A stretch of DNA of 45,604 nucleotides from Anoxybacteroides tepidamans (GTDB taxonomy: Bacteria > Bacillota > Bacilli > Bacillales > Anoxybacillaceae): contig NZ_JACHEP010000024.1 of NCBI RefSeq assembly GCF_014201465.1, forward strand, positions 1 through 45,604, given 5' to 3'. Of the stretch, positions 1 through 45,604 are shown piece after piece. Each line of letters begins with the position of its first letter. Position 1 is the stretch's first letter. Below the pieces are notes generated by a model, which saw only the letters and a list, made by a program, of their open reading frames with translations, was not told the origin of the DNA and did not search any database. Made by a program: the position numbers and the translations under genes.

Positions 1-91
<91 letters not shown>

Positions 92-96
92 CAAAT

Positions 97-133
97 AAAA
101 AAAGCATGTCTCATAATGAGGCATGCTTTTTTT
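97..133 (+). terminator. Rho-independent terminator of the rRNA operon
   Basis: An A-rich arm and GCATGTCTCA pair with TGAGGCATGC, leaving a TAA loop and a run of seven T. It starts six bases after the 5S gene, so it most likely ends the rrn transcript. Confidence 0.9.
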
Positions 134-608
134 ATAAGTTAGAAAGTGTAAAATGTTGATCGCTGTCTAGCTCCATGCGCCATCGGTGTGATGCGCTTTG
201 CCTTGTCTATCGGCGGCGATACGTTGAGTTAGCTCCTTTGAAATAACCTACGCAACACCAAGCTTTGCTTGGTCTGAGCCTCTTCGGCGGTGCTTGTGTG
301 CTCTTCGTGGAGCCAAGGATCGCGACATTTCGCCGTTCTCCGCAGGACGCGGGCTGCCTTTAGGCGAATTGGGGGCGTTTTCCGCTTTTCTTACTCTCGA
401 AAAAGAAACGAGCTTCTATTCCTTGCGAAGGCAGCAAAATCTTTTCTCATCTTATGCACAAAATGAATATGCTGTTTAGAGTAAATGAACTGAAATTTTT
501 TGGAAAATTGTATGCCAGACTCTCTCATCTTAATGATTTCTCATAAAACTATATAAATACAACTGGGAAGTTTAACTTATGGCGGACGAAAAAGTAGACT
601 CCCTATTT
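134..608. other. Spacer between rrn and ctsR, no supported gene
   Basis: No convincing coding sequence is present. The 150-400 part is locally GC-richer than its surroundings and contains short complementary stretches such as CAAGCTTTGCTTGG. It resembles the degenerate, structured filler often seen around rrn operons in Bacillaceae. A 61-codon open frame at 294-479 has no ribosome binding site and its product is not recognisable. Confidence 0.5.
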
Positions 609-742
609 TTTCGACTGTCGGAGGCAAGTCTGTAACTTGCCTTCGTCACGCCTTCGCGTGACAGAGGACCGAACAACCAACCGCTTCACAGACAAATGCA
701 TTTGTCTGGAAGCGGTGTTGTTCGGTCACCCGACAGTCGAAA
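609..742. repeat. Structured repeat-like element with four-way-junction fold
   Basis: An outer stem of 13 bp (TTTCGACTGTCGG at 609-621 with its complement at 730-742) encloses three further hairpins: GGCAAG/CTTGCC, GTCACG/CGTGAC with a CCTTCG loop, and a long arm GACCGAACAAC/GTTGTTCGGTC. The long arm contains ACCGCTTC/GAAGCGGT and the self-complementary core CAGACAAATG/CATTTGTCTG. Almost every base is paired. This could be a MITE/bcr-like genomic repeat or a structured RNA. The strand of any transcript is unknown. Confidence 0.7.
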
Positions 743-905
743 CATACCGATTACTCCATAAAAGGCGAAAACGTTAAAGTTCCAAATTGCATTTATATAA
801 AAGGATTTTTCAGCGGTGCTGTCGAAATGGATATCAACGCATACTTTTCTTGTTTCAATTTTAGAAAAAAGGCAATGATAATAGTTAGTTTTAAAGTTCA
901 GTTTG

Positions 906-959
906 TTGCATTTTTTTCGTATTTGCTATATAGTAAAATTAAGGTCAAATATAGTCAAA
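906..959 (+). promoter_or_regulatory. ctsR operon promoter with CtsR operator
   Basis: TTGCAT (906-911) and TATAGT (929-934) are separated by 17 bp and form a sigma-A promoter. Just downstream, GGTCAAA-N3-AGTCAAA (943-959) matches the known CtsR heptad direct repeat. The operon is therefore expected to be repressed by its own first product and induced by heat or protein damage. Confidence 0.85.
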
Positions 960-988
960 GTCAACTACCTATGCAAGGAGGAGGTAGG

Positions 989-1450
989 GTGCGAAACATT
1001 TCAGATATCATAGAACAATACTTGAAGCAAGTATTGAATATGAGCGATCAAGAGATTGTTGAAATTAAACGAAGCGAAATCGCTCATAAATTTCAATGTG
1101 TTCCTTCACAAATTAATTATGTGATTAACACTCGTTTTACGTTAGAACGAGGATATATTGTGGAAAGTAAGCGCGGCGGTGGCGGATATATTCGAATTAT
1201 GAAAGTAAAAGCCAAAAATGAAGCGCAGTTAATTGATCAACTATTAACCCTCGTTGACCATCGTATTAGTCAATCAAATGCGGAAGGGGTTATTCACCGC
1301 TTGGTTGAAGAAAAAGTGATTTCTCAACGTGAAGCCAATATTATGTTGAGTGTAATTGATCGTTCTGTTTTATATATTGACTTACCGCAGCGAGACGAGC
1401 TAAGAGCCCGAATGTTGAAAGCCATGTTGACCTCGCTGAAATATAAATGA
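989..1450 (+). CDS. ctsR: CtsR, repressor of class III heat-shock genes
   Basis: CtsR is a dimeric winged-helix repressor that binds heptad repeats upstream of clp genes and loses DNA binding on heat stress. This 153-residue product matches the family length. The N-terminal half carries the helix-turn-helix around FQCVPSQINYVINTRF and the glycine-rich wing GGGGYIRI, which is the thermosensing turn in the family. The C-terminal half is the dimerisation region. The GTG start at 989 was chosen because it follows a perfect AAGGAGGAGG and gives the conserved RNISDIIEQYL start; the frame stays open upstream to 827, but that part crosses the promoter and operator. It is the first gene of the ctsR-mcsA-mcsB-clpC operon. 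Confidence 0.95.
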   Translation: MRNISDIIEQYLKQVLNMSDQEIVEIKRSEIAHKFQCVPSQINYVINTRFTLERGYIVESKRGGGGYIRIMKVKAKNEAQLIDQLLTLVDHRISQSNAEGVIHRLVEEKVISQREANIMLSVIDRSVLYIDLPQRDELRARMLKAMLTSLKYK

Positions 1451-1466
1451 GGAAGAGGTGAATCGC

Positions 1467-2012
1467 TTGATATGTCAAGAATGTAAACAAAAGCCTGCCA
1501 CTATGCATTTCACCAAAATTATCAATGGTGAAAAAACGGAGTTTCATCTTTGTGAGCATTGTGCTCAAGAGCATGGGGATGTTTTTATGTTTCCTGAAAA
1601 TGCAGGATTTTCGATTCATAATTTATTGTCCGGTTTATTGAACTTTGAATCCCCTATAAAAGAAACAAAGCCCAATGCATTTCAAGGCATCGAGCTTTTA
1701 CAATGTGAACGTTGTAATATGACATATCATCAATTCGCAAAAATTGGTAGATTCGGGTGTTCACATTGCTATCATACATTTGCAAAACAGTTACAGCCGA
1801 TATTGAAAAGGCTTCATAGCGGCAATACTACCCATGCTGGAAAAATTCCGAAACGAATTGGTGGAACGATTCATGTTCGCAAACAAATTGAGCAGTTAAA
1901 ACAAAAACTCCAAGAGCTTATTGTGAGGGAAGAATTTGAAAAAGCGGCCGAAGTTCGCGACCAAATTCGTTTGCTGGAAACGAAGTTAAGCGAACATAGA
2001 GAGGAGGACTAA
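1467..2012 (+). CDS. mcsA: McsA, zinc-finger activator of the McsB arginine kinase
   Basis: McsA binds and activates McsB and helps inactivate CtsR under stress. The 181-residue product starts MICQEC and shows four CxxC pairs (CQEC, CEHC, CERC, CSHC) that form its zinc sites. It ends in a UVR-type helical hairpin ([20 protein letters not shown]) like that in ClpC and UvrB. A TTG start at 1467 is preferred: it has GAAGAGGTGA just upstream and gives the family N-terminus, although GTG at 1458 is in frame. The gene lies 16 bp after ctsR and 4 bp before mcsB. Confidence 0.93.
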
Positions 2013-2016
2013 TCTC

Positions 2017-3105
2017 ATGTCTCTCGAAAAATTTTTGAATACAGCGGTGAGCTCTTGGATGAATCAAGAAGGTCCGGATTCTGATATTGTGTTAAGCAGT
2101 AGAATTAGGCTGGCGAGAAATATTGTGGATTACGAGTTTCCGACTGTATTTAGCAATGAAGAAGCGCAACAAATTGTAGAATTATTTGAACAACATTTTG
2201 CTCAACAATCATATCGTTCGCTCGGTCGGTTTGAGCTTTTGAAAATGAACGAACTTCAATCGATTGAAAAAAGGGTATTAGTGGAAAAACATCTCATTAG
2301 CCCTCATTTAGCGGAAGATTGTCCATTCGGGGCATGTTTGCTTTCAGAAAATGAAGAAGTAAGCATTATGATCAACGAAGAAGATCATATTCGCATTCAG
2401 TGTTTATTCCCTGGTCTTCAGTTAACAGAAGCTCTAGAGATGGCTAATGAGTTAGATGATTGGATTGAGATGCATATCAATTATGCATTCGATGAAAAAA
2501 GGGGGTATTTAACAAGTTGTCCGACGAATGTTGGAACAGGATTGCGGGCGTCTGTCATGATGCATCTTCCAGCTCTCGTTTTAACACAACAAATGAATCG
2601 GATTATTCCTGCCATTAATCAGCTTGGACTAGTAGTACGTGGAACGTACGGAGAAGGAAGTGAGGCGTTAGGAAACATATTCCAAATATCAAATCAAATT
2701 ACACTCGGTAAGTCAGAAGAAGACATTGTAGAAGATTTAAAGAGCGTTGTGCAGCAATTAATTGCTCAGGAAAGAATGGCAAGAGAGGCATTAGTCAAAA
2801 CTTTAAACATACAATTAGAAGACAGAGTCTTTCGCTCCTATGGGATATTGGCGAATAGCCGTGTGATCGAATCAAAAGAAGCAGCACAATGTTTATCGGA
2901 TGTTCGGTTAGGAATCGACTTAAGGTATATTAAAAATATTTCGCGCAATATTTTAAATGAATTGATGATTTTAACGCAACCCGGCTTTTTACAGCAATAT
3001 GCTGGCGGAGCATTAAGACCAAATGAACGGGATGTTCTTCGAGCCAAGCTGATTCGGGAGCGTTTAAAGATGGAAGAAAAAAAAGCGATGGAGGGTGATG
3101 AATGA
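2017..3105 (+). CDS. mcsB: McsB, protein-arginine kinase
   Basis: McsB phosphorylates arginines on CtsR and on damaged proteins, marking them for ClpCP degradation. The 362-residue sequence has the phosphagen-kinase-like fold signatures: SSRIRLARN near residue 27 for nucleotide binding, the NEEDHIRIQ loop, and SCPTNVGTG with the catalytic-type cysteine at about 168. The C-terminal phospho-arginine-binding region is complete. The ATG start follows GAGGAGG. The stop codon overlaps the clpC start, which points to coupled translation. Confidence 0.95.
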
Positions 3106-5537
3106 TGATGTTCGGTAGATTTACAGAACGGGCGCAAAAAGTGTTAGCGTTAGCTCAAGAAGAAGCAGTGCGTCTTGGCCACAATAATATTGGCACAGAG
3201 CATATTTTACTTGGTTTGATTCGCGAAGGAGAAGGGATTGCTGCGAAAGCGCTAATGGCTCTAGGATTAGGTCCGGAGAAAATTCAGAAGGAAGTGGAAG
3301 CGTTAATTGGCCGTGGTCATGAATCTTCACAGACAATCCATTATACGCCTCGTGCGAAAAAAGTAATCGAGCTTTCGATGGATGAGGCGAGAAAGCTAGG
3401 ACATTCGTATGTAGGTACAGAGCATATTTTACTTGGTTTGATTCGCGAAGGAGAAGGAGTGGCAGCTCGCGTTCTCAATAATTTAGGAGTGAGCCTTAAT
3501 AAAGCACGTCAACAAGTTTTGCAATTATTAGGAAGTAATGAATCGGTTTCGGGACATCAAGGTAGTTCTTCTCATGTCAGCACGCCAACTTTAGATAGTC
3601 TTGCTCGTGATTTAACGGCGATTGCCCGTGAAGGAAGTTTAGATCCAGTTATCGGTAGAAGCAAAGAAATTCAGCGCGTCATAGAAGTATTAAGCCGGCG
3701 CACGAAAAACAACCCGGTTTTAATCGGGGAGCCTGGCGTCGGGAAAACAGCGATCGCTGAAGGATTGGCGCAGCAAATCGTCAATAACGAAGTTCCGGAG
3801 ACGCTCCGCGATAAACGAGTGATGACGCTTGATATGGGAACGGTGGTAGCCGGAACAAAATATCGCGGTGAATTTGAAGATCGTTTGAAAAAAGTGATGG
3901 ATGAAATTCGGCAAGCAGGGAACATCATTTTATTCATTGACGAACTTCATACATTGATTGGAGCAGGCGGTGCAGAAGGGGCGATCGATGCGTCGAACAT
4001 TTTAAAACCTTCCCTCGCTCGTGGGGAGTTGCAATGTATCGGGGCGACTACGTTAGATGAATATCGGAAATATATCGAAAAAGACGCCGCGTTAGAACGC
4101 CGTTTCCAACCGATTTATGTTGATGAGCCAACGGTCGAAGAATCGATTCAAATTTTAAAAGGATTGCGTGACCGTTATGAAGCTCATCATCGCGTATCGA
4201 TTTCCGATGAAGCCATTATTCAAGCCGTTAAATTATCAGACCGTTACATTACGGACCGCTTCCTTCCAGATAAAGCGATTGATTTAATTGATGAAGCTTG
4301 TTCGAAAGTTCGTCTTCGTTCCTTTACGGCTCCGCCAAATTTAAAAGAATTGGAACAAAAATTAGAGGAAGTTCGTAAAGAAAAAGACGCGGCTGTGCAA
4401 AGTCAAGAGTTTGAAAAAGCTGCTTCGTTGCGCGATACAGAACAACGATTGCGCGAGCAGTTAGAAGAAACGAAACGAGCTTGGAAAGAAAAACAAGGAC
4501 AAGAGAATTCCGAGGTGACTGTCGAGGATATTGCGATGGTTGTATCCAGCTGGACAGGGATTCCAGTGTCAAAGCTGGCGCAAACAGAAACCGAACGACT
4601 ATTGAAGTTAGAAGAAATTTTACATTCGCGCGTCATCGGACAGGAAGAGGCGGTCAAAGCGATTGCAAAGGCGGTACGTCGTGCTCGTGCAGGATTGAAA
4701 GATCCGAAGCGTCCGATTGGTTCATTTATTTTCCTAGGTCCAACAGGAGTCGGAAAAACGGAGTTGGCACGGGCATTAGCTGAAGCGATGTTTGGTGACG
4801 AAGATGCATTAATTCGAATTGATATGTCAGAATATATGGAGAAGCATTCTACTTCTCGCCTTGTCGGATCTCCTCCTGGGTATGTTGGATATGAAGAAGG
4901 CGGCCAATTAACAGAGAAAGTGCGCCGCAAACCGTATTCAGTTGTTTTGTTAGATGAGATGGAAAAAGCGCATCCAGACGTATTTAACATTCTTTTACAA
5001 GTATTAGAAGATGGACGCTTAACGGATTCGAAAGGAAGAACGGTTGATTTTCGCAATACGATTGTGATTATGACTTCAAACGTCGGAGCTGACGCGCTTA
5101 AACGGAATAAATATGTAGGCTTTAACGTTCAAGATGAAAATCAGAAATATAAAGATATGAAAAGTAAAGTGATGGATGAATTGAAAAAAGCATTCCGTCC
5201 GGAATTTTTAAATCGTATTGACGAAATTATTGTATTCCATTCACTAGAAAAACAACATTTAGCGCAAATCGTAAATTTAATGGCTGAACAGCTTGTGAAA
5301 CGCTTAAAAGAACAAGATATCGATTTAGAATTGACACAAGCAGCGATCGAAAAAATTTCCGAAGAAGGATATGATCCGGAATACGGTGCGCGCCCATTGC
5401 GCCGGGCATTGCAAAAACATATTGAAGACCGCTTATCCGAGGAATTGCTGAAAGGCACGATTGGAAAAGGACAAAAAGTCATTGTAGATGTAAAAGACGG
5501 GGAATTTGTTGTTTTATCCGAGCAAACGGTTCAGTAA
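3105..5537 (+). CDS. clpC: ClpC, AAA+ unfoldase of the ClpCP protease
   Basis: ClpC unfolds substrates, including McsB-marked proteins, and feeds them to ClpP in the cytoplasm. About 810 residues, the family's normal length. The order is two Clp-N repeats ([28 protein letters not shown]), a first AAA domain with Walker A GEPGVGKT near 208 and Walker B LFIDELHT, a UVR/M-domain coiled coil (about 415-470) that docks adaptors, and a second AAA domain with GPTGVGKT near 545. Three ATG codons stand in a row; 3105 gives the usual MMFGRF start, spaced from GAGGGTG. Intact. Confidence 0.97.
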
Positions 5538-5548
5538 AACGAGGTTAT

Positions 5549-5587
5549 AAGGTATGCGGCAATCATTTGGCGCATACCTTCTTTTTG
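5549..5587 (+). terminator. Terminator after clpC
   Basis: AAGGTATGCG (5549-5558) pairs with CGCATACCTT (5571-5580) and is followed by CTTTTT. It separates the ctsR operon from radA, although read-through is likely since the gap is short. Confidence 0.85.
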
Positions 5588-5616
5588 CATTTGTTTTAAA
5601 GAGAGGAATTAGTGGT

Positions 5617-6402
5617 ATGAAGAAAAAAACGAAATTTGTTTGCCAAGAATGCGGATATGAATCAGCAAAATGGATGGGGAAATGCCCCGGATGCCAAACG
5701 TGGAACTCTATGGTGGAAGAAATGGAACGAGCAAAACCCGCAACTAGGGGAGTATTTGTTCATTCCTCTTCGAACACGATCTCTAAGCCGGTACCGATTA
5801 CAACAATCGCAACATCACAAGAACCGAGAATCGTAACAGATCTTTCGGAGTTTAATCGCGTGTTAGGCAGTGGGATCGTGAAAGGCTCTCTCGTATTAAT
5901 TGGCGGTGACCCTGGAATCGGCAAATCAACGCTTCTTTTACAAGTGTCTTCTCAACTAGCATTGAGACAATATAAGGTGCTATATATTTCTGGAGAGGAA
6001 TCGGTGAAGCAAACAAAGTTGCGCGCTGACCGTCTTCACATCTCTTCTCATGAATTATACGTATTAGCAGAAACGGATTTAGAATATATTCATCAAGCGA
6101 TCGAAGAAGTGCAGCCTGATTTTGTGGTCATTGATTCGATTCAAACGATCTATCGTGCGGAGATTGCTTCCGCTCCAGGCAGCGTTTCTCAAGTGAGAGA
6201 ATGCACAGGAGAGTTAATGAGAATTGCGAAAACAAAGGGAATTGCCATTTTCATTGTCGGGCATGTTACAAAAGAGGGAGCGATTGCTGGCCCGAGAATT
6301 TTAGAGCATATGGTGGATACGGTTCTATATTTTGAAGGAGAACGGCATCATACGTATCGAATTTTACGGGCAGTCAGTAACCAAATGTTATTAAACAATT
6401 AA
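5617..6402 (+). pseudogene. radA: Host radA, 5' half, cut by the mobile element
   Basis: RadA/Sms is a RecA-like helicase that processes recombination intermediates. The 261-codon remnant keeps the zinc finger (CQEC...CPGC) and the Walker [10 protein letters not shown], and reads as normal RadA up to RILRAV at about 6376. In intact RadA the next residues are the KNRFG motif. Here the frame runs into foreign DNA (SNQMLLNN) and stops, so that motif and the Lon-like C-terminal domain are lost. ATG 5617 follows GAGAGGAA. The 3' half does not occur anywhere in this window. The product is probably non-functional. Confidence 0.92.
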
Positions 6403-6508
6403 ATGAACGATATGTCGATTGATATAAAAATTCTATAAACTTTGACAAATAAGGATTTTTCGCATATAATTCAATCGTCTAATATTTAATAAAATTTAAA
6501 CAATTAAA
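6391..6508. repeat. Pair of 13-bp direct repeats at the left end
   Basis: TTAAACAATTAAA occurs at 6391-6403 and again at 6496-6508, both between the radA junction and the first recombinase gene. Repeats near an element end can be recombinase-binding sites. Because the sequence is very A/T-rich this may be chance. Confidence 0.35.
6442..6470 (+). promoter_or_regulatory. Consensus promoter of the recombinase operon
   Basis: TTGACA (6442-6447), a 17-bp spacer and TATAAT (6465-6470) make a perfect sigma-A promoter. It drives the tnpA-tnpB-tnpC-radA gene train, which shows no internal terminator until 14569. Confidence 0.85.
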
Positions 6509-6558
6509 CGTTTAATTAACAAGCTAAGATACATATACTTATAGTTTTTAGACGATTG
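6472..6558 (+). promoter_or_regulatory. Inverted repeat enclosing the tnpA leader
   Basis: CAATCGTCTAA (6472-6482) is perfectly complementary to TTAGACGATTG (6548-6558). The first arm lies at the expected transcription start; the second directly abuts the GGAGGGGGA ribosome binding site of tnpA. The stem could tie the leader ends together next to the ribosome binding site, or the arms could be protein-binding sites. This is inference. Confidence 0.5.
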
Positions 6559-6571
6559 GAGGGGGAGAACG

Positions 6572-7897
6572 GTGAGAACAACAAAGAAGTCGATGTCAGA
6601 AACGACAGAAAAACCAAATTTAAGATTAGTTAAAGATGACGATTGGAAACATAGAACAAGAAACCTACGTTTCTGTAAGCAAAAATTGACGATTATAGAA
6701 GAGGATGGCTTAGTGCGTGACTTTATGTTCATTGTACTAAGAAATGAATTTAACAAGAAAATGAAAGTGACAGGATACAGCAATTACTTTATAAAAGAAC
6801 TTAATTCAGCAAGGTTAGAGACATTGGAGTATCACGCTAAAATCATTACTCGATTCCTGAACTACATTTTTTTCGATAAATATGATGAGTATCAAATGAA
6901 AGATATTACTGAGTTAAAGATAGAGTATGGAAATCACTTTTTGAGGGATTATGCACAAGGGTATGTAGGAAAGAAAAAGAAAACTGAAATGACAGTACAA
7001 AAGGCAGAACAAGTCCTCAATCGATTTTATAAATATCTTTTTAATGAATTAGAGGATATGAAATATATAAGTGAAAAAGATTTCTTCACAAAGCATAGTT
7101 CAACTTACTACCACAGAGGACAGTGGAAGAAAAGAAAAAAGGTAGTGGAACGTGTAGAATCCTTGTTTACTGTTATCCCACCGAACTACACCCCTCCACA
7201 ACGAGTGAAACATATTCCTTCCTATGTTTTTCAAGAAATGTTGAACATATGTGATATTCATTATCCTCATTTGAAATTGGCTTTATGCCTACAAGCATTT
7301 GGTGGGTTAAGAAGAGGAGAAGTATGTAATGTATCACGAAACAATATAAGTTATCGTATGTTTGGAAAAGATTTAGGGTGGTTCACAATCGATTTAAGGG
7401 AAAAAGTTCAACTTAGAACAGATGGCAAGGACGTGGGAGGAATCAAGAAAAGAAGAATTCAACCTATACATCCTGTATTTTTGAAATTATTCCAAGAGGT
7501 TTATGACCAACATATGAAATTAATTGCACATATTGATAATCCTTACGGTGCAATTTTTCTTAATCGTGATGGAGAAGCAATGTTGGATAGCAGTTATGAA
7601 ACATTTTTCAAAAATATTGTTGACCTAGTACTAGAAAAATTATGTAAAAGAGGAGATTTTAAAAGCGCAAGTGAAGCAAAGCTTTTAATGTCTGGTAGAG
7701 TGGGAACGCATATCTTACGCCACTTTTTTACCCAGTTTATTGCAGAGTTAGAGACGACTCGTAGCCCTATTGAGGTAGCGTATTGGAGAGGGGATGGGTC
7801 ATTAGATAGTGCGATTGCCTATTTCGCACAACATCCAGTGATAGATGAGAAAATCAAAAAGATACAAGAAAAGGTATTTGATAAGATTGTGTTTTAG
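6572..7897 (+). CDS. tnpA: Tyrosine recombinase, TnpA of Tn554 type
   Basis: This 441-residue protein has an N-terminal SAM-like core-binding region (about 70-190) and a C-terminal phage-integrase domain. Visible catalytic boxes are the first arginine in GGLRRGEV, the HILRH box (H-x-x-R), a tryptophan-type box in VAYWRGDG and a candidate nucleophile tyrosine in SAIAYF. It is longer than Tn554 TnpA (361 residues). The start is GTG, supported by GGAGGGGGA. It is the first gene of a co-directional train with only a few bases between genes. Role: strand exchange for integration and excision of the element. Confidence 0.88.
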   Translation: MRTTKKSMSETTEKPNLRLVKDDDWKHRTRNLRFCKQKLTIIEEDGLVRDFMFIVLRNEFNKKMKVTGYSNYFIKELNSARLETLEYHAKIITRFLNYIFFDKYDEYQMKDITELKIEYGNHFLRDYAQGYVGKKKKTEMTVQKAEQVLNRFYKYLFNELEDMKYISEKDFFTKHSSTYYHRGQWKKRKKVVERVESLFTVIPPNYTPPQRVKHIPSYVFQEMLNICDIHYPHLKLALCLQAFGGLRRGEVCNVSRNNISYRMFGKDLGWFTIDLREKVQLRTDGKDVGGIKKRRIQPIHPVFLKLFQEVYDQHMKLIAHIDNPYGAIFLNRDGEAMLDSSYETFFKNIVDLVLEKLCKRGDFKSASEAKLLMSGRVGTHILRHFFTQFIAELETTRSPIEVAYWRGDGSLDSAIAYFAQHPVIDEKIKKIQEKVFDKIVF

Positions 7898-7909
7898 GGG
7901 GTGAGGGGA

Positions 7910-10627
7910 TTGAGTGAAGAATTAAATACACTAAACCTTTATACCATAGAAGAAGCCAGTCAAAAGCTAAGTTGCACTGAGAAGCACTTATATAAGCTTG
8001 CATCGGAACAACGTTTAAAATCGTATAGAATTGAACGAAAAACGTTTTTTGATAAAGAAGAAGTCGATAACATTCAGGCATTATTACAGGACACTTACAG
8101 TTATCAAGAAATCGTTGCTATTGTTAGAAATGAATCAAACCACGACAACATAACCCAAACTACCATAAAAAACTATATAGAGAAGCATTTTGGGTTAATC
8201 TTAAACCCTTTAAACGGCAAAGATTTCCGATTGTATAAGAAGGACAAGCCTAAGCTCATTGAACTCATAAATAAAAACTATAAAGAGCCTAGAAGTGAAA
8301 AAGATGTTCTAAAAGAAGTGCTTAAACCATTCATAGTAGAAGTCAATTATATAGAATCTGATGTTATTGATGATTACTATGATTTTCACTTTTTGAAGGA
8401 TTATTCGAAGAGAAATGCTCTTTATCAATTAGGGGATAACAAACGCACATTACAACATATTTTGATGGTCTGTAATGAGCAAGGGGTCAAGTGGTTTACG
8501 AATAGAAGTCTTAATAATGTTTATATTGCCAAGGCAGATTTTGAGAAGTATAAGGCGTATTACGATAAAGTAAAAAATTTTGACCCCGAACAGTATTACA
8601 CAAATACAGAAGTAAAAGAAATGTTCGGAATTATGAATACCGATAGGATTGCCGAATATGCAAATGCGTTTAAAGTGAAAAATAAACTGTACTTCGATAA
8701 AAAGAAAATAGATGAACTGAAATATGTTCAAGAGAACACGATTACAAATTCGGAATTAATGGAGAAATATAATATTTCCAGCAAATCCCTTAAAAATTTG
8801 ATGAAGAAACTTGGGATAAAGTATATTCCTAAAAACACATATCCACTCATAAATGCAATGCTTGTTTATAAGGAAGATGTCCCAAAAATTGAAAATTATT
8901 TAAATGAAATCCATCAATTAGAAAATGCCTCTACTGACTATGATAGATTCCAGTTAGAGACAAAACATATTCAACCTACTGCCAAGATTCCAAAAACGTT
9001 GGACGCATTCGATAAATTTATTATTCAACGCTTTAAGGATAATCAAACTAAATACGTTTATACAAACTTAGTCAATGTCTATAGTGTCATTATTCCTAAG
9101 CTTGAAAAAGAAATTATGAACTATAACACAGAGGAACTTATTGAGTTAATGGAAGCTATACCCCAACTAGTGGCAAAACGTGAATTCTCCTTTTTCCTTC
9201 AATACTGTAAGAAACGCTATTTAACCAAATACAAAGATCGTTTCAAAATAGAAACCAATACTTTAAATGAAAGGTCAGGCTATACCTTTGAGCGATGGTA
9301 TCAATTCGCCCTACTTCTCTTTACACAACACGAAGAGCTGTTGGCTAAATCTATTGATAATCGAATCAATGCAATGGTTTGGCTTTATTGTGCAATGCAT
9401 TATGTTTGTGCGTGGAGAGCGGATGACTTATTAAGAATGCCGTATCCAAACTTAGAAGAAGTTTTAGGAATGAATGAAGAGGAAGTATTGAAGTGTATCA
9501 AATCCAGACAATTTACCTTAGAAATGGCGCAACGTGTAGTCAATAATGTGATGTTTCAAGTAAAAATGTTTCATATTCAACCAAAAAAGAACAAAAAGAA
9601 AAATAAACAGCGATTAAAGTTGGTCGTGAGTGATTCCTATGTGTATACCATTGGAATGCTCATCGCGTTGTGTGAAGCTCATCGCAAGAAAATAGAAAAG
9701 TCATCAAATCGTTGGTTCAATACTTCAACCATTTTAACAAATAGAGTAACGAAACGAGAAACACACATTGCGTTATTTGGGGAAAAGTACAATGAAATCT
9801 TTGGACAAGAAACCTTTTTAAACAATCGTGCGAATAAAACCTATATGAATTTTGCCCAAGTGGAAAGCCAACAACAAAAATGGGGGATGGGATATGATTT
9901 AAGCGCTATCATTCGTGGACATATAAAAGATAAACAAGGTATCGCTAAAACCACGCAAGTTTATTTGGAGCATATAAATAAAAGCAATGATATTGATAAA
10001 ATTACCCAAGCCTTAACAGAGAGAGGAAGTTTTGGTTTTATGTCTCACCTTCTCTTAAAGGTCATTAAGGACGAAGAAGATCATAACCAGTATGCCCTTC
10101 TCGATATGGCGGAGCAAAACAAAGAGATACAAGAGTTGTTCGGTTTAAAACCTATTCATATAGAACTTATGGTCAAGGGTATTAACGAATATCGAAGTCG
10201 AATTTCCGAAGTATTTAGAGAGTTGATCACAAGTCATAAGGGGCAAATGAAAGAAATTTTACAGAAAATCTCAATGGGTGAAACACCTTCTAAAATGGAG
10301 CATTCTCAATGCTTGCTTAAAACCATCGACAGATCTGCTTGTATCTATCCTAGTCGAGACCATTGTATCGGTTGTGAGTATGCGATGAATGAAATGTATT
10401 TTCTGATTGAATTTAATCAACGTTTAACCCAGTTGTTGAATAACATCCGCAACGCCAAATATGAGTTTGATAAACAACGATACACGTATACTTTATTTAA
10501 TGTTTATTTACCAATCTTACAAGAGGCTATAATTTACTTTGGTAAGGAAAGAGTAAGAGCGTTTGTAAAAATTTCAAAACAAGATATAATCGAACTTCAG
10601 AAAAATCATCAATTAAGTATTGGGTGA
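7910..10627 (+). CDS. Large integrase-like protein with repeated helix-turn-helix segments
   Basis: About 905 residues, much longer than any Tn554 recombinase. The N-terminal 400 residues contain several excisionase/MerR-like DNA-binding segments (for example LYTIEEASQKLSCTEKHLYKL, YTNTEVKEMFGI and ITNSELMEKYNISSKSLKNL). The C-terminal half looks like a degenerate tyrosine recombinase: an arginine in CAWRADDLL, and IRGHIKDKQGIAKTTQVYLEH like the LGH...TxxYxH motif, but no clear HxxR box. A cysteine cluster (CIYPSRDHCIGC) near the end resembles that of Tn554 TnpB. TTG 7910 is preferred over GTG 7901 because AGGGGGTG then sits at a workable distance. It probably acts with its two neighbours in target choice. 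Confidence 0.7.
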   Translation: MSEELNTLNLYTIEEASQKLSCTEKHLYKLASEQRLKSYRIERKTFFDKEEVDNIQALLQDTYSYQEIVAIVRNESNHDNITQTTIKNYIEKHFGLILNPLNGKDFRLYKKDKPKLIELINKNYKEPRSEKDVLKEVLKPFIVEVNYIESDVIDDYYDFHFLKDYSKRNALYQLGDNKRTLQHILMVCNEQGVKWFTNRSLNNVYIAKADFEKYKAYYDKVKNFDPEQYYTNTEVKEMFGIMNTDRIAEYANAFKVKNKLYFDKKKIDELKYVQENTITNSELMEKYNISSKSLKNLMKKLGIKYIPKNTYPLINAMLVYKEDVPKIENYLNEIHQLENASTDYDRFQLETKHIQPTAKIPKTLDAFDKFIIQRFKDNQTKYVYTNLVNVYSVIIPKLEKEIMNYNTEELIELMEAIPQLVAKREFSFFLQYCKKRYLTKYKDRFKIETNTLNERSGYTFERWYQFALLLFTQHEELLAKSIDNRINAMVWLYCAMHYVCAWRADDLLRMPYPNLEEVLGMNEEEVLKCIKSRQFTLEMAQRVVNNVMFQVKMFHIQPKKNKKKNKQRLKLVVSDSYVYTIGMLIALCEAHRKKIEKSSNRWFNTSTILTNRVTKRETHIALFGEKYNEIFGQETFLNNRANKTYMNFAQVESQQQKWGMGYDLSAIIRGHIKDKQGIAKTTQVYLEHINKSNDIDKITQALTERGSFGFMSHLLLKVIKDEEDHNQYALLDMAEQNKEIQELFGLKPIHIELMVKGINEYRSRISEVFRELITSHKGQMKEILQKISMGETPSKMEHSQCLLKTIDRSACIYPSRDHCIGCEYAMNEMYFLIEFNQRLTQLLNNIRNAKYEFDKQRYTYTLFNVYLPILQEAIIYFGKERVRAFVKISKQDIIELQKNHQLSIG

Positions 10628-10634
10628 AGGAATA

Positions 10635-12404
10635 ATGTTAGTTGAGCGAAAAGTCAAAGATTCCAATATCTCCATTGTTCAGTTTAAGGACTATTTTTCT
10701 GTCCCTTTGAATGAATTGGAAGAGATATTTAAGGAATTTCAACAAAAACAAATTATTCAAGCCTATTCCTTTGAGGAGAATATTTGGTATTTATATAACG
10801 AAAAGTTGAAAAGAAGAGTCCTTTTTCATTTGGATGAGATAAAATATAACAAAGCTAAAAAGAACAGGGATATCTTTGCTTATGTTGATATTATTAATGC
10901 CTTGAAAGGTTATGTACTTTATAAAATTCAAGTACATCCTATTGAAATTGTTTCAGAAGACCTTAGATTCCTAAAAAAGATCATTGAGGAAACAGACTAC
11001 TTTGCACTGGAAAAGAAAAAAGAGCTAGTTGCCAAGAAATTAAAGAAAGATACCAATTATTTTAAGCATACTCATACTCTTATTGAATTCCTTGAGTATT
11101 TTCCTATAAATGATAATGATGAGTATTTGAACTTGCTTTATCATCAAGCCGAAGCATATTCGAAATATAGAGAAGATCATCAAGGACTCAATCAAAGAGA
11201 AATTGGTAATTTTGAGAGTGTCTTTAAATTGGGGGATGCATTAGATGATTTTTGGGAATGTTGTAGTAAAAGCGAAAAAGAAGAATTTTATCCGATTAAA
11301 CTTTGGTGGGAAATCACTACCACAATTCCCCTTCGTGTGTCTGAGTTAGTCCTAACCCCTTATGATTGTTTGACAAAGGAGAATGGATATTACTACCTAA
11401 CTGTAAGAAGAACCAAGTTAAAAGGAAACACAGCCATTGTGAAACACAGGGTAGATGAAGATTATACTTTACAAAAAGTACGCATTAGTGAAAAGTTGTA
11501 CCGCCTTATCGGAGATTATCGGGATTTAGTGGATGAGTATGATTGGATTCCTAACTTTTTTTCTGAGGGTTATCAGCACGTTGGAAGAAGAAAGTATTTA
11601 TTTTCACAAAGGGCGTACTTTAAGCATTTGCGATTTAAGGGTGTAACAGGCAAGAATTCAAGTATTCCTGAATTCTTTAATGTATTCAACCTTAATTACT
11701 TACTGAAACAATTCTATAAAAGGGTTATCGTTGATTTATTTAAGTATCAGCTAGTTCAAAAGAGGGACCAAGATGTAGATTTACTCCCTTATCAATTGGA
11801 ATATGTCAATTTAATGGATACTCGCCATTTTGCTTTTATCAATATGGTTTTAAATGATTTAGAACCTTTAATTATTAAGCAAATTTCAGGGCATTCTTCC
11901 ATTAAAAGTAGCTATCATTATTACAGTCACATCGATAAATTTGTAAAATGCGCCACCTATAATATGGCGAAAAAAATAGCAAGAAAAAAGCAAGCCGAAA
12001 AGGGCAGCGAGTATGTCATTGATGTAAGAAAATCAAATCAGTGGGATTTAGCTTTTAAGAAAGTTTTCGACCCAAACTATGAAGAAGAATGGAAACAATA
12101 TAGAGAAGTGGAAGGTGGAAAGTGTTCTTCCAAACAGAAAGGATTTGAAGATTGTAAGAAAGTTGATAATGTATGTGAAATATGTGAATTCTATCATCCA
12201 ACTGAGACTGATACGCAAAAGAATATTAAAGCATTAGTGCTTGAAAATCAAAAGAACATTTCAACTGAGGTGCTAGCTTTAAAAGAGCTTGTGAAGCAAT
12301 ATGACAAAGCGCAAAATTTTATGGAAGAGTATGGATTGAAAATAAACAAAATCAAAACCATAGCCACTCAAAACGCACAAATGTTAAGTAGGTATTTTCA
12401 GTAG
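10635..12404 (+). CDS. tnpB: Tyrosine recombinase, TnpB of Tn554 type
   Basis: A 589-residue protein close to the length of Tn554 TnpB (630). The C-terminal half carries IPLRVSELVL (first arginine box), DTRHFAFIN (remnant of the H-x-x-R helix) and SGHSSIKSSYHYYSH, which fits the LGH...Y nucleophile block. A cysteine-rich tail (KCSSKQKGFEDC...VCEIC) may bind zinc and is typical of TnpB. ATG 10635 lies 7 bp after the upstream stop and follows GTGAAGGA. It is part of the recombinase train. Confidence 0.82.
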   Translation: MLVERKVKDSNISIVQFKDYFSVPLNELEEIFKEFQQKQIIQAYSFEENIWYLYNEKLKRRVLFHLDEIKYNKAKKNRDIFAYVDIINALKGYVLYKIQVHPIEIVSEDLRFLKKIIEETDYFALEKKKELVAKKLKKDTNYFKHTHTLIEFLEYFPINDNDEYLNLLYHQAEAYSKYREDHQGLNQREIGNFESVFKLGDALDDFWECCSKSEKEEFYPIKLWWEITTTIPLRVSELVLTPYDCLTKENGYYYLTVRRTKLKGNTAIVKHRVDEDYTLQKVRISEKLYRLIGDYRDLVDEYDWIPNFFSEGYQHVGRRKYLFSQRAYFKHLRFKGVTGKNSSIPEFFNVFNLNYLLKQFYKRVIVDLFKYQLVQKRDQDVDLLPYQLEYVNLMDTRHFAFINMVLNDLEPLIIKQISGHSSIKSSYHYYSHIDKFVKCATYNMAKKIARKKQAEKGSEYVIDVRKSNQWDLAFKKVFDPNYEEEWKQYREVEGGKCSSKQKGFEDCKKVDNVCEICEFYHPTETDTQKNIKALVLENQKNISTEVLALKELVKQYDKAQNFMEEYGLKINKIKTIATQNAQMLSRYFQ

Positions 12405-12413
12405 GTGATATGA

Positions 12414-13106
12414 ATGAGTAAAGAAAAGAAATTTACCACGGAAGAGTTATATGATATTCTTCATAAGTTTTTCCAAGATAACAAGAATAAGAACATAAAA
12501 AAGGTGAGTTTTAGTAACATTGCCCGTTATGCGAAAGAGGAATTGCATATTCAAGGAATTGAATACTATCATTTTTCTCGTAATAAAGAAATCAATAACA
12601 GAATAAAAGAATTTAAAAAGACTTTAAAAGAGGATATCGTCCAATACACAGCGGATAATAGCTATTTCGCCAATCTAAATGTAAAAGAGTTTGTGAAATG
12701 CAATATTAACAACCCTGATAGGCTTATAAAACTTTTAATGAACATACAAGAAATGCATAAAAAACTTTATGATAGAACGGTTAATGCCGAGTTAAAGGTC
12801 AGAGAGTTAGAGAAGAAGCTTGCTGATGTATATTCCCAAAAAGAAGACTACAAGGCTAAATATAAGGAACTTAAAAAGGAATCGGAATTAATGAAACAAG
12901 AAATAAAGGCTTATAAGGAAGTATTGGAAATAAAAGAGGAAGGTCAGTTAATCGAAGCGTTAAACTCAACTGGATTGTATCTAGTCCAAAAAGAAAACGA
13001 AGATACATTAGACAAGAAACATAATGAAAATATTGAACGATTAGATGATACGAATGGTAAGAACTTAGAAAAATTACTAGAACAATTCGAAGATATTTTT
13101 GATTAG
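12414..13106 (+). CDS. tnpC: TnpC-like coiled-coil accessory protein
   Basis: The 230-residue product has a basic N-terminal third (TEELYDILHKFF, SNIARYAKEE) resembling a small DNA-binding module. A long charged coiled coil follows (about 115-175, many E/K heptads) and then an acidic tail. Tn554 TnpC (125 residues) occupies the same position and affects the frequency and orientation of transposition. The assignment rests on position and general character, not on catalytic residues. It has no recombinase motifs and lies 9 bp after tnpB. Confidence 0.65.
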   Translation: MSKEKKFTTEELYDILHKFFQDNKNKNIKKVSFSNIARYAKEELHIQGIEYYHFSRNKEINNRIKEFKKTLKEDIVQYTADNSYFANLNVKEFVKCNINNPDRLIKLLMNIQEMHKKLYDRTVNAELKVRELEKKLADVYSQKEDYKAKYKELKKESELMKQEIKAYKEVLEIKEEGQLIEALNSTGLYLVQKENEDTLDKKHNENIERLDDTNGKNLEKLLEQFEDIFD

Positions 13107-13120
13107 GAAGTGTGATTAGA

Positions 13121-14512
13121 ATGAAGAGAAAAACAGTTTATATATGTAGTAATTGCGGGCATCATCATCCTAAATGGCAAGGACGATGTAATTATTGCCA
13201 AGAGTGGAGTACCCTTGAAGAAACAGAAATAGGGGGAAGTCAGTCAAAACAACCCCTAGTACAAGCAACAAAAAGAAATGTTTCAGTAAAACGGTTAACT
13301 GAAACAGCATCCTCCAAAAGTGATAGAATCATCACTTCTATTAGCGAGTTTAATCGTGTAATGGGTGGGGGAATTGTAAAGGATTCCTTATCAATCATTA
13401 CAGCTGTACCAGGAGCTGGGAAATCAACTTTATTACTCCAAGTATCACAAGATATTGCCTCACAAGGCTTTAAAGTGTTATATGCCAGTGGGGAAGAAAG
13501 TGAAAGTCAGATAAAAAACCGAGCAGAACGAGTTCTACCTAACATTGACTCGAACATTTGGATTTATAGCGATACAAGTATGAACAATGTACTAGGTGCT
13601 ATCGAACAGATTGATCCTGATGTCGTTATTATTGACAGTATTCAAACTTTTGTGTTAGAAGAGTTTCCATCACGACCAGGCAGCCCAACCCAAACAATGG
13701 AGTGTGCTACGGCAATGTTAAAAGTGGCAAAAAACCCTGAACGTCCAAGAGCTGTTATTATGGTTGGACAAATGACTAAAGAGAATGAATTAGCTGGTTT
13801 ACGTGCGCTTGAACATTTAGTAGATACCGTTCTTGTTTTAGATGGCGAGAATGGAGAAGAATTGAAGCAATTATCAGCAACGAAAAATCGCTATGGTAGC
13901 ACAGGGGAGATTGGATTTTTTTCAATGGAAGAGGACGGGCTAAGAGCCATAGATAACCCTTCAGAGTATTTTATGACTCAAAGAAAAGAAGGGGAAATCG
14001 TAAGTGGAAGTGCTTTAACTGTCGTCAAAGAAGGAACACGTCCTATCATTGTAGAGATAGAGAGTTTAGTTTCTCCAACTTTTACACCTTATCCGTCTAG
14101 AATTGGTGAGTGTCTAAAAAGAGACCATTTAAATACCTTGATATCTATTCTTGAACAGAGAGCAGAGTTGCCGCTCTTTAATCAGAATGTGGTAATTAAG
14201 ACAACAGGAGGAATAAAATTAAAAGAGCCATCTTCCAATCTTGCGGTCTTGATGAGCATCGTTTCTTCCTACAAAAATAAAGGCATACCCAATGATACCG
14301 TTTTTGTAGCTGATATTGGTTTGACAGGCGAACTAAAGAAGGTTCCAACCTTAGAAATGAGAATTAAAGAATTAGAGCGTATGGGCTTTAAAAAGGTATT
14401 TGTGGCTCGTAATGCCCTTCGTAATCCGTCGGTATTTAAAAAGATAGAGGTAATCTCTTGTAATACGCTGAATGAAGTGATTAATAAGGTTTTTAATGAT
14501 TCACCTTTCTAA
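13121..14512 (+). CDS. radA: Complete RadA paralogue carried by the element
   Basis: A 463-residue full-length RadA/Sms relative with the zinc finger (CSNC...CNYC), Walker A in a changed form (AVPGAGKST instead of the usual GDPGIGKST), VVIIDSIQT Walker B, the KNRYG motif and a complete Lon-like C-terminal domain (TTGGIKLKEPSSNLAVLMS, ADIGLTGELKKVP). It diverges strongly from the host copy at 5617, so it is not a recent duplicate. It ends the recombinase operon and is followed by a terminator. It most likely supplies RadA activity lost by insertion; a role in transposition itself is also possible. ATG 13121 follows GGAAGTGA. Confidence 0.92.
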   Translation: MKRKTVYICSNCGHHHPKWQGRCNYCQEWSTLEETEIGGSQSKQPLVQATKRNVSVKRLTETASSKSDRIITSISEFNRVMGGGIVKDSLSIITAVPGAGKSTLLLQVSQDIASQGFKVLYASGEESESQIKNRAERVLPNIDSNIWIYSDTSMNNVLGAIEQIDPDVVIIDSIQTFVLEEFPSRPGSPTQTMECATAMLKVAKNPERPRAVIMVGQMTKENELAGLRALEHLVDTVLVLDGENGEELKQLSATKNRYGSTGEIGFFSMEEDGLRAIDNPSEYFMTQRKEGEIVSGSALTVVKEGTRPIIVEIESLVSPTFTPYPSRIGECLKRDHLNTLISILEQRAELPLFNQNVVIKTTGGIKLKEPSSNLAVLMSIVSSYKNKGIPNDTVFVADIGLTGELKKVPTLEMRIKELERMGFKKVFVARNALRNPSVFKKIEVISCNTLNEVINKVFNDSPF

Positions 14513-14568
14513 GACATTTATCGTTTTCTAAACGACAGTTCATTACTTCCGAATCAACATCTTGTGTC

Positions 14569-14618
14569 AAAGTATCAACACCTCCTTTGCGATATAAAGA
14601 GGTGCTTGATACTTTTTT
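14569..14618 (+). terminator. Terminator of the recombinase-radA operon
   Basis: AAGTATCAACACCTC pairs with GAGGTGCTTGATACTT, with one bulge, across a loop of about 14 bases. A run of six T follows. Confidence 0.88.
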
Positions 14619-14751
14619 ATTTGTTTCAGGCTTATTTAAATCATTATATTTTTTGGTTTATGCTTGCGCTATAAATAGGTATATGGTAAAGTATAAATAT
14701 ATTTACACAAAATAAATTTAATGACAAATATATTTTTGAAGGAGGGATGTA

Positions 14752-15459
14752 ATGGATATCAAATCATTGCAAGAACAAAATAAGTTAGAAGAGGATTACC
14801 AACTAATTAATCATTTCATCAAGCAAATGGGTTGGTCTGATATTGTTTTTGCTTATTTATATTCCAATACGAAAAGTGGAAAAGTGATTGCTTACAAAAA
14901 CTACTTTGAAAGGAAATCATCTATTCTACTAGATAGCCTTAACAATGATAGCTTAATCAATGAAATGAATGTCTTTTTTAAGAATATGAGGTGGAACGAT
15001 AAAGAAAAATTACACTTTTTATACAACTGTCATCAATGTCCTAGAATGTTTCTATCAATGAGCAATAAAACCATAGCCATCATCAATGTAAAGGTCTTAA
15101 TTGCTCTTAAAAAAATAGTTTTAGAAAATGATTTTTTCTCCCTCAATACGAAGACAGACTTTCTTGATGCACAGTATTATTTTTATCGTATTTTTTTGTT
15201 TGAAACAAAAGCTTTGCTGGATTTATACTCCGAAAAAAACTTGACTTACTTATCATCCGTGCCTGCTACAGACTATCTTCAAATTGCACCGCAGACCCTA
15301 CATACTTTCTTAAAATTTGACCTCAAAGAAAGAGCATCGTTAGTGTTTGAGTATTTTTTTATTCTTTATAGTCATATCTATCATTCAGATAGCCAACTTT
15401 CTATCAATAGACTTCGATTAATGGAATCACTTGCAAATAACTTTAAAAAAATTACCTAA
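14752..15459 (+). CDS. Unknown 235-residue protein
   Basis: Not recognised. The product is cytosolic-looking, with alternating hydrophobic and charged helices and no signal peptide or transmembrane segment. A CHQCPRMFLS patch near residue 90 contains a CxxC pair. GAAGGAGGGATGTA before the ATG is a strong ribosome binding site, and base use fits the element. It lies alone after the radA terminator and upstream of the Sda-like gene in the same direction, so the two may share a transcript. Confidence 0.7.
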   Translation: MDIKSLQEQNKLEEDYQLINHFIKQMGWSDIVFAYLYSNTKSGKVIAYKNYFERKSSILLDSLNNDSLINEMNVFFKNMRWNDKEKLHFLYNCHQCPRMFLSMSNKTIAIINVKVLIALKKIVLENDFFSLNTKTDFLDAQYYFYRIFLFETKALLDLYSEKNLTYLSSVPATDYLQIAPQTLHTFLKFDLKERASLVFEYFFILYSHIYHSDSQLSINRLRLMESLANNFKKIT

Positions 15460-15487
15460 TATATAATGGATTAAGGAGAGAGAACTG

Positions 15488-15613
15488 ATGCATTATATAA
15501 ACGATAAATTATTAATAGAAAGTTATAAAACGGCTGTAAAGTTAAAATTAAACAAAGGCTTTATTCAGATATTACTTTCTGAAATAAAAAGAAGGAAACT
15601 TAAGGTTTCTTGA
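15488..15613 (+). CDS. sda: Sda-like sporulation checkpoint inhibitor
   Basis: A 41-residue protein reading MHYINDKLLIESYKTAV at the start and LLSEIKRRKLKVS at the end. It matches the Sda layout: the D-x-LLIESY first helix, a short turn, then FI-x2-L-x2-EIKRR-x-L in the second helix. Sda binds the histidine kinase KinA and blocks the phosphorelay to Spo0A after replication trouble. AAGGAGAG sits 7-10 bases before ATG 15488. The last codons overlap the convergent XRE gene by 14 bp. Similarity was judged from memory of the family, not by search. Confidence 0.78.
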   Translation: MHYINDKLLIESYKTAVKLKLNKGFIQILLSEIKRRKLKVS

Positions 15614-15953
15614 GATTCCTCATTTCGTTTCCAAGTGATTTAAGTAGCTGTAAATCACGCTTATCTAGTTCTATGCATATTTCAATAAGTTCTATAATAA
15701 ACTCCTTATTGATTGAGGAGTTTATTTTTGTTTGAATGGAATCGTTAGTAGGAAAAATATCTCCTAGTGAAATATGTAGCGCATTACATATCGATTCTAG
15801 CTTCCTAATGCTTACATTGACTTCGCCACGTTCAATTTGCGCTAGATATGTTTTCGTCAAATTACTTTGATTAGATAATTCCTCCAATGTTAGCTCTTTT
15901 TTGTTTCGGAAAAATCTAATTTGGTTTCCTATGTATTTTAATGTATCACTCAC
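15600..15953 (-). CDS. XRE-family transcriptional regulator
   Basis: A 117-residue protein with an N-terminal Cro/CI helix-turn-helix: GNQIRFFRNKKELTLEELSNQ, SNLTKTYLAQIERGEVNVSI, then LESICNALHISLGDIF. The C-terminal 50 residues are helical and probably mediate dimer formation. GTG 15953 is chosen because AGGTGGATAAC precedes it; a TTG at 15977 is in frame but has no site. The gene converges on the Sda-like gene and may repress an element promoter, perhaps its own or that of the small gene at 16159. Confidence 0.85.
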   Translation of the reverse strand: MSDTLKYIGNQIRFFRNKKELTLEELSNQSNLTKTYLAQIERGEVNVSIRKLESICNALHISLGDIFPTNDSIQTKINSSINKEFIIELIEICIELDKRDLQLLKSLGNEMRNLKKP

Positions 15954-16158
15954 GTTATCCACCTGTCTTTTCCACAATTTCCCTATATGAATTCATACAA
16001 AAATAAATCATTTACTTTTTATATTATAGAAATTCATACCTATTGTATATGAGGATTTAAATTAAGCGAATACAGATCGAATTTGAATGCGACATATTGA
16101 CCAATGCTATTATCAACATCACCAGAGAAAAATATCAGATAACCGAGAGGAAAACAAA

Positions 16159-16323
16159 TTGACCGTAAAGTTTGAAAAGAAAGCTATAAAGGATAAAGAA
16201 GATTACATATTTTCGATTGTCTTTCAGGAACAAGACAAAAAATCTACCTACTCAATGGTGTTTAAAGACGGGAACTATGTGATTTTGGAGTATCACAATA
16301 TTCCAGGTATAACCGAAGAATAA
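16159..16323 (+). CDS. Small unknown protein, 54 residues
   Basis: Not recognised. From the TTG at 16159 the frame encodes LTVKFEKKAIKDKEDYIFSI and continues with alternating strands to GITEE, like a small all-beta protein. GAGAGGAAAACAAA gives a fair ribosome binding site for this TTG. The frame is open upstream to an ATG at 16087, but that ATG has no site and the extra part is His/Gln-rich and unlike a conserved start. It is followed at once by a GC-rich hairpin. Confidence 0.55.
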   Translation: MTVKFEKKAIKDKEDYIFSIVFQEQDKKSTYSMVFKDGNYVILEYHNIPGITEE

Positions 16324-16328
16324 TGATA

Positions 16329-16353
16329 AACCCACGCTTTTGAGGCGTGGGTT
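16329..16353. terminator. Hairpin between convergent genes
   Basis: AACCCACGC pairs with GCGTGGGTT across a 7-base loop. It stands between the small + strand gene and the copD stop on the - strand. It has no long T run on either side, so it may be a weak bidirectional terminator. Confidence 0.6.
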
Positions 16354-16359
16354 CGTTAC

Positions 16360-17448
16360 TTATAATATGCTTTTCATAATTGCGACATAAGATACGACTA
16401 CGAATAAAAGTCCACAAACCGTTACTACTACGCTGTTTGCTTTTTTACGGAATAATATAACCATACCCAATAAGAAGATTATAGCTGCAATCATTAATGC
16501 GACACTTGTGGCATTTATTCCAACAGCAATGGACGTATTGAGTTCAACGTTTCCTTGATAAAAGGATTCAAATAACCAGGACGGTTTCTCAAATTTTATA
16601 ATGGCTGCAATATTTTCAGGAGTGCTTTGTTGTCCCATTACTGCCATTGCTGTAAAAACAAGCAAAGCAACCATACTTTCAGCCCTTGCCCACGGAATCG
16701 GATTAAAATTTGGATTTATTTTTAACGTTCTTCTCACCAATACACCATTTATAAATGCAAAAGTCAGTAGCGGAATAATAAGCAGATGTTTAATAAGCAG
16801 GGCTTGTCCGTACGGAACTATCCAAGAATTCACATAATCAGGCACTAAGAGATTCATTAAGAAGAAGCCAGCGCTGATGGATGCGACTACACATATAAAA
16901 GCAATCGGACTAAACCATTTCAAGAATTTCAGCCAATTATCTCTGTTTTTTGAAAACCACCCAACAACAATCAATATCCCAATCCAGACGGTTACAGATA
17001 GAAAATGGATCGCGTGAGGGATAAAGCCTTTTAATCCATAGCTTGCCATACAATGACTTGCCCAACCAAAAGCCAATATTAAAGTAAAAGTCAAAAAGGC
17101 TCCCATATATTCAAAGATTGGGTCATTCGCTATTTTATTCAAAATGCGCAAAAGCAATAAAATAAGACATAAAAACCAAGTAACTAACCAAGCGTGTCCA
17201 ATATTGAAATCCATTAATATGCCTTTAAAAATGGTCCAAAAACCCTCATTATACTCTTTTGCAAAGGTGAGTGTAACCGTTAATACTGGCGAAAATGATA
17301 ATAAAGCTATTCCAATAATACAAAGATTGATTAACCAATTAGGAACAGCAACCATTGGACGTTTATCGGCTGGAACAAACGCTAGTAGTTGATTTCCAAC
17401 CACAATACAAAAGCAAACATACAGTAAAAGTTCAGATAGATAAATCAT
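16360..17448 (-). CDS. copD: CopD-family copper resistance membrane protein
   Basis: A 362-residue integral membrane protein with about nine hydrophobic segments and the CopD domain. Histidines and methionines sit at membrane edges (FGWASHCMASYG, FIPHAIHFLSVTVW, LLIKHLLIIPLL). CopD is thought to carry copper across the membrane, taking it from CopC. The start codon overlaps the copC stop as ATGA, so the two are translationally coupled. In B. subtilis YcnJ the two domains are fused; here they are separate genes. Transcription runs from the operator at 18023. Confidence 0.87.
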   Translation of the reverse strand: MIYLSELLLYVCFCIVVGNQLLAFVPADKRPMVAVPNWLINLCIIGIALLSFSPVLTVTLTFAKEYNEGFWTIFKGILMDFNIGHAWLVTWFLCLILLLLRILNKIANDPIFEYMGAFLTFTLILAFGWASHCMASYGLKGFIPHAIHFLSVTVWIGILIVVGWFSKNRDNWLKFLKWFSPIAFICVVASISAGFFLMNLLVPDYVNSWIVPYGQALLIKHLLIIPLLTFAFINGVLVRRTLKINPNFNPIPWARAESMVALLVFTAMAVMGQQSTPENIAAIIKFEKPSWLFESFYQGNVELNTSIAVGINATSVALMIAAIIFLLGMVILFRKKANSVVVTVCGLLFVVVSYVAIMKSIL

Positions 17449-17990
17449 TTTCCTCTCCTCAATAGCAACGTAGTAATAATAAGCAGAACAACCAACGAAG
17501 CTCCGATGAACAAGTACATCATAAAATTATTTTTATCATTGTTAGTAGACTCAGGTTTATTTGGCTTCGTTTCTTGTTTATTATCTTTTGGGGCTGGGGT
17601 TTTCTCGGTTGTTTCAGTTGGCGTAAGTTTCTTTTCTTCAGGTGCATTTACCGTAAATATGAAACTTCGTTCTATGATATGTCCATCTTCCCCAACAATT
17701 TTCCAGTTAACCGTATATTCTCCATTCGGTAATGGTTTCTTAAAAGTTCCTTTTAATACTTTGTCTTCAACCGATATATTATCGACCTTTACCTTTTGTC
17801 CTTTCTTATCTAAAAGGGTAAATGTACTGAGATTTTCAATTGGCGTATTAAATTCCAAAACAATTTCTGTTAAAGGTTTTGTTACTGTTTCTTTATCGCT
17901 TGGCATTGAACTTTTTAGCTCTGTGTGGGCTAATGCAGTTGTTGGCAACAACACCAACAAACAAGCAAATAAAATGATTCTTTTTAACAT
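17445..17990 (-). CDS. copC: CopC-domain copper-binding protein, membrane-anchored
   Basis: A 181-residue protein with a signal peptide ending in TTALA and a mature end beginning AHTELKSSMPSD; this N-terminal histidine is part of the CopC copper site. The CopC beta-sandwich follows (TEIVLEFNTPIENLSTFTL, GEYTVNWKIVGEDGHIIERS), then a Thr/Pro/Lys-rich linker of about 35 residues and a C-terminal transmembrane helix ending LLLRRGK. It therefore sits on the outer face of the membrane. It is the first gene of the copC-copD pair and is probably controlled by the 7-6-7 palindrome 33 bp upstream. Confidence 0.9.
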   Translation of the reverse strand: MLKRIILFACLLVLLPTTALAHTELKSSMPSDKETVTKPLTEIVLEFNTPIENLSTFTLLDKKGQKVKVDNISVEDKVLKGTFKKPLPNGEYTVNWKIVGEDGHIIERSFIFTVNAPEEKKLTPTETTEKTPAPKDNKQETKPNKPESTNNDKNNFMMYLFIGASLVVLLIITTLLLRRGK

Positions 17991-18022
17991 TTCATTCCAT
18001 CCTTTCTTTAACTTATCAAGTT

Positions 18023-18042
18023 ATATTATAGCTGACTAATAT
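18023..18042. promoter_or_regulatory. 7-6-7 operator upstream of copC
   Basis: ATATTAT-AGCTGA-CTAATAT has one mismatch from the palindrome ATATTAG-N6-CTAATAT that recurs three more times in the next 720 bp. It lies 33 bp before the copC start on the opposite strand. It is probably bound by the ArsR-type sensor at 18756. Confidence 0.6.
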
Positions 18043-18110
18043 GTTGATTGAAATTTATAAATCGACAATAAATTTATTATTACGCTAAAAATATGTCTAC
18101 CTCTTATGAT

Positions 18111-18130
18111 ATATTAGTCATATCTAATAT
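18111..18130. promoter_or_regulatory. 7-6-7 operator upstream of the PCYCGC gene
   Basis: ATATTAG-TCATAT-CTAATAT is the perfect form of the repeated palindrome. It ends 17 bp before the start codon of the PCYCGC lipoprotein and so overlaps its likely promoter or leader. Confidence 0.68.
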
Positions 18131-18147
18131 TATAAGAGGTGATAAGG

Positions 18148-18621
18148 ATGAAATATAAGGGAATTATTGTTTTACTTATACTCACTTTGATCATTTCGGC
18201 TTGCAGTTCCAATAAAGAACAATCACATCAAGAGCATTCTTCCAATGGAGATTTGCAAGAAAAAACTGCTTCTGCTGATGTTTTACCGACCTTTTTGAAA
18301 GGTCAAAGTGAAGAGGTCCGCTTGGTATATCAAGCTGCTGGCAAATCAACAGAGTTGTTACAATGGATTCCTTGTTATTGCGGTTGTGCCGAGAGTGCGG
18401 GACATAAGAGTAATATGAATTGCTTTGTCAAAAAAATCAATAAAGATGGTTCTGTTGTCTGGGATGACCACGGTACTCGTTGCGGCGTTTGCTTACAAAT
18501 CGCAGCGGAATCCATTAAAATGAAACAAGAAGGCAAATCTATAAAGGAAATTCGCCATTACATTGATGAAAAGTACAAAGAAGGTTACGCAAAACCAACG
18601 AAAACCCCAATGCCTTTATAA
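18148..18621 (+). CDS. PCYCGC-motif lipoprotein
   Basis: A 157-residue lipoprotein: a hydrophobic signal segment ends in the lipobox LIISAC, the cysteine being lipid-modified, and a His/Ser/Glu-rich linker follows. The named motif PCYCGC is present (WIPCYCGCAESAGHKSNMNCF), followed by DDHGTRCGVCLQIA, giving six cysteines plus histidines suited to binding a soft metal. The biochemical role of this family is not established. The position between copC-copD and a metal ATPase and the shared operator suggest copper or cadmium handling outside the membrane. ATG 18148 follows AAGAGGTGATAAGG; the in-frame GTG at 18139 lies within that site. Confidence 0.88.
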   Translation: MKYKGIIVLLILTLIISACSSNKEQSHQEHSSNGDLQEKTASADVLPTFLKGQSEEVRLVYQAAGKSTELLQWIPCYCGCAESAGHKSNMNCFVKKINKDGSVVWDDHGTRCGVCLQIAAESIKMKQEGKSIKEIRHYIDEKYKEGYAKPTKTPMPL

Positions 18622-18627
18622 TAAACA

Positions 18628-18663
18628 AACCTCACTTTTCCGAAAACGAAAGGTGAGGTTTTC
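18628..18663 (+). terminator. Terminator after the PCYCGC gene
   Basis: ACCTCACTTTTC pairs with GAAAGGTGAGGT and is followed by TTTTCATTTT. Confidence 0.82.
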
Positions 18664-18683
18664 ATTTTGCCTATTTGACCAAT

Positions 18684-18737
18684 GTATTAGAAAGTGCTAA
18701 TATGAACACAGATAATCATATTAGTGAATACTGATAT
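18684..18737. promoter_or_regulatory. Two 7-6-7 operators upstream of the arsR-cadA operon
   Basis: GTATTAG-AAAGTG-CTAATAT (18684-18703) and ATATTAG-TGAATA-CTGATAT (18718-18737) each differ by one base from the perfect palindrome at 18111. A TTGACC at about 18676 could be the -35 box, placing the operators over the core promoter. This would give autoregulation of the sensor gene that follows. Confidence 0.65.
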
Positions 18738-18755
18738 GAAATGGAGATGAAATAA

Positions 18756-19076
18756 ATGGAACAAAATTATTTAGACGTAAAAGCTAAATTTATTCGTGGT
18801 TTTTCTGATAAAACTAGACTTCAAATATTGGAATGCATTAAGAATGAGGAAAAAACGGTATCCCAAATCGTTGAAGAGCTTCAAGGCAATCAGTCTAATA
18901 TTTCACAACACTTGGCTTGTTTAAAGGGCTGTGGAATTATTGTGGGGAGACAAGAAGGAAAATATATTTATTATTCTTTACGTAACGAAAAGATTAGGGA
19001 AATGCTTGAACTGTTTGACGAAGTATTAAATCAAGTGCAAACGGAAATCGCTCAATGCGATAGCCATTTATATTAA
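18756..19076 (+). CDS. ArsR/SmtB-family metal sensor, CmtR-like
   Basis: A 106-residue winged-helix repressor. The recognition helix contains SNISQHLACLKGCG, so cysteines 55 and 59 form a CxxxC in the DNA-binding helix, and a further cysteine (101) lies in the C-terminal tail (EIAQCDSHLY). This three-cysteine layout is that of mycobacterial CmtR, which senses Cd(II) and Pb(II), rather than of CadC or CzrA. It should release its operators when cadmium, lead or a similar metal binds. The gene is 13 bp before the ATPase gene and probably controls it plus the PCYCGC and copC genes. Confidence 0.85.
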   Translation: MEQNYLDVKAKFIRGFSDKTRLQILECIKNEEKTVSQIVEELQGNQSNISQHLACLKGCGIIVGRQEGKYIYYSLRNEKIREMLELFDEVLNQVQTEIAQCDSHLY

Positions 19077-19089
19077 GAAGGTGATTATA

Positions 19090-21591
19090 ATGTCCGACAA
19101 GGAACAAAAAAATACTTGCTGTAATGGTGATAACTGCAAAGAATCTCAAAAACCAAAATTTAATACAGAATTGAATTTGATTCAAATAAATTCTGCTACA
19201 GCATCAAAAGCGTCCTGCCAAGATGATTGTTGTTCTGCAGAAACCAAGCTCCAAAGTGACGAATCTAATTTATCCGAAGTCACAGGTCACAAGTCTGAGT
19301 TCCGAGTTCACGGAATGGATTGCCCTGCTTGTGCGTTAACCATTGAGAAAAGAATTAGACAACTCGAAAACATTAAGAACGTCAGCGTCAATTACAGCAC
19401 GGGTAAAATGCAAGTTGAAGCTGAAAATTCGTCAGTGTTAGAAAAATTGCCAGCGGAGATTAAGAAGCTTGGTTATACATTGGAACCCATTGAACAAAAA
19501 GGGAATGTACGAATTTATACCATTGAAGGAATGGATTGCAGTTCCTGTGCCTTAACGCTTGAAAATCACTTAAAACAGCATCCTTCTGTAAAAAGTGTCA
19601 GCGTTAATTTTTCCACGGGAAAAATGCAGATTGAACACGACAATTCTGTTGAAGAAATCATTAAAGAGGTTGAGAAAGCTGGTTATAAAGCCTCTCTCGT
19701 TTCAAATAGACGAGCCAAAACGGATATGCCAACAACACAATCAAGTAACAATCTTCTTTTATTATCAGGGTTCTTTTTATTATTTGGTTTTCTTGGTTCT
19801 CTAACTGATATGTCTCCTTTTGTTGTGAATGTTCTATATGCTTTATCCATATTGATTGGTGGATATAAGCCAGCTAAAAGTGCTTATTACGCTATAAAAA
19901 GTCGTTCCTTAGATATGAACGTATTGATGACCGCTGCGGTGATTGGAGCTGCTATAATCGGTGAATGGCTTGAAGGGGCTACCGTAGTTTGGCTGTTCGC
20001 ATTGGGGAATGCTTTACAAATTAAATCCATTGAAAAGACTAGAAACTCCATTCGCAGTTTGCTTGATTTAGCGCCACCCGAAGCGTGGGTAAAACAAGGT
20101 CAGGACTTAATTAAAAAACCTGTAGAAGAAGTAGCTATTGGAGATATCATTGTTGTTAAACCAGGTGACAAAATTCCATTAGACGGTGAAGTTGTTCAAG
20201 GCGAATCAAGCGTAAATCAAGCACCGATTACAGGTGAGTCTATACCAGTTGACAAGCAAATTGGCGATACGGTTTATGCAGGAACCATTAACGAACACGG
20301 CTCCTTAGAAATCAAAGTTACGAAGCTTGTTGAAGATACGACCATTTCGAAAATCATTCATTTAGTGGAAGAAGCACAAGAAAAGAAAGCACCAACACAA
20401 GCATTTGTTGATAAATTTGCACAAATTTATACACCTATTGTCTTTGCACTAGCATTAGCGGTAATGATTTTTCCTCCTCTACTTGACTTTGGAACTTGGG
20501 GAGATTGGTTTTATAGAGGGTTAGAACTATTAGTTGTCGCTTGTCCTTGTGCATTAGTTATCTCTACACCTGTAGCCATTGTTTCAGCAATCGGAAATGC
20601 CGCCAAGAACGGTGTTCTGATTAAAGGAGGCGCTTTCTTAGAGACAGCTGGATCCATTAATGCGATTGCGTTCGATAAGACGGGTACTTTAACCGAAGGT
20701 AAGCCAAAAGTATCACAAGTAATACCGATCAATACGACTGAAACAGATTTGTTATCGATTGCTCGTACTTTAGAGGAATATTCTACTCACCCAATTGCAT
20801 TGGCTGTGGTTAATTATGCAAAAGAAAAAGAAATTCCTTCTCGAAATGGGGAATTATTTAAGAGCATTGTCGGTAAGGGTGTTCAAACAACGATTGAAGG
20901 TATGGAATACTTTGCAGGAAACCTGAAACTGTTCCAAGAACTGAATACTCCTATTGATGAGTATGAGTCCCAAATTAAAGCCCTTCAAAACGAAGGAAAT
21001 ACGCTTGTCATTGTTGGGACAAAAGAGCAGATACTTGGCATTATCGCTGTTGCTGATACTATCCGTGAGACAACGGTAAAAGCGTTACAGGGGCTTAAAA
21101 ATGTGGGTGTAGATCAAATAGTAATGCTCACGGGTGATAATAAAGGAACTGCCGAAAAAGTGGCTTCTCAAACGGGTGTCAATCGTTATTTTGCCGAACT
21201 ATTGCCAGAAGACAAGGTAAAAGCCATTAAACAGTTACAAGACGAAGGGAAACGGGTCGCAATGGTTGGTGACGGTATTAATGATGCTCCTGCCTTAGCT
21301 ACTGCCAATTTGGGTATTGCAATGGGTGGCGCGGGAACGGACACGGCTATGGAAACAGCCGATATTGTTCTTATGGCAGATAACTTAGAAAAACTGCCTT
21401 ACACCATTAAATTAAGCCGAAAAGCCCTTACAATCATTAAACAAAATATATGGTTTTCCTTAATTATAAAATTTGTTGCGTTAGCATTGATTTTTCCAGG
21501 TTGGCTTACTTTGTGGATTGCTGTATTGAGTGATACTGGAGCCGCTTTATTGGTTATTTTAAACAGTATGAGGCTGTTGAGGTTAAAGTAG
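19090..21591 (+). CDS. cadA: P1B-type heavy-metal ATPase with two HMA domains (CadA-like)
   Basis: An 833-residue metal export pump of the plasma membrane. The N-terminus has a cysteine-rich stretch (TCCNGDNC, CQDDCCS) and two heavy-metal domains (GMDCPAC, GMDCSSC). Then come the membrane helices with the CPC metal site ([10 protein letters not shown]), the TGES actuator loop, the DKTGTLTEG phosphorylation site, STHPIA and GDGINDAPALA. CPC followed by this nucleotide domain fits Zn/Cd/Pb exporters. ATG 19090 follows AAGAAGGTGA. Two HMA domains plus extra cysteines exceed the usual single-domain CadA. It is co-transcribed with the CmtR-like sensor. Confidence 0.92.
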   Translation: MSDKEQKNTCCNGDNCKESQKPKFNTELNLIQINSATASKASCQDDCCSAETKLQSDESNLSEVTGHKSEFRVHGMDCPACALTIEKRIRQLENIKNVSVNYSTGKMQVEAENSSVLEKLPAEIKKLGYTLEPIEQKGNVRIYTIEGMDCSSCALTLENHLKQHPSVKSVSVNFSTGKMQIEHDNSVEEIIKEVEKAGYKASLVSNRRAKTDMPTTQSSNNLLLLSGFFLLFGFLGSLTDMSPFVVNVLYALSILIGGYKPAKSAYYAIKSRSLDMNVLMTAAVIGAAIIGEWLEGATVVWLFALGNALQIKSIEKTRNSIRSLLDLAPPEAWVKQGQDLIKKPVEEVAIGDIIVVKPGDKIPLDGEVVQGESSVNQAPITGESIPVDKQIGDTVYAGTINEHGSLEIKVTKLVEDTTISKIIHLVEEAQEKKAPTQAFVDKFAQIYTPIVFALALAVMIFPPLLDFGTWGDWFYRGLELLVVACPCALVISTPVAIVSAIGNAAKNGVLIKGGAFLETAGSINAIAFDKTGTLTEGKPKVSQVIPINTTETDLLSIARTLEEYSTHPIALAVVNYAKEKEIPSRNGELFKSIVGKGVQTTIEGMEYFAGNLKLFQELNTPIDEYESQIKALQNEGNTLVIVGTKEQILGIIAVADTIRETTVKALQGLKNVGVDQIVMLTGDNKGTAEKVASQTGVNRYFAELLPEDKVKAIKQLQDEGKRVAMVGDGINDAPALATANLGIAMGGAGTDTAMETADIVLMADNLEKLPYTIKLSRKALTIIKQNIWFSLIIKFVALALIFPGWLTLWIAVLSDTGAALLVILNSMRLLRLK

Positions 21592-21603
21592 GAGGAAATA
21601 CAA

Positions 21604-22068
21604 ATGTCTGATTGTTGCAAACCTACAAATCATTTTGAGAACGTGTTATGCCCGTCTTGTAACCATAAAGGGAAAAGGATACATTTGATTACTTTAAAGA
21701 GTCTGCTTTTACCAAATGCTCTAGTCAAATTAGATGAAGGAACAACTTATTATTTTTGTTCAACCCCTTCTTGTAATGCGGTTTACTTTAATGAAGATGG
21801 ACTAATATTCCAACAACACGATTTAAAAGTGCCAGTATTCCAAAAAGATAAGAATTTGGACACACCAGTATGTTATTGTTTTGATTGGACGAGAAGAAAA
21901 CTTAATGAGGCTTTTGATACTGATAATGACAATAAGGTGATAAATAGCATCTCTGCTCATATGAAAGAAAACCGTTGTGGTTGTGAAGTTAATAACCCAC
22001 AAGGATCCTGTTGTTTGGGCAATGTAAAGGCGTACGTGAAATCTCTAAGAACAGAGAATGTGGAATAA
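21604..22068 (+). CDS. CopZ-type Fe-S/zinc metallochaperone-like protein
   Basis: A 154-residue cysteine-rich protein: SDCCKP, CPSC, FCSTPSCNAVYF, then CYCFDWTRRKLNEAF and a late ENRCGCEVNNPQGSCCLGNV block. The pattern matches the N-terminal zinc and [2Fe-2S] domain of Archaeoglobus CopZ, but the C-terminal HMA domain of that protein is absent. It lies 12 bp after the ATPase gene with AGGAGGAAA before the ATG, so it is part of the same operon and may deliver or reduce metal for the pump. The metal it handles is unknown. Confidence 0.78.
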   Translation: MSDCCKPTNHFENVLCPSCNHKGKRIHLITLKSLLLPNALVKLDEGTTYYFCSTPSCNAVYFNEDGLIFQQHDLKVPVFQKDKNLDTPVCYCFDWTRRKLNEAFDTDNDNKVINSISAHMKENRCGCEVNNPQGSCCLGNVKAYVKSLRTENVE

Positions 22069-22081
22069 CGCTAATAAATTG

Positions 22082-22198
22082 CTAAATTAAGTAAAAAGGT
22101 TCTACCAACCAAGAAAATCCGATTGTTAAACCAGTGCCGACACATAAGCCCATTATTGCAATCATTGTTCCGCTCAATTCTCCCGTAGCCCATATTCA
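22082..22198 (-). pseudogene. Remnant of a small membrane protein
   Basis: Reading the minus strand, codons from about 22198 to the stop at 22082 give GELSGTMIAIMGLCVGTGLT followed by a second hydrophobic piece ending EPFYLI. No start codon or ribosome binding site is present and the frame is closed by a stop just upstream. It looks like the last 35-40 residues of a membrane protein whose 5' part has been lost. The family is not recognised. Confidence 0.45.
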
Positions 22199-22214
22199 GT
22201 ACCTCTGTGAATTT

Positions 22215-22257
22215 AAAATGCAGACTTAGTGCGAACATCTAAGTCTGCATTTTTATT
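22215..22257. terminator. Strong terminator hairpin
   Basis: AAAATGCAGACTTAG is perfectly complementary to CTAAGTCTGCATTTT across a 9-base loop. With A and T flanks on both sides it can work in either direction. On the + strand it ends the metal ATPase operon. Confidence 0.85.
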
Positions 22258-22392
22258 TGATTAATTTTATGGATTTATTGCTTACCAATTTCTAATTTTT
22301 TAAATTACACAGTATTTTCTCCATATCGCAATCACTTATCCACTATAACTTAACAAACTTTTCTTTATGTTGAACTTCCAGAAATATCAAAT

Positions 22393-22445
22393 TTGACTTT
22401 TTTTATTTTTAAACTACAATATGTAGTAAAAACTACAATGTGTAG
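22393..22445 (+). promoter_or_regulatory. BlaI/CopY-type promoter-operator
   Basis: TTGACT (22393-22398) and TACAAT (22415-22420) with 16 bp between form the promoter. Two palindromes of BlaI/CopY type, CTACA-ATA-TGTAG (22414-22426) and CTACA-ATG-TGTAG (22433-22445), cover the -10 box and the start site. Binding of the BlaI-type repressor encoded directly downstream would block its own operon. Confidence 0.85.
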
Positions 22446-22471
22446 TTATGTGTGAAGAGGATGAGAAGCAG

Positions 22472-22891
22472 TTGAAAATCAGTAACTTCAAAATCAATGA
22501 AGAGGGCTTGAATCGTTTCTTTGGAGCCTTGGAAGCAAAAATAATGAATTATATCTGGTCATCAGGGGAAGTCACCGTAAAGGAAGTTCAGCAGCATATC
22601 AACAATGAAAAACCAATTTCTTTTAATGCTGTTATGACTGTAATGAATAGACTTGTTGATAAAGGACATCTACACAAAGAAACGAGAGGACGAATCGCTT
22701 ACTTTAAAGCCGTTCAAACCAAAGAGCAATTTTTATCCGAGCAAACCAAATCCGTAACCTATGGACTTATTGAGGAGTTTGGAGGATTAGCTGTGACTCA
22801 TATGGTTGATGCCATTCGGGATGTGAATCCCTCCTTGCTTAAAAAGCTAGAGGAAAAATTAAATGAAGCGAAAAGAAGGAATGAACAATGA
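22472..22891 (+). CDS. BlaI/MecI/CopY-family repressor
   Basis: A 139-residue winged-helix repressor: the N-terminal domain includes EAKIMNYIWSSGEVTVKEVQ, FNAVMTVMNRLVDKGHLHKE and the wing GRIAYFKAV, followed by a C-terminal dimer helix. In the family, repression is lifted either by cleavage by a BlaR1-type protease or by copper (CopY). No CxCx4CxC copper motif of CopY is seen at the C-terminus, so the next gene, an M56 protease, is the likely partner. A TTG start at 22472 gives the family-like start KISNFKINEEGLNRF after GAAGAGG; ATG 22448 is an in-frame alternative inside the operator region. Confidence 0.85.
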   Translation: MKISNFKINEEGLNRFFGALEAKIMNYIWSSGEVTVKEVQQHINNEKPISFNAVMTVMNRLVDKGHLHKETRGRIAYFKAVQTKEQFLSEQTKSVTYGLIEEFGGLAVTHMVDAIRDVNPSLLKKLEEKLNEAKRRNEQ

Positions 22892-23766
22892 TTTCAAGGA
22901 TGAAATCTGAATTGGTTTTTGTAATGATCCTCTTATTTGGGGGATTCACGCTTTTAGAAATGGTGATGTTCTTATACCACCACTTCGGTAGAAGTCTGCA
23001 ACATTGGTTAATGTCTCAACATTTAATGGCGATGAGTGAAGGATATTCTATACTTGGAATAGCGATTAGCCTATTTTTTATTTTTGTATTTGTAAGAATA
23101 ACTTGGAAGATCATACAGCAACTTAAACTTTCTAACAAGTGGTATACAAAATTTTTGCTTACCCAAGATGTGTTCAAAACTAAGTATATAAATGCTCAAT
23201 ACCCAGAGTTTAAAAATCAAATCTTGGTCATAGAAAATCACCAGTTTGTCGCTTTAACCACTGGGTTTATAAAACCAAAAATCGTTATATCGACTTTTGT
23301 AATGGATCATTTTTCGGAAGAAGAGCTTCGAGCTATACTGCTTCACGAACAATTTCACTCCATACATCGAGACCCATTTAGACTAATGTTTATAAAGATT
23401 GTCTCCGAAGGATTATCTTATATTCCAATGTTAAAGAGTCTGGTTCAATATTACAACATTTGGAGAGAATTGCTCGCTGATCAGTATGCCTTCAAAAGGA
23501 TGAAGAGCAGCAATCCACTTGGTTCAGTATTGTTGAAGGTATCCAAGATGAAAGCAAATACATCATTTGATGAGGTTACGGTGCATTTAGCTGATGTGGC
23601 GATGAATTATCGAATTATGCAGATCATAGAACCTAAAAAACATATTCCTATACCCATCGTTAAGAAAAAGCCTCTTATAGTTTCGGTAACTCTTCTATTT
23701 ATCAATGTATTCATTTTTGCAATATGTTTAGAAAGTCAAATCTTTTGTCACAAATTCTTAATCTAG
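22888..23766 (+). CDS. M56 (BlaR1-type) membrane metalloprotease
   Basis: A 292-residue membrane protein with about two N-terminal helices, a cytosolic zinc-protease loop and a C-terminal helix (PLIVSVTLLFINVFIFAIC). The zinc motif is HEQFH (HExxH) in ILLHEQFHSIHRDPFR, followed by WRELLADQYAF with the third-ligand glutamate. It lacks the extracellular beta-lactam sensor of BlaR1, so the inducer is not a beta-lactam in the known way. Its ATG overlaps the repressor stop by ATGA. It probably cleaves the repressor when a signal, perhaps copper, is sensed. Confidence 0.85.
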   Translation: MISRMKSELVFVMILLFGGFTLLEMVMFLYHHFGRSLQHWLMSQHLMAMSEGYSILGIAISLFFIFVFVRITWKIIQQLKLSNKWYTKFLLTQDVFKTKYINAQYPEFKNQILVIENHQFVALTTGFIKPKIVISTFVMDHFSEEELRAILLHEQFHSIHRDPFRLMFIKIVSEGLSYIPMLKSLVQYYNIWRELLADQYAFKRMKSSNPLGSVLLKVSKMKANTSFDEVTVHLADVAMNYRIMQIIEPKKHIPIPIVKKKPLIVSVTLLFINVFIFAICLESQIFCHKFLI

Positions 23767-23784
23767 AAAGGGTGAAGTATCAAT

Positions 23785-24636
23785 ATGAAAAAAATAATGC
23801 TATTAACTCTAATCTCCGTTTTATTGATTGCAAGTGGATGTGGCAAGTCCGAAAACACCAATAAAAACCAACATATGAATCACGAAAATATGCAACAAGG
23901 TGAAAATCACGAAGAAATGAATCACGAAACGAACCAGTCCCAAGAGGTTACTACTCAGGCTGTTTGGAAGTTTTCAAAAGAAATTCCAAAAAGCAATGAA
24001 ATGGTTGATTTAACAATTCAAATTAACGATAAAGATGGAAAACCTGTTAAAGACTTTGATATTCAGCACGAAAAGCTAATGCATCTGATTGTGGTAAGTA
24101 AAGATTTATCTTATTTTGACCATTTACACCCTGAATACAAAGGTGACGGACTATTTACGATTGCCTTAAACTTTCCTGCTGGAGGAGAATATAAATTATA
24201 TGCGGATTATGTTCCAAAAGGGGCATCAAAAGTTGTAAAAAATCACACTGTTACGGTTGAGGGAGAAAAAGTACAAACCACGCCACTAAAACCAGACGAA
24301 AATTTAACGAAAATTGTGGAAGGCAAGGAAATTACATTATCTTTTGATGAACTCAAAGCTGGAACAGATGTTACATTGAACTTTAACATTAAAGACCAAA
24401 AGACAGGTCAACCGATTACTAATTTACAGCCATACTTAGGCGCTGTTGGACACGTTGTAATCATTAGTGAAAACACTGACGAATATTTACACGTACATCC
24501 AATGGACGAAAAGGCAAAAGGACCAGACGCCAAATTTATGACTAAGTTCCCTAAGAGTGGAATCTATAAAATTTGGGGTCAGTTCCAACACGAAGGCAAG
24601 GTTATTACCGTTCCTTTCGTAGTCAAAGTCTCATAA
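23785..24636 (+). CDS. His/Met-rich lipoprotein with YtkA-like domains
   Basis: A 283-residue lipoprotein: signal segment, lipobox LIASGC, then a metal-binding-looking tract (NQHMNHENMQQGENHEEMNH) and two immunoglobulin-like repeats (about 60-155 and 170-280). The repeats carry FDHLHPEY and YLHVHPMD histidine clusters in equivalent places and a KLYADYVPKG / KIWGQFQHEG strand pair. Similar proteins sit in copper-resistance loci and are thought to buffer copper outside the membrane. It is in the BlaI-M56 operon (18 bp gap) and is closed by a strong terminator. Confidence 0.8.
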   Translation: MKKIMLLTLISVLLIASGCGKSENTNKNQHMNHENMQQGENHEEMNHETNQSQEVTTQAVWKFSKEIPKSNEMVDLTIQINDKDGKPVKDFDIQHEKLMHLIVVSKDLSYFDHLHPEYKGDGLFTIALNFPAGGEYKLYADYVPKGASKVVKNHTVTVEGEKVQTTPLKPDENLTKIVEGKEITLSFDELKAGTDVTLNFNIKDQKTGQPITNLQPYLGAVGHVVIISENTDEYLHVHPMDEKAKGPDAKFMTKFPKSGIYKIWGQFQHEGKVITVPFVVKVS

Positions 24637-24643
24637 CAACTTT

Positions 24644-24673
24644 AAAATCCTCCCACGGCGGAGGATTTTTTTT
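24644..24673 (+). terminator. Terminator of the BlaI-M56-lipoprotein operon
   Basis: AAATCCTCC and its complement GGAGGATTT enclose a short GC-rich loop, followed by a run of eight T. Confidence 0.92.
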
Positions 24674-24747
24674 GTTTTCTTAAGGCATATTTTATGGTTT
24701 TGATAGATATACAAAGTAAAGACAACTAGTACAAGGGGGGACGATGG

Positions 24748-25470
24748 GTGAATTCACTTGGGCTTTTAGGGTTTTCTGCTTCTGCTATTGGAATGTTATC
24801 TGGTGGAGTGATTGCTTGGTTGTTTAAAAGTTTACAAAAAGGAATGCCGACCATTTTTTCAATATGTAGTGGAATGATATTTGGATTGGTCACAATGGAA
24901 ATTTTGCCTGAAAGTATAGAAATCGGAGGTTGGTTTATTGTTATTGTCGGATTGATTTTTGGTTATTTTATTTACAAGCATCTAGAAAAGGTTTCTCATA
25001 ATGTGATCATTATTACAAATGACGCTAAAAAAGACGTATTCGTACATTCTGGTCTATTTTTAACATTCAGTATTGCCCTGCACAATTTTCCAACAGGCAT
25101 TGCACTTGGAACTAATACTCACGCTTCATTGACTAAACCAATGATGACTACGATTATGCTTCACAATATTCCAGAAGGGATTGCTGTTTTTACTCCCTTG
25201 TTGATGGCTGGGTTTGGAATTCTCAGCATCATACTTGGGGCAACCATAGCCTCCGCCCCCGTAGGAGTTGGAGCCTTCATAGGAAGCAATTATGGAATGG
25301 GGGTTCCTTGGCTAATAGCAATGATTATCGCATTGGCGATGGGGGTAATGCTTTCAGTGACGGGAAAAGAAATTTTTGGAACAGCTTTACGCACATCTAC
25401 AAAAATATACTGTGTTATAATGGCTATAATTGGTTTTGTATTGGTTTCATTTTACTTATTTTTTCTGTAA
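24748..25470 (+). CDS. ZIP-family metal transporter
   Basis: A 240-residue membrane protein with about seven to eight helices. The two ZIP signature helices are present: SIALHNFPTGIALGTN (helix IV, HN..P.G) and MLHNIPEGIAVFTPL (helix V, HN..EG), whose His, Asn and Glu form the metal site. ZIP proteins usually bring Zn, Mn or Fe into the cell, although some bacterial ones export. The GTG start follows AAGGGGGG; the ATG four bases upstream is out of frame. It stands alone between two terminators. The substrate cannot be told from the sequence. Confidence 0.87.
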   Translation: MNSLGLLGFSASAIGMLSGGVIAWLFKSLQKGMPTIFSICSGMIFGLVTMEILPESIEIGGWFIVIVGLIFGYFIYKHLEKVSHNVIIITNDAKKDVFVHSGLFLTFSIALHNFPTGIALGTNTHASLTKPMMTTIMLHNIPEGIAVFTPLLMAGFGILSIILGATIASAPVGVGAFIGSNYGMGVPWLIAMIIALAMGVMLSVTGKEIFGTALRTSTKIYCVIMAIIGFVLVSFYLFFL

Positions 25471-25535
25471 AAAACTTGAGGATAACGTCATACGGGAATT
25501 TGAATAAGAATTTACAATAGATGTGCTTATATTTT

Positions 25536-25562
25536 AAAGGACAGCTTACTGCTGTCCTTTTT
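25536..25562. terminator. Bidirectional terminator between zip and czcD copy
   Basis: AAAGGACAGC pairs with GCTGTCCTTT around a TTACT loop, with T runs on the + strand and A-rich sequence before it. It serves the convergent ZIP gene and the frameshifted czcD. Confidence 0.85.
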
Positions 25563-26458
25563 ATACCCTTAAATCGGTATGTTGTAAGTCCGATTTTTCC
25601 ACTTGAATTGTCGTATGCAAGATGTGAAATTCTTCTTCAATCCGTTGGATGGACTGTTTCAAAATGTCCTGACTATCCTTGGTATCATCAATGAGCAAAT
25701 GGCAACTGAGCGAATCCAACCCAGAGGTGATTGTCCAGATGTGTAAATCGTGAACATCTTTTACGCCCTCAATGGATTGAAGAGTTTGCTTTACTTTGTC
25801 CATATCAATTGTAATCGGCGTTCCTTCCATAAGAATGTGAAAGGAGTTGCTTACCACACCCCAAGCGCTTCTCAAGATTAATAGCGACACGACAACACTG
25901 ATGATGGGGTCAGCCACATACCAGCCGAAAAAGTACATTACAATCCCTGCCACAATTGCCCCAATCGCACCTAATGCATCAGAAATGATATGCAAATAGG
26001 CACTTCGCACATTTACATTTTCTTTGGTATCACTTTTTTTTTGTCAAAATAAATGCGCTGGTGATGTTTGCCAACAATCCAATGGTAGCAATGAGCATCA
26101 TTGTACCACTTGCGACTGTTGGAGGTTCAAAAAAACGTTTATAAGCTTCGTAAGAAATAAATCCCGCAATGACGAATAAGAGAAGTCCATTCAACATAGC
26201 TGCCAGTATTTCAAATCGGTAAAAACCGTATGTTTTTCGTGGAGAAGGGGGTCTTGCGGCGAACCACATAGCAAACAAGCTCAAAGCTAGAGAGCCAATA
26301 TCGCTTAACATATGCCCTGCGTCCGATAGTAATGCTAGGCTATTCGTAAACAGTCCACCAAAGAACTCCAAAACCGTTATCCCCGAAGTAATAAGAAGAG
26401 CGATCATTAATCCCTTTTTGTTATCTGATACGTGGGAATGATTATGATTGTCTCCCAT
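25561..26458 (-). pseudogene. czcD: czcD-like cation diffusion facilitator, frameshifted
   Basis: The first 142 codons (26458 to 26030) encode CDF transmembrane helices I-IV, with LALLSDAGHMLSDIGSL carrying the Asp/His metal site. The frame then stops (LTKKK, TGA) at a run of nine A (26034-26042 on this strand). In another frame the protein resumes with RSAYLHIISDALGAIGAIVA and runs to the end at 25561. Deleting one A rejoins both parts as TKKSDTKENVNVRSAY, matching the intact copy at 26932. The N-terminal His tract is shorter than in that copy. It could be a true pseudogene, a slippage-tolerant gene or a sequencing error. Confidence 0.88.
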
Positions 26459-26525
26459 ATCATCAGCCTCCTCTCATTCATTATGAGCTAAATCACCCAT
26501 TTTCATTAAAAAACATTTCCTAAAC

Positions 26526-26581
26526 TTGACAAAAAACTGAATTTAAAATATTATTACATACATATGAACATATGCTCATAT
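26526..26581 (+). promoter_or_regulatory. czrA-czcD promoter and operator
   Basis: TTGACA (26526-26531) and TATTAT (26549-26554) with a 17-bp spacer form the promoter. Immediately after it an ATATGA...TCATAT palindrome (26562-26581) resembles known CzrA operators. Zinc would release the repressor. Confidence 0.8.
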
Positions 26582-26608
26582 ATAATAAATAAAGTGAGGG
26601 AAATCATA

Positions 26609-26917
26609 ATGAAAACCGAAGACCATTCTTTCTTAAAATCTGAAACCATTGAAAATGTATCGCAAATATTTAAGGTATTAGCCGATCCAACAAGAATCAA
26701 AATTCTTTATTTGTTATCGCAAGAAGAGTGCAATGTAAATCACATTGCAGAAGTGTTGGAAATGTCTCAATCAGCTGTTTCCCACCAACTTAGTATGTTA
26801 CGAAATCTGAGACTGGTTAAGTATCGCCGTGAAGGAAAAACACTATTTTACTCCTGCGATGACGAACACGTTATTTCATTATTAAAACAAGCCATTGACC
26901 ATTCTGAACATCATTAA
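26609..26917 (+). CDS. czrA: CzrA-type zinc/cobalt sensor repressor
   Basis: A 102-residue ArsR/SmtB protein. The winged helix includes FKVLADPTRIKILYLLS and QSAVSHQLSMLRNLRLV. The last helix carries the alpha-5 metal site DDEHVISLLKQAIDHSEHH with Asp85, His87, His98 and His101, the same spacing as S. aureus CzrA, which senses Zn and Co. ATG 26609 follows GTGAGGG; an upstream in-frame ATG at 26564 lies inside the operator. It is followed 14 bp later by czcD, which it should control. Confidence 0.92.
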   Translation: MKTEDHSFLKSETIENVSQIFKVLADPTRIKILYLLSQEECNVNHIAEVLEMSQSAVSHQLSMLRNLRLVKYRREGKTLFYSCDDEHVISLLKQAIDHSEHH

Positions 26918-26931
26918 GGAGGCGTTTTACA

Positions 26932-27888
26932 ATGCATAATCATCATCACCATCATTCTCACGATCACCACGGTCATCACCATCATCACGGTCACGGACAT
27001 CATCACCACGACTTCGGCAGAGAAGGTAATAAAAAGGGGCTTACGATTGCCCTTCTCATCACCTCTGGAATTATGTTGTTAGAGTTTTTCGGAGGTTTAA
27101 TCACAAACAGCCTAGCCCTTCTTTCTGACTCTGGTCATATGCTTAGTGATGCCAGTTCACTTATTCTAAGCTTAGTTGCAATTTGGTTTGCAACCAAACC
27201 AGCTTCCCCCAATAAAACGTATGGCTTTTATCGTTTTGAAATCTTAGCCGCTTTATTTAATGGAGTTACCTTGTTTGTTATCGCTGGATTTATCGTATGG
27301 GAAGCTATTCAGCGTTTTTACAACCCGCCAACTGTAGCTAGCGGTTCTATGATGCTGATTGCATTCATTGGACTTTTTGCCAACCTTTTAAGCGCCTGGG
27401 CGTTAATGAGAAAAGGTGATGTGAAAAATAATGTCAATCTTCGTAGTGCCTATCTTCACGTTATCGGAGATGCTTTAGGTTCTGTTGGAGCCATTGTTGC
27501 AGGACTCGTTATGTGGCTCTTTGGTTGGTATATTGCAGACCCCATTATTTCAGTTTTGGTTGCTTTATTAATTTTGAAAGGTGCTTGGGGAGTTATTAAA
27601 CATACGGTTCATATTTTGATGGAAGGAACGCCTATTACCATTGACCAAAATGAAGTGAAAAAAGCCTTAGAAAGTATTGAAGGAGTGATTGACGTTCACG
27701 ACCTTCATATTTGGACAATTACTTCAGGGTTGGACTCATTAAGTTGCCATATTTTGATTGAAGATCATCAAGACAGCCAAAAGGTTTTACAAGAAGCGAT
27801 CCATTTTATTGAGGAACACTTTAAAATTCAGCATACAACCATTCAAATTGAAACCTCTCAAATCCATCACGGGGAAATGAGAATCTAA
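26932..27888 (+). CDS. czcD: CzcD, zinc/cobalt/cadmium cation diffusion facilitator
   Basis: A 318-residue CDF exporter. It starts with an extremely histidine-rich cytosolic tract (about 20 His in the first 30 residues) likely to bind zinc. Six helices follow, with the transport-site motifs LALLSDSGHMLSDASSL and LRSAYLHVIGDALGSVG, and a C-terminal cytosolic metal-binding domain (VHDLHIWTITSGLDSLSCH). It exchanges Zn, Co or Cd for protons across the membrane. It is in an operon with czrA and has a strong AGGAGG. The broken copy at 25561 is a close paralogue in opposite orientation. Confidence 0.95.
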   Translation: MHNHHHHHSHDHHGHHHHHGHGHHHHDFGREGNKKGLTIALLITSGIMLLEFFGGLITNSLALLSDSGHMLSDASSLILSLVAIWFATKPASPNKTYGFYRFEILAALFNGVTLFVIAGFIVWEAIQRFYNPPTVASGSMMLIAFIGLFANLLSAWALMRKGDVKNNVNLRSAYLHVIGDALGSVGAIVAGLVMWLFGWYIADPIISVLVALLILKGAWGVIKHTVHILMEGTPITIDQNEVKKALESIEGVIDVHDLHIWTITSGLDSLSCHILIEDHQDSQKVLQEAIHFIEEHFKIQHTTIQIETSQIHHGEMRI

Positions 27889-28017
27889 TCCTCTTCGGAG
27901 CTGGTTGATTCTGTACAAGGATTATATTTCTTAGGATTGCCGTGGCAGTATCGAAGAGGATCCGCTCTTATTGGAGGAGTGGGTGCCGATGCAGAGTATT
28001 TGATAAATGATTTTTAA
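27889..28017 (+). pseudogene. C-terminal remnant of a CzcO-like flavoprotein
   Basis: Directly after the czcD stop and in the same frame the codons read VDSVQGLYFLGLPWQYRRGS followed by ALIGGVGADAEYLINDF and a stop. This is the recognisable C-terminus of the CzcO/YhiN-like NAD(P)-flavin monooxygenase family often found beside czcD. No start codon or N-terminal Rossmann domain is present, so about 300 codons have been deleted. Confidence 0.75.
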
Positions 28018-28198
28018 ACTATTGAAGGTGATGGCAATGTTGTGGTTAGAATTTTTTATAGCCCTTCTAAGCTTAACGTAAGTGGGAGAGTATTCATTCA
28101 AACATAAGTTTCAAATATTATTAAATGGTTTGAACAAGGTCAGTACCTTGTTCAATATTTTAGAGAGCCTAAGAACTAATAAGTAATAAAAGTTTCCC
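28018..28198 (+). other. Decayed spacer with short TerC-like N-terminal fragment
   Basis: GAAGGTGATGGCA precedes an ATG at 28037 that encodes only MLWLEFFIALLSLT before a stop at 28079-28081. This resembles the first helix of TerC-family membrane proteins, but it is too short to be sure. A hairpin TTGAACAAGGT/ACCTTGTTCAA at 28130-28155 followed by TATTTT is a likely terminator. Nothing else is supported. Confidence 0.4.
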
Positions 28199-28226
28199 TT
28201 GACTAAAATTCTTTCGGAGGTACAAT
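28199..28226 (+). promoter_or_regulatory. mntH promoter
   Basis: TTGACT (28199-28204), a 16-bp spacer and TACAAT (28221-28226) form a good promoter, leaving a leader of about 120 bases. No clear MntR box could be assigned, although TTTAGGCAACATTTTC just downstream might be a degenerate one. Confidence 0.6.
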
Positions 28227-28352
28227 TTATTTAGGCAACATTTTCTTTGCTCTTACATATATCTAATTCTAAGTGTAGGAGCAATTTTTTTTTACCCTAA
28301 AAGTTTCCTTTATGCAAAATATTTAGTACAAACCAATAACGAGGTGATCACA

Positions 28353-29705
28353 ATGAGTGAAAATATAAAAAAACTGCCGTTAGCAGTTGAAGAAGGTTGG
28401 AGAAATAAACGAACACAACCAACGTTACCCGAAGTATATAGAAGTTTGCGTATACCAAAAGCTGGCTCTTGGATTAGAAAATTTCTTGCGTTTGCTGGAC
28501 CAGGATACTTAGTTGCAGTGGGTTATATGGACCCAGGCAACTGGGCGACTGATATTGCAGGAGGTTCCCAGTTCGGATACACGTTACTTTCCGTTATTTT
28601 GCTTTCAAATTTAATGGCAATATTGCTTCAAGCATTGGCTGACAAGTTGGGAATTGTAACGGGAAGGGATTTAGCCCAAGCCTGTCGAGATCATTATAGT
28701 AAGCCAGTGGCAATGGTCTTATGGGTTTTATGCGAGTTGGCAATCGCAGCTTGTGATCTAGCGGAAGTAATCGGTTCGGCAATCGCTTTGAATTTGTTGT
28801 TTGGAATTCCGTTAATATATGGAGTTATCATTACAGCTCTGGATGTATTGGTCGTATTGTTATTGCAGAATAAAGGGTTTCGTTATATTGAAACGTTGGT
28901 GATCGTTTTAATTCTAACCATTGGCGCTTGCTTTGCAACTGAAATCTTTCTTTCTAAGCCAGATGTAGGTGGCATATTGAAGGGGTTTGTTCCAAGCACA
29001 GAGATTATTAACAATCCAGCAATGCTCTATATCGCAATCGGTATTTTAGGTGCAACCGTAATGCCTCATAATCTTTATCTGCATTCTTCCATTGTGCAGA
29101 CACGTCAATACGAACAAACCAGCTCAGGTAAACGACAAGCGATCAAATATGCCACTTGGGATTCAACCATTGCACTTTTCTTCGCTTTATTTATTAATGC
29201 AGCGATCCTTATTGTTTCTTCTGCTACATTCCATAAAGCAGGAATGAAGGATGTTGCGGAGATTGGTGATGCTTATCACTTGCTCTCTCCACTGCTTGGA
29301 ACAACACTTGGAAGTATTTTATTTGGAGTTGCTTTGTTGGCTTCTGGTCAAAACTCAACATTAACAGGAACCTTAGCTGGTCAGATTGTGATGGAAGGTT
29401 TTCTAAACATTCGCCTTCCTGCTTGGTTAAGAAGGCTTATCACTCGATTGATTGCCATTGTCCCAGCCGTTGTTGTAACTGCTCTTTATGGCGAAAGCGG
29501 AACGGCTCAATTACTTATTTTGAGCCAAGTGATTCTTTCTTTACAGCTATCTTTTGCAGTGGTTCCTCTCATTCAATTCACAAGCGATAAAAAGAAAATG
29601 GGGGAGTTCGTAAATCCATTATGGTTGAAAGTTCTTGCGTGGATTGTAGTTATTGTAATCATTAGCCTAAATGCATATCTATTGTTCCAAACTTTTTTTG
29701 GATAA
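28353..29705 (+). CDS. mntH: MntH, NRAMP-family manganese transporter
   Basis: A 450-residue proton-coupled importer of Mn(II), which can also admit Cd and Fe. The metal-site motif of helix 1 is [15 protein letters not shown] and that of helix 6 is [15 protein letters not shown], both exactly as in bacterial MntH. About eleven helices are visible (for example [20 protein letters not shown]). ATG 28353 follows CGAGGTGAT; GTG 28344 lies inside this site. It is a single-gene unit between its promoter and the terminator at 29720. A manganese importer amid exporters may counter cadmium-induced manganese loss. Confidence 0.95.
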
Positions 29706-29719
29706 TAAATAACAATCGA

Positions 29720-29763
29720 AAAGAAACCTCAATATCAATCTAACGATATTGAGGTTTCTTTTG
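29720..29763 (+). terminator. Terminator after mntH
   Basis: AAGAAACCTCAATATC pairs with GATATTGAGGTTTCTT around a short loop, followed by TT. Confidence 0.88.
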
Positions 29764-29788
29764 CTGTTCCAAGTAGTTACTATCATTA

Positions 29789-29816
29789 TTGCTTTATCCC
29801 CCTAGGGGGATATAAT
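29789..29816 (+). promoter_or_regulatory. CsoR-type operator filling a promoter spacer
   Basis: TTGCTT (29789-29794) and TATAAT (29811-29816) are 16 bp apart. The 18-bp perfect palindrome TATCCCCCTAGGGGGATA (29795-29812) fills the entire spacer and overlaps the -10 box. The G/C tract flanked by AT is typical of CsoR/RcnR-family operators, so repression should be direct. Confidence 0.88.
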
Positions 29817-29841
29817 TTTGATGTGAAGGAGGTTTTATTTT

Positions 29842-30141
29842 ATGAATGACAACCATCATAATCACTTCCATAACCACAGTCATAAGCATAGACAGCAAAT
29901 TGTAAATAGACTGGCAAGAATTGAAGGACACGTAAGGTCTATTAAGGAAATGACTAAAGAGGGCAGAGATTGTTCGGAAGTGCTTTTACAAATCGCCGCT
30001 GTGCGTAAGGCACTAGATAACGCAGCAAAAATCTTATTAAAAGACCACTTGGAGGGCTGTGTTGTGGATGCAGTTCATAAAGGAAATCAGCAAGAAGTAT
30101 TAGCCAACCTAAATAAAGCATTAGACCATTATCTAAAATAA
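29842..30141 (+). CDS. CsoR-family metal-sensing repressor
   Basis: A 99-residue all-helical repressor of the CsoR/RcnR/FrmR family. Cys44, His69 and Cys73 (GRDCSEVL, KDHLEGCV) match in spacing the Cu(I)-binding C-H-C triad of B. subtilis CsoR (45, 70, 74). The N-terminal tail HHNHFHNHSHKH is histidine-rich, a feature more often linked with Ni/Co sensing. It is autoregulated through the palindrome in its promoter. The next genes encode a MATE exporter and a methyltransferase rather than copA-copZ, so the inducer is uncertain: copper, nickel or a reactive small molecule. Confidence 0.88.
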   Translation: MNDNHHNHFHNHSHKHRQQIVNRLARIEGHVRSIKEMTKEGRDCSEVLLQIAAVRKALDNAAKILLKDHLEGCVVDAVHKGNQQEVLANLNKALDHYLK

Positions 30142-30154
30142 AGGAAGTGCTTTT

Positions 30155-31495
30155 ATGGGGTCTCACATTATGACGGAACAGAATACAACGAATAAACAAA
30201 AAATACGGGTCATTTTAGCCCTTGCTGTTCCTGCAATGATAGAAAATATATTACAAACCGTTGTTGGCTTTGTAGATACGCTTTTTGTATCCAAAATCGG
30301 ACTTGTGGAAGTTACCGCAGTGGGAATAGCAAATGCCATTCTTGCAGTTTATATGGCTATTTTTATGGCTTTAGGAACTGGAACTTCTGCGCTTATTGCC
30401 AGAAGCGTTGGAGCAAAGGATTTTGAAAAAGCAAAATCAATTGCAAAACAAGCGACCTGGATAGCTATTCTTATCGGATTGTTATTTGGTCTTATTTCTT
30501 TATTTTTTGCAGAACCATTACTAAAAATTATGGGGGCAGAGCCGAATGTTTTAGAAGTTGCAGTCACTTACTTTCGAATCGTTGCCGTTCCTTCAGTATT
30601 CATTTCATTAATGTTTGTTTTCGGAAGCATTCTACGAGCGGCGGGAGATACCAAAACTCCAATGAAAGTAAGTGTTTGGATAAATATTGTACATATTGTG
30701 TTTGATTATTTGCTTATTTTTGGGTTTTGGAAATTTGGAGGGTTAGGTATTACAGGAGCAGCTTGGGCAACAGTGATTGCAAGAATTCTTGGAACTATTG
30801 CTCTTTATAGATACATTGTGAAATCCAAACTTCATTTTTCATTATTTGATGGTTTTTCTTTTAACGATAGCCCCCGTTCATTGATAAAATTATCAACTCC
30901 TGCCGCCGCTGAGCGTTTAATAATGCGTTTGGGTCAAGTTCTTTATTTTGGACTTATTGTTCATATTGGAACCGCCACTTATGCAGCTCATACGATTGCT
31001 GGAAACATTGAAATCTTTTCTTATATGCCAGGTTACGGGTTGGCAGTAGCAGCTACTACATTGGTTGGTCAGAACTTAGGAGCAAATCAAAAGAAAGAAG
31101 CTTATTCTTATGGAATGCTTACAACTGGAATAGCCGTTTTATTTATGTCTTTCATTGGGGTTATTTTATATTTCTTTTCCCCTTGGTTTGTAACTTGGTT
31201 TACAACAGATAAAAATGTAATTGATATGGTTACAACTGCTTTACGAATCGATGCCTTTGCCCAACCAGCATTAGCAATCGGTCTTGTATTAGCAGGAGCC
31301 TTACAAGGAGCTGGCGATACGAAAAGCCCAATGTATTCAACTGCTGTAGGTATGTGGGTTATTCGTGTAATTGGAGTATATATTTTGGGAATACAAATGG
31401 GAACGGGTATAGCAGGGGTGTGGTTATCCATATTAATTGATTTGTTTGTTCGTGCTGGATATTTATTATTACGTTTTAAAAAGAAAATGGCTTAA
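30155..31495 (+). CDS. MATE-family multidrug efflux protein
   Basis: A 446-residue 12-helix transporter with the two homologous MATE halves. Each contains the family signature: GTGTSALIARSVGAKDFEKA / LRAAGDTKTPM in the first and ATTLVGQNLGANQKKEA / LQGAGDTKSPM in the second. MATE proteins exchange Na or H for cationic drugs. It lies 13 bp after the CsoR-like gene with AAGGAAGTG before the ATG, so it is expected to respond to the signal sensed by that repressor. No link between MATE proteins and metal ions can be read from the sequence itself. Confidence 0.92.
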   Translation: MGSHIMTEQNTTNKQKIRVILALAVPAMIENILQTVVGFVDTLFVSKIGLVEVTAVGIANAILAVYMAIFMALGTGTSALIARSVGAKDFEKAKSIAKQATWIAILIGLLFGLISLFFAEPLLKIMGAEPNVLEVAVTYFRIVAVPSVFISLMFVFGSILRAAGDTKTPMKVSVWINIVHIVFDYLLIFGFWKFGGLGITGAAWATVIARILGTIALYRYIVKSKLHFSLFDGFSFNDSPRSLIKLSTPAAAERLIMRLGQVLYFGLIVHIGTATYAAHTIAGNIEIFSYMPGYGLAVAATTLVGQNLGANQKKEAYSYGMLTTGIAVLFMSFIGVILYFFSPWFVTWFTTDKNVIDMVTTALRIDAFAQPALAIGLVLAGALQGAGDTKSPMYSTAVGMWVIRVIGVYILGIQMGTGIAGVWLSILIDLFVRAGYLLLRFKKKMA

Positions 31496-31530
31496 TAATA
31501 CGAATTACCTAATGGAAAGGGGATGTTGTA

Positions 31531-32115
31531 ATGAAATTCAGAGAATCAGGAATGCCATCAGAAGATTTATGGAAAACATTCTTTAACCCTTCTGAATGCG
31601 TTCAGAAATTAGGTATTGATAGGAATATCAACACGGTAGTTGACGTTGGATGTGGATATGGAACATTTTTATTTCCAATTGCCAAACTGATTAGCGGAAA
31701 AGTAATTGGCATTGATATTGATCCTAAAATGGTTGAAGTCTGTAACAAAAAAATAAATGAAGAAGCTATTTCAAATATACAAGTAATACAAGGCGATGTT
31801 TTAGATATAGACTTACAATCCGTTTTTTCGGATTACGGTGGTCAGGTTGATTACGTGACTTTATTTAATATTCTTCATTGTGAAGAATCTGTTCAATTAT
31901 TAAGTAAAGTTCATCGTATTCTTGGAAAGAATGGACGCATTGGAGTGATCCATTGGATAAATAAAGATACACCCAGAGGTCCATCTATGGATATTAGACC
32001 AACTCCACAAATGATTATTAATTGGGCTAATGAAACAGGGTTCGTATTAGAAAAACAAGTTGAATTGCCACCATATCATTTTGGTCTAGTCTTTCGTAAA
32101 TTATTTCAGGATTAA
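31531..32115 (+). CDS. Class I SAM-dependent methyltransferase
   Basis: A 194-residue Rossmann-fold methyltransferase. Motif I is VVDVGCGYGTFLFPIA, the acidic post-I residue lies in VIGIDIDPKMVEVC, and motif II/III is VIQGDVLDIDL. The SAM site is complete; the substrate-specifying region is short. It lies 35 bp after the MATE gene with GGAAAGGGGA, and is the last gene of the CsoR-controlled unit. The substrate is unknown. Small methyltransferases of this size include tellurite, thiol and metalloid enzymes, but no diagnostic residue supports one of these. Confidence 0.85.
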   Translation: MKFRESGMPSEDLWKTFFNPSECVQKLGIDRNINTVVDVGCGYGTFLFPIAKLISGKVIGIDIDPKMVEVCNKKINEEAISNIQVIQGDVLDIDLQSVFSDYGGQVDYVTLFNILHCEESVQLLSKVHRILGKNGRIGVIHWINKDTPRGPSMDIRPTPQMIINWANETGFVLEKQVELPPYHFGLVFRKLFQD

Positions 32116-32130
32116 TGCATTATATTTCTA

Positions 32131-32164
32131 GTGACTACATCAATCAAAGGTGTGGTCATTTTTT
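32131..32164 (+). terminator. Terminator of the CsoR-MATE operon
   Basis: GTGACTACATC pairs imperfectly with GGTGTGGTCAT across a short loop, followed by a T run. Confidence 0.75.
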
Positions 32165-32273
32165 ATTGTTTTTTAGAGAAGTTCTTTACTGCTTATATGA
32201 AAATCAAATTGTTTATGAAACATTTGTTTTTCACACCTCGTCTAATTAATAAAATTAAGGAAGGTGATTAGGT

Positions 32274-32747
32274 TTGAAAAAATTTGTTACATATATATCT
32301 GTTGCTTTATTGGTATTAACATTAACAGCTTGTAATAAGTCTAATGGAAAAGAATCAACTCCTGCCACTGATAATCCGAAGAAACCTTATCGTTCTGAGG
32401 AGGCAATAACAAACGGAGATGTGGTCAATCTTCAAGGCAAAATTAGCAACTTAGATAAGTTTGAGCGTTTTGTAGCCAATGTTGAAAGCGGAAAAAAGGA
32501 TAAAATTCGTATCACAATGTACACAGACGAAGGAGATCCAATTTTCCGTAATTTAGATTATAACGGTGAAAAAATCCAGTACACATACGATAATTCACAA
32601 GATGCTTTTGCTGGTTCTGATAAAGGAAAACAAAGTACAACTTGCTCTAAAATAGAAAAGAAGGATATCGATAAAGGAGTGGAGTATCGTTTAAGTGGTT
32701 GTTCTTCGGAGGTTGGAAATACCTTTTATTTTCGAGTTGAGAAATAA
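32274..32747 (+). CDS. DUF4362-like lipoprotein
   Basis: A 157-residue lipoprotein with a signal segment and lipobox LTLTAC. The mature part has the DUF4362 pattern: ITNGDVVNLQGKISNLDKFE, RITMYTDEGDPIFRNLDYNG, then two cysteines (TTCSKI, LSGCSS) that probably form a disulfide. The function of the family is unknown; it is common in Bacillus. The TTG start is supported by AAGGAAGGTGATTAGG. It stands alone with its own terminator. Confidence 0.8.
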   Translation: MKKFVTYISVALLVLTLTACNKSNGKESTPATDNPKKPYRSEEAITNGDVVNLQGKISNLDKFERFVANVESGKKDKIRITMYTDEGDPIFRNLDYNGEKIQYTYDNSQDAFAGSDKGKQSTTCSKIEKKDIDKGVEYRLSGCSSEVGNTFYFRVEK

Positions 32748-32756
32748 ATAACGGAG

Positions 32757-32788
32757 AACCCATACTTTTTGTGTGGGTTATTTTTTCT
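32757..32788 (+). terminator. Terminator after the DUF4362 gene
   Basis: AACCCATAC pairs with GTGTGGGTT around TTTTT, followed by ATTTTTT. Confidence 0.88.
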
Positions 32789-32809
32789 TTTATACCAAAC
32801 TAGAAACGT

Positions 32810-32839
32810 TTGACATCAAAATAATGAAAATAATATAAT
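32810..32839 (+). promoter_or_regulatory. Promoter of the 32894 gene
   Basis: TTGACA (32810-32815), an 18-bp spacer and TATAAT (32834-32839) form a consensus sigma-A promoter, 54 bp before the start codon. Confidence 0.8.
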
Positions 32840-32893
32840 CAAATTAACCAAACGTGTGTTTGGAAATTCATAAGAATAAAGGGGAAATGTCTA

Positions 32894-34270
32894 TTGGAAA
32901 AAATTAAAAATTCGAAATTTCTGACAGAAAAAAAGAAACGTTCTTTATTATGTCACAGCGAATCAATAAAACTTTATCCCACTTTGTATCGATTTATCGT
33001 GGAAAATGAAGATATCACTGAAGAGTTAATGAGAGAAAAACTGTCTGATGAAGACATTAATACGATAGAACACTTAATGCCTGATATTTTTAAGACCTGT
33101 CAAGATGAATGGAAAAGTGATGAAACTAAACCGTATCCACTAGAAATTTTAGATGGCAAACAACGAATCCCCTGCTCCATTTGTAATACACCCAACAAGG
33201 AAATTTATTATATTACCAATAAGATAAGTGGGCGTAAACTTAATGTAGGAAGCACCTGTATCAATTACTTCTTGATAGATTCAATGCTGAACGGAAAGAC
33301 CAAAGGACAAATCAAAAAAGAAGCCATTAGATTACAAAAATTAAGTGTCCTAAACCAGCGATATCCAGGTATCGGAGATATAATAAATGGTTGGACGGAC
33401 GAATTACATAAATTTGATGTGCTAATCCCAAAATCAATGGAAGAGCCGTATGTTCAATTTGGTGAAGAAGTTCGTAAAATGTATAACGATTATTTAGACG
33501 GTAAAGAAATCCCCATTGAAATATTTGCAGAATATCTCCAAAAACAACAGCAATTTCTAAGCGAAATGAAACAATACAATGAAATCCATAAAAACAAAAA
33601 ATTTGTTGTCACCCGTAAAATTATCAATTGGTTGAACAGAACGAATCAAAGTGCGATTCTTGAAAAGTTAAAAGAAACAGGCTATGTCACATATCCTCTA
33701 GCCCCAAACATTCTCGAACAAAATTTTATTCAGTCGTTGTTACCTGAAATAAATGAACACCTCTCGCCTATGAATGCAACCATTATTGGCACAGATGAAG
33801 ATACAAAGTCGTTTATTATCAAGCCATTCGAACATCTAGATATAAAGCTTTCCCTGAAATATGAGAAGTATTTAGACTTATTCGGTTGGAAGCTCTTTGG
33901 AGAGCAACAAAAAGGAGCTTTGAATTTATACAATATATTTTATGTAAGTCGTGTTTACGATAACGAATCCAGACTTATCATTTTGCGTGAACTTAACAAA
34001 AAAGTATCAAGATTCAATATTAGCCTTAGATTTGAAGGTAAATATGATTACTTAGCGTTTAATGAAATTGATATTGTGGATAGAAAATCCGATAAGGTTA
34101 TGGTTGCGAAGTTAAATGAGTTTACAGAGGAATTTAAACATCTTGCTTTTGGACTGGGTAACAAGCCAATCAGTGAAATCATCACATACTTCAATCGTCC
34201 AGAACATAAGAAATACAGCATAAGAGAACTTAAGGATATTCGTTCAAGTTCGAGTAGAGCTGCTATGTAA
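32894..34270 (+). CDS. Unknown 458-residue protein with zinc-type cysteines
   Basis: The family is not recognised. There is no signal peptide or membrane helix. Residues 96-125 contain CSICNTPNKEIYYITNKISG followed by LNVGSTCINYF, a CxxC...C pattern like small zinc modules in phage and element proteins. The rest is helical, with a long charged coil around 205-245. It ends in an Arg/Ser-rich tail (RSSSSRAAM). The start is TTG, with AAGGGGAAA upstream. It has its own strong promoter and is followed 56 bp later by another unknown gene in the same direction. It may belong to the accessory defence or maintenance cargo, but no function is claimed. Confidence 0.7.
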   Translation: MEKIKNSKFLTEKKKRSLLCHSESIKLYPTLYRFIVENEDITEELMREKLSDEDINTIEHLMPDIFKTCQDEWKSDETKPYPLEILDGKQRIPCSICNTPNKEIYYITNKISGRKLNVGSTCINYFLIDSMLNGKTKGQIKKEAIRLQKLSVLNQRYPGIGDIINGWTDELHKFDVLIPKSMEEPYVQFGEEVRKMYNDYLDGKEIPIEIFAEYLQKQQQFLSEMKQYNEIHKNKKFVVTRKIINWLNRTNQSAILEKLKETGYVTYPLAPNILEQNFIQSLLPEINEHLSPMNATIIGTDEDTKSFIIKPFEHLDIKLSLKYEKYLDLFGWKLFGEQQKGALNLYNIFYVSRVYDNESRLIILRELNKKVSRFNISLRFEGKYDYLAFNEIDIVDRKSDKVMVAKLNEFTEEFKHLAFGLGNKPISEIITYFNRPEHKKYSIRELKDIRSSSSRAAM

Positions 34271-34281
34271 GACCATCATTA

Positions 34282-34310
34282 CGACCCTGTACAGGGTCCA
34301 TTTTCATTTA
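34282..34310 (+). terminator. Short hairpin after the 32894 gene
   Basis: GACCCTGTACAGGGTC (34282-34297) is a perfect 16-bp palindrome followed by CATTTTCATTT. It may be a weak terminator or a protein-binding site between the two unknown genes. Confidence 0.45.
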
Positions 34311-34326
34311 GAAAGGATCAATAAAT

Positions 34327-35097
34327 ATGAAAATATTGGACTGCGAAACACAAGAAACAATGTATGCTTCATTAGAACAAATTACAGGCGTTACGAAAGC
34401 TGAACTACTATCTTTCTTTAATCAGTTTGATTTAGAAAAGTATTATGAAGATAACCCTGATTATTGGGAACCAGCGGAGGACTTGTTTCTCAACAAATTA
34501 AGAGCAATGGCAAGAACCAATCTACAATTTGATTGTACAACTTGGTTCCACTTGACAAGAACGTTTAAAGGAAATGACTTTAAAGATGGAATTCTGCCGT
34601 TGGGTAAAAACATTCAATTTATATGGGATTTTCTGTTTCATCTCCAAAAAGGCTTTTTGTCACAAGAAGAATGGCAAAATTTCAAAAAATATGTGGAGAA
34701 ACAATCGTCTGGTCATTATGCGTGGCTTTATCGTATGAAGGTTTCAGATTCATTTCATTGGGGTCCTTATGCGATGTTAATTAAAGACGTTGCTTTTTCC
34801 GCTGAAGAAATCGGTAATCACGATTATTTGGACGCTCCTGAAATTGTGGAAGACATTTGTTTTACGTTTGAAGAAAAATACAATTACGACTTGTTGACCA
34901 AGTTTAAACAATCAACTTATCCGTGTATTATCAAGTTTCAAGTTCAGGAATCTAACATAAGACATTTAGGAATTGTCTTGAATTTTTTGTATCATAAACA
35001 TCAAAATATGGAACTTTCTATTCATTGTAATACCTGCTTTGATGCCAACGGTACAACTATACCGAAGGAAGCCATAATGAAAATTGAATATATTTAA
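34327..35097 (+). CDS. Unknown 256-residue protein
   Basis: Not recognised. It is a soluble, acidic protein rich in aromatic residues (YYEDNPDYWEPAEDLF, DSFHWGPYAMLIKDV) with no signal peptide, membrane segment or obvious catalytic motif. A helical N-terminus (LEQITGVTKAELLSFFNQFD) precedes a mixed alpha/beta body. GAAAGGATCAATAAAT before the ATG is a fair ribosome binding site. It is in the same direction as the 458-residue gene and may share its transcript. Two hairpins follow downstream. Confidence 0.65.
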   Translation: MKILDCETQETMYASLEQITGVTKAELLSFFNQFDLEKYYEDNPDYWEPAEDLFLNKLRAMARTNLQFDCTTWFHLTRTFKGNDFKDGILPLGKNIQFIWDFLFHLQKGFLSQEEWQNFKKYVEKQSSGHYAWLYRMKVSDSFHWGPYAMLIKDVAFSAEEIGNHDYLDAPEIVEDICFTFEEKYNYDLLTKFKQSTYPCIIKFQVQESNIRHLGIVLNFLYHKHQNMELSIHCNTCFDANGTTIPKEAIMKIEYI

Positions 35098-35100
35098 TGA

Positions 35101-35296
35101 AGAAAAAGCTATTGACTAAGGAATTGGGTCAAGGCTTTTTCATAAATCATTGATAGTTTTTAGTACAAAATGAGGAATTTAGCTATTTAGGCTGAACTCT
35201 TTTTTTCTGAAGGCTGTGTTAAAAGTGATGCGTTAGCTTAATAGTGACAATATACACAAAAGCTTGAGGACAAATTTTCCTCGAGCTTTTTTGTGT
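35101..35296 (+). terminator. Two terminator hairpins in a 342-bp spacer
   Basis: AGAAAAAGC...TTGAC pairs with GTCAA...GCTTTTTC at 35101-35141 and ends the 34327 gene. A second hairpin at 35254-35296 joins ACACAAAAGCTTGAGGA with TCCTCGAGCTTTTTTGTGT. The remaining spacer to 35439 holds no gene. A TTGACA at 35360 with an AT-rich stretch downstream (TATAAT at 35392, spacing 26) is only a weak promoter candidate for the TIR gene. Confidence 0.7.
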
Positions 35297-35439
35297 GCTT
35301 GTTTTATCAAAGGTAATACCAACTCATTAGCGTAATTCTTATTAAAAGGACGACTAACTTTGACAAAGTTCAAATGTAGATGTAAGTATATTATAATAAA
35401 TTTGGTAATCGTTTGTAGAGTTGGGGGGGGACACAACCA

Positions 35440-36180
35440 ATGAACGAAATCGTATTTCATTTGAAAAAAGCCATTATGGATATTAAAAATTACAATAAAG
35501 AATGGCGATACTCAGATGTTTTTGAAAGGCTAGTTTCTATACTAAATCAATCCTCAAAAAGGTTAGGGCTTCCAGAGTTTCATTTCGAAGATTTCCATTA
35601 TTCAAATACTCGAAAAACAATCAATGATGTGGGGTATAATTCTTTATTAACACATATTAGTGTTTTAGAAGAGATGTTGCCTTCTATATTTGAAAAACGG
35701 GATAATGATATAAAAGTTCGTTCTGAAAAAGGTAAGAGAGTATTTGTCGTTCACGGTAGAGACAGAACAGCATTATTAGAAGTAGAAGGAATATTAAGAA
35801 GAGTTGGGTTAGAACCCGTTGTATTGAATAGAATGGCGAATAGTGGCTTAACATTAATAGAGAAATTTGAACGGTATTCTGATGTCGAGTATGCGATTGT
35901 ACTTTTAACGCCAGATGACATTGGAGCATTATATGAGAATGTTCCGTTGGAATCCTTGAACTATCAGTTTCGAGCAAGACAAAATGTGATTTTTGAGCTT
36001 GGGTTCTTTTATGGTAAGTTGGGTCGCTCAAATGTATGTTGTTTGTACAAATCGAATGTTGAATTACCTACAGATATCAATGGTATAGCTTATATTCCTT
36101 ATCAGTATTCAGTTGAAGAAGTTGAATTTGCGTTATTGAGAGAACTAAAAGAGGCAAAACTCGAATTTCAAGCTCTTTAA
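35440..36180 (+). CDS. TIR-like nucleotide-binding domain protein
   Basis: A 246-residue protein with a helical N-terminal region (1-100) and a C-terminal TIR-like domain of the predicted nucleotide-binding family (PF10137 type). It includes KRVFVVHGRDRTALLEVEGI, PVVLNRMANSGLTLIEKFE, YAIVLLTPDD and RARQNVIFELGFFYGKLGR, whose ELGFF glutamate is the conserved acidic residue. Such domains degrade NAD or bind nucleotides in antiphage systems such as CBASS Cap12. No cyclase or partner gene is adjacent. The 3' end has a near-identical relic at 45361. It is upstream of, and co-directional with, the Argonaute gene, but a terminator lies between them. Confidence 0.8.
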   Translation: MNEIVFHLKKAIMDIKNYNKEWRYSDVFERLVSILNQSSKRLGLPEFHFEDFHYSNTRKTINDVGYNSLLTHISVLEEMLPSIFEKRDNDIKVRSEKGKRVFVVHGRDRTALLEVEGILRRVGLEPVVLNRMANSGLTLIEKFERYSDVEYAIVLLTPDDIGALYENVPLESLNYQFRARQNVIFELGFFYGKLGRSNVCCLYKSNVELPTDINGIAYIPYQYSVEEVEFALLRELKEAKLEFQAL

Positions 36181-36181
36181 A

Positions 36182-36226
36182 ACAAGTCTTTGACGGATCT
36201 TACGATTCTTCAAAGGCTTTTGTTTT
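36182..36226 (+). terminator. Terminator after the TIR gene
   Basis: ACAAGTCTTTGA and TCAAAGGCTTTTGT are largely complementary around a 16-base loop and are followed by TTT. Confidence 0.65.
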
Positions 36227-36351
36227 AGCAACCGAAATCTTAGATTAATTAACATCAATAATAAATAATAGCAGGAATAATAAGATAATTTGTCGAAATA
36301 AATCATAATCCCATTTTTAAAAAAATTGATTTAGGTTTAAAGGTGGAACAA

Positions 36352-37003
36352 ATGAACAATATACCAATCCGCTTAAACTTTTTCGCTCTAAAAAATCAGA
36401 ATATTTCATTCAGAATATATAGACAAGACTTTAATGGTCAAAAAAAACAAGATGGTTACTATAGAACTAAATTGCCGATAAATGATTCGTCAGACACTTA
36501 CGCTGAATACTGGGTTACTACTCAACCAAAAGACGGTTTTGAACGTGTATATTGTTTAGGCAGTTCTAATCCGAAACTGACCGTTAGAATCATGTGGGAA
36601 AGTTTTTTGGATAGAGTACAAAAGTCACTAAGTAGTGATGAATACATACTTTATGGAAATGGCTTTTCACGCAAAGTGGCTGTTATTATCGGAAGACATC
36701 GTGAAGGTAATGAAGTCATTCAAATTGAGCCATATTACTTGAAAGCGGAAAAGAAATTTGGTTTTCTAGTTGATTTTGCTTTTAAAAAAGCTAAAGATGT
36801 TCCTTACTCCATAAGAGTGCAGCAATTGAGTTTAAGCTTAAATAAATATGGTAAGAGCAACGCCGATTATTACAGTGACAAGCTCGACAAAATTAAATTC
36901 TTTATGCAGAAATTTAAGCAGCGGCTTTTCCCGTTTTCTCTAGACAATGAGGATTATGACATTGAAAATGAACTATATTTAATGCGGTCTTATCCATTAA
37001 AAA
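36352..37003 (+). pseudogene. Prokaryotic Argonaute, N-terminal part, split by insertion
   Basis: The first 217 codons of a long-type pAgo. They encode an N/L1-like lobe (NIPIRLNFFALKNQNISFRI, then GFLVDFAFKKAKDVPYSIRV and QQLSLSLNKYGKSNADYY). ATG 36352 follows AAAGGTGG; GTG 36343 is in frame but overlaps the site. The reading continues past YPLK into the inserted ISL3 unit and ends at 37164, adding about 53 foreign residues. The native frame resumes at 41120. Joining 36352-37003 to 41120-42387 gives one uninterrupted frame of 639 codons plus stop. On its own the fragment lacks MID and PIWI and cannot bind guide and target. Confidence 0.8.
36996..37003 (+). repeat. Target-site duplication, left copy
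   Basis: ATTAAAAA stands immediately before the GG of the left inverted repeat. The same 8 bp follow the right inverted repeat at 41112-41119. Eight-base duplications are usual for ISL3-family elements. Confidence 0.85.
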
Positions 37004-37034
37004 GGTTCATCACCAAAAGATGTACTTGCACCTG

Positions 37035-38194
37035 TCATGAAAGTATGTTAGCTGTTTCCAGCCGAACCCGCAGTGCAAAACGCTGGATATTTCGGTATCC
37101 GTATCCCCGACGTTTCATCAGCTTGATCTTGTTATTCGTTCCCTCCATCTTCCCATTCGAATAATGGGATAAAATGCACGATATCATTTCGTCTGTTCGC
37201 TTGACGAGTGATTTTGCGATGGCACGAACAACGGAACAAGGACAAAACAAATACCGATGAATCCAAGCCTTCAAGCGTCGTTTCGCCTGTTACTCATCTT
37301 TGCTTTTGAACACATAGCGAACATGTCGGAGCGATTGGTAAACAGACTTTAAGTAATCGCTTTCCTTACACCATTCTCGTATGATTTGACGTTCTTCCTC
37401 CGTCAATTTCTCTGGGCATTGGCTCAATAAACGGCAAACGTAACGAACATTTCCGTGTTTCTTGCCTCCTTTGCCCAAATATTTGCGACAACGTTCTAAC
37501 GCATCGGTAAACAGCTGAATGACATGGATGTCGCCTCTGGGCAAACCCGTTGAATCGCTTTTTTCATCGCTGGTGCCAAATCACTCACGACATACTGAAC
37601 GGAACGAGACACATGAGCCAATGCACGCCCAATGGCTTCCTCGTTCTTTCCTGCTTCCATGGCATACACTTCCCCCGTTTCGGCATCCATGATCGCCACT
37701 CCGTAGTCATGCCCTTTTCGAAACGCAAACTCATCGACACAAACCGCCTTTGGTTGGACGTCATTCGATAGGAAGGAAGGGGCATGGGTATAAAACCATC
37801 GTTCAACGGTCGTGTAAGGAAGCTTGAGCATACGAGCCACCGCCTGAATGGATGTTCCGATGCAAGATTGCGCGACCCATCGCTGAAAAGCATCCGTCGC
37901 CACACTTCGAGGAGAGATGGCTGGATACGACGTGCTGAACGTCACGCCACACGTGCTACAACGTCTGCGCTCGACAGGAAGTTCGATCCAAAAAATTCCG
38001 ATTCGCTGAGCATAGCCATGCATCCATTGCTTCTTTTTGTCTGTCATTTTGATCGTGCGCTTCAAGCAGACAGGACATAACGGGCATTGTTCGGGTAGAG
38101 AAAGTTCGAAAATCCAACGTTCCCCTTCTTTTCGCACCTTTTGAATCAAAACATCTGGTCAATCGATGAGTTCTTTGATAAACTGAGAGTACAT
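37035..38194 (-). pseudogene. ISL3-family transposase, inactivated
   Basis: The start is MYSQFIKELID at 38194, after which codon 12 is TGA (38159-38161). The frame reopens with zinc-finger pairs (CPLCPVC, CSTC), a helix-turn-helix (AVARMLKLPYTTVERW) and the DDE region (VCVDEFAFRKGHDYGVAIMD, YVVSDLAPAMKKAI). A frameshift near 37500-37540 and an in-frame TAA at 37290-37292 interrupt the rest. The final part has the ISL3 signature HYSNGKMEGTNNKIKLMKRR with the catalytic glutamate. With three lesions it cannot make active enzyme, so movement needs a relative in trans. Confidence 0.88.
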
Positions 38195-38312
38195 GCGAAT
38201 TTCCCTCCATGGTTCGGTTTGGTCACCTTTACCATACAGGAAAATTCGCATTTTTTGTACCCTCTATGCACACCTACCTTAAATGATCAAGTACAACTTG
38301 TGGTGAAGAGCC
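38180..38312. repeat. IS end, first copy of 133-bp direct repeat
   Basis: The upstream end of the IS, including the transposase start codon, leader and terminal inverted repeat, is repeated at 40979-41111 with no difference noticed. It also contains a GCGAATTT...AAATTCGC inverted pair around the transposase leader. Confidence 0.85.
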
Positions 38313-40450
38313 TATTCTTTAACTTTTAGCAATCGCATGCTGTTTAATGTTACGATTAATGTTGCTCCCATATCCGCAAATATCGCTAACCATAACGTTA
38401 ACCAACCAGGCACAATTAACAGTAATGACAATGCCTTAATCCCTAAAGAGAAAGTAATGTTTTGCTTAATAATCGCTAAAGCTTTGCGGCTCAATTTAAT
38501 CGTATATGGCAATTTGCTTAAATCATCAGACATTAAGACAATATCGGCTGTTTCTAGGGCTGTATCGGTTCCAGCACCACCCATTGCCACACCAACGGTT
38601 GAAGCTGCAAGAGCTGGTGCATCGTTCACACCATCTCCAACCATCGCAACACTTCGATACTTGTCGCGAAGCTCTTTGATGAAATTCAGTTTATCTTCTG
38701 GAAGTAAATCGGCTTTAATATCGGAAACACCGACTTGTTTTCCGATGGCTTCGGCTGTTCTTTGGTTATCTCCCGTCAGCATCACCGTTTTTTCAATACC
38801 GACTTGATGAAGTTTTCGAATAACCTCTTTGGATGATTCTCTTATTTCGTCTGCCACGGCAATTAACGCCAGAATTTCTTTTTCCGTCCCTAATACCATG
38901 ACCGTTTTCCCTTGTATTTGAAGGGTTGTAATTTGTTCTTTTATTTCTGATTGGATGCCATTTGGAAGAAGTTCTTCAAAAAGACCTGGACTTCCGACAT
39001 AATACATTGCGTTATTTACTTTGGCTTTGACCCCTTTACCTGTAATGGATTGGAATTCTTCAACCGATACATCATTAAAATTCAATCCATCTTCTTCTGC
39101 TTTTCTTATAATGGCGGAAGCAAGTGGATGTTGTGAGCCTTTTTCAATGGCTGCTGTAATGGTCATTAGTTCATTTTCATTGCCATTATAAGTGACTACA
39201 TCGGTGACGGAAGGAATACCTTTTGTTAATGTTCCTGTTTTATCAAAAGCAATCACTTTTAAGTTTCCTGCTTCCTCTAAATAAATACCACCTTTAATTA
39301 ACACACCGTTTTTCGCTGCATTTCCAATGGCAGTTACAATCGAAACAGGCGTGGAAATAACCAACGCACACGGACAACCAACCACTAATACAGCTAGACC
39401 TCGATAAATCCATTCGCTCCAATCAGCACCCATAAATAATGGAGGAATAACGGCTAGTAAAAGAGCAAAAATGATAATGGCTGGTGTATAGTATTTGGCA
39501 AAACGATCTACAAACGCTTGAGAAGGTGCTCGTTCTGCTTGAGCTTCTTCCACTAAATGGATGATTTTCGAAAGAGTTGTATCTTCCACTCGTTTTGTCA
39601 CTTTTACTTCCAATAACCCTTCTTCATTCAATGTTCCTGCAAAGACTTCATCACCGACTGTTTTGGTTACTGGAACACTTTCTCCCGTAATGGCAGCCTG
39701 ATTTAGCGTAGATGTACCCTTGATGACGATTCCATCCATCGCTAATTTCTGACCAGGCTTTACGATCATAATATCTCCGACTTGAATATCGTCAACAGGG
39801 ACCATCATTTCTTCATTTCCGCGACGAATTAATGCTTCTTTTGGAGCAATATCCATCAACGATTCAATGGATTGACGAGCTTTATCCATGGAATAACGCT
39901 CTAAGGCTTCGCTAATGGCGAATAGAATAACAACCGTTGCACCTTCTCCCCATTCACCAATCGCTGCAGCTCCTAAAATCGCCACTGTCATCAGCGTATT
40001 CATATCAAAATTCAATCGAACTAGGTTTTTGAAACCTTTTATAAATAACGAATATCCACCGATTAAAATTGCTGCAGCATATCCAATTGTCGCAAAGATA
40101 TGCTCTTCTCCGTATTGCTTCCCTAAAAACCAACTGATCACAAGCAAAACGGCGGAAATATACACTTTAATGTTCTCTTTTTGCTTCCAAAAAGGTTCAC
40201 GCTTGACTGATTTTTCTTTATCTTCCCGAACCTTTAAGTTTTCAAAAGCTCCTGCTTTTTCTAATTCTTCGATGGTTGTTGTACCCCAAACGGTAATTTT
40301 AGATGCTCCAAAGTTTACTTTAGCATCTTGAACACCTGGCAATGATTTTACATTATTTTCAAACTTTGCCGCACAGTTTGCACAAGTAAATCCTTGAACA
40401 CGGTAGGTTTTCGCTTCTGATTTAGATAATTTTGCTTGTTGTTCAGACAC
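38312..40450 (-). CDS. cadA: Cadmium/zinc-exporting P1B ATPase CadA
   Basis: A 712-residue pump with a single HMA domain ([18 protein letters not shown]), the CPC helix ([17 protein letters not shown]), [19 protein letters not shown] and [11 protein letters not shown]. Length and layout match pI258-type CadA of staphylococci and bacilli, which exports Cd(II), Zn(II) and Pb(II). The ATG overlaps the cadC stop by 8 bp. It is distinct from the two-HMA pump at 19090, so the element carries two cadmium-type pumps under different sensors. The stop codon touches the IS end. Confidence 0.95.
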
Positions 40451-40811
40451 GGACTTTCACCTCTTTCTCATGTACTAACGCAATCATGATTAACTGCTTA
40501 ATATGGTCATCATCCAGCGAATAAAATGCTAGCTTTCCTTCTTTTCGATACTTTACAATCCCTTGTTTATAAAGAGTCCGTAAATGATGGGAAGTGGTTG
40601 CAACAGAAGCCCCAATGATATTGGCAATATCACATACACATAACTCTTTATCTTGGCAAAGTGAATAGACAATTTTTGCCCTATTTTCATCTGCCAGTGC
40701 TTTAAACAACAGGACAACACTGGATATATCTTCTTTTTGCAATTCCCCTTGTATTCGATTGACTTTTTCTTCGTCATAACAATAAATTTCACATGTATCT
40801 TTCTTACTCAT
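40443..40811 (-). CDS. cadC: CadC, cadmium/lead/zinc-responsive repressor
   Basis: A 122-residue ArsR/SmtB protein very like S. aureus pI258 CadC: the N-terminal tail has Cys7 and Cys11 ([11 protein letters not shown]) and the DNA-binding domain has ELCVCDI. Together these four cysteines form the alpha-3N Cd/Pb site. The recognition helix is [19 protein letters not shown] 40811 follows GAAAGGGGG. It represses the cadC-cadA pair through the operators upstream and is released by cadmium or lead. Confidence 0.95.
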
Positions 40812-40828
40812 TCATTATCCCCCTTTCA

Positions 40829-40894
40829 TATTCAAATTTCCGTTTGAATATATTATACCCCATTTCTTTTATTATTCAAATATTTATTTGAATT
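40829..40894 (-). promoter_or_regulatory. Two CadC operators upstream of cadC
   Basis: TATTCAAA-N6-TTTGAATA (40829-40850) and TATTCAAA-N6-TTTGAATT (40873-40894) share the same spacing and match the known CadC palindrome type. Their centres are 44 bp apart. Known cad promoters are usually described with one such site, so the second copy may tighten repression. Confidence 0.8.
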
Positions 40895-40978
40895 AAAAAC
40901 AAAAAACATCCATGAGTAAGCTTTTACTCGCCACCCAAGCATGAAAATAACCGCTCATGGATTCATTATTTTCACAGA
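40895..40978. other. Spacer with hairpins between cadC promoter and solo IS end
   Basis: ATCCATGAG and CTCATGGAT enclose an inner GAGTAAGC-TTTTACTC hairpin. This could be a terminator carried with the cad genes. No gene is present. Confidence 0.4.
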
Positions 40979-41111
40979 AAACTGAGAGTACATGCGAATT
41001 TCCCTCCATGGTTCGGTTTGGTCACCTTTACCATACAGGAAAATTCGCATTTTTTGTACCCTCTATGCACACCTACCTTAAATGATCAAGTACAACTTGT
41101 GGTGAAGAGCC
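40979..41111. repeat. Solo ISL3 end, second copy of 133-bp direct repeat
   Basis: This copy of 38180-38312 contains only the transposase start region and the terminal repeat. It supplies the right boundary that allowed IS plus cadCA to move together. It ends exactly at the second ATTAAAAA duplication. Confidence 0.85.
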
Positions 41112-41119
41112 ATTAAAAA
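41112..41119 (+). repeat. Target-site duplication, right copy
   Basis: ATTAAAAA directly follows the GAAGAGCC end of the inserted unit; its last A is the first base of the ATG that opens the right Argonaute fragment. Confidence 0.85.
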
Positions 41120-42387
41120 TGAAAACATACATTTTTAGTAACGGAAAAGAAAGCAATTCTCAAGTTCAGGGTTTAAAGACTTACGGACCGTTAGCAAACC
41201 TTGATAAAGAACCATTGTTTGTGTTTATGTTTGAATCTCAAGATAGGAATGAAGCTCTTGAATTGTATAGTTCGCTATTAGGCAAAACTTACACGAACAT
41301 TTTTGCTGGAATGGAATCAGTCTATAAAATCAAGTTAGCAAAAGAAAATGTCAAGCATATTATTATTCCCTCGCTTACTAAAGAAGGCTTACAAGTAGTG
41401 GAACAAGAGCTACAAACCATTGTAGAGAGCCATCAAGATAAAAAAGTAATTGGAATATTTGTTATGAACGAAAAAGTTCCTTCCTCAATTACTGGATTTT
41501 CACCTTATCATTATGTCAAATATATTTTCACCGAAAAACGAATACCTTTACAGACTGTTCGATGTGAAAGAATCGCAGCTAGAGATGGATTAAAATGGTC
41601 TGTTGGCAATATTGGACTACAAATTTTTGCTAAACTTGGTGGGATTCCGTGGAAAGTAAAGCCGAGTAATGATAAATGTATTATTTTTGGATTAGGCTGT
41701 GCGCACAAAAAGGATGAGCTTGGGAACATAAATAAATATTTTGCTTATTCTGTTTGTATGGACTCCAGTGGCATTTATCGCAAAATTAACGTCTTAGGTG
41801 ATGCAAAGGAAAGAACAGATTATATTCTACAATTAAGAGAAAACATTAAAAGCGTTATTTCGGAAAATCTTGATGGAAGTATTGAGAAATGCGTTATCCA
41901 TTTACCGTTTAAAATTAAGAACGATGAAATTAGGTATATAAAAAGTAGTGTGCAAGAAATAGCCCATTTGTATAGCGATATTGAATTCCAATTCATTAAA
42001 ATCAACACGGATAATAAGTTTTTTGGATACGCAGAGAACAACTCTAAGGTTCCTTACGAAAGTTCATACATTCAACTATCTTCAAATGAGTTCTTGGTCT
42101 GGTTTGAAGGTTTACAGTACGGTAAAGAGTTGGTTAAAAAGAAAGTTGGAAATCCAGTGCATATAGAATTTATGCAGATAGATGAACTGGATCCAGAGAA
42201 GAAGAGAAGGTATTTGCAGGACATCATTAACTTGTCTGGGGCGAATTGGAGGGGATTTAACGCTAAGTTATCTCCAATTTCGATTTATTATCCGAACATC
42301 ATTGCCAACTTTATTTCTGAATTTAGAGAGTTTCAGCCAGAAGGCGATGTTGATTTGACGAATTTTTATATACCTTGGTTCTTGTGA
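41119..42387 (+). pseudogene. Prokaryotic Argonaute, MID-PIWI part (3' fragment of split gene)
   Basis: These 422 codons carry a MID domain (VIGIFVMNEKV, then HYVKYIFTEKRIPLQTVRCE with candidate 5'-phosphate-binding Lys and Gln) and NIGLQIFAKLGGIPWKVK before the PIWI domain. PIWI begins CIIFGLGCAHKKDE, where an active Argonaute has Asp in G-I-D-V; VIHLPFKI also lacks the later catalytic Asp. The domain is therefore predicted to bind but not cut. The fragment looks like a short pAgo but is the rest of the gene begun at 36352. The ATG at 41119 has GGTGAAGAG from the IS end upstream, so some translation is possible. Confidence 0.8.
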
Positions 42388-42401
42388 GTAGGAGATAGAA
42401 T

Positions 42402-43460
42402 ATGAGCATAAAAGAAAACGATGTGGTTTTTTTATTGGGAGCTGGTTGCAGTTTTGATGCTGGCATTCCAACAGTAAATAAAATGGTTGAAGATATAGAA
42501 AACTCTCTTTTGAAAAACAAAGATGAGTGGAAAGGACTGCAGGATTTATATTTCTATATCAAAAGCGCTATCTTGTATGCTGACGGTATCTTTGGAAAGT
42601 TTCATAACACTGTGGGTATCGAGAAAATAATGAATGTGCTATCGGAACTTGAGAAAAAGGAAAAGAATTTGGTATATCCCTTTATTGCAAACTGGAACAA
42701 TAGACTCATTGATTTAGCAGGTGCAAACTTTGAAGGTATACGGAAGTTAAAAAAGTTAATCACGACTCAATTGATTAACTGGATTAAGTTGGAGGATTAT
42801 CGCGCGGCGGATTATTACCGCCATTTTTATGAATTTCAAAAAGAAGTGGGCAAGTCCATTCGAGTTTTCACATTGAATTATGACCTTTGTTTCGAATATG
42901 CCAAGCCTCACGGTTCTGAACTTGAATTAGGTTTTGACGAGAACAGAACTTGGAATAGCCTCCGTTTTGACAGTAACAATCAAGATATAGAGGCTGGCAT
43001 TTATCTGTATAAGTTACACGGGTCCATTACTTGGAAAAGAGATAAAGACCAAGGACATATATTGAAATCTTCCGTTCATCCAGAAGAAGAGCCTGACTTG
43101 ATATTTGGAACGGATACCAAGCTTCAATCTATTGACCCATATCTCTTTTATGTTTATGAATTTCGGAAATACACCTTGGAAAGTAAAATTATCATTGTTA
43201 TTGGTTACAGTTTCAGCGATGAATATATTAATAATTTGATTAAGCAATCGCTTGAACACAAGCCTGAACGTGTTCTCATTGTTGTAGATATAAGACAAGA
43301 TGAAGAAAAGGTAAAGAGCGAGATTCAAGCAGCTCTGAAGTTGAAAAGTAGTTCCCAAATAGTGATTTATTCTAAATCGGCAAAGGAATTCTTAGAAAAC
43401 GACCTTACGGTTACGGAAATAAGTAAATACTTGCCGAAGGTCGAGGACGCTTTTTTATAG
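42402..43460 (+). CDS. SIR2-domain effector of the Argonaute system
   Basis: A 352-residue SIR2-like protein with NAD-site motifs: FLLGAGCSFDAGIPTVNKM (GAGxSxxxGIP), FTLNYDLCFEYA (TxNYD), YKLHGSITW (LHGS) and VIGYSFSDEYINN. It has no recognisable APAZ extension, unlike the SIR2-APAZ subunits that pair with short pAgos, which are also much longer. It starts 15 bp after the Argonaute stop with GTAGGAGA. In long-B pAgo-associated SIR2 (bAgaS/BAS) systems such proteins deplete NAD when the Argonaute finds invader DNA. Here the partner is broken, so the gene may be an orphan. Confidence 0.85.
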   Translation: MSIKENDVVFLLGAGCSFDAGIPTVNKMVEDIENSLLKNKDEWKGLQDLYFYIKSAILYADGIFGKFHNTVGIEKIMNVLSELEKKEKNLVYPFIANWNNRLIDLAGANFEGIRKLKKLITTQLINWIKLEDYRAADYYRHFYEFQKEVGKSIRVFTLNYDLCFEYAKPHGSELELGFDENRTWNSLRFDSNNQDIEAGIYLYKLHGSITWKRDKDQGHILKSSVHPEEEPDLIFGTDTKLQSIDPYLFYVYEFRKYTLESKIIIVIGYSFSDEYINNLIKQSLEHKPERVLIVVDIRQDEEKVKSEIQAALKLKSSSQIVIYSKSAKEFLENDLTVTEISKYLPKVEDAFL

Positions 43461-43682
43461 CAAAAATAGAAGGTATGTAAACAAATAATTTTGTATGAAA
43501 AAATGTACTTATTGATGAAATCCTAGAACACAAAAAAGACCAGATTCAACTCGGAGCTTTTTTGCTTTAGAAAAGAGCAAAGATTACATCAAGACACAAG
43601 AATGGATATACAACAGGTTGTGTTATAACTGTACAGCTTTATTAAAATACAGAAATCTCAATTTTCAAGGAGAAACTAATTG
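43461..43682 (+). other. Spacer after the SIR2 gene
   Basis: There is a possible imperfect terminator at about 43535-43567 (AAAGACC...GGAGCTTTTTTGC). An AT-rich promoter-like stretch lies before AAGGAGA at 43668. No gene is seen. Confidence 0.35.
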
Positions 43683-44204
43683 ATGGCGCACTTTATTACA
43701 GCAAACGGAAAAGTTGAAATGGAACCTTATAGTGATGATTTTGGAATGACAATTGAATTTATTTTAATTAAAGTTCAACGAATTCGTGCGGGATTCAATA
43801 TAATCCAGCAGATGATGTTTAATAGCAGAACAAAATCAATTGAGGATATTTTAGGGTATTTACATAAAGTAACTTTCGAAATAAAGGAAAATGTAGTATA
43901 TGAAAAGCTAATAAATATCTTCGAAGGGAAGGGGCAATCAGTTCAATTTTCAGATTGGACTTATATTCCCCAAAACATTGATACACCAATTTATGAATTT
44001 GAAAGAATTTTGCAGTTTTCAACCCAAAACATTGAGGAACTAAGAAAAATAACCAATCTATTTGAGGAACTTGGAGAGAAAAGGAAACAATCCGTTAACG
44101 ACCCTTTGATGTTTGCTTTAAACGATAATCTGTTTATAGAAAGATACCCAGATTCGCATTTAATCTTTTTGTGGTCAGAGTATGATGATTTTTCAGATGA
44201 GTAA
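43683..44204 (+). CDS. Unknown 173-residue protein
   Basis: Not recognised. A soluble acidic protein beginning MAHFITANGKVEMEPYSDDF, with a helical middle (FILIKVQRIRAGFNIIQQMM) and an acidic end (SEYDDFSDE). There is no signal peptide, membrane segment or catalytic motif. ATG 43683 follows AAGGAGAAACTAATTG; the TTG at 43680 is in frame. It lies between the SIR2 and PemK-like genes in the same direction but is separated from the SIR2 gene by 222 bp, so it is not clearly part of the Argonaute operon. Confidence 0.65.
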   Translation: MAHFITANGKVEMEPYSDDFGMTIEFILIKVQRIRAGFNIIQQMMFNSRTKSIEDILGYLHKVTFEIKENVVYEKLINIFEGKGQSVQFSDWTYIPQNIDTPIYEFERILQFSTQNIEELRKITNLFEELGEKRKQSVNDPLMFALNDNLFIERYPDSHLIFLWSEYDDFSDE

Positions 44205-44275
44205 AAAGCAGGAATATAGTTTTTTTTGTCGAAATCTGTTATTCTTCACACAATTATTAAAAGGAGGATAACAGA

Positions 44276-45022
44276 TTGTTTGATTTTAAGGGGTTATTGA
44301 AGATTATCCAAGACAAAACAAGAAGAGATGAAATTAAAACATCGCTTGCCCACACAGAACCCAAAATAAATAGTGAGTTACCCAAGAATTTAAAGGATAC
44401 TGAGGATTTAGTAAAGGGGTTAACCATCGAGCAAGCCATTAAATTTATTCTCTGGAATGGTTTATGGAATCAATATGGAATTTTTGGCGATAAACGTGAA
44501 GAAGCAAGAATTTTTAAGGAGAAGGATAAAGAGGGTAATCTTGTTGAAAAGGATTATTACTCAAAACGATATGGCAGAGGCAAATTATTAAGCATTGATT
44601 TTGGAGTAAGCAATATAGGACGAGAATTATCATATGTTCATACTGGAATTGTAATTGATGACTATCCAAGTATCGTAGTTGTTGTACCGATGACCTCAAA
44701 GAAGGATTCTGGGCTTAATAACATTTCCGATGAAATTAAGAAATGCATTATCCCTGTTTTGAAAAAGGATTACCCAGAAATTAAAGAAGATTCTTATATT
44801 TTGACTCACCAGATCCGAGCCGTGTCAAAAAATCGGATAACCAAAATTGTTGGTTCAATTGCACGAACCAAACTGATGGAAGAACTTGAAGAAATGCTCT
44901 TTAGTCGTCAAACTCCATATATCAAAAAATTGAAAAACGAACAAATTGAAGCTTTAGAAAAGCGGATTAGTGATTTGGAAAAGCAGCTACAGTCTTTAAC
45001 AAAGCCACAATTGACAAATTAA
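44276..45022 (+). CDS. PemK/MazF-like protein with extra N- and C-terminal regions
   Basis: A 248-residue protein. The middle (about 95-210) resembles the PemK/MazF fold: YGRGKLLSIDFGVSNIGREL, HTGIVIDDYPSIVVVVPMTS, then YILTHQIRAVSKNRITKIVG (the Q-x-R-x-V-x-K-x-RI block seen in MazF). The first 90 residues are helical and unlike typical MazF, and residues 215-245 form a coiled coil (EQIEALEKRISDLEKQLQSL). MazF toxins cut RNA; no antitoxin gene is adjacent. The TTG start is supported by AAGGAGG. It could be a solitary PemK-like RNA-processing protein rather than a classic toxin. Confidence 0.75.
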   Translation: MFDFKGLLKIIQDKTRRDEIKTSLAHTEPKINSELPKNLKDTEDLVKGLTIEQAIKFILWNGLWNQYGIFGDKREEARIFKEKDKEGNLVEKDYYSKRYGRGKLLSIDFGVSNIGRELSYVHTGIVIDDYPSIVVVVPMTSKKDSGLNNISDEIKKCIIPVLKKDYPEIKEDSYILTHQIRAVSKNRITKIVGSIARTKLMEELEEMLFSRQTPYIKKLKNEQIEALEKRISDLEKQLQSLTKPQLTN

Positions 45023-45039
45023 TGATGTTACAGTATCAT
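45011..45039 (+). promoter_or_regulatory. Promoter inside the end of the PemK-like gene
   Basis: TTGACA (45011-45016), 17 bp and TATCAT (45034-45039) make a good promoter. It overlaps the last codons of the PemK-like gene and points to a transcript starting near 45046 with no open frame. Confidence 0.6.
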
Positions 45040-45045
45040 TAATAT

Positions 45046-45176
45046 TGAACATACTTTACTTATATAGTCCTTATCGTCTGTGACGATATGAGACCAAATG
45101 GAGCTTATACATGTATATCGCCTCCATTGGAGCGGAAGGCGAACCCGTGACCCCTGAAATACGTTCAGGGGTTTTA
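45046..45176 (+). ncRNA. Candidate small structured RNA, about 130 nt
   Basis: Between the promoter at 45011-45039 and the terminator at 45150-45176 the sequence folds into TTATCGTC-TGT-GACGATA and CCAAATGGAG...CTCCATTGG stems. It then has an unpaired GGAAGGCGAACCCGTG stretch before the terminator hairpin ACCCCTGAA/TTCAGGGGT. No coding frame with a ribosome binding site is present on this strand. On the other strand GGAGGCGATATAC precedes a 13-codon ATG frame, leaving room for an antisense pair. The family is unknown. Confidence 0.45.
45150..45176 (+). terminator. Terminator hairpin
   Basis: ACCCCTGAA and TTCAGGGGT enclose a short loop and are followed by TTTTACATTTTTATTTT. Confidence 0.85.
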
Positions 45177-45360
45177 CATTTTTATTTTCCTGTTAGAAAC
45201 TTATCCATATTGATTTCTGGGATTGTTGTTTTATTAAGCTTAATTCCATTACTTTGTTAAACATATTCCTTACAAAACCGACTAAACCAACTTTATCAGA
45301 TAATTTCAGCTTCATTTAAATCCATATTTATTAATGAAGACCCCACTATCAGCTCGCAAA
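45177..45360. other. Spacer, nothing recognised
   Basis: AT-rich sequence with stops in all frames and no ribosome binding site. Confidence 0.5.
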
Positions 45361-45410
45361 TTAAGAGAACTAAAAGAGGCAAAACTCGAATTTCAGGCTT
45401 TTTAAAACAA
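45361..45410 (+). pseudogene. 3' relic of a TIR-like gene
   Basis: Fifty bases match the end of the TIR gene (36136-36185) with three differences. In frame they encode LRELKEAKLEFQAF and a stop, against LRELKEAKLEFQAL in the intact gene. Sequence before and after is unrelated, so only the gene end survives. Confidence 0.8.
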
Positions 45411-45431
45411 TACTTACATTCAAAATGTCAT

Positions 45432-45464
45432 AAAAATGAATCCATCAAAGTTGGATTCATTTTT
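45432..45464 (+). terminator. Terminator after the TIR relic
   Basis: AAAAATGAATCCA pairs with TGGATTCATTTTT around a short loop. It was probably the terminator of the lost TIR-like gene. Confidence 0.85.
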
Positions 45465-45604
45465 ACAATCCTTGAATTTTATCCAAACCCTTGAAGTCTT
45501 AAATAAATAACTGTAGTTGAGCAAATTTACTAACATAAATTTACATCCAAACAAAAAAGGAGACATGAACCCGACTCCTTGGTTAAAATAGATGTGCTAA
45601 CCAA
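45465..45604. other. Window end, no gene seen
   Basis: AT-rich sequence with an AAGGAG...CTCCTT inverted pair near 45559-45580 that may be a terminator. The expected 3' half of host radA has not appeared by the last base. Confidence 0.5.

Follow-up and report, generated by a model that had tools for sequence, protein, structure and literature searches.

In an Anoxybacillus genome, we found a locus that is, judged from its sequence, a disrupted member of the BPAS type of operon, in which a long-B Argonaute (pAgo) is paired with a SIR2 effector: its Argonaute gene has been cut by a transposable cadmium-resistance unit. The locus lies in a window (the whole stretch of DNA that we analysed) of 45,604 nucleotides. 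With a probability of roughly two in three, we think that guided immunity has most likely been lost, that the SIR2 protein is silent or restrained, and that the mobile island that carries the locus moved already cut.

The left pAgo ORF (36352..37003, + strand) encodes the N-terminal lobe (N-L1-L2) of a long-B pAgo and matches PADLOC's pAgo_II family, and the right ORF (41119..42387, + strand; 422 amino acids) encodes the MID-PIWI half, with a PIWI of the inactive type (Pfam Piwi, E = 4.6e-14). In a profile search, the two ORFs are consecutive stretches of the single pAgo profile PDLC02381 (pAgo_II, 617 positions): the left ORF corresponds to positions 3-208 (E = 7.7e-64) and the right ORF to positions 210-617 (E = 5.3e-176). 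If the flanks are joined across a single ATTAAAAA, they make one reading frame of 639 amino acids from the ATG at 36352, which has stronger Shine-Dalgarno pairing than the alternative GTG at 36343 (-8.0 versus -3.7 kcal/mol). Also, in an alignment of the separate fragments with five continuous relatives, the left piece ends in the column directly before the one in which the right piece begins, so that there is neither a gap nor an overlap between the halves relative to these five Argonaute genes. A first-pass annotation of this DNA had proposed that the two ORFs rejoin as one pAgo of 639 codons, and we agree; the possibility that it raised against itself, that the pieces come from two unrelated families, does not hold, as both belong to a single pAgo family.

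The identity of the left lobe comes from the PADLOC profile and the five relatives. Against solved structures, its single sequence gave two matches, both with E above 1 and neither credible, and its profile gave zero matches, so a match to AfAgo-N by sequence was not obtained. We infer that the PAZ domain of this lobe is reduced or absent. Single-sequence structure models of both halves had a mean pLDDT of about 40 and were discarded. In a search of solved structures with a profile of the right half, the break falls between positions 28 and 29 of profile A3, and by ungapped extrapolation AfAgo, and likewise the short pAgo 8in8, would start about 14 residues before it. The break is located at the border between the N-L1-L2 and MID-PIWI lobes. 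This is near the border where natural split long-B pAgos divide and work (PMC10954474), which speaks against a reading of lost function.

The halves are separated by a unit of 4108 bp (37004..41111) that comprises an ISL3-family IS, cadA and cadC, and a second copy of the right end of the IS, and that has terminal inverted repeats and an internal 133-bp direct repeat. The IS (37004..38312, - strand; 1309 bp; Pfam DDE_Tnp_ISL3 and HTH_Tnp_ISL3) is joined to cadA (38312..40450, - strand), which encodes a Cd/Zn/Pb-type P-type ATPase (NCBIfam TIGR01525 and TIGR01512, above cut-off) and whose stop codon borrows one base from the IS end (38312). Then come a cadC-type ArsR/SmtB metalloregulator (40443..40811, - strand; NCBIfam NF033788, Pfam HTH_5) and the second copy of the IS right end (40979..41111; 133 bp), which is 100% identical to 38180-38312. 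The terminal inverted repeats are imperfect and are flush with both copies of an 8-bp target-site duplication, ATTAAAAA at 36996..37003 and ATTAAAAA at 41112..41119; a match of this length has a chance of about 4e-5 at the local base composition. ISL3 elements produce 8-bp target duplications, and the transposase, the inverted repeats, and the duplication are all those of ISL3-family transposition. Alternatively, the cad genes may have entered by homologous recombination into an IS that was already sitting in the pAgo gene, which would give an identical duplication.

At the left junction, the pAgo ORF continues into the IS as far as 37164, which adds 53 foreign residues to the protein. At the right junction, the ORF starts with an ATG whose first base is the last A of the right ATTAAAAA. 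The transposase gene in the window is frameshifted: it lacks 16 bp that 4 of the 7 aligned copies have. The ISL3 and cad unit is also present in five other genomes, at 97.6-98.5% identity and with the IS joined to cadA just as in the window. Those units have a single IS right end in the stretches compared, whereas the unit in the window has two, and we found no match to pAgo_II in any of these five genomes.

By a ranking of similarities rather than a tree, the MID-PIWI half is a long-B pAgo: in a single-sequence search of solved structures, its best matches were AfAgo (2e-21), EcAgo (1e-13), and RsAgo (9e-6). These were followed by AaAgo (2e-4) and 8in8 (7e-4), which we take to be a long-A and a short pAgo, respectively. 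In a profile search, AfAgo, EcAgo, and RsAgo also led, followed by eukaryotic Piwi proteins (7e-8), 8in8 (2e-7), and AaAgo (1e-5). The right half contains FGLGCA (from residue 190) at the position where we presume that the first Asp of the PIWI tetrad belongs. In the alignments, this motif lies opposite IIIGTGA of AfAgo, and the GIG of the family lies opposite VGMG of RsAgo, in keeping with the replacement of the Asp that had been reported; our classification of the PIWI as catalytically inactive refers to this first tetrad position, the only one that was mapped.

Directly 3' of the pAgo gene is an intact SIR2-like effector gene of the bAgaS type, a predicted NADase (42402..43460, + strand; 352 amino acids; PADLOC Aga_SIR2 Class II, E = 1.3e-141; Pfam SIR2_2). 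Its start at 42402 is 14 nt past the pAgo stop; the close spacing in the first-pass annotation was correct, although its figure of 15 bp was not. The Aga_SIR2 Class II profile covers residues 1-350 of 352, so there is no space for an APAZ domain, and the SIR2 protein lacks APAZ, as had been stated. N159 and H206 are kept in the window and in 5 of 5 aligned relatives. Going by its motif, N159 is probably equivalent to N155 of GbAgaS, and we take the conserved His (H206) to be an NADase residue. Together, the long-B similarity and the Aga_SIR2 match bear out the proposal of a long-B pAgo-SIR2 system. We considered a short pAgo (SPARSA) for the right half and rejected it because there is an N lobe upstream and the SIR2 protein has no APAZ-sized extension. 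The right half also matches a pAgo model of 460 positions (E = 7e-62) and, as the earlier annotation warned, it could be miscalled as a short pAgo. Upstream of the pAgo gene is another candidate defence gene, with a TIR domain (CAP12/PCTIR; 35440..36180, + strand; Pfam PF10137, E = 2.5e-36; PADLOC PDC-S35, E = 3.2e-90).

The five continuous relatives are on three Hymenobacter plasmids, one Leptolyngbya plasmid, and one other genome. Their pAgo genes encode 632-649 amino acids, and the SIR2 gene begins 3-18 nt downstream. They have the same families, gene order, and close spacing as the window, but their pAgo is uncut, whereas the full-length gene of the window is interrupted, between 37003 and 41112, and is so in both carriers. 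Identity to these relatives is 42-45% for MID-PIWI and 25-40% for the left ORF. Ten plasmid records matched, of which four were compared and six, at 20-25% identity, were left out. Another match (E = 2.6e-32), with a frame of 771 amino acids, was outside the comparison. We found no relatives of the right half among viral contigs and phage records. It had been predicted that relatives with an empty site would have a continuous Argonaute gene: all five relatives do, but none of them is a true empty-site copy of the island.

The island is integrated in radA, and the part within the window spans 6403..45510, with an approximate left border and a right end beyond the window. The 5' piece of the interrupted chromosomal radA is at 5617-6393 and the 3' piece is on a different contig. 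The island has four putative integration genes (6572-13106), the first with only a weak integrase match, its own copy of radA (13112-14512), and a cargo of metal and defence genes. With the 8-bp duplication and this island, the claim of a cadmium-resistance unit in a pAgo gene inside a larger mobile element is well founded. A second Anoxybacillus species, from a separate assembly (G003), has the identical insertion, including ATTAAAAA, in the same radA-integrated island, so an assembly artefact is unlikely. In this second carrier, the transposase frame is uninterrupted (379 residues).

The two carriers are 99.717% identical across 20.5 kb. In the parts of the island that we compared, they differ by 0-1.2%, as against 14-19% for the left chromosome flank (five 1-kb windows) and 17-21% for the right flank (the 3' part of radA). 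Because the island is far more alike than the chromosomes, we infer that the island was already cut when it passed between the two species or when both acquired it from one source. There are 0 changes in either pAgo piece and 1 silent change in SIR2, and the ORFs for the N lobe, MID-PIWI, and SIR2 are all open in both carriers. Divergence is too low to distinguish decay from constraint in these genes.

If the intact system worked as GbBPAS does, guides would detect invader DNA, the SIR2 enzyme would be released, NAD+ would be drained, and the cell would be killed or stalled. Guide-triggered NAD+ depletion is a trait of BPAS and would be predicted for the intact system by likeness to GbBPAS. 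The observed insertion of the 4.1-kb ISL3-cadA/cadC unit between the N-L1-L2 and MID-PIWI lobes would most likely have left the system without guided immunity. The intact SIR2 gene is probably tolerated through poor expression or through residual restraint by the MID-PIWI half, and the island is probably retained for its metal-resistance and other cargo. Loss of expression of the right half would be in line with the lack of a convincing promoter and with poorly spaced RBS pairing. A promoter scan of the region gave 23 sites versus 26.2 expected in shuffles, and we do not claim any promoter; RBS-like pairing ends at -14 from the ATG of the right ORF, versus -7 for pAgo and -8 for the SIR2 start. 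As for the earlier statement that the system was knocked out, the insertion is confirmed, while loss of function is likely but unproven, as the split AfAgo-N and AfAgo work (PMC10954474). Also, it is not evident that a live SIR2 next to a dead pAgo would be stable, because all three ORFs are open and GbAgaS alone reduces viability about 10^4-fold (PMC10620215).

We think it unlikely that the insertion made a working split long-B pAgo, in which the N-L1-L2 lobe with its IS-encoded tail and MID-PIWI would reassemble and control SIR2. The position of the break and the three open ORFs in both carriers are consistent with this, as is the ATG that begins the right ORF, given that just 10 of 640 codons in the rejoined frame are ATG. 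Furthermore, long-B pAgos are reported to have been split on several occasions, and Sir2-like proteins to make up one of two main kinds of partner encoded downstream of long-B pAgos, whether split or single-chain (PMC10954474). On the other hand, the ORFs, although separate and in the right order, are 4.1 kb apart with opposite-strand genes between them, the right half has the poor expression signals described above, and the left protein carries the foreign residues. The match in position was noticed post hoc, and by our estimate a match that close, no more than 15 residues to either side, would arise by chance about 5% of the time.

We would put similarly low odds on the MID-PIWI half acting as a brake that holds SIR2 in check like an antitoxin while giving no guided immunity, which would explain why SIR2 is tolerated. 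In GbBPAS, SIR2 on its own is toxic, the Ago removes this toxicity, and the pair co-purifies (PMC10620215); in both carriers the right half adjoins SIR2 and both are open. Nevertheless, such a brake would have to be expressed despite weak signals. Less plausible still is that a transposable unit has been caught in creating a working two-piece pAgo-SIR2 system, with the right half and the toxin transcribed from or controlled by the cadmium-resistance unit; the promoter scan listed no promoter-like site at the right end of the IS. It is very improbable that the insertion is a reversible switch whose precise excision regenerates the pAgo gene in part of the population, as the first-pass annotation had envisaged: the duplication is perfect, with one frame across it, and the second carrier has an uninterrupted transposase frame, but the genomes and contigs searched yielded no allele with an empty site, the transposase gene in the window carries a frameshift, with no other full-length IS copy found in the same genome (the assembly may have lost copies), and a 1.3-kb IS would stay in the gene after recombination between the two IS ends of 133 bp.

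This is a clear natural case, in two species, of a metal-resistance unit that breaks a defence system on the same mobile island. It raises the question of how the cell tolerates an intact SIR2 effector after the controlling Argonaute is cut. It also suggests a possible starting route for split long-B Argonautes, and for annotation it is a lesson that what is called "short pAgo + SIR2" may in fact contain a long pAgo that has been broken.

GbBPAS is a system of a long-B pAgo and bAgaS (Song et al. 2023, PMC10620215). Like the window, it has an inactive-type long-B pAgo directly 5' of a SIR2_2 gene without APAZ. The window differs in that its pAgo is cut by the IS-cad unit, its host is Anoxybacillus, and its function is predicted from sequence. 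AfAgo-N and AfAgo form a natural split long-B pAgo that is functional (Manakova et al. 2024, PMC10954474). They share with the window separate ORFs for N-L1-L2 and MID-PIWI, a reduced or absent PAZ, nearly the same division point, and a MID-PIWI of similar size (427 amino acids versus 422). However, the ORFs of A. fulgidus overlap in one operon, while the halves in the window have been visibly split by a transposable unit. GInt islands (PMC5385486) also have four genes at one end and cargo right after the fourth. The likeness is one of gene layout; the island in the window, unlike GInt, is integrated in radA and carries a radA copy. Finally, there is a precedent in Thermus thermophilus HB27 for an Argonaute gene broken by an IS, where the insertion inactivates the gene and raises transformability (PMC6352166). 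That case involves a different pAgo and a plain IS, and the passages used name no SIR2 partner, whereas in the window the cut is between lobes and the island is common to two species. What is new is that the same radA-integrated island, with the identical insertion, is present in a second species.

The window encodes a long-B pAgo in two pieces, followed by a SIR2 gene, all on the forward strand. The left piece (the N-L1-L2 lobe) starts at ATG 36352, and its reading frame runs into an insertion sequence (IS) and ends at 37164. The right piece (MID-PIWI) occupies 41119-42387, and a 4108-bp insert lies between the two ORFs. A single PADLOC model, pAgo_II, covers both of them, with its positions 3-208 on the left and 210-617 on the right; Pfam recognises PIWI alone, in the right half. 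In the SIR2 ORF (42402-43460, 352 amino acids), residues 1-350 are covered by the PADLOC profile "Aga_SIR2 Class II", and Pfam SIR2_2 matches as well. When both pieces are aligned to five continuous relatives, the break falls between adjacent columns. Furthermore, ATTAAAAA is present at both edges of the insert, flush with imperfect inverted repeats (the chance of an 8-bp match flanking the insert is about 4e-5), and the pAgo flanks plus one copy of it form a single reading frame. The split pAgo-SIR2 system described in the first-pass annotation is thus confirmed, by consecutive stretches of one model and by the adjacent-column fit.

A tblastn search with the right half hit ten plasmid records, of which we examined four (three from Hymenobacter and one from Leptolyngbya). 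All four carry a continuous pAgo gene (632-643 amino acids) with a SIR2-type gene 3-14 nt downstream. A genome from the same phylum (G554) encodes a pAgo of 649 amino acids and, 18 nt downstream (3 nt if an earlier GTG start is used), a SIR2 protein of 350 amino acids. Identity to the five continuous relatives is 42-45% for the right half, 25-40% for the left half, and 41-50% for SIR2. In the Leptolyngbya locus, similarity of the SIR2 protein (L023 5266-6180, 304 amino acids) fades near the C end; this pair may therefore carry a damaged effector.

By sequence, the solved structures nearest to the right half are AfAgo, EcAgo, and RsAgo, and eukaryotic Piwi proteins rank next in the profile search, ahead of the short pAgo 8in8 and AaAgo. 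AfAgo and RsAgo are termed long-B in PMC10954474, whose nomenclature is complemented by PMC10620215, where a BPAN pAgo is named EcAgo. The motif FGLGCA in the right half aligns to the glycine motifs of AfAgo and RsAgo. The N lobe has 217 amino acids, as compared to about 293 (EcAgo) and about 326 (RsAgo) residues before the same point, so we infer that the PAZ domain would be reduced or absent. Ryazansky et al. 2018 reported 31 long pAgos lacking PAZ, scattered across the tree (PMC6299218). Together with the SIR2 gene directly downstream, these features give the BPAS architecture that Song et al. 2023 described (PMC10620215). The proposed assignment to the long-B pAgo-SIR2 family therefore holds, for a disrupted member.

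Two of the seven genus genomes, including the window's own, match the right half. Among 41 family genomes, two have strong pAgo_II matches and nine more have weak ones (E from 4.6e-8 to 5.4e-5), with a match in 1 of 14 control genomes. Counting matches at E up to 1e-20, we found one in 397 genomes of the order (the window's own), three in 398 of the phylum (the window's own, G554, and G506), and one in 63 of the class of G554, with 0 of 14 controls each time. Among named genome contigs, a single locus turned up, that of the second carrier (G003, taken as Anoxybacillus sp. MAG HOT.CON.20). We found no copy with an empty site in these 7, 41, 397, 398, and 63 genomes or in the named contigs, and the suggestion that the gene is restorable by precise excision has no support.

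The contig of the second carrier matches window 25021-45510 at 99.717%, with the identical insertion and the identical duplication. The match to this island also extends over about 6405 to 17223 (17224-25020 lay outside the compared parts). The compared parts inside the window differ by 0-1.1% per kb, and the tail of the island beyond it by 0-1.2% per 250 bp, whereas the chromosome differs by 14-19% on the left (five 1-kb windows, 1001-6000) and by 17-21% on the right (the 3' part of radA). So the island, with its pAgo already cut, moved between two species or reached both from a common source. In both carriers it is integrated in radA (5' piece at 5617-6393; 3' piece on G003:C281 and G000:C21), which is uninterrupted in 5 of 7 genus genomes; block 6403-12404 is found only in the two carriers among the seven. 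At 6572-14512, four genes are followed directly by a radA copy, an order resembling that of GInt islands (PMC5385486). The first gene has a weak integrase match below the cut-off (E 3.3e-4), the second has an HTH_17 domain, and the third and fourth have no domain match. The radA copy shares 41-43% identity with the intact radA genes of five members of the genus, and the island may thus supply a substitute for the gene that its insertion breaks. The window's end (45511-45604) does not match G003 at that point. The sequence that does continue the match lies on a different contig (C21), and the window's own genome therefore probably has an additional repeated element there.

A 56-bp direct repeat (91%; 36135-36190 and 45360-45415), whose sequence is the 3' end of a TIR gene, encloses the pAgo-SIR2 module together with the next two genes; a PemK/MazF-like protein (44276-45022; Pfam E 8e-9) is encoded downstream of SIR2 within the enclosed stretch. 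The repeat could represent an attachment site, or else a remnant of cassette acquisition. As in the window, the pAgo-SIR2 pair on the Hymenobacter qilianensis plasmid has a TIR-domain gene next to it (L024 6764-7492).

The insert contains a 1309-bp ISL3-family IS, cadA and cadC-type genes on the minus strand, and a second, 133-bp IS right end. Most of this unit (from position 1 or 27 to 3877-3978 of 4108) occurs at 97.6-98.5% identity in five further family genomes (G023, G013, G004, G015, and G025), all five lacking any match to pAgo_II. The IS end adjoins cadA alike in all six oriented copies besides the window's (these five and G003), and the left flanks in the five are unlike the window's and unlike one another. 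The transposase frame in the window is shifted by a missing 16 bp, which are present in 4 of 7 aligned copies; G003 has a 379-residue frame. Within 37200-37724, the kilobase's 11 substitutions and the 16-bp difference from G003 all fall inside the IS and the adjacent kilobases are identical, a pattern that points to copies of the IS having exchanged sequence. We found no second full-length copy of the IS in the window's own genome, although the assembly may have lost copies. An 83-bp stretch (40899-40981), partly inverted by eye, has copies elsewhere in the family at 99-100% identity, in tandem in G019.

The likely state is a loss of guided immunity in which SIR2 is either silent or held in check; that the split pAgo still works is a minority reading. 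The break lies between positions 28 and 29 of the search profile (A3); AfAgo residue 30 aligns with position 44, and residue 5 of the short pAgo 8in8 with position 19. Extrapolating without gaps puts the cut some 14 residues inside the starts of both proteins. An ATG opens the right ORF exactly where the halves meet, and ATG accounts for 10 of the frame's 640 codons. Both features were noticed afterwards and have limited weight as coincidences. The promoter scan lists no site inside the second IS end and no excess in the region (23 sites vs. 26.2 in shuffles); a weak plus-strand site at 40825-40854 overlaps the promoter-like site of cadC and is within chance. RBS-like pairing upstream of ATG 41119 reaches -7.4 kcal/mol and ends at position -14, vs. 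-7 for the pAgo ATG and -8 for SIR2; of the window's 875 ATGs, 14% have pairing of at least -6 kcal/mol in strength.

Manakova et al. 2024 showed that AfAgo-N (N-L1-L2) pairs with AfAgo (MID-PIWI) in a functional heterodimer; they inferred that splitting of this kind happened several times, and Sir2-like proteins are on their list of downstream partners (PMC10954474). In the GbAgo-GbAgaS system, GbAgaS on its own cuts viability roughly 10^4-fold, GbAgo removes this toxicity, and the pair drains NAD+ on a plasmid trigger (PMC10620215). In the open-licence literature (mainly titles and abstract openings), we came across no description of a long-B pAgo split by a transposon, nor of this island. 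Loss of a pAgo through an IS is already known: PMC6352166 mentions that an ISTth7 insertion knocked out Argonaute in Thermus thermophilus HB27 and made the strain more transformable. The Thermus case suggests that loss of the pAgo-SIR2 system could likewise ease DNA uptake.
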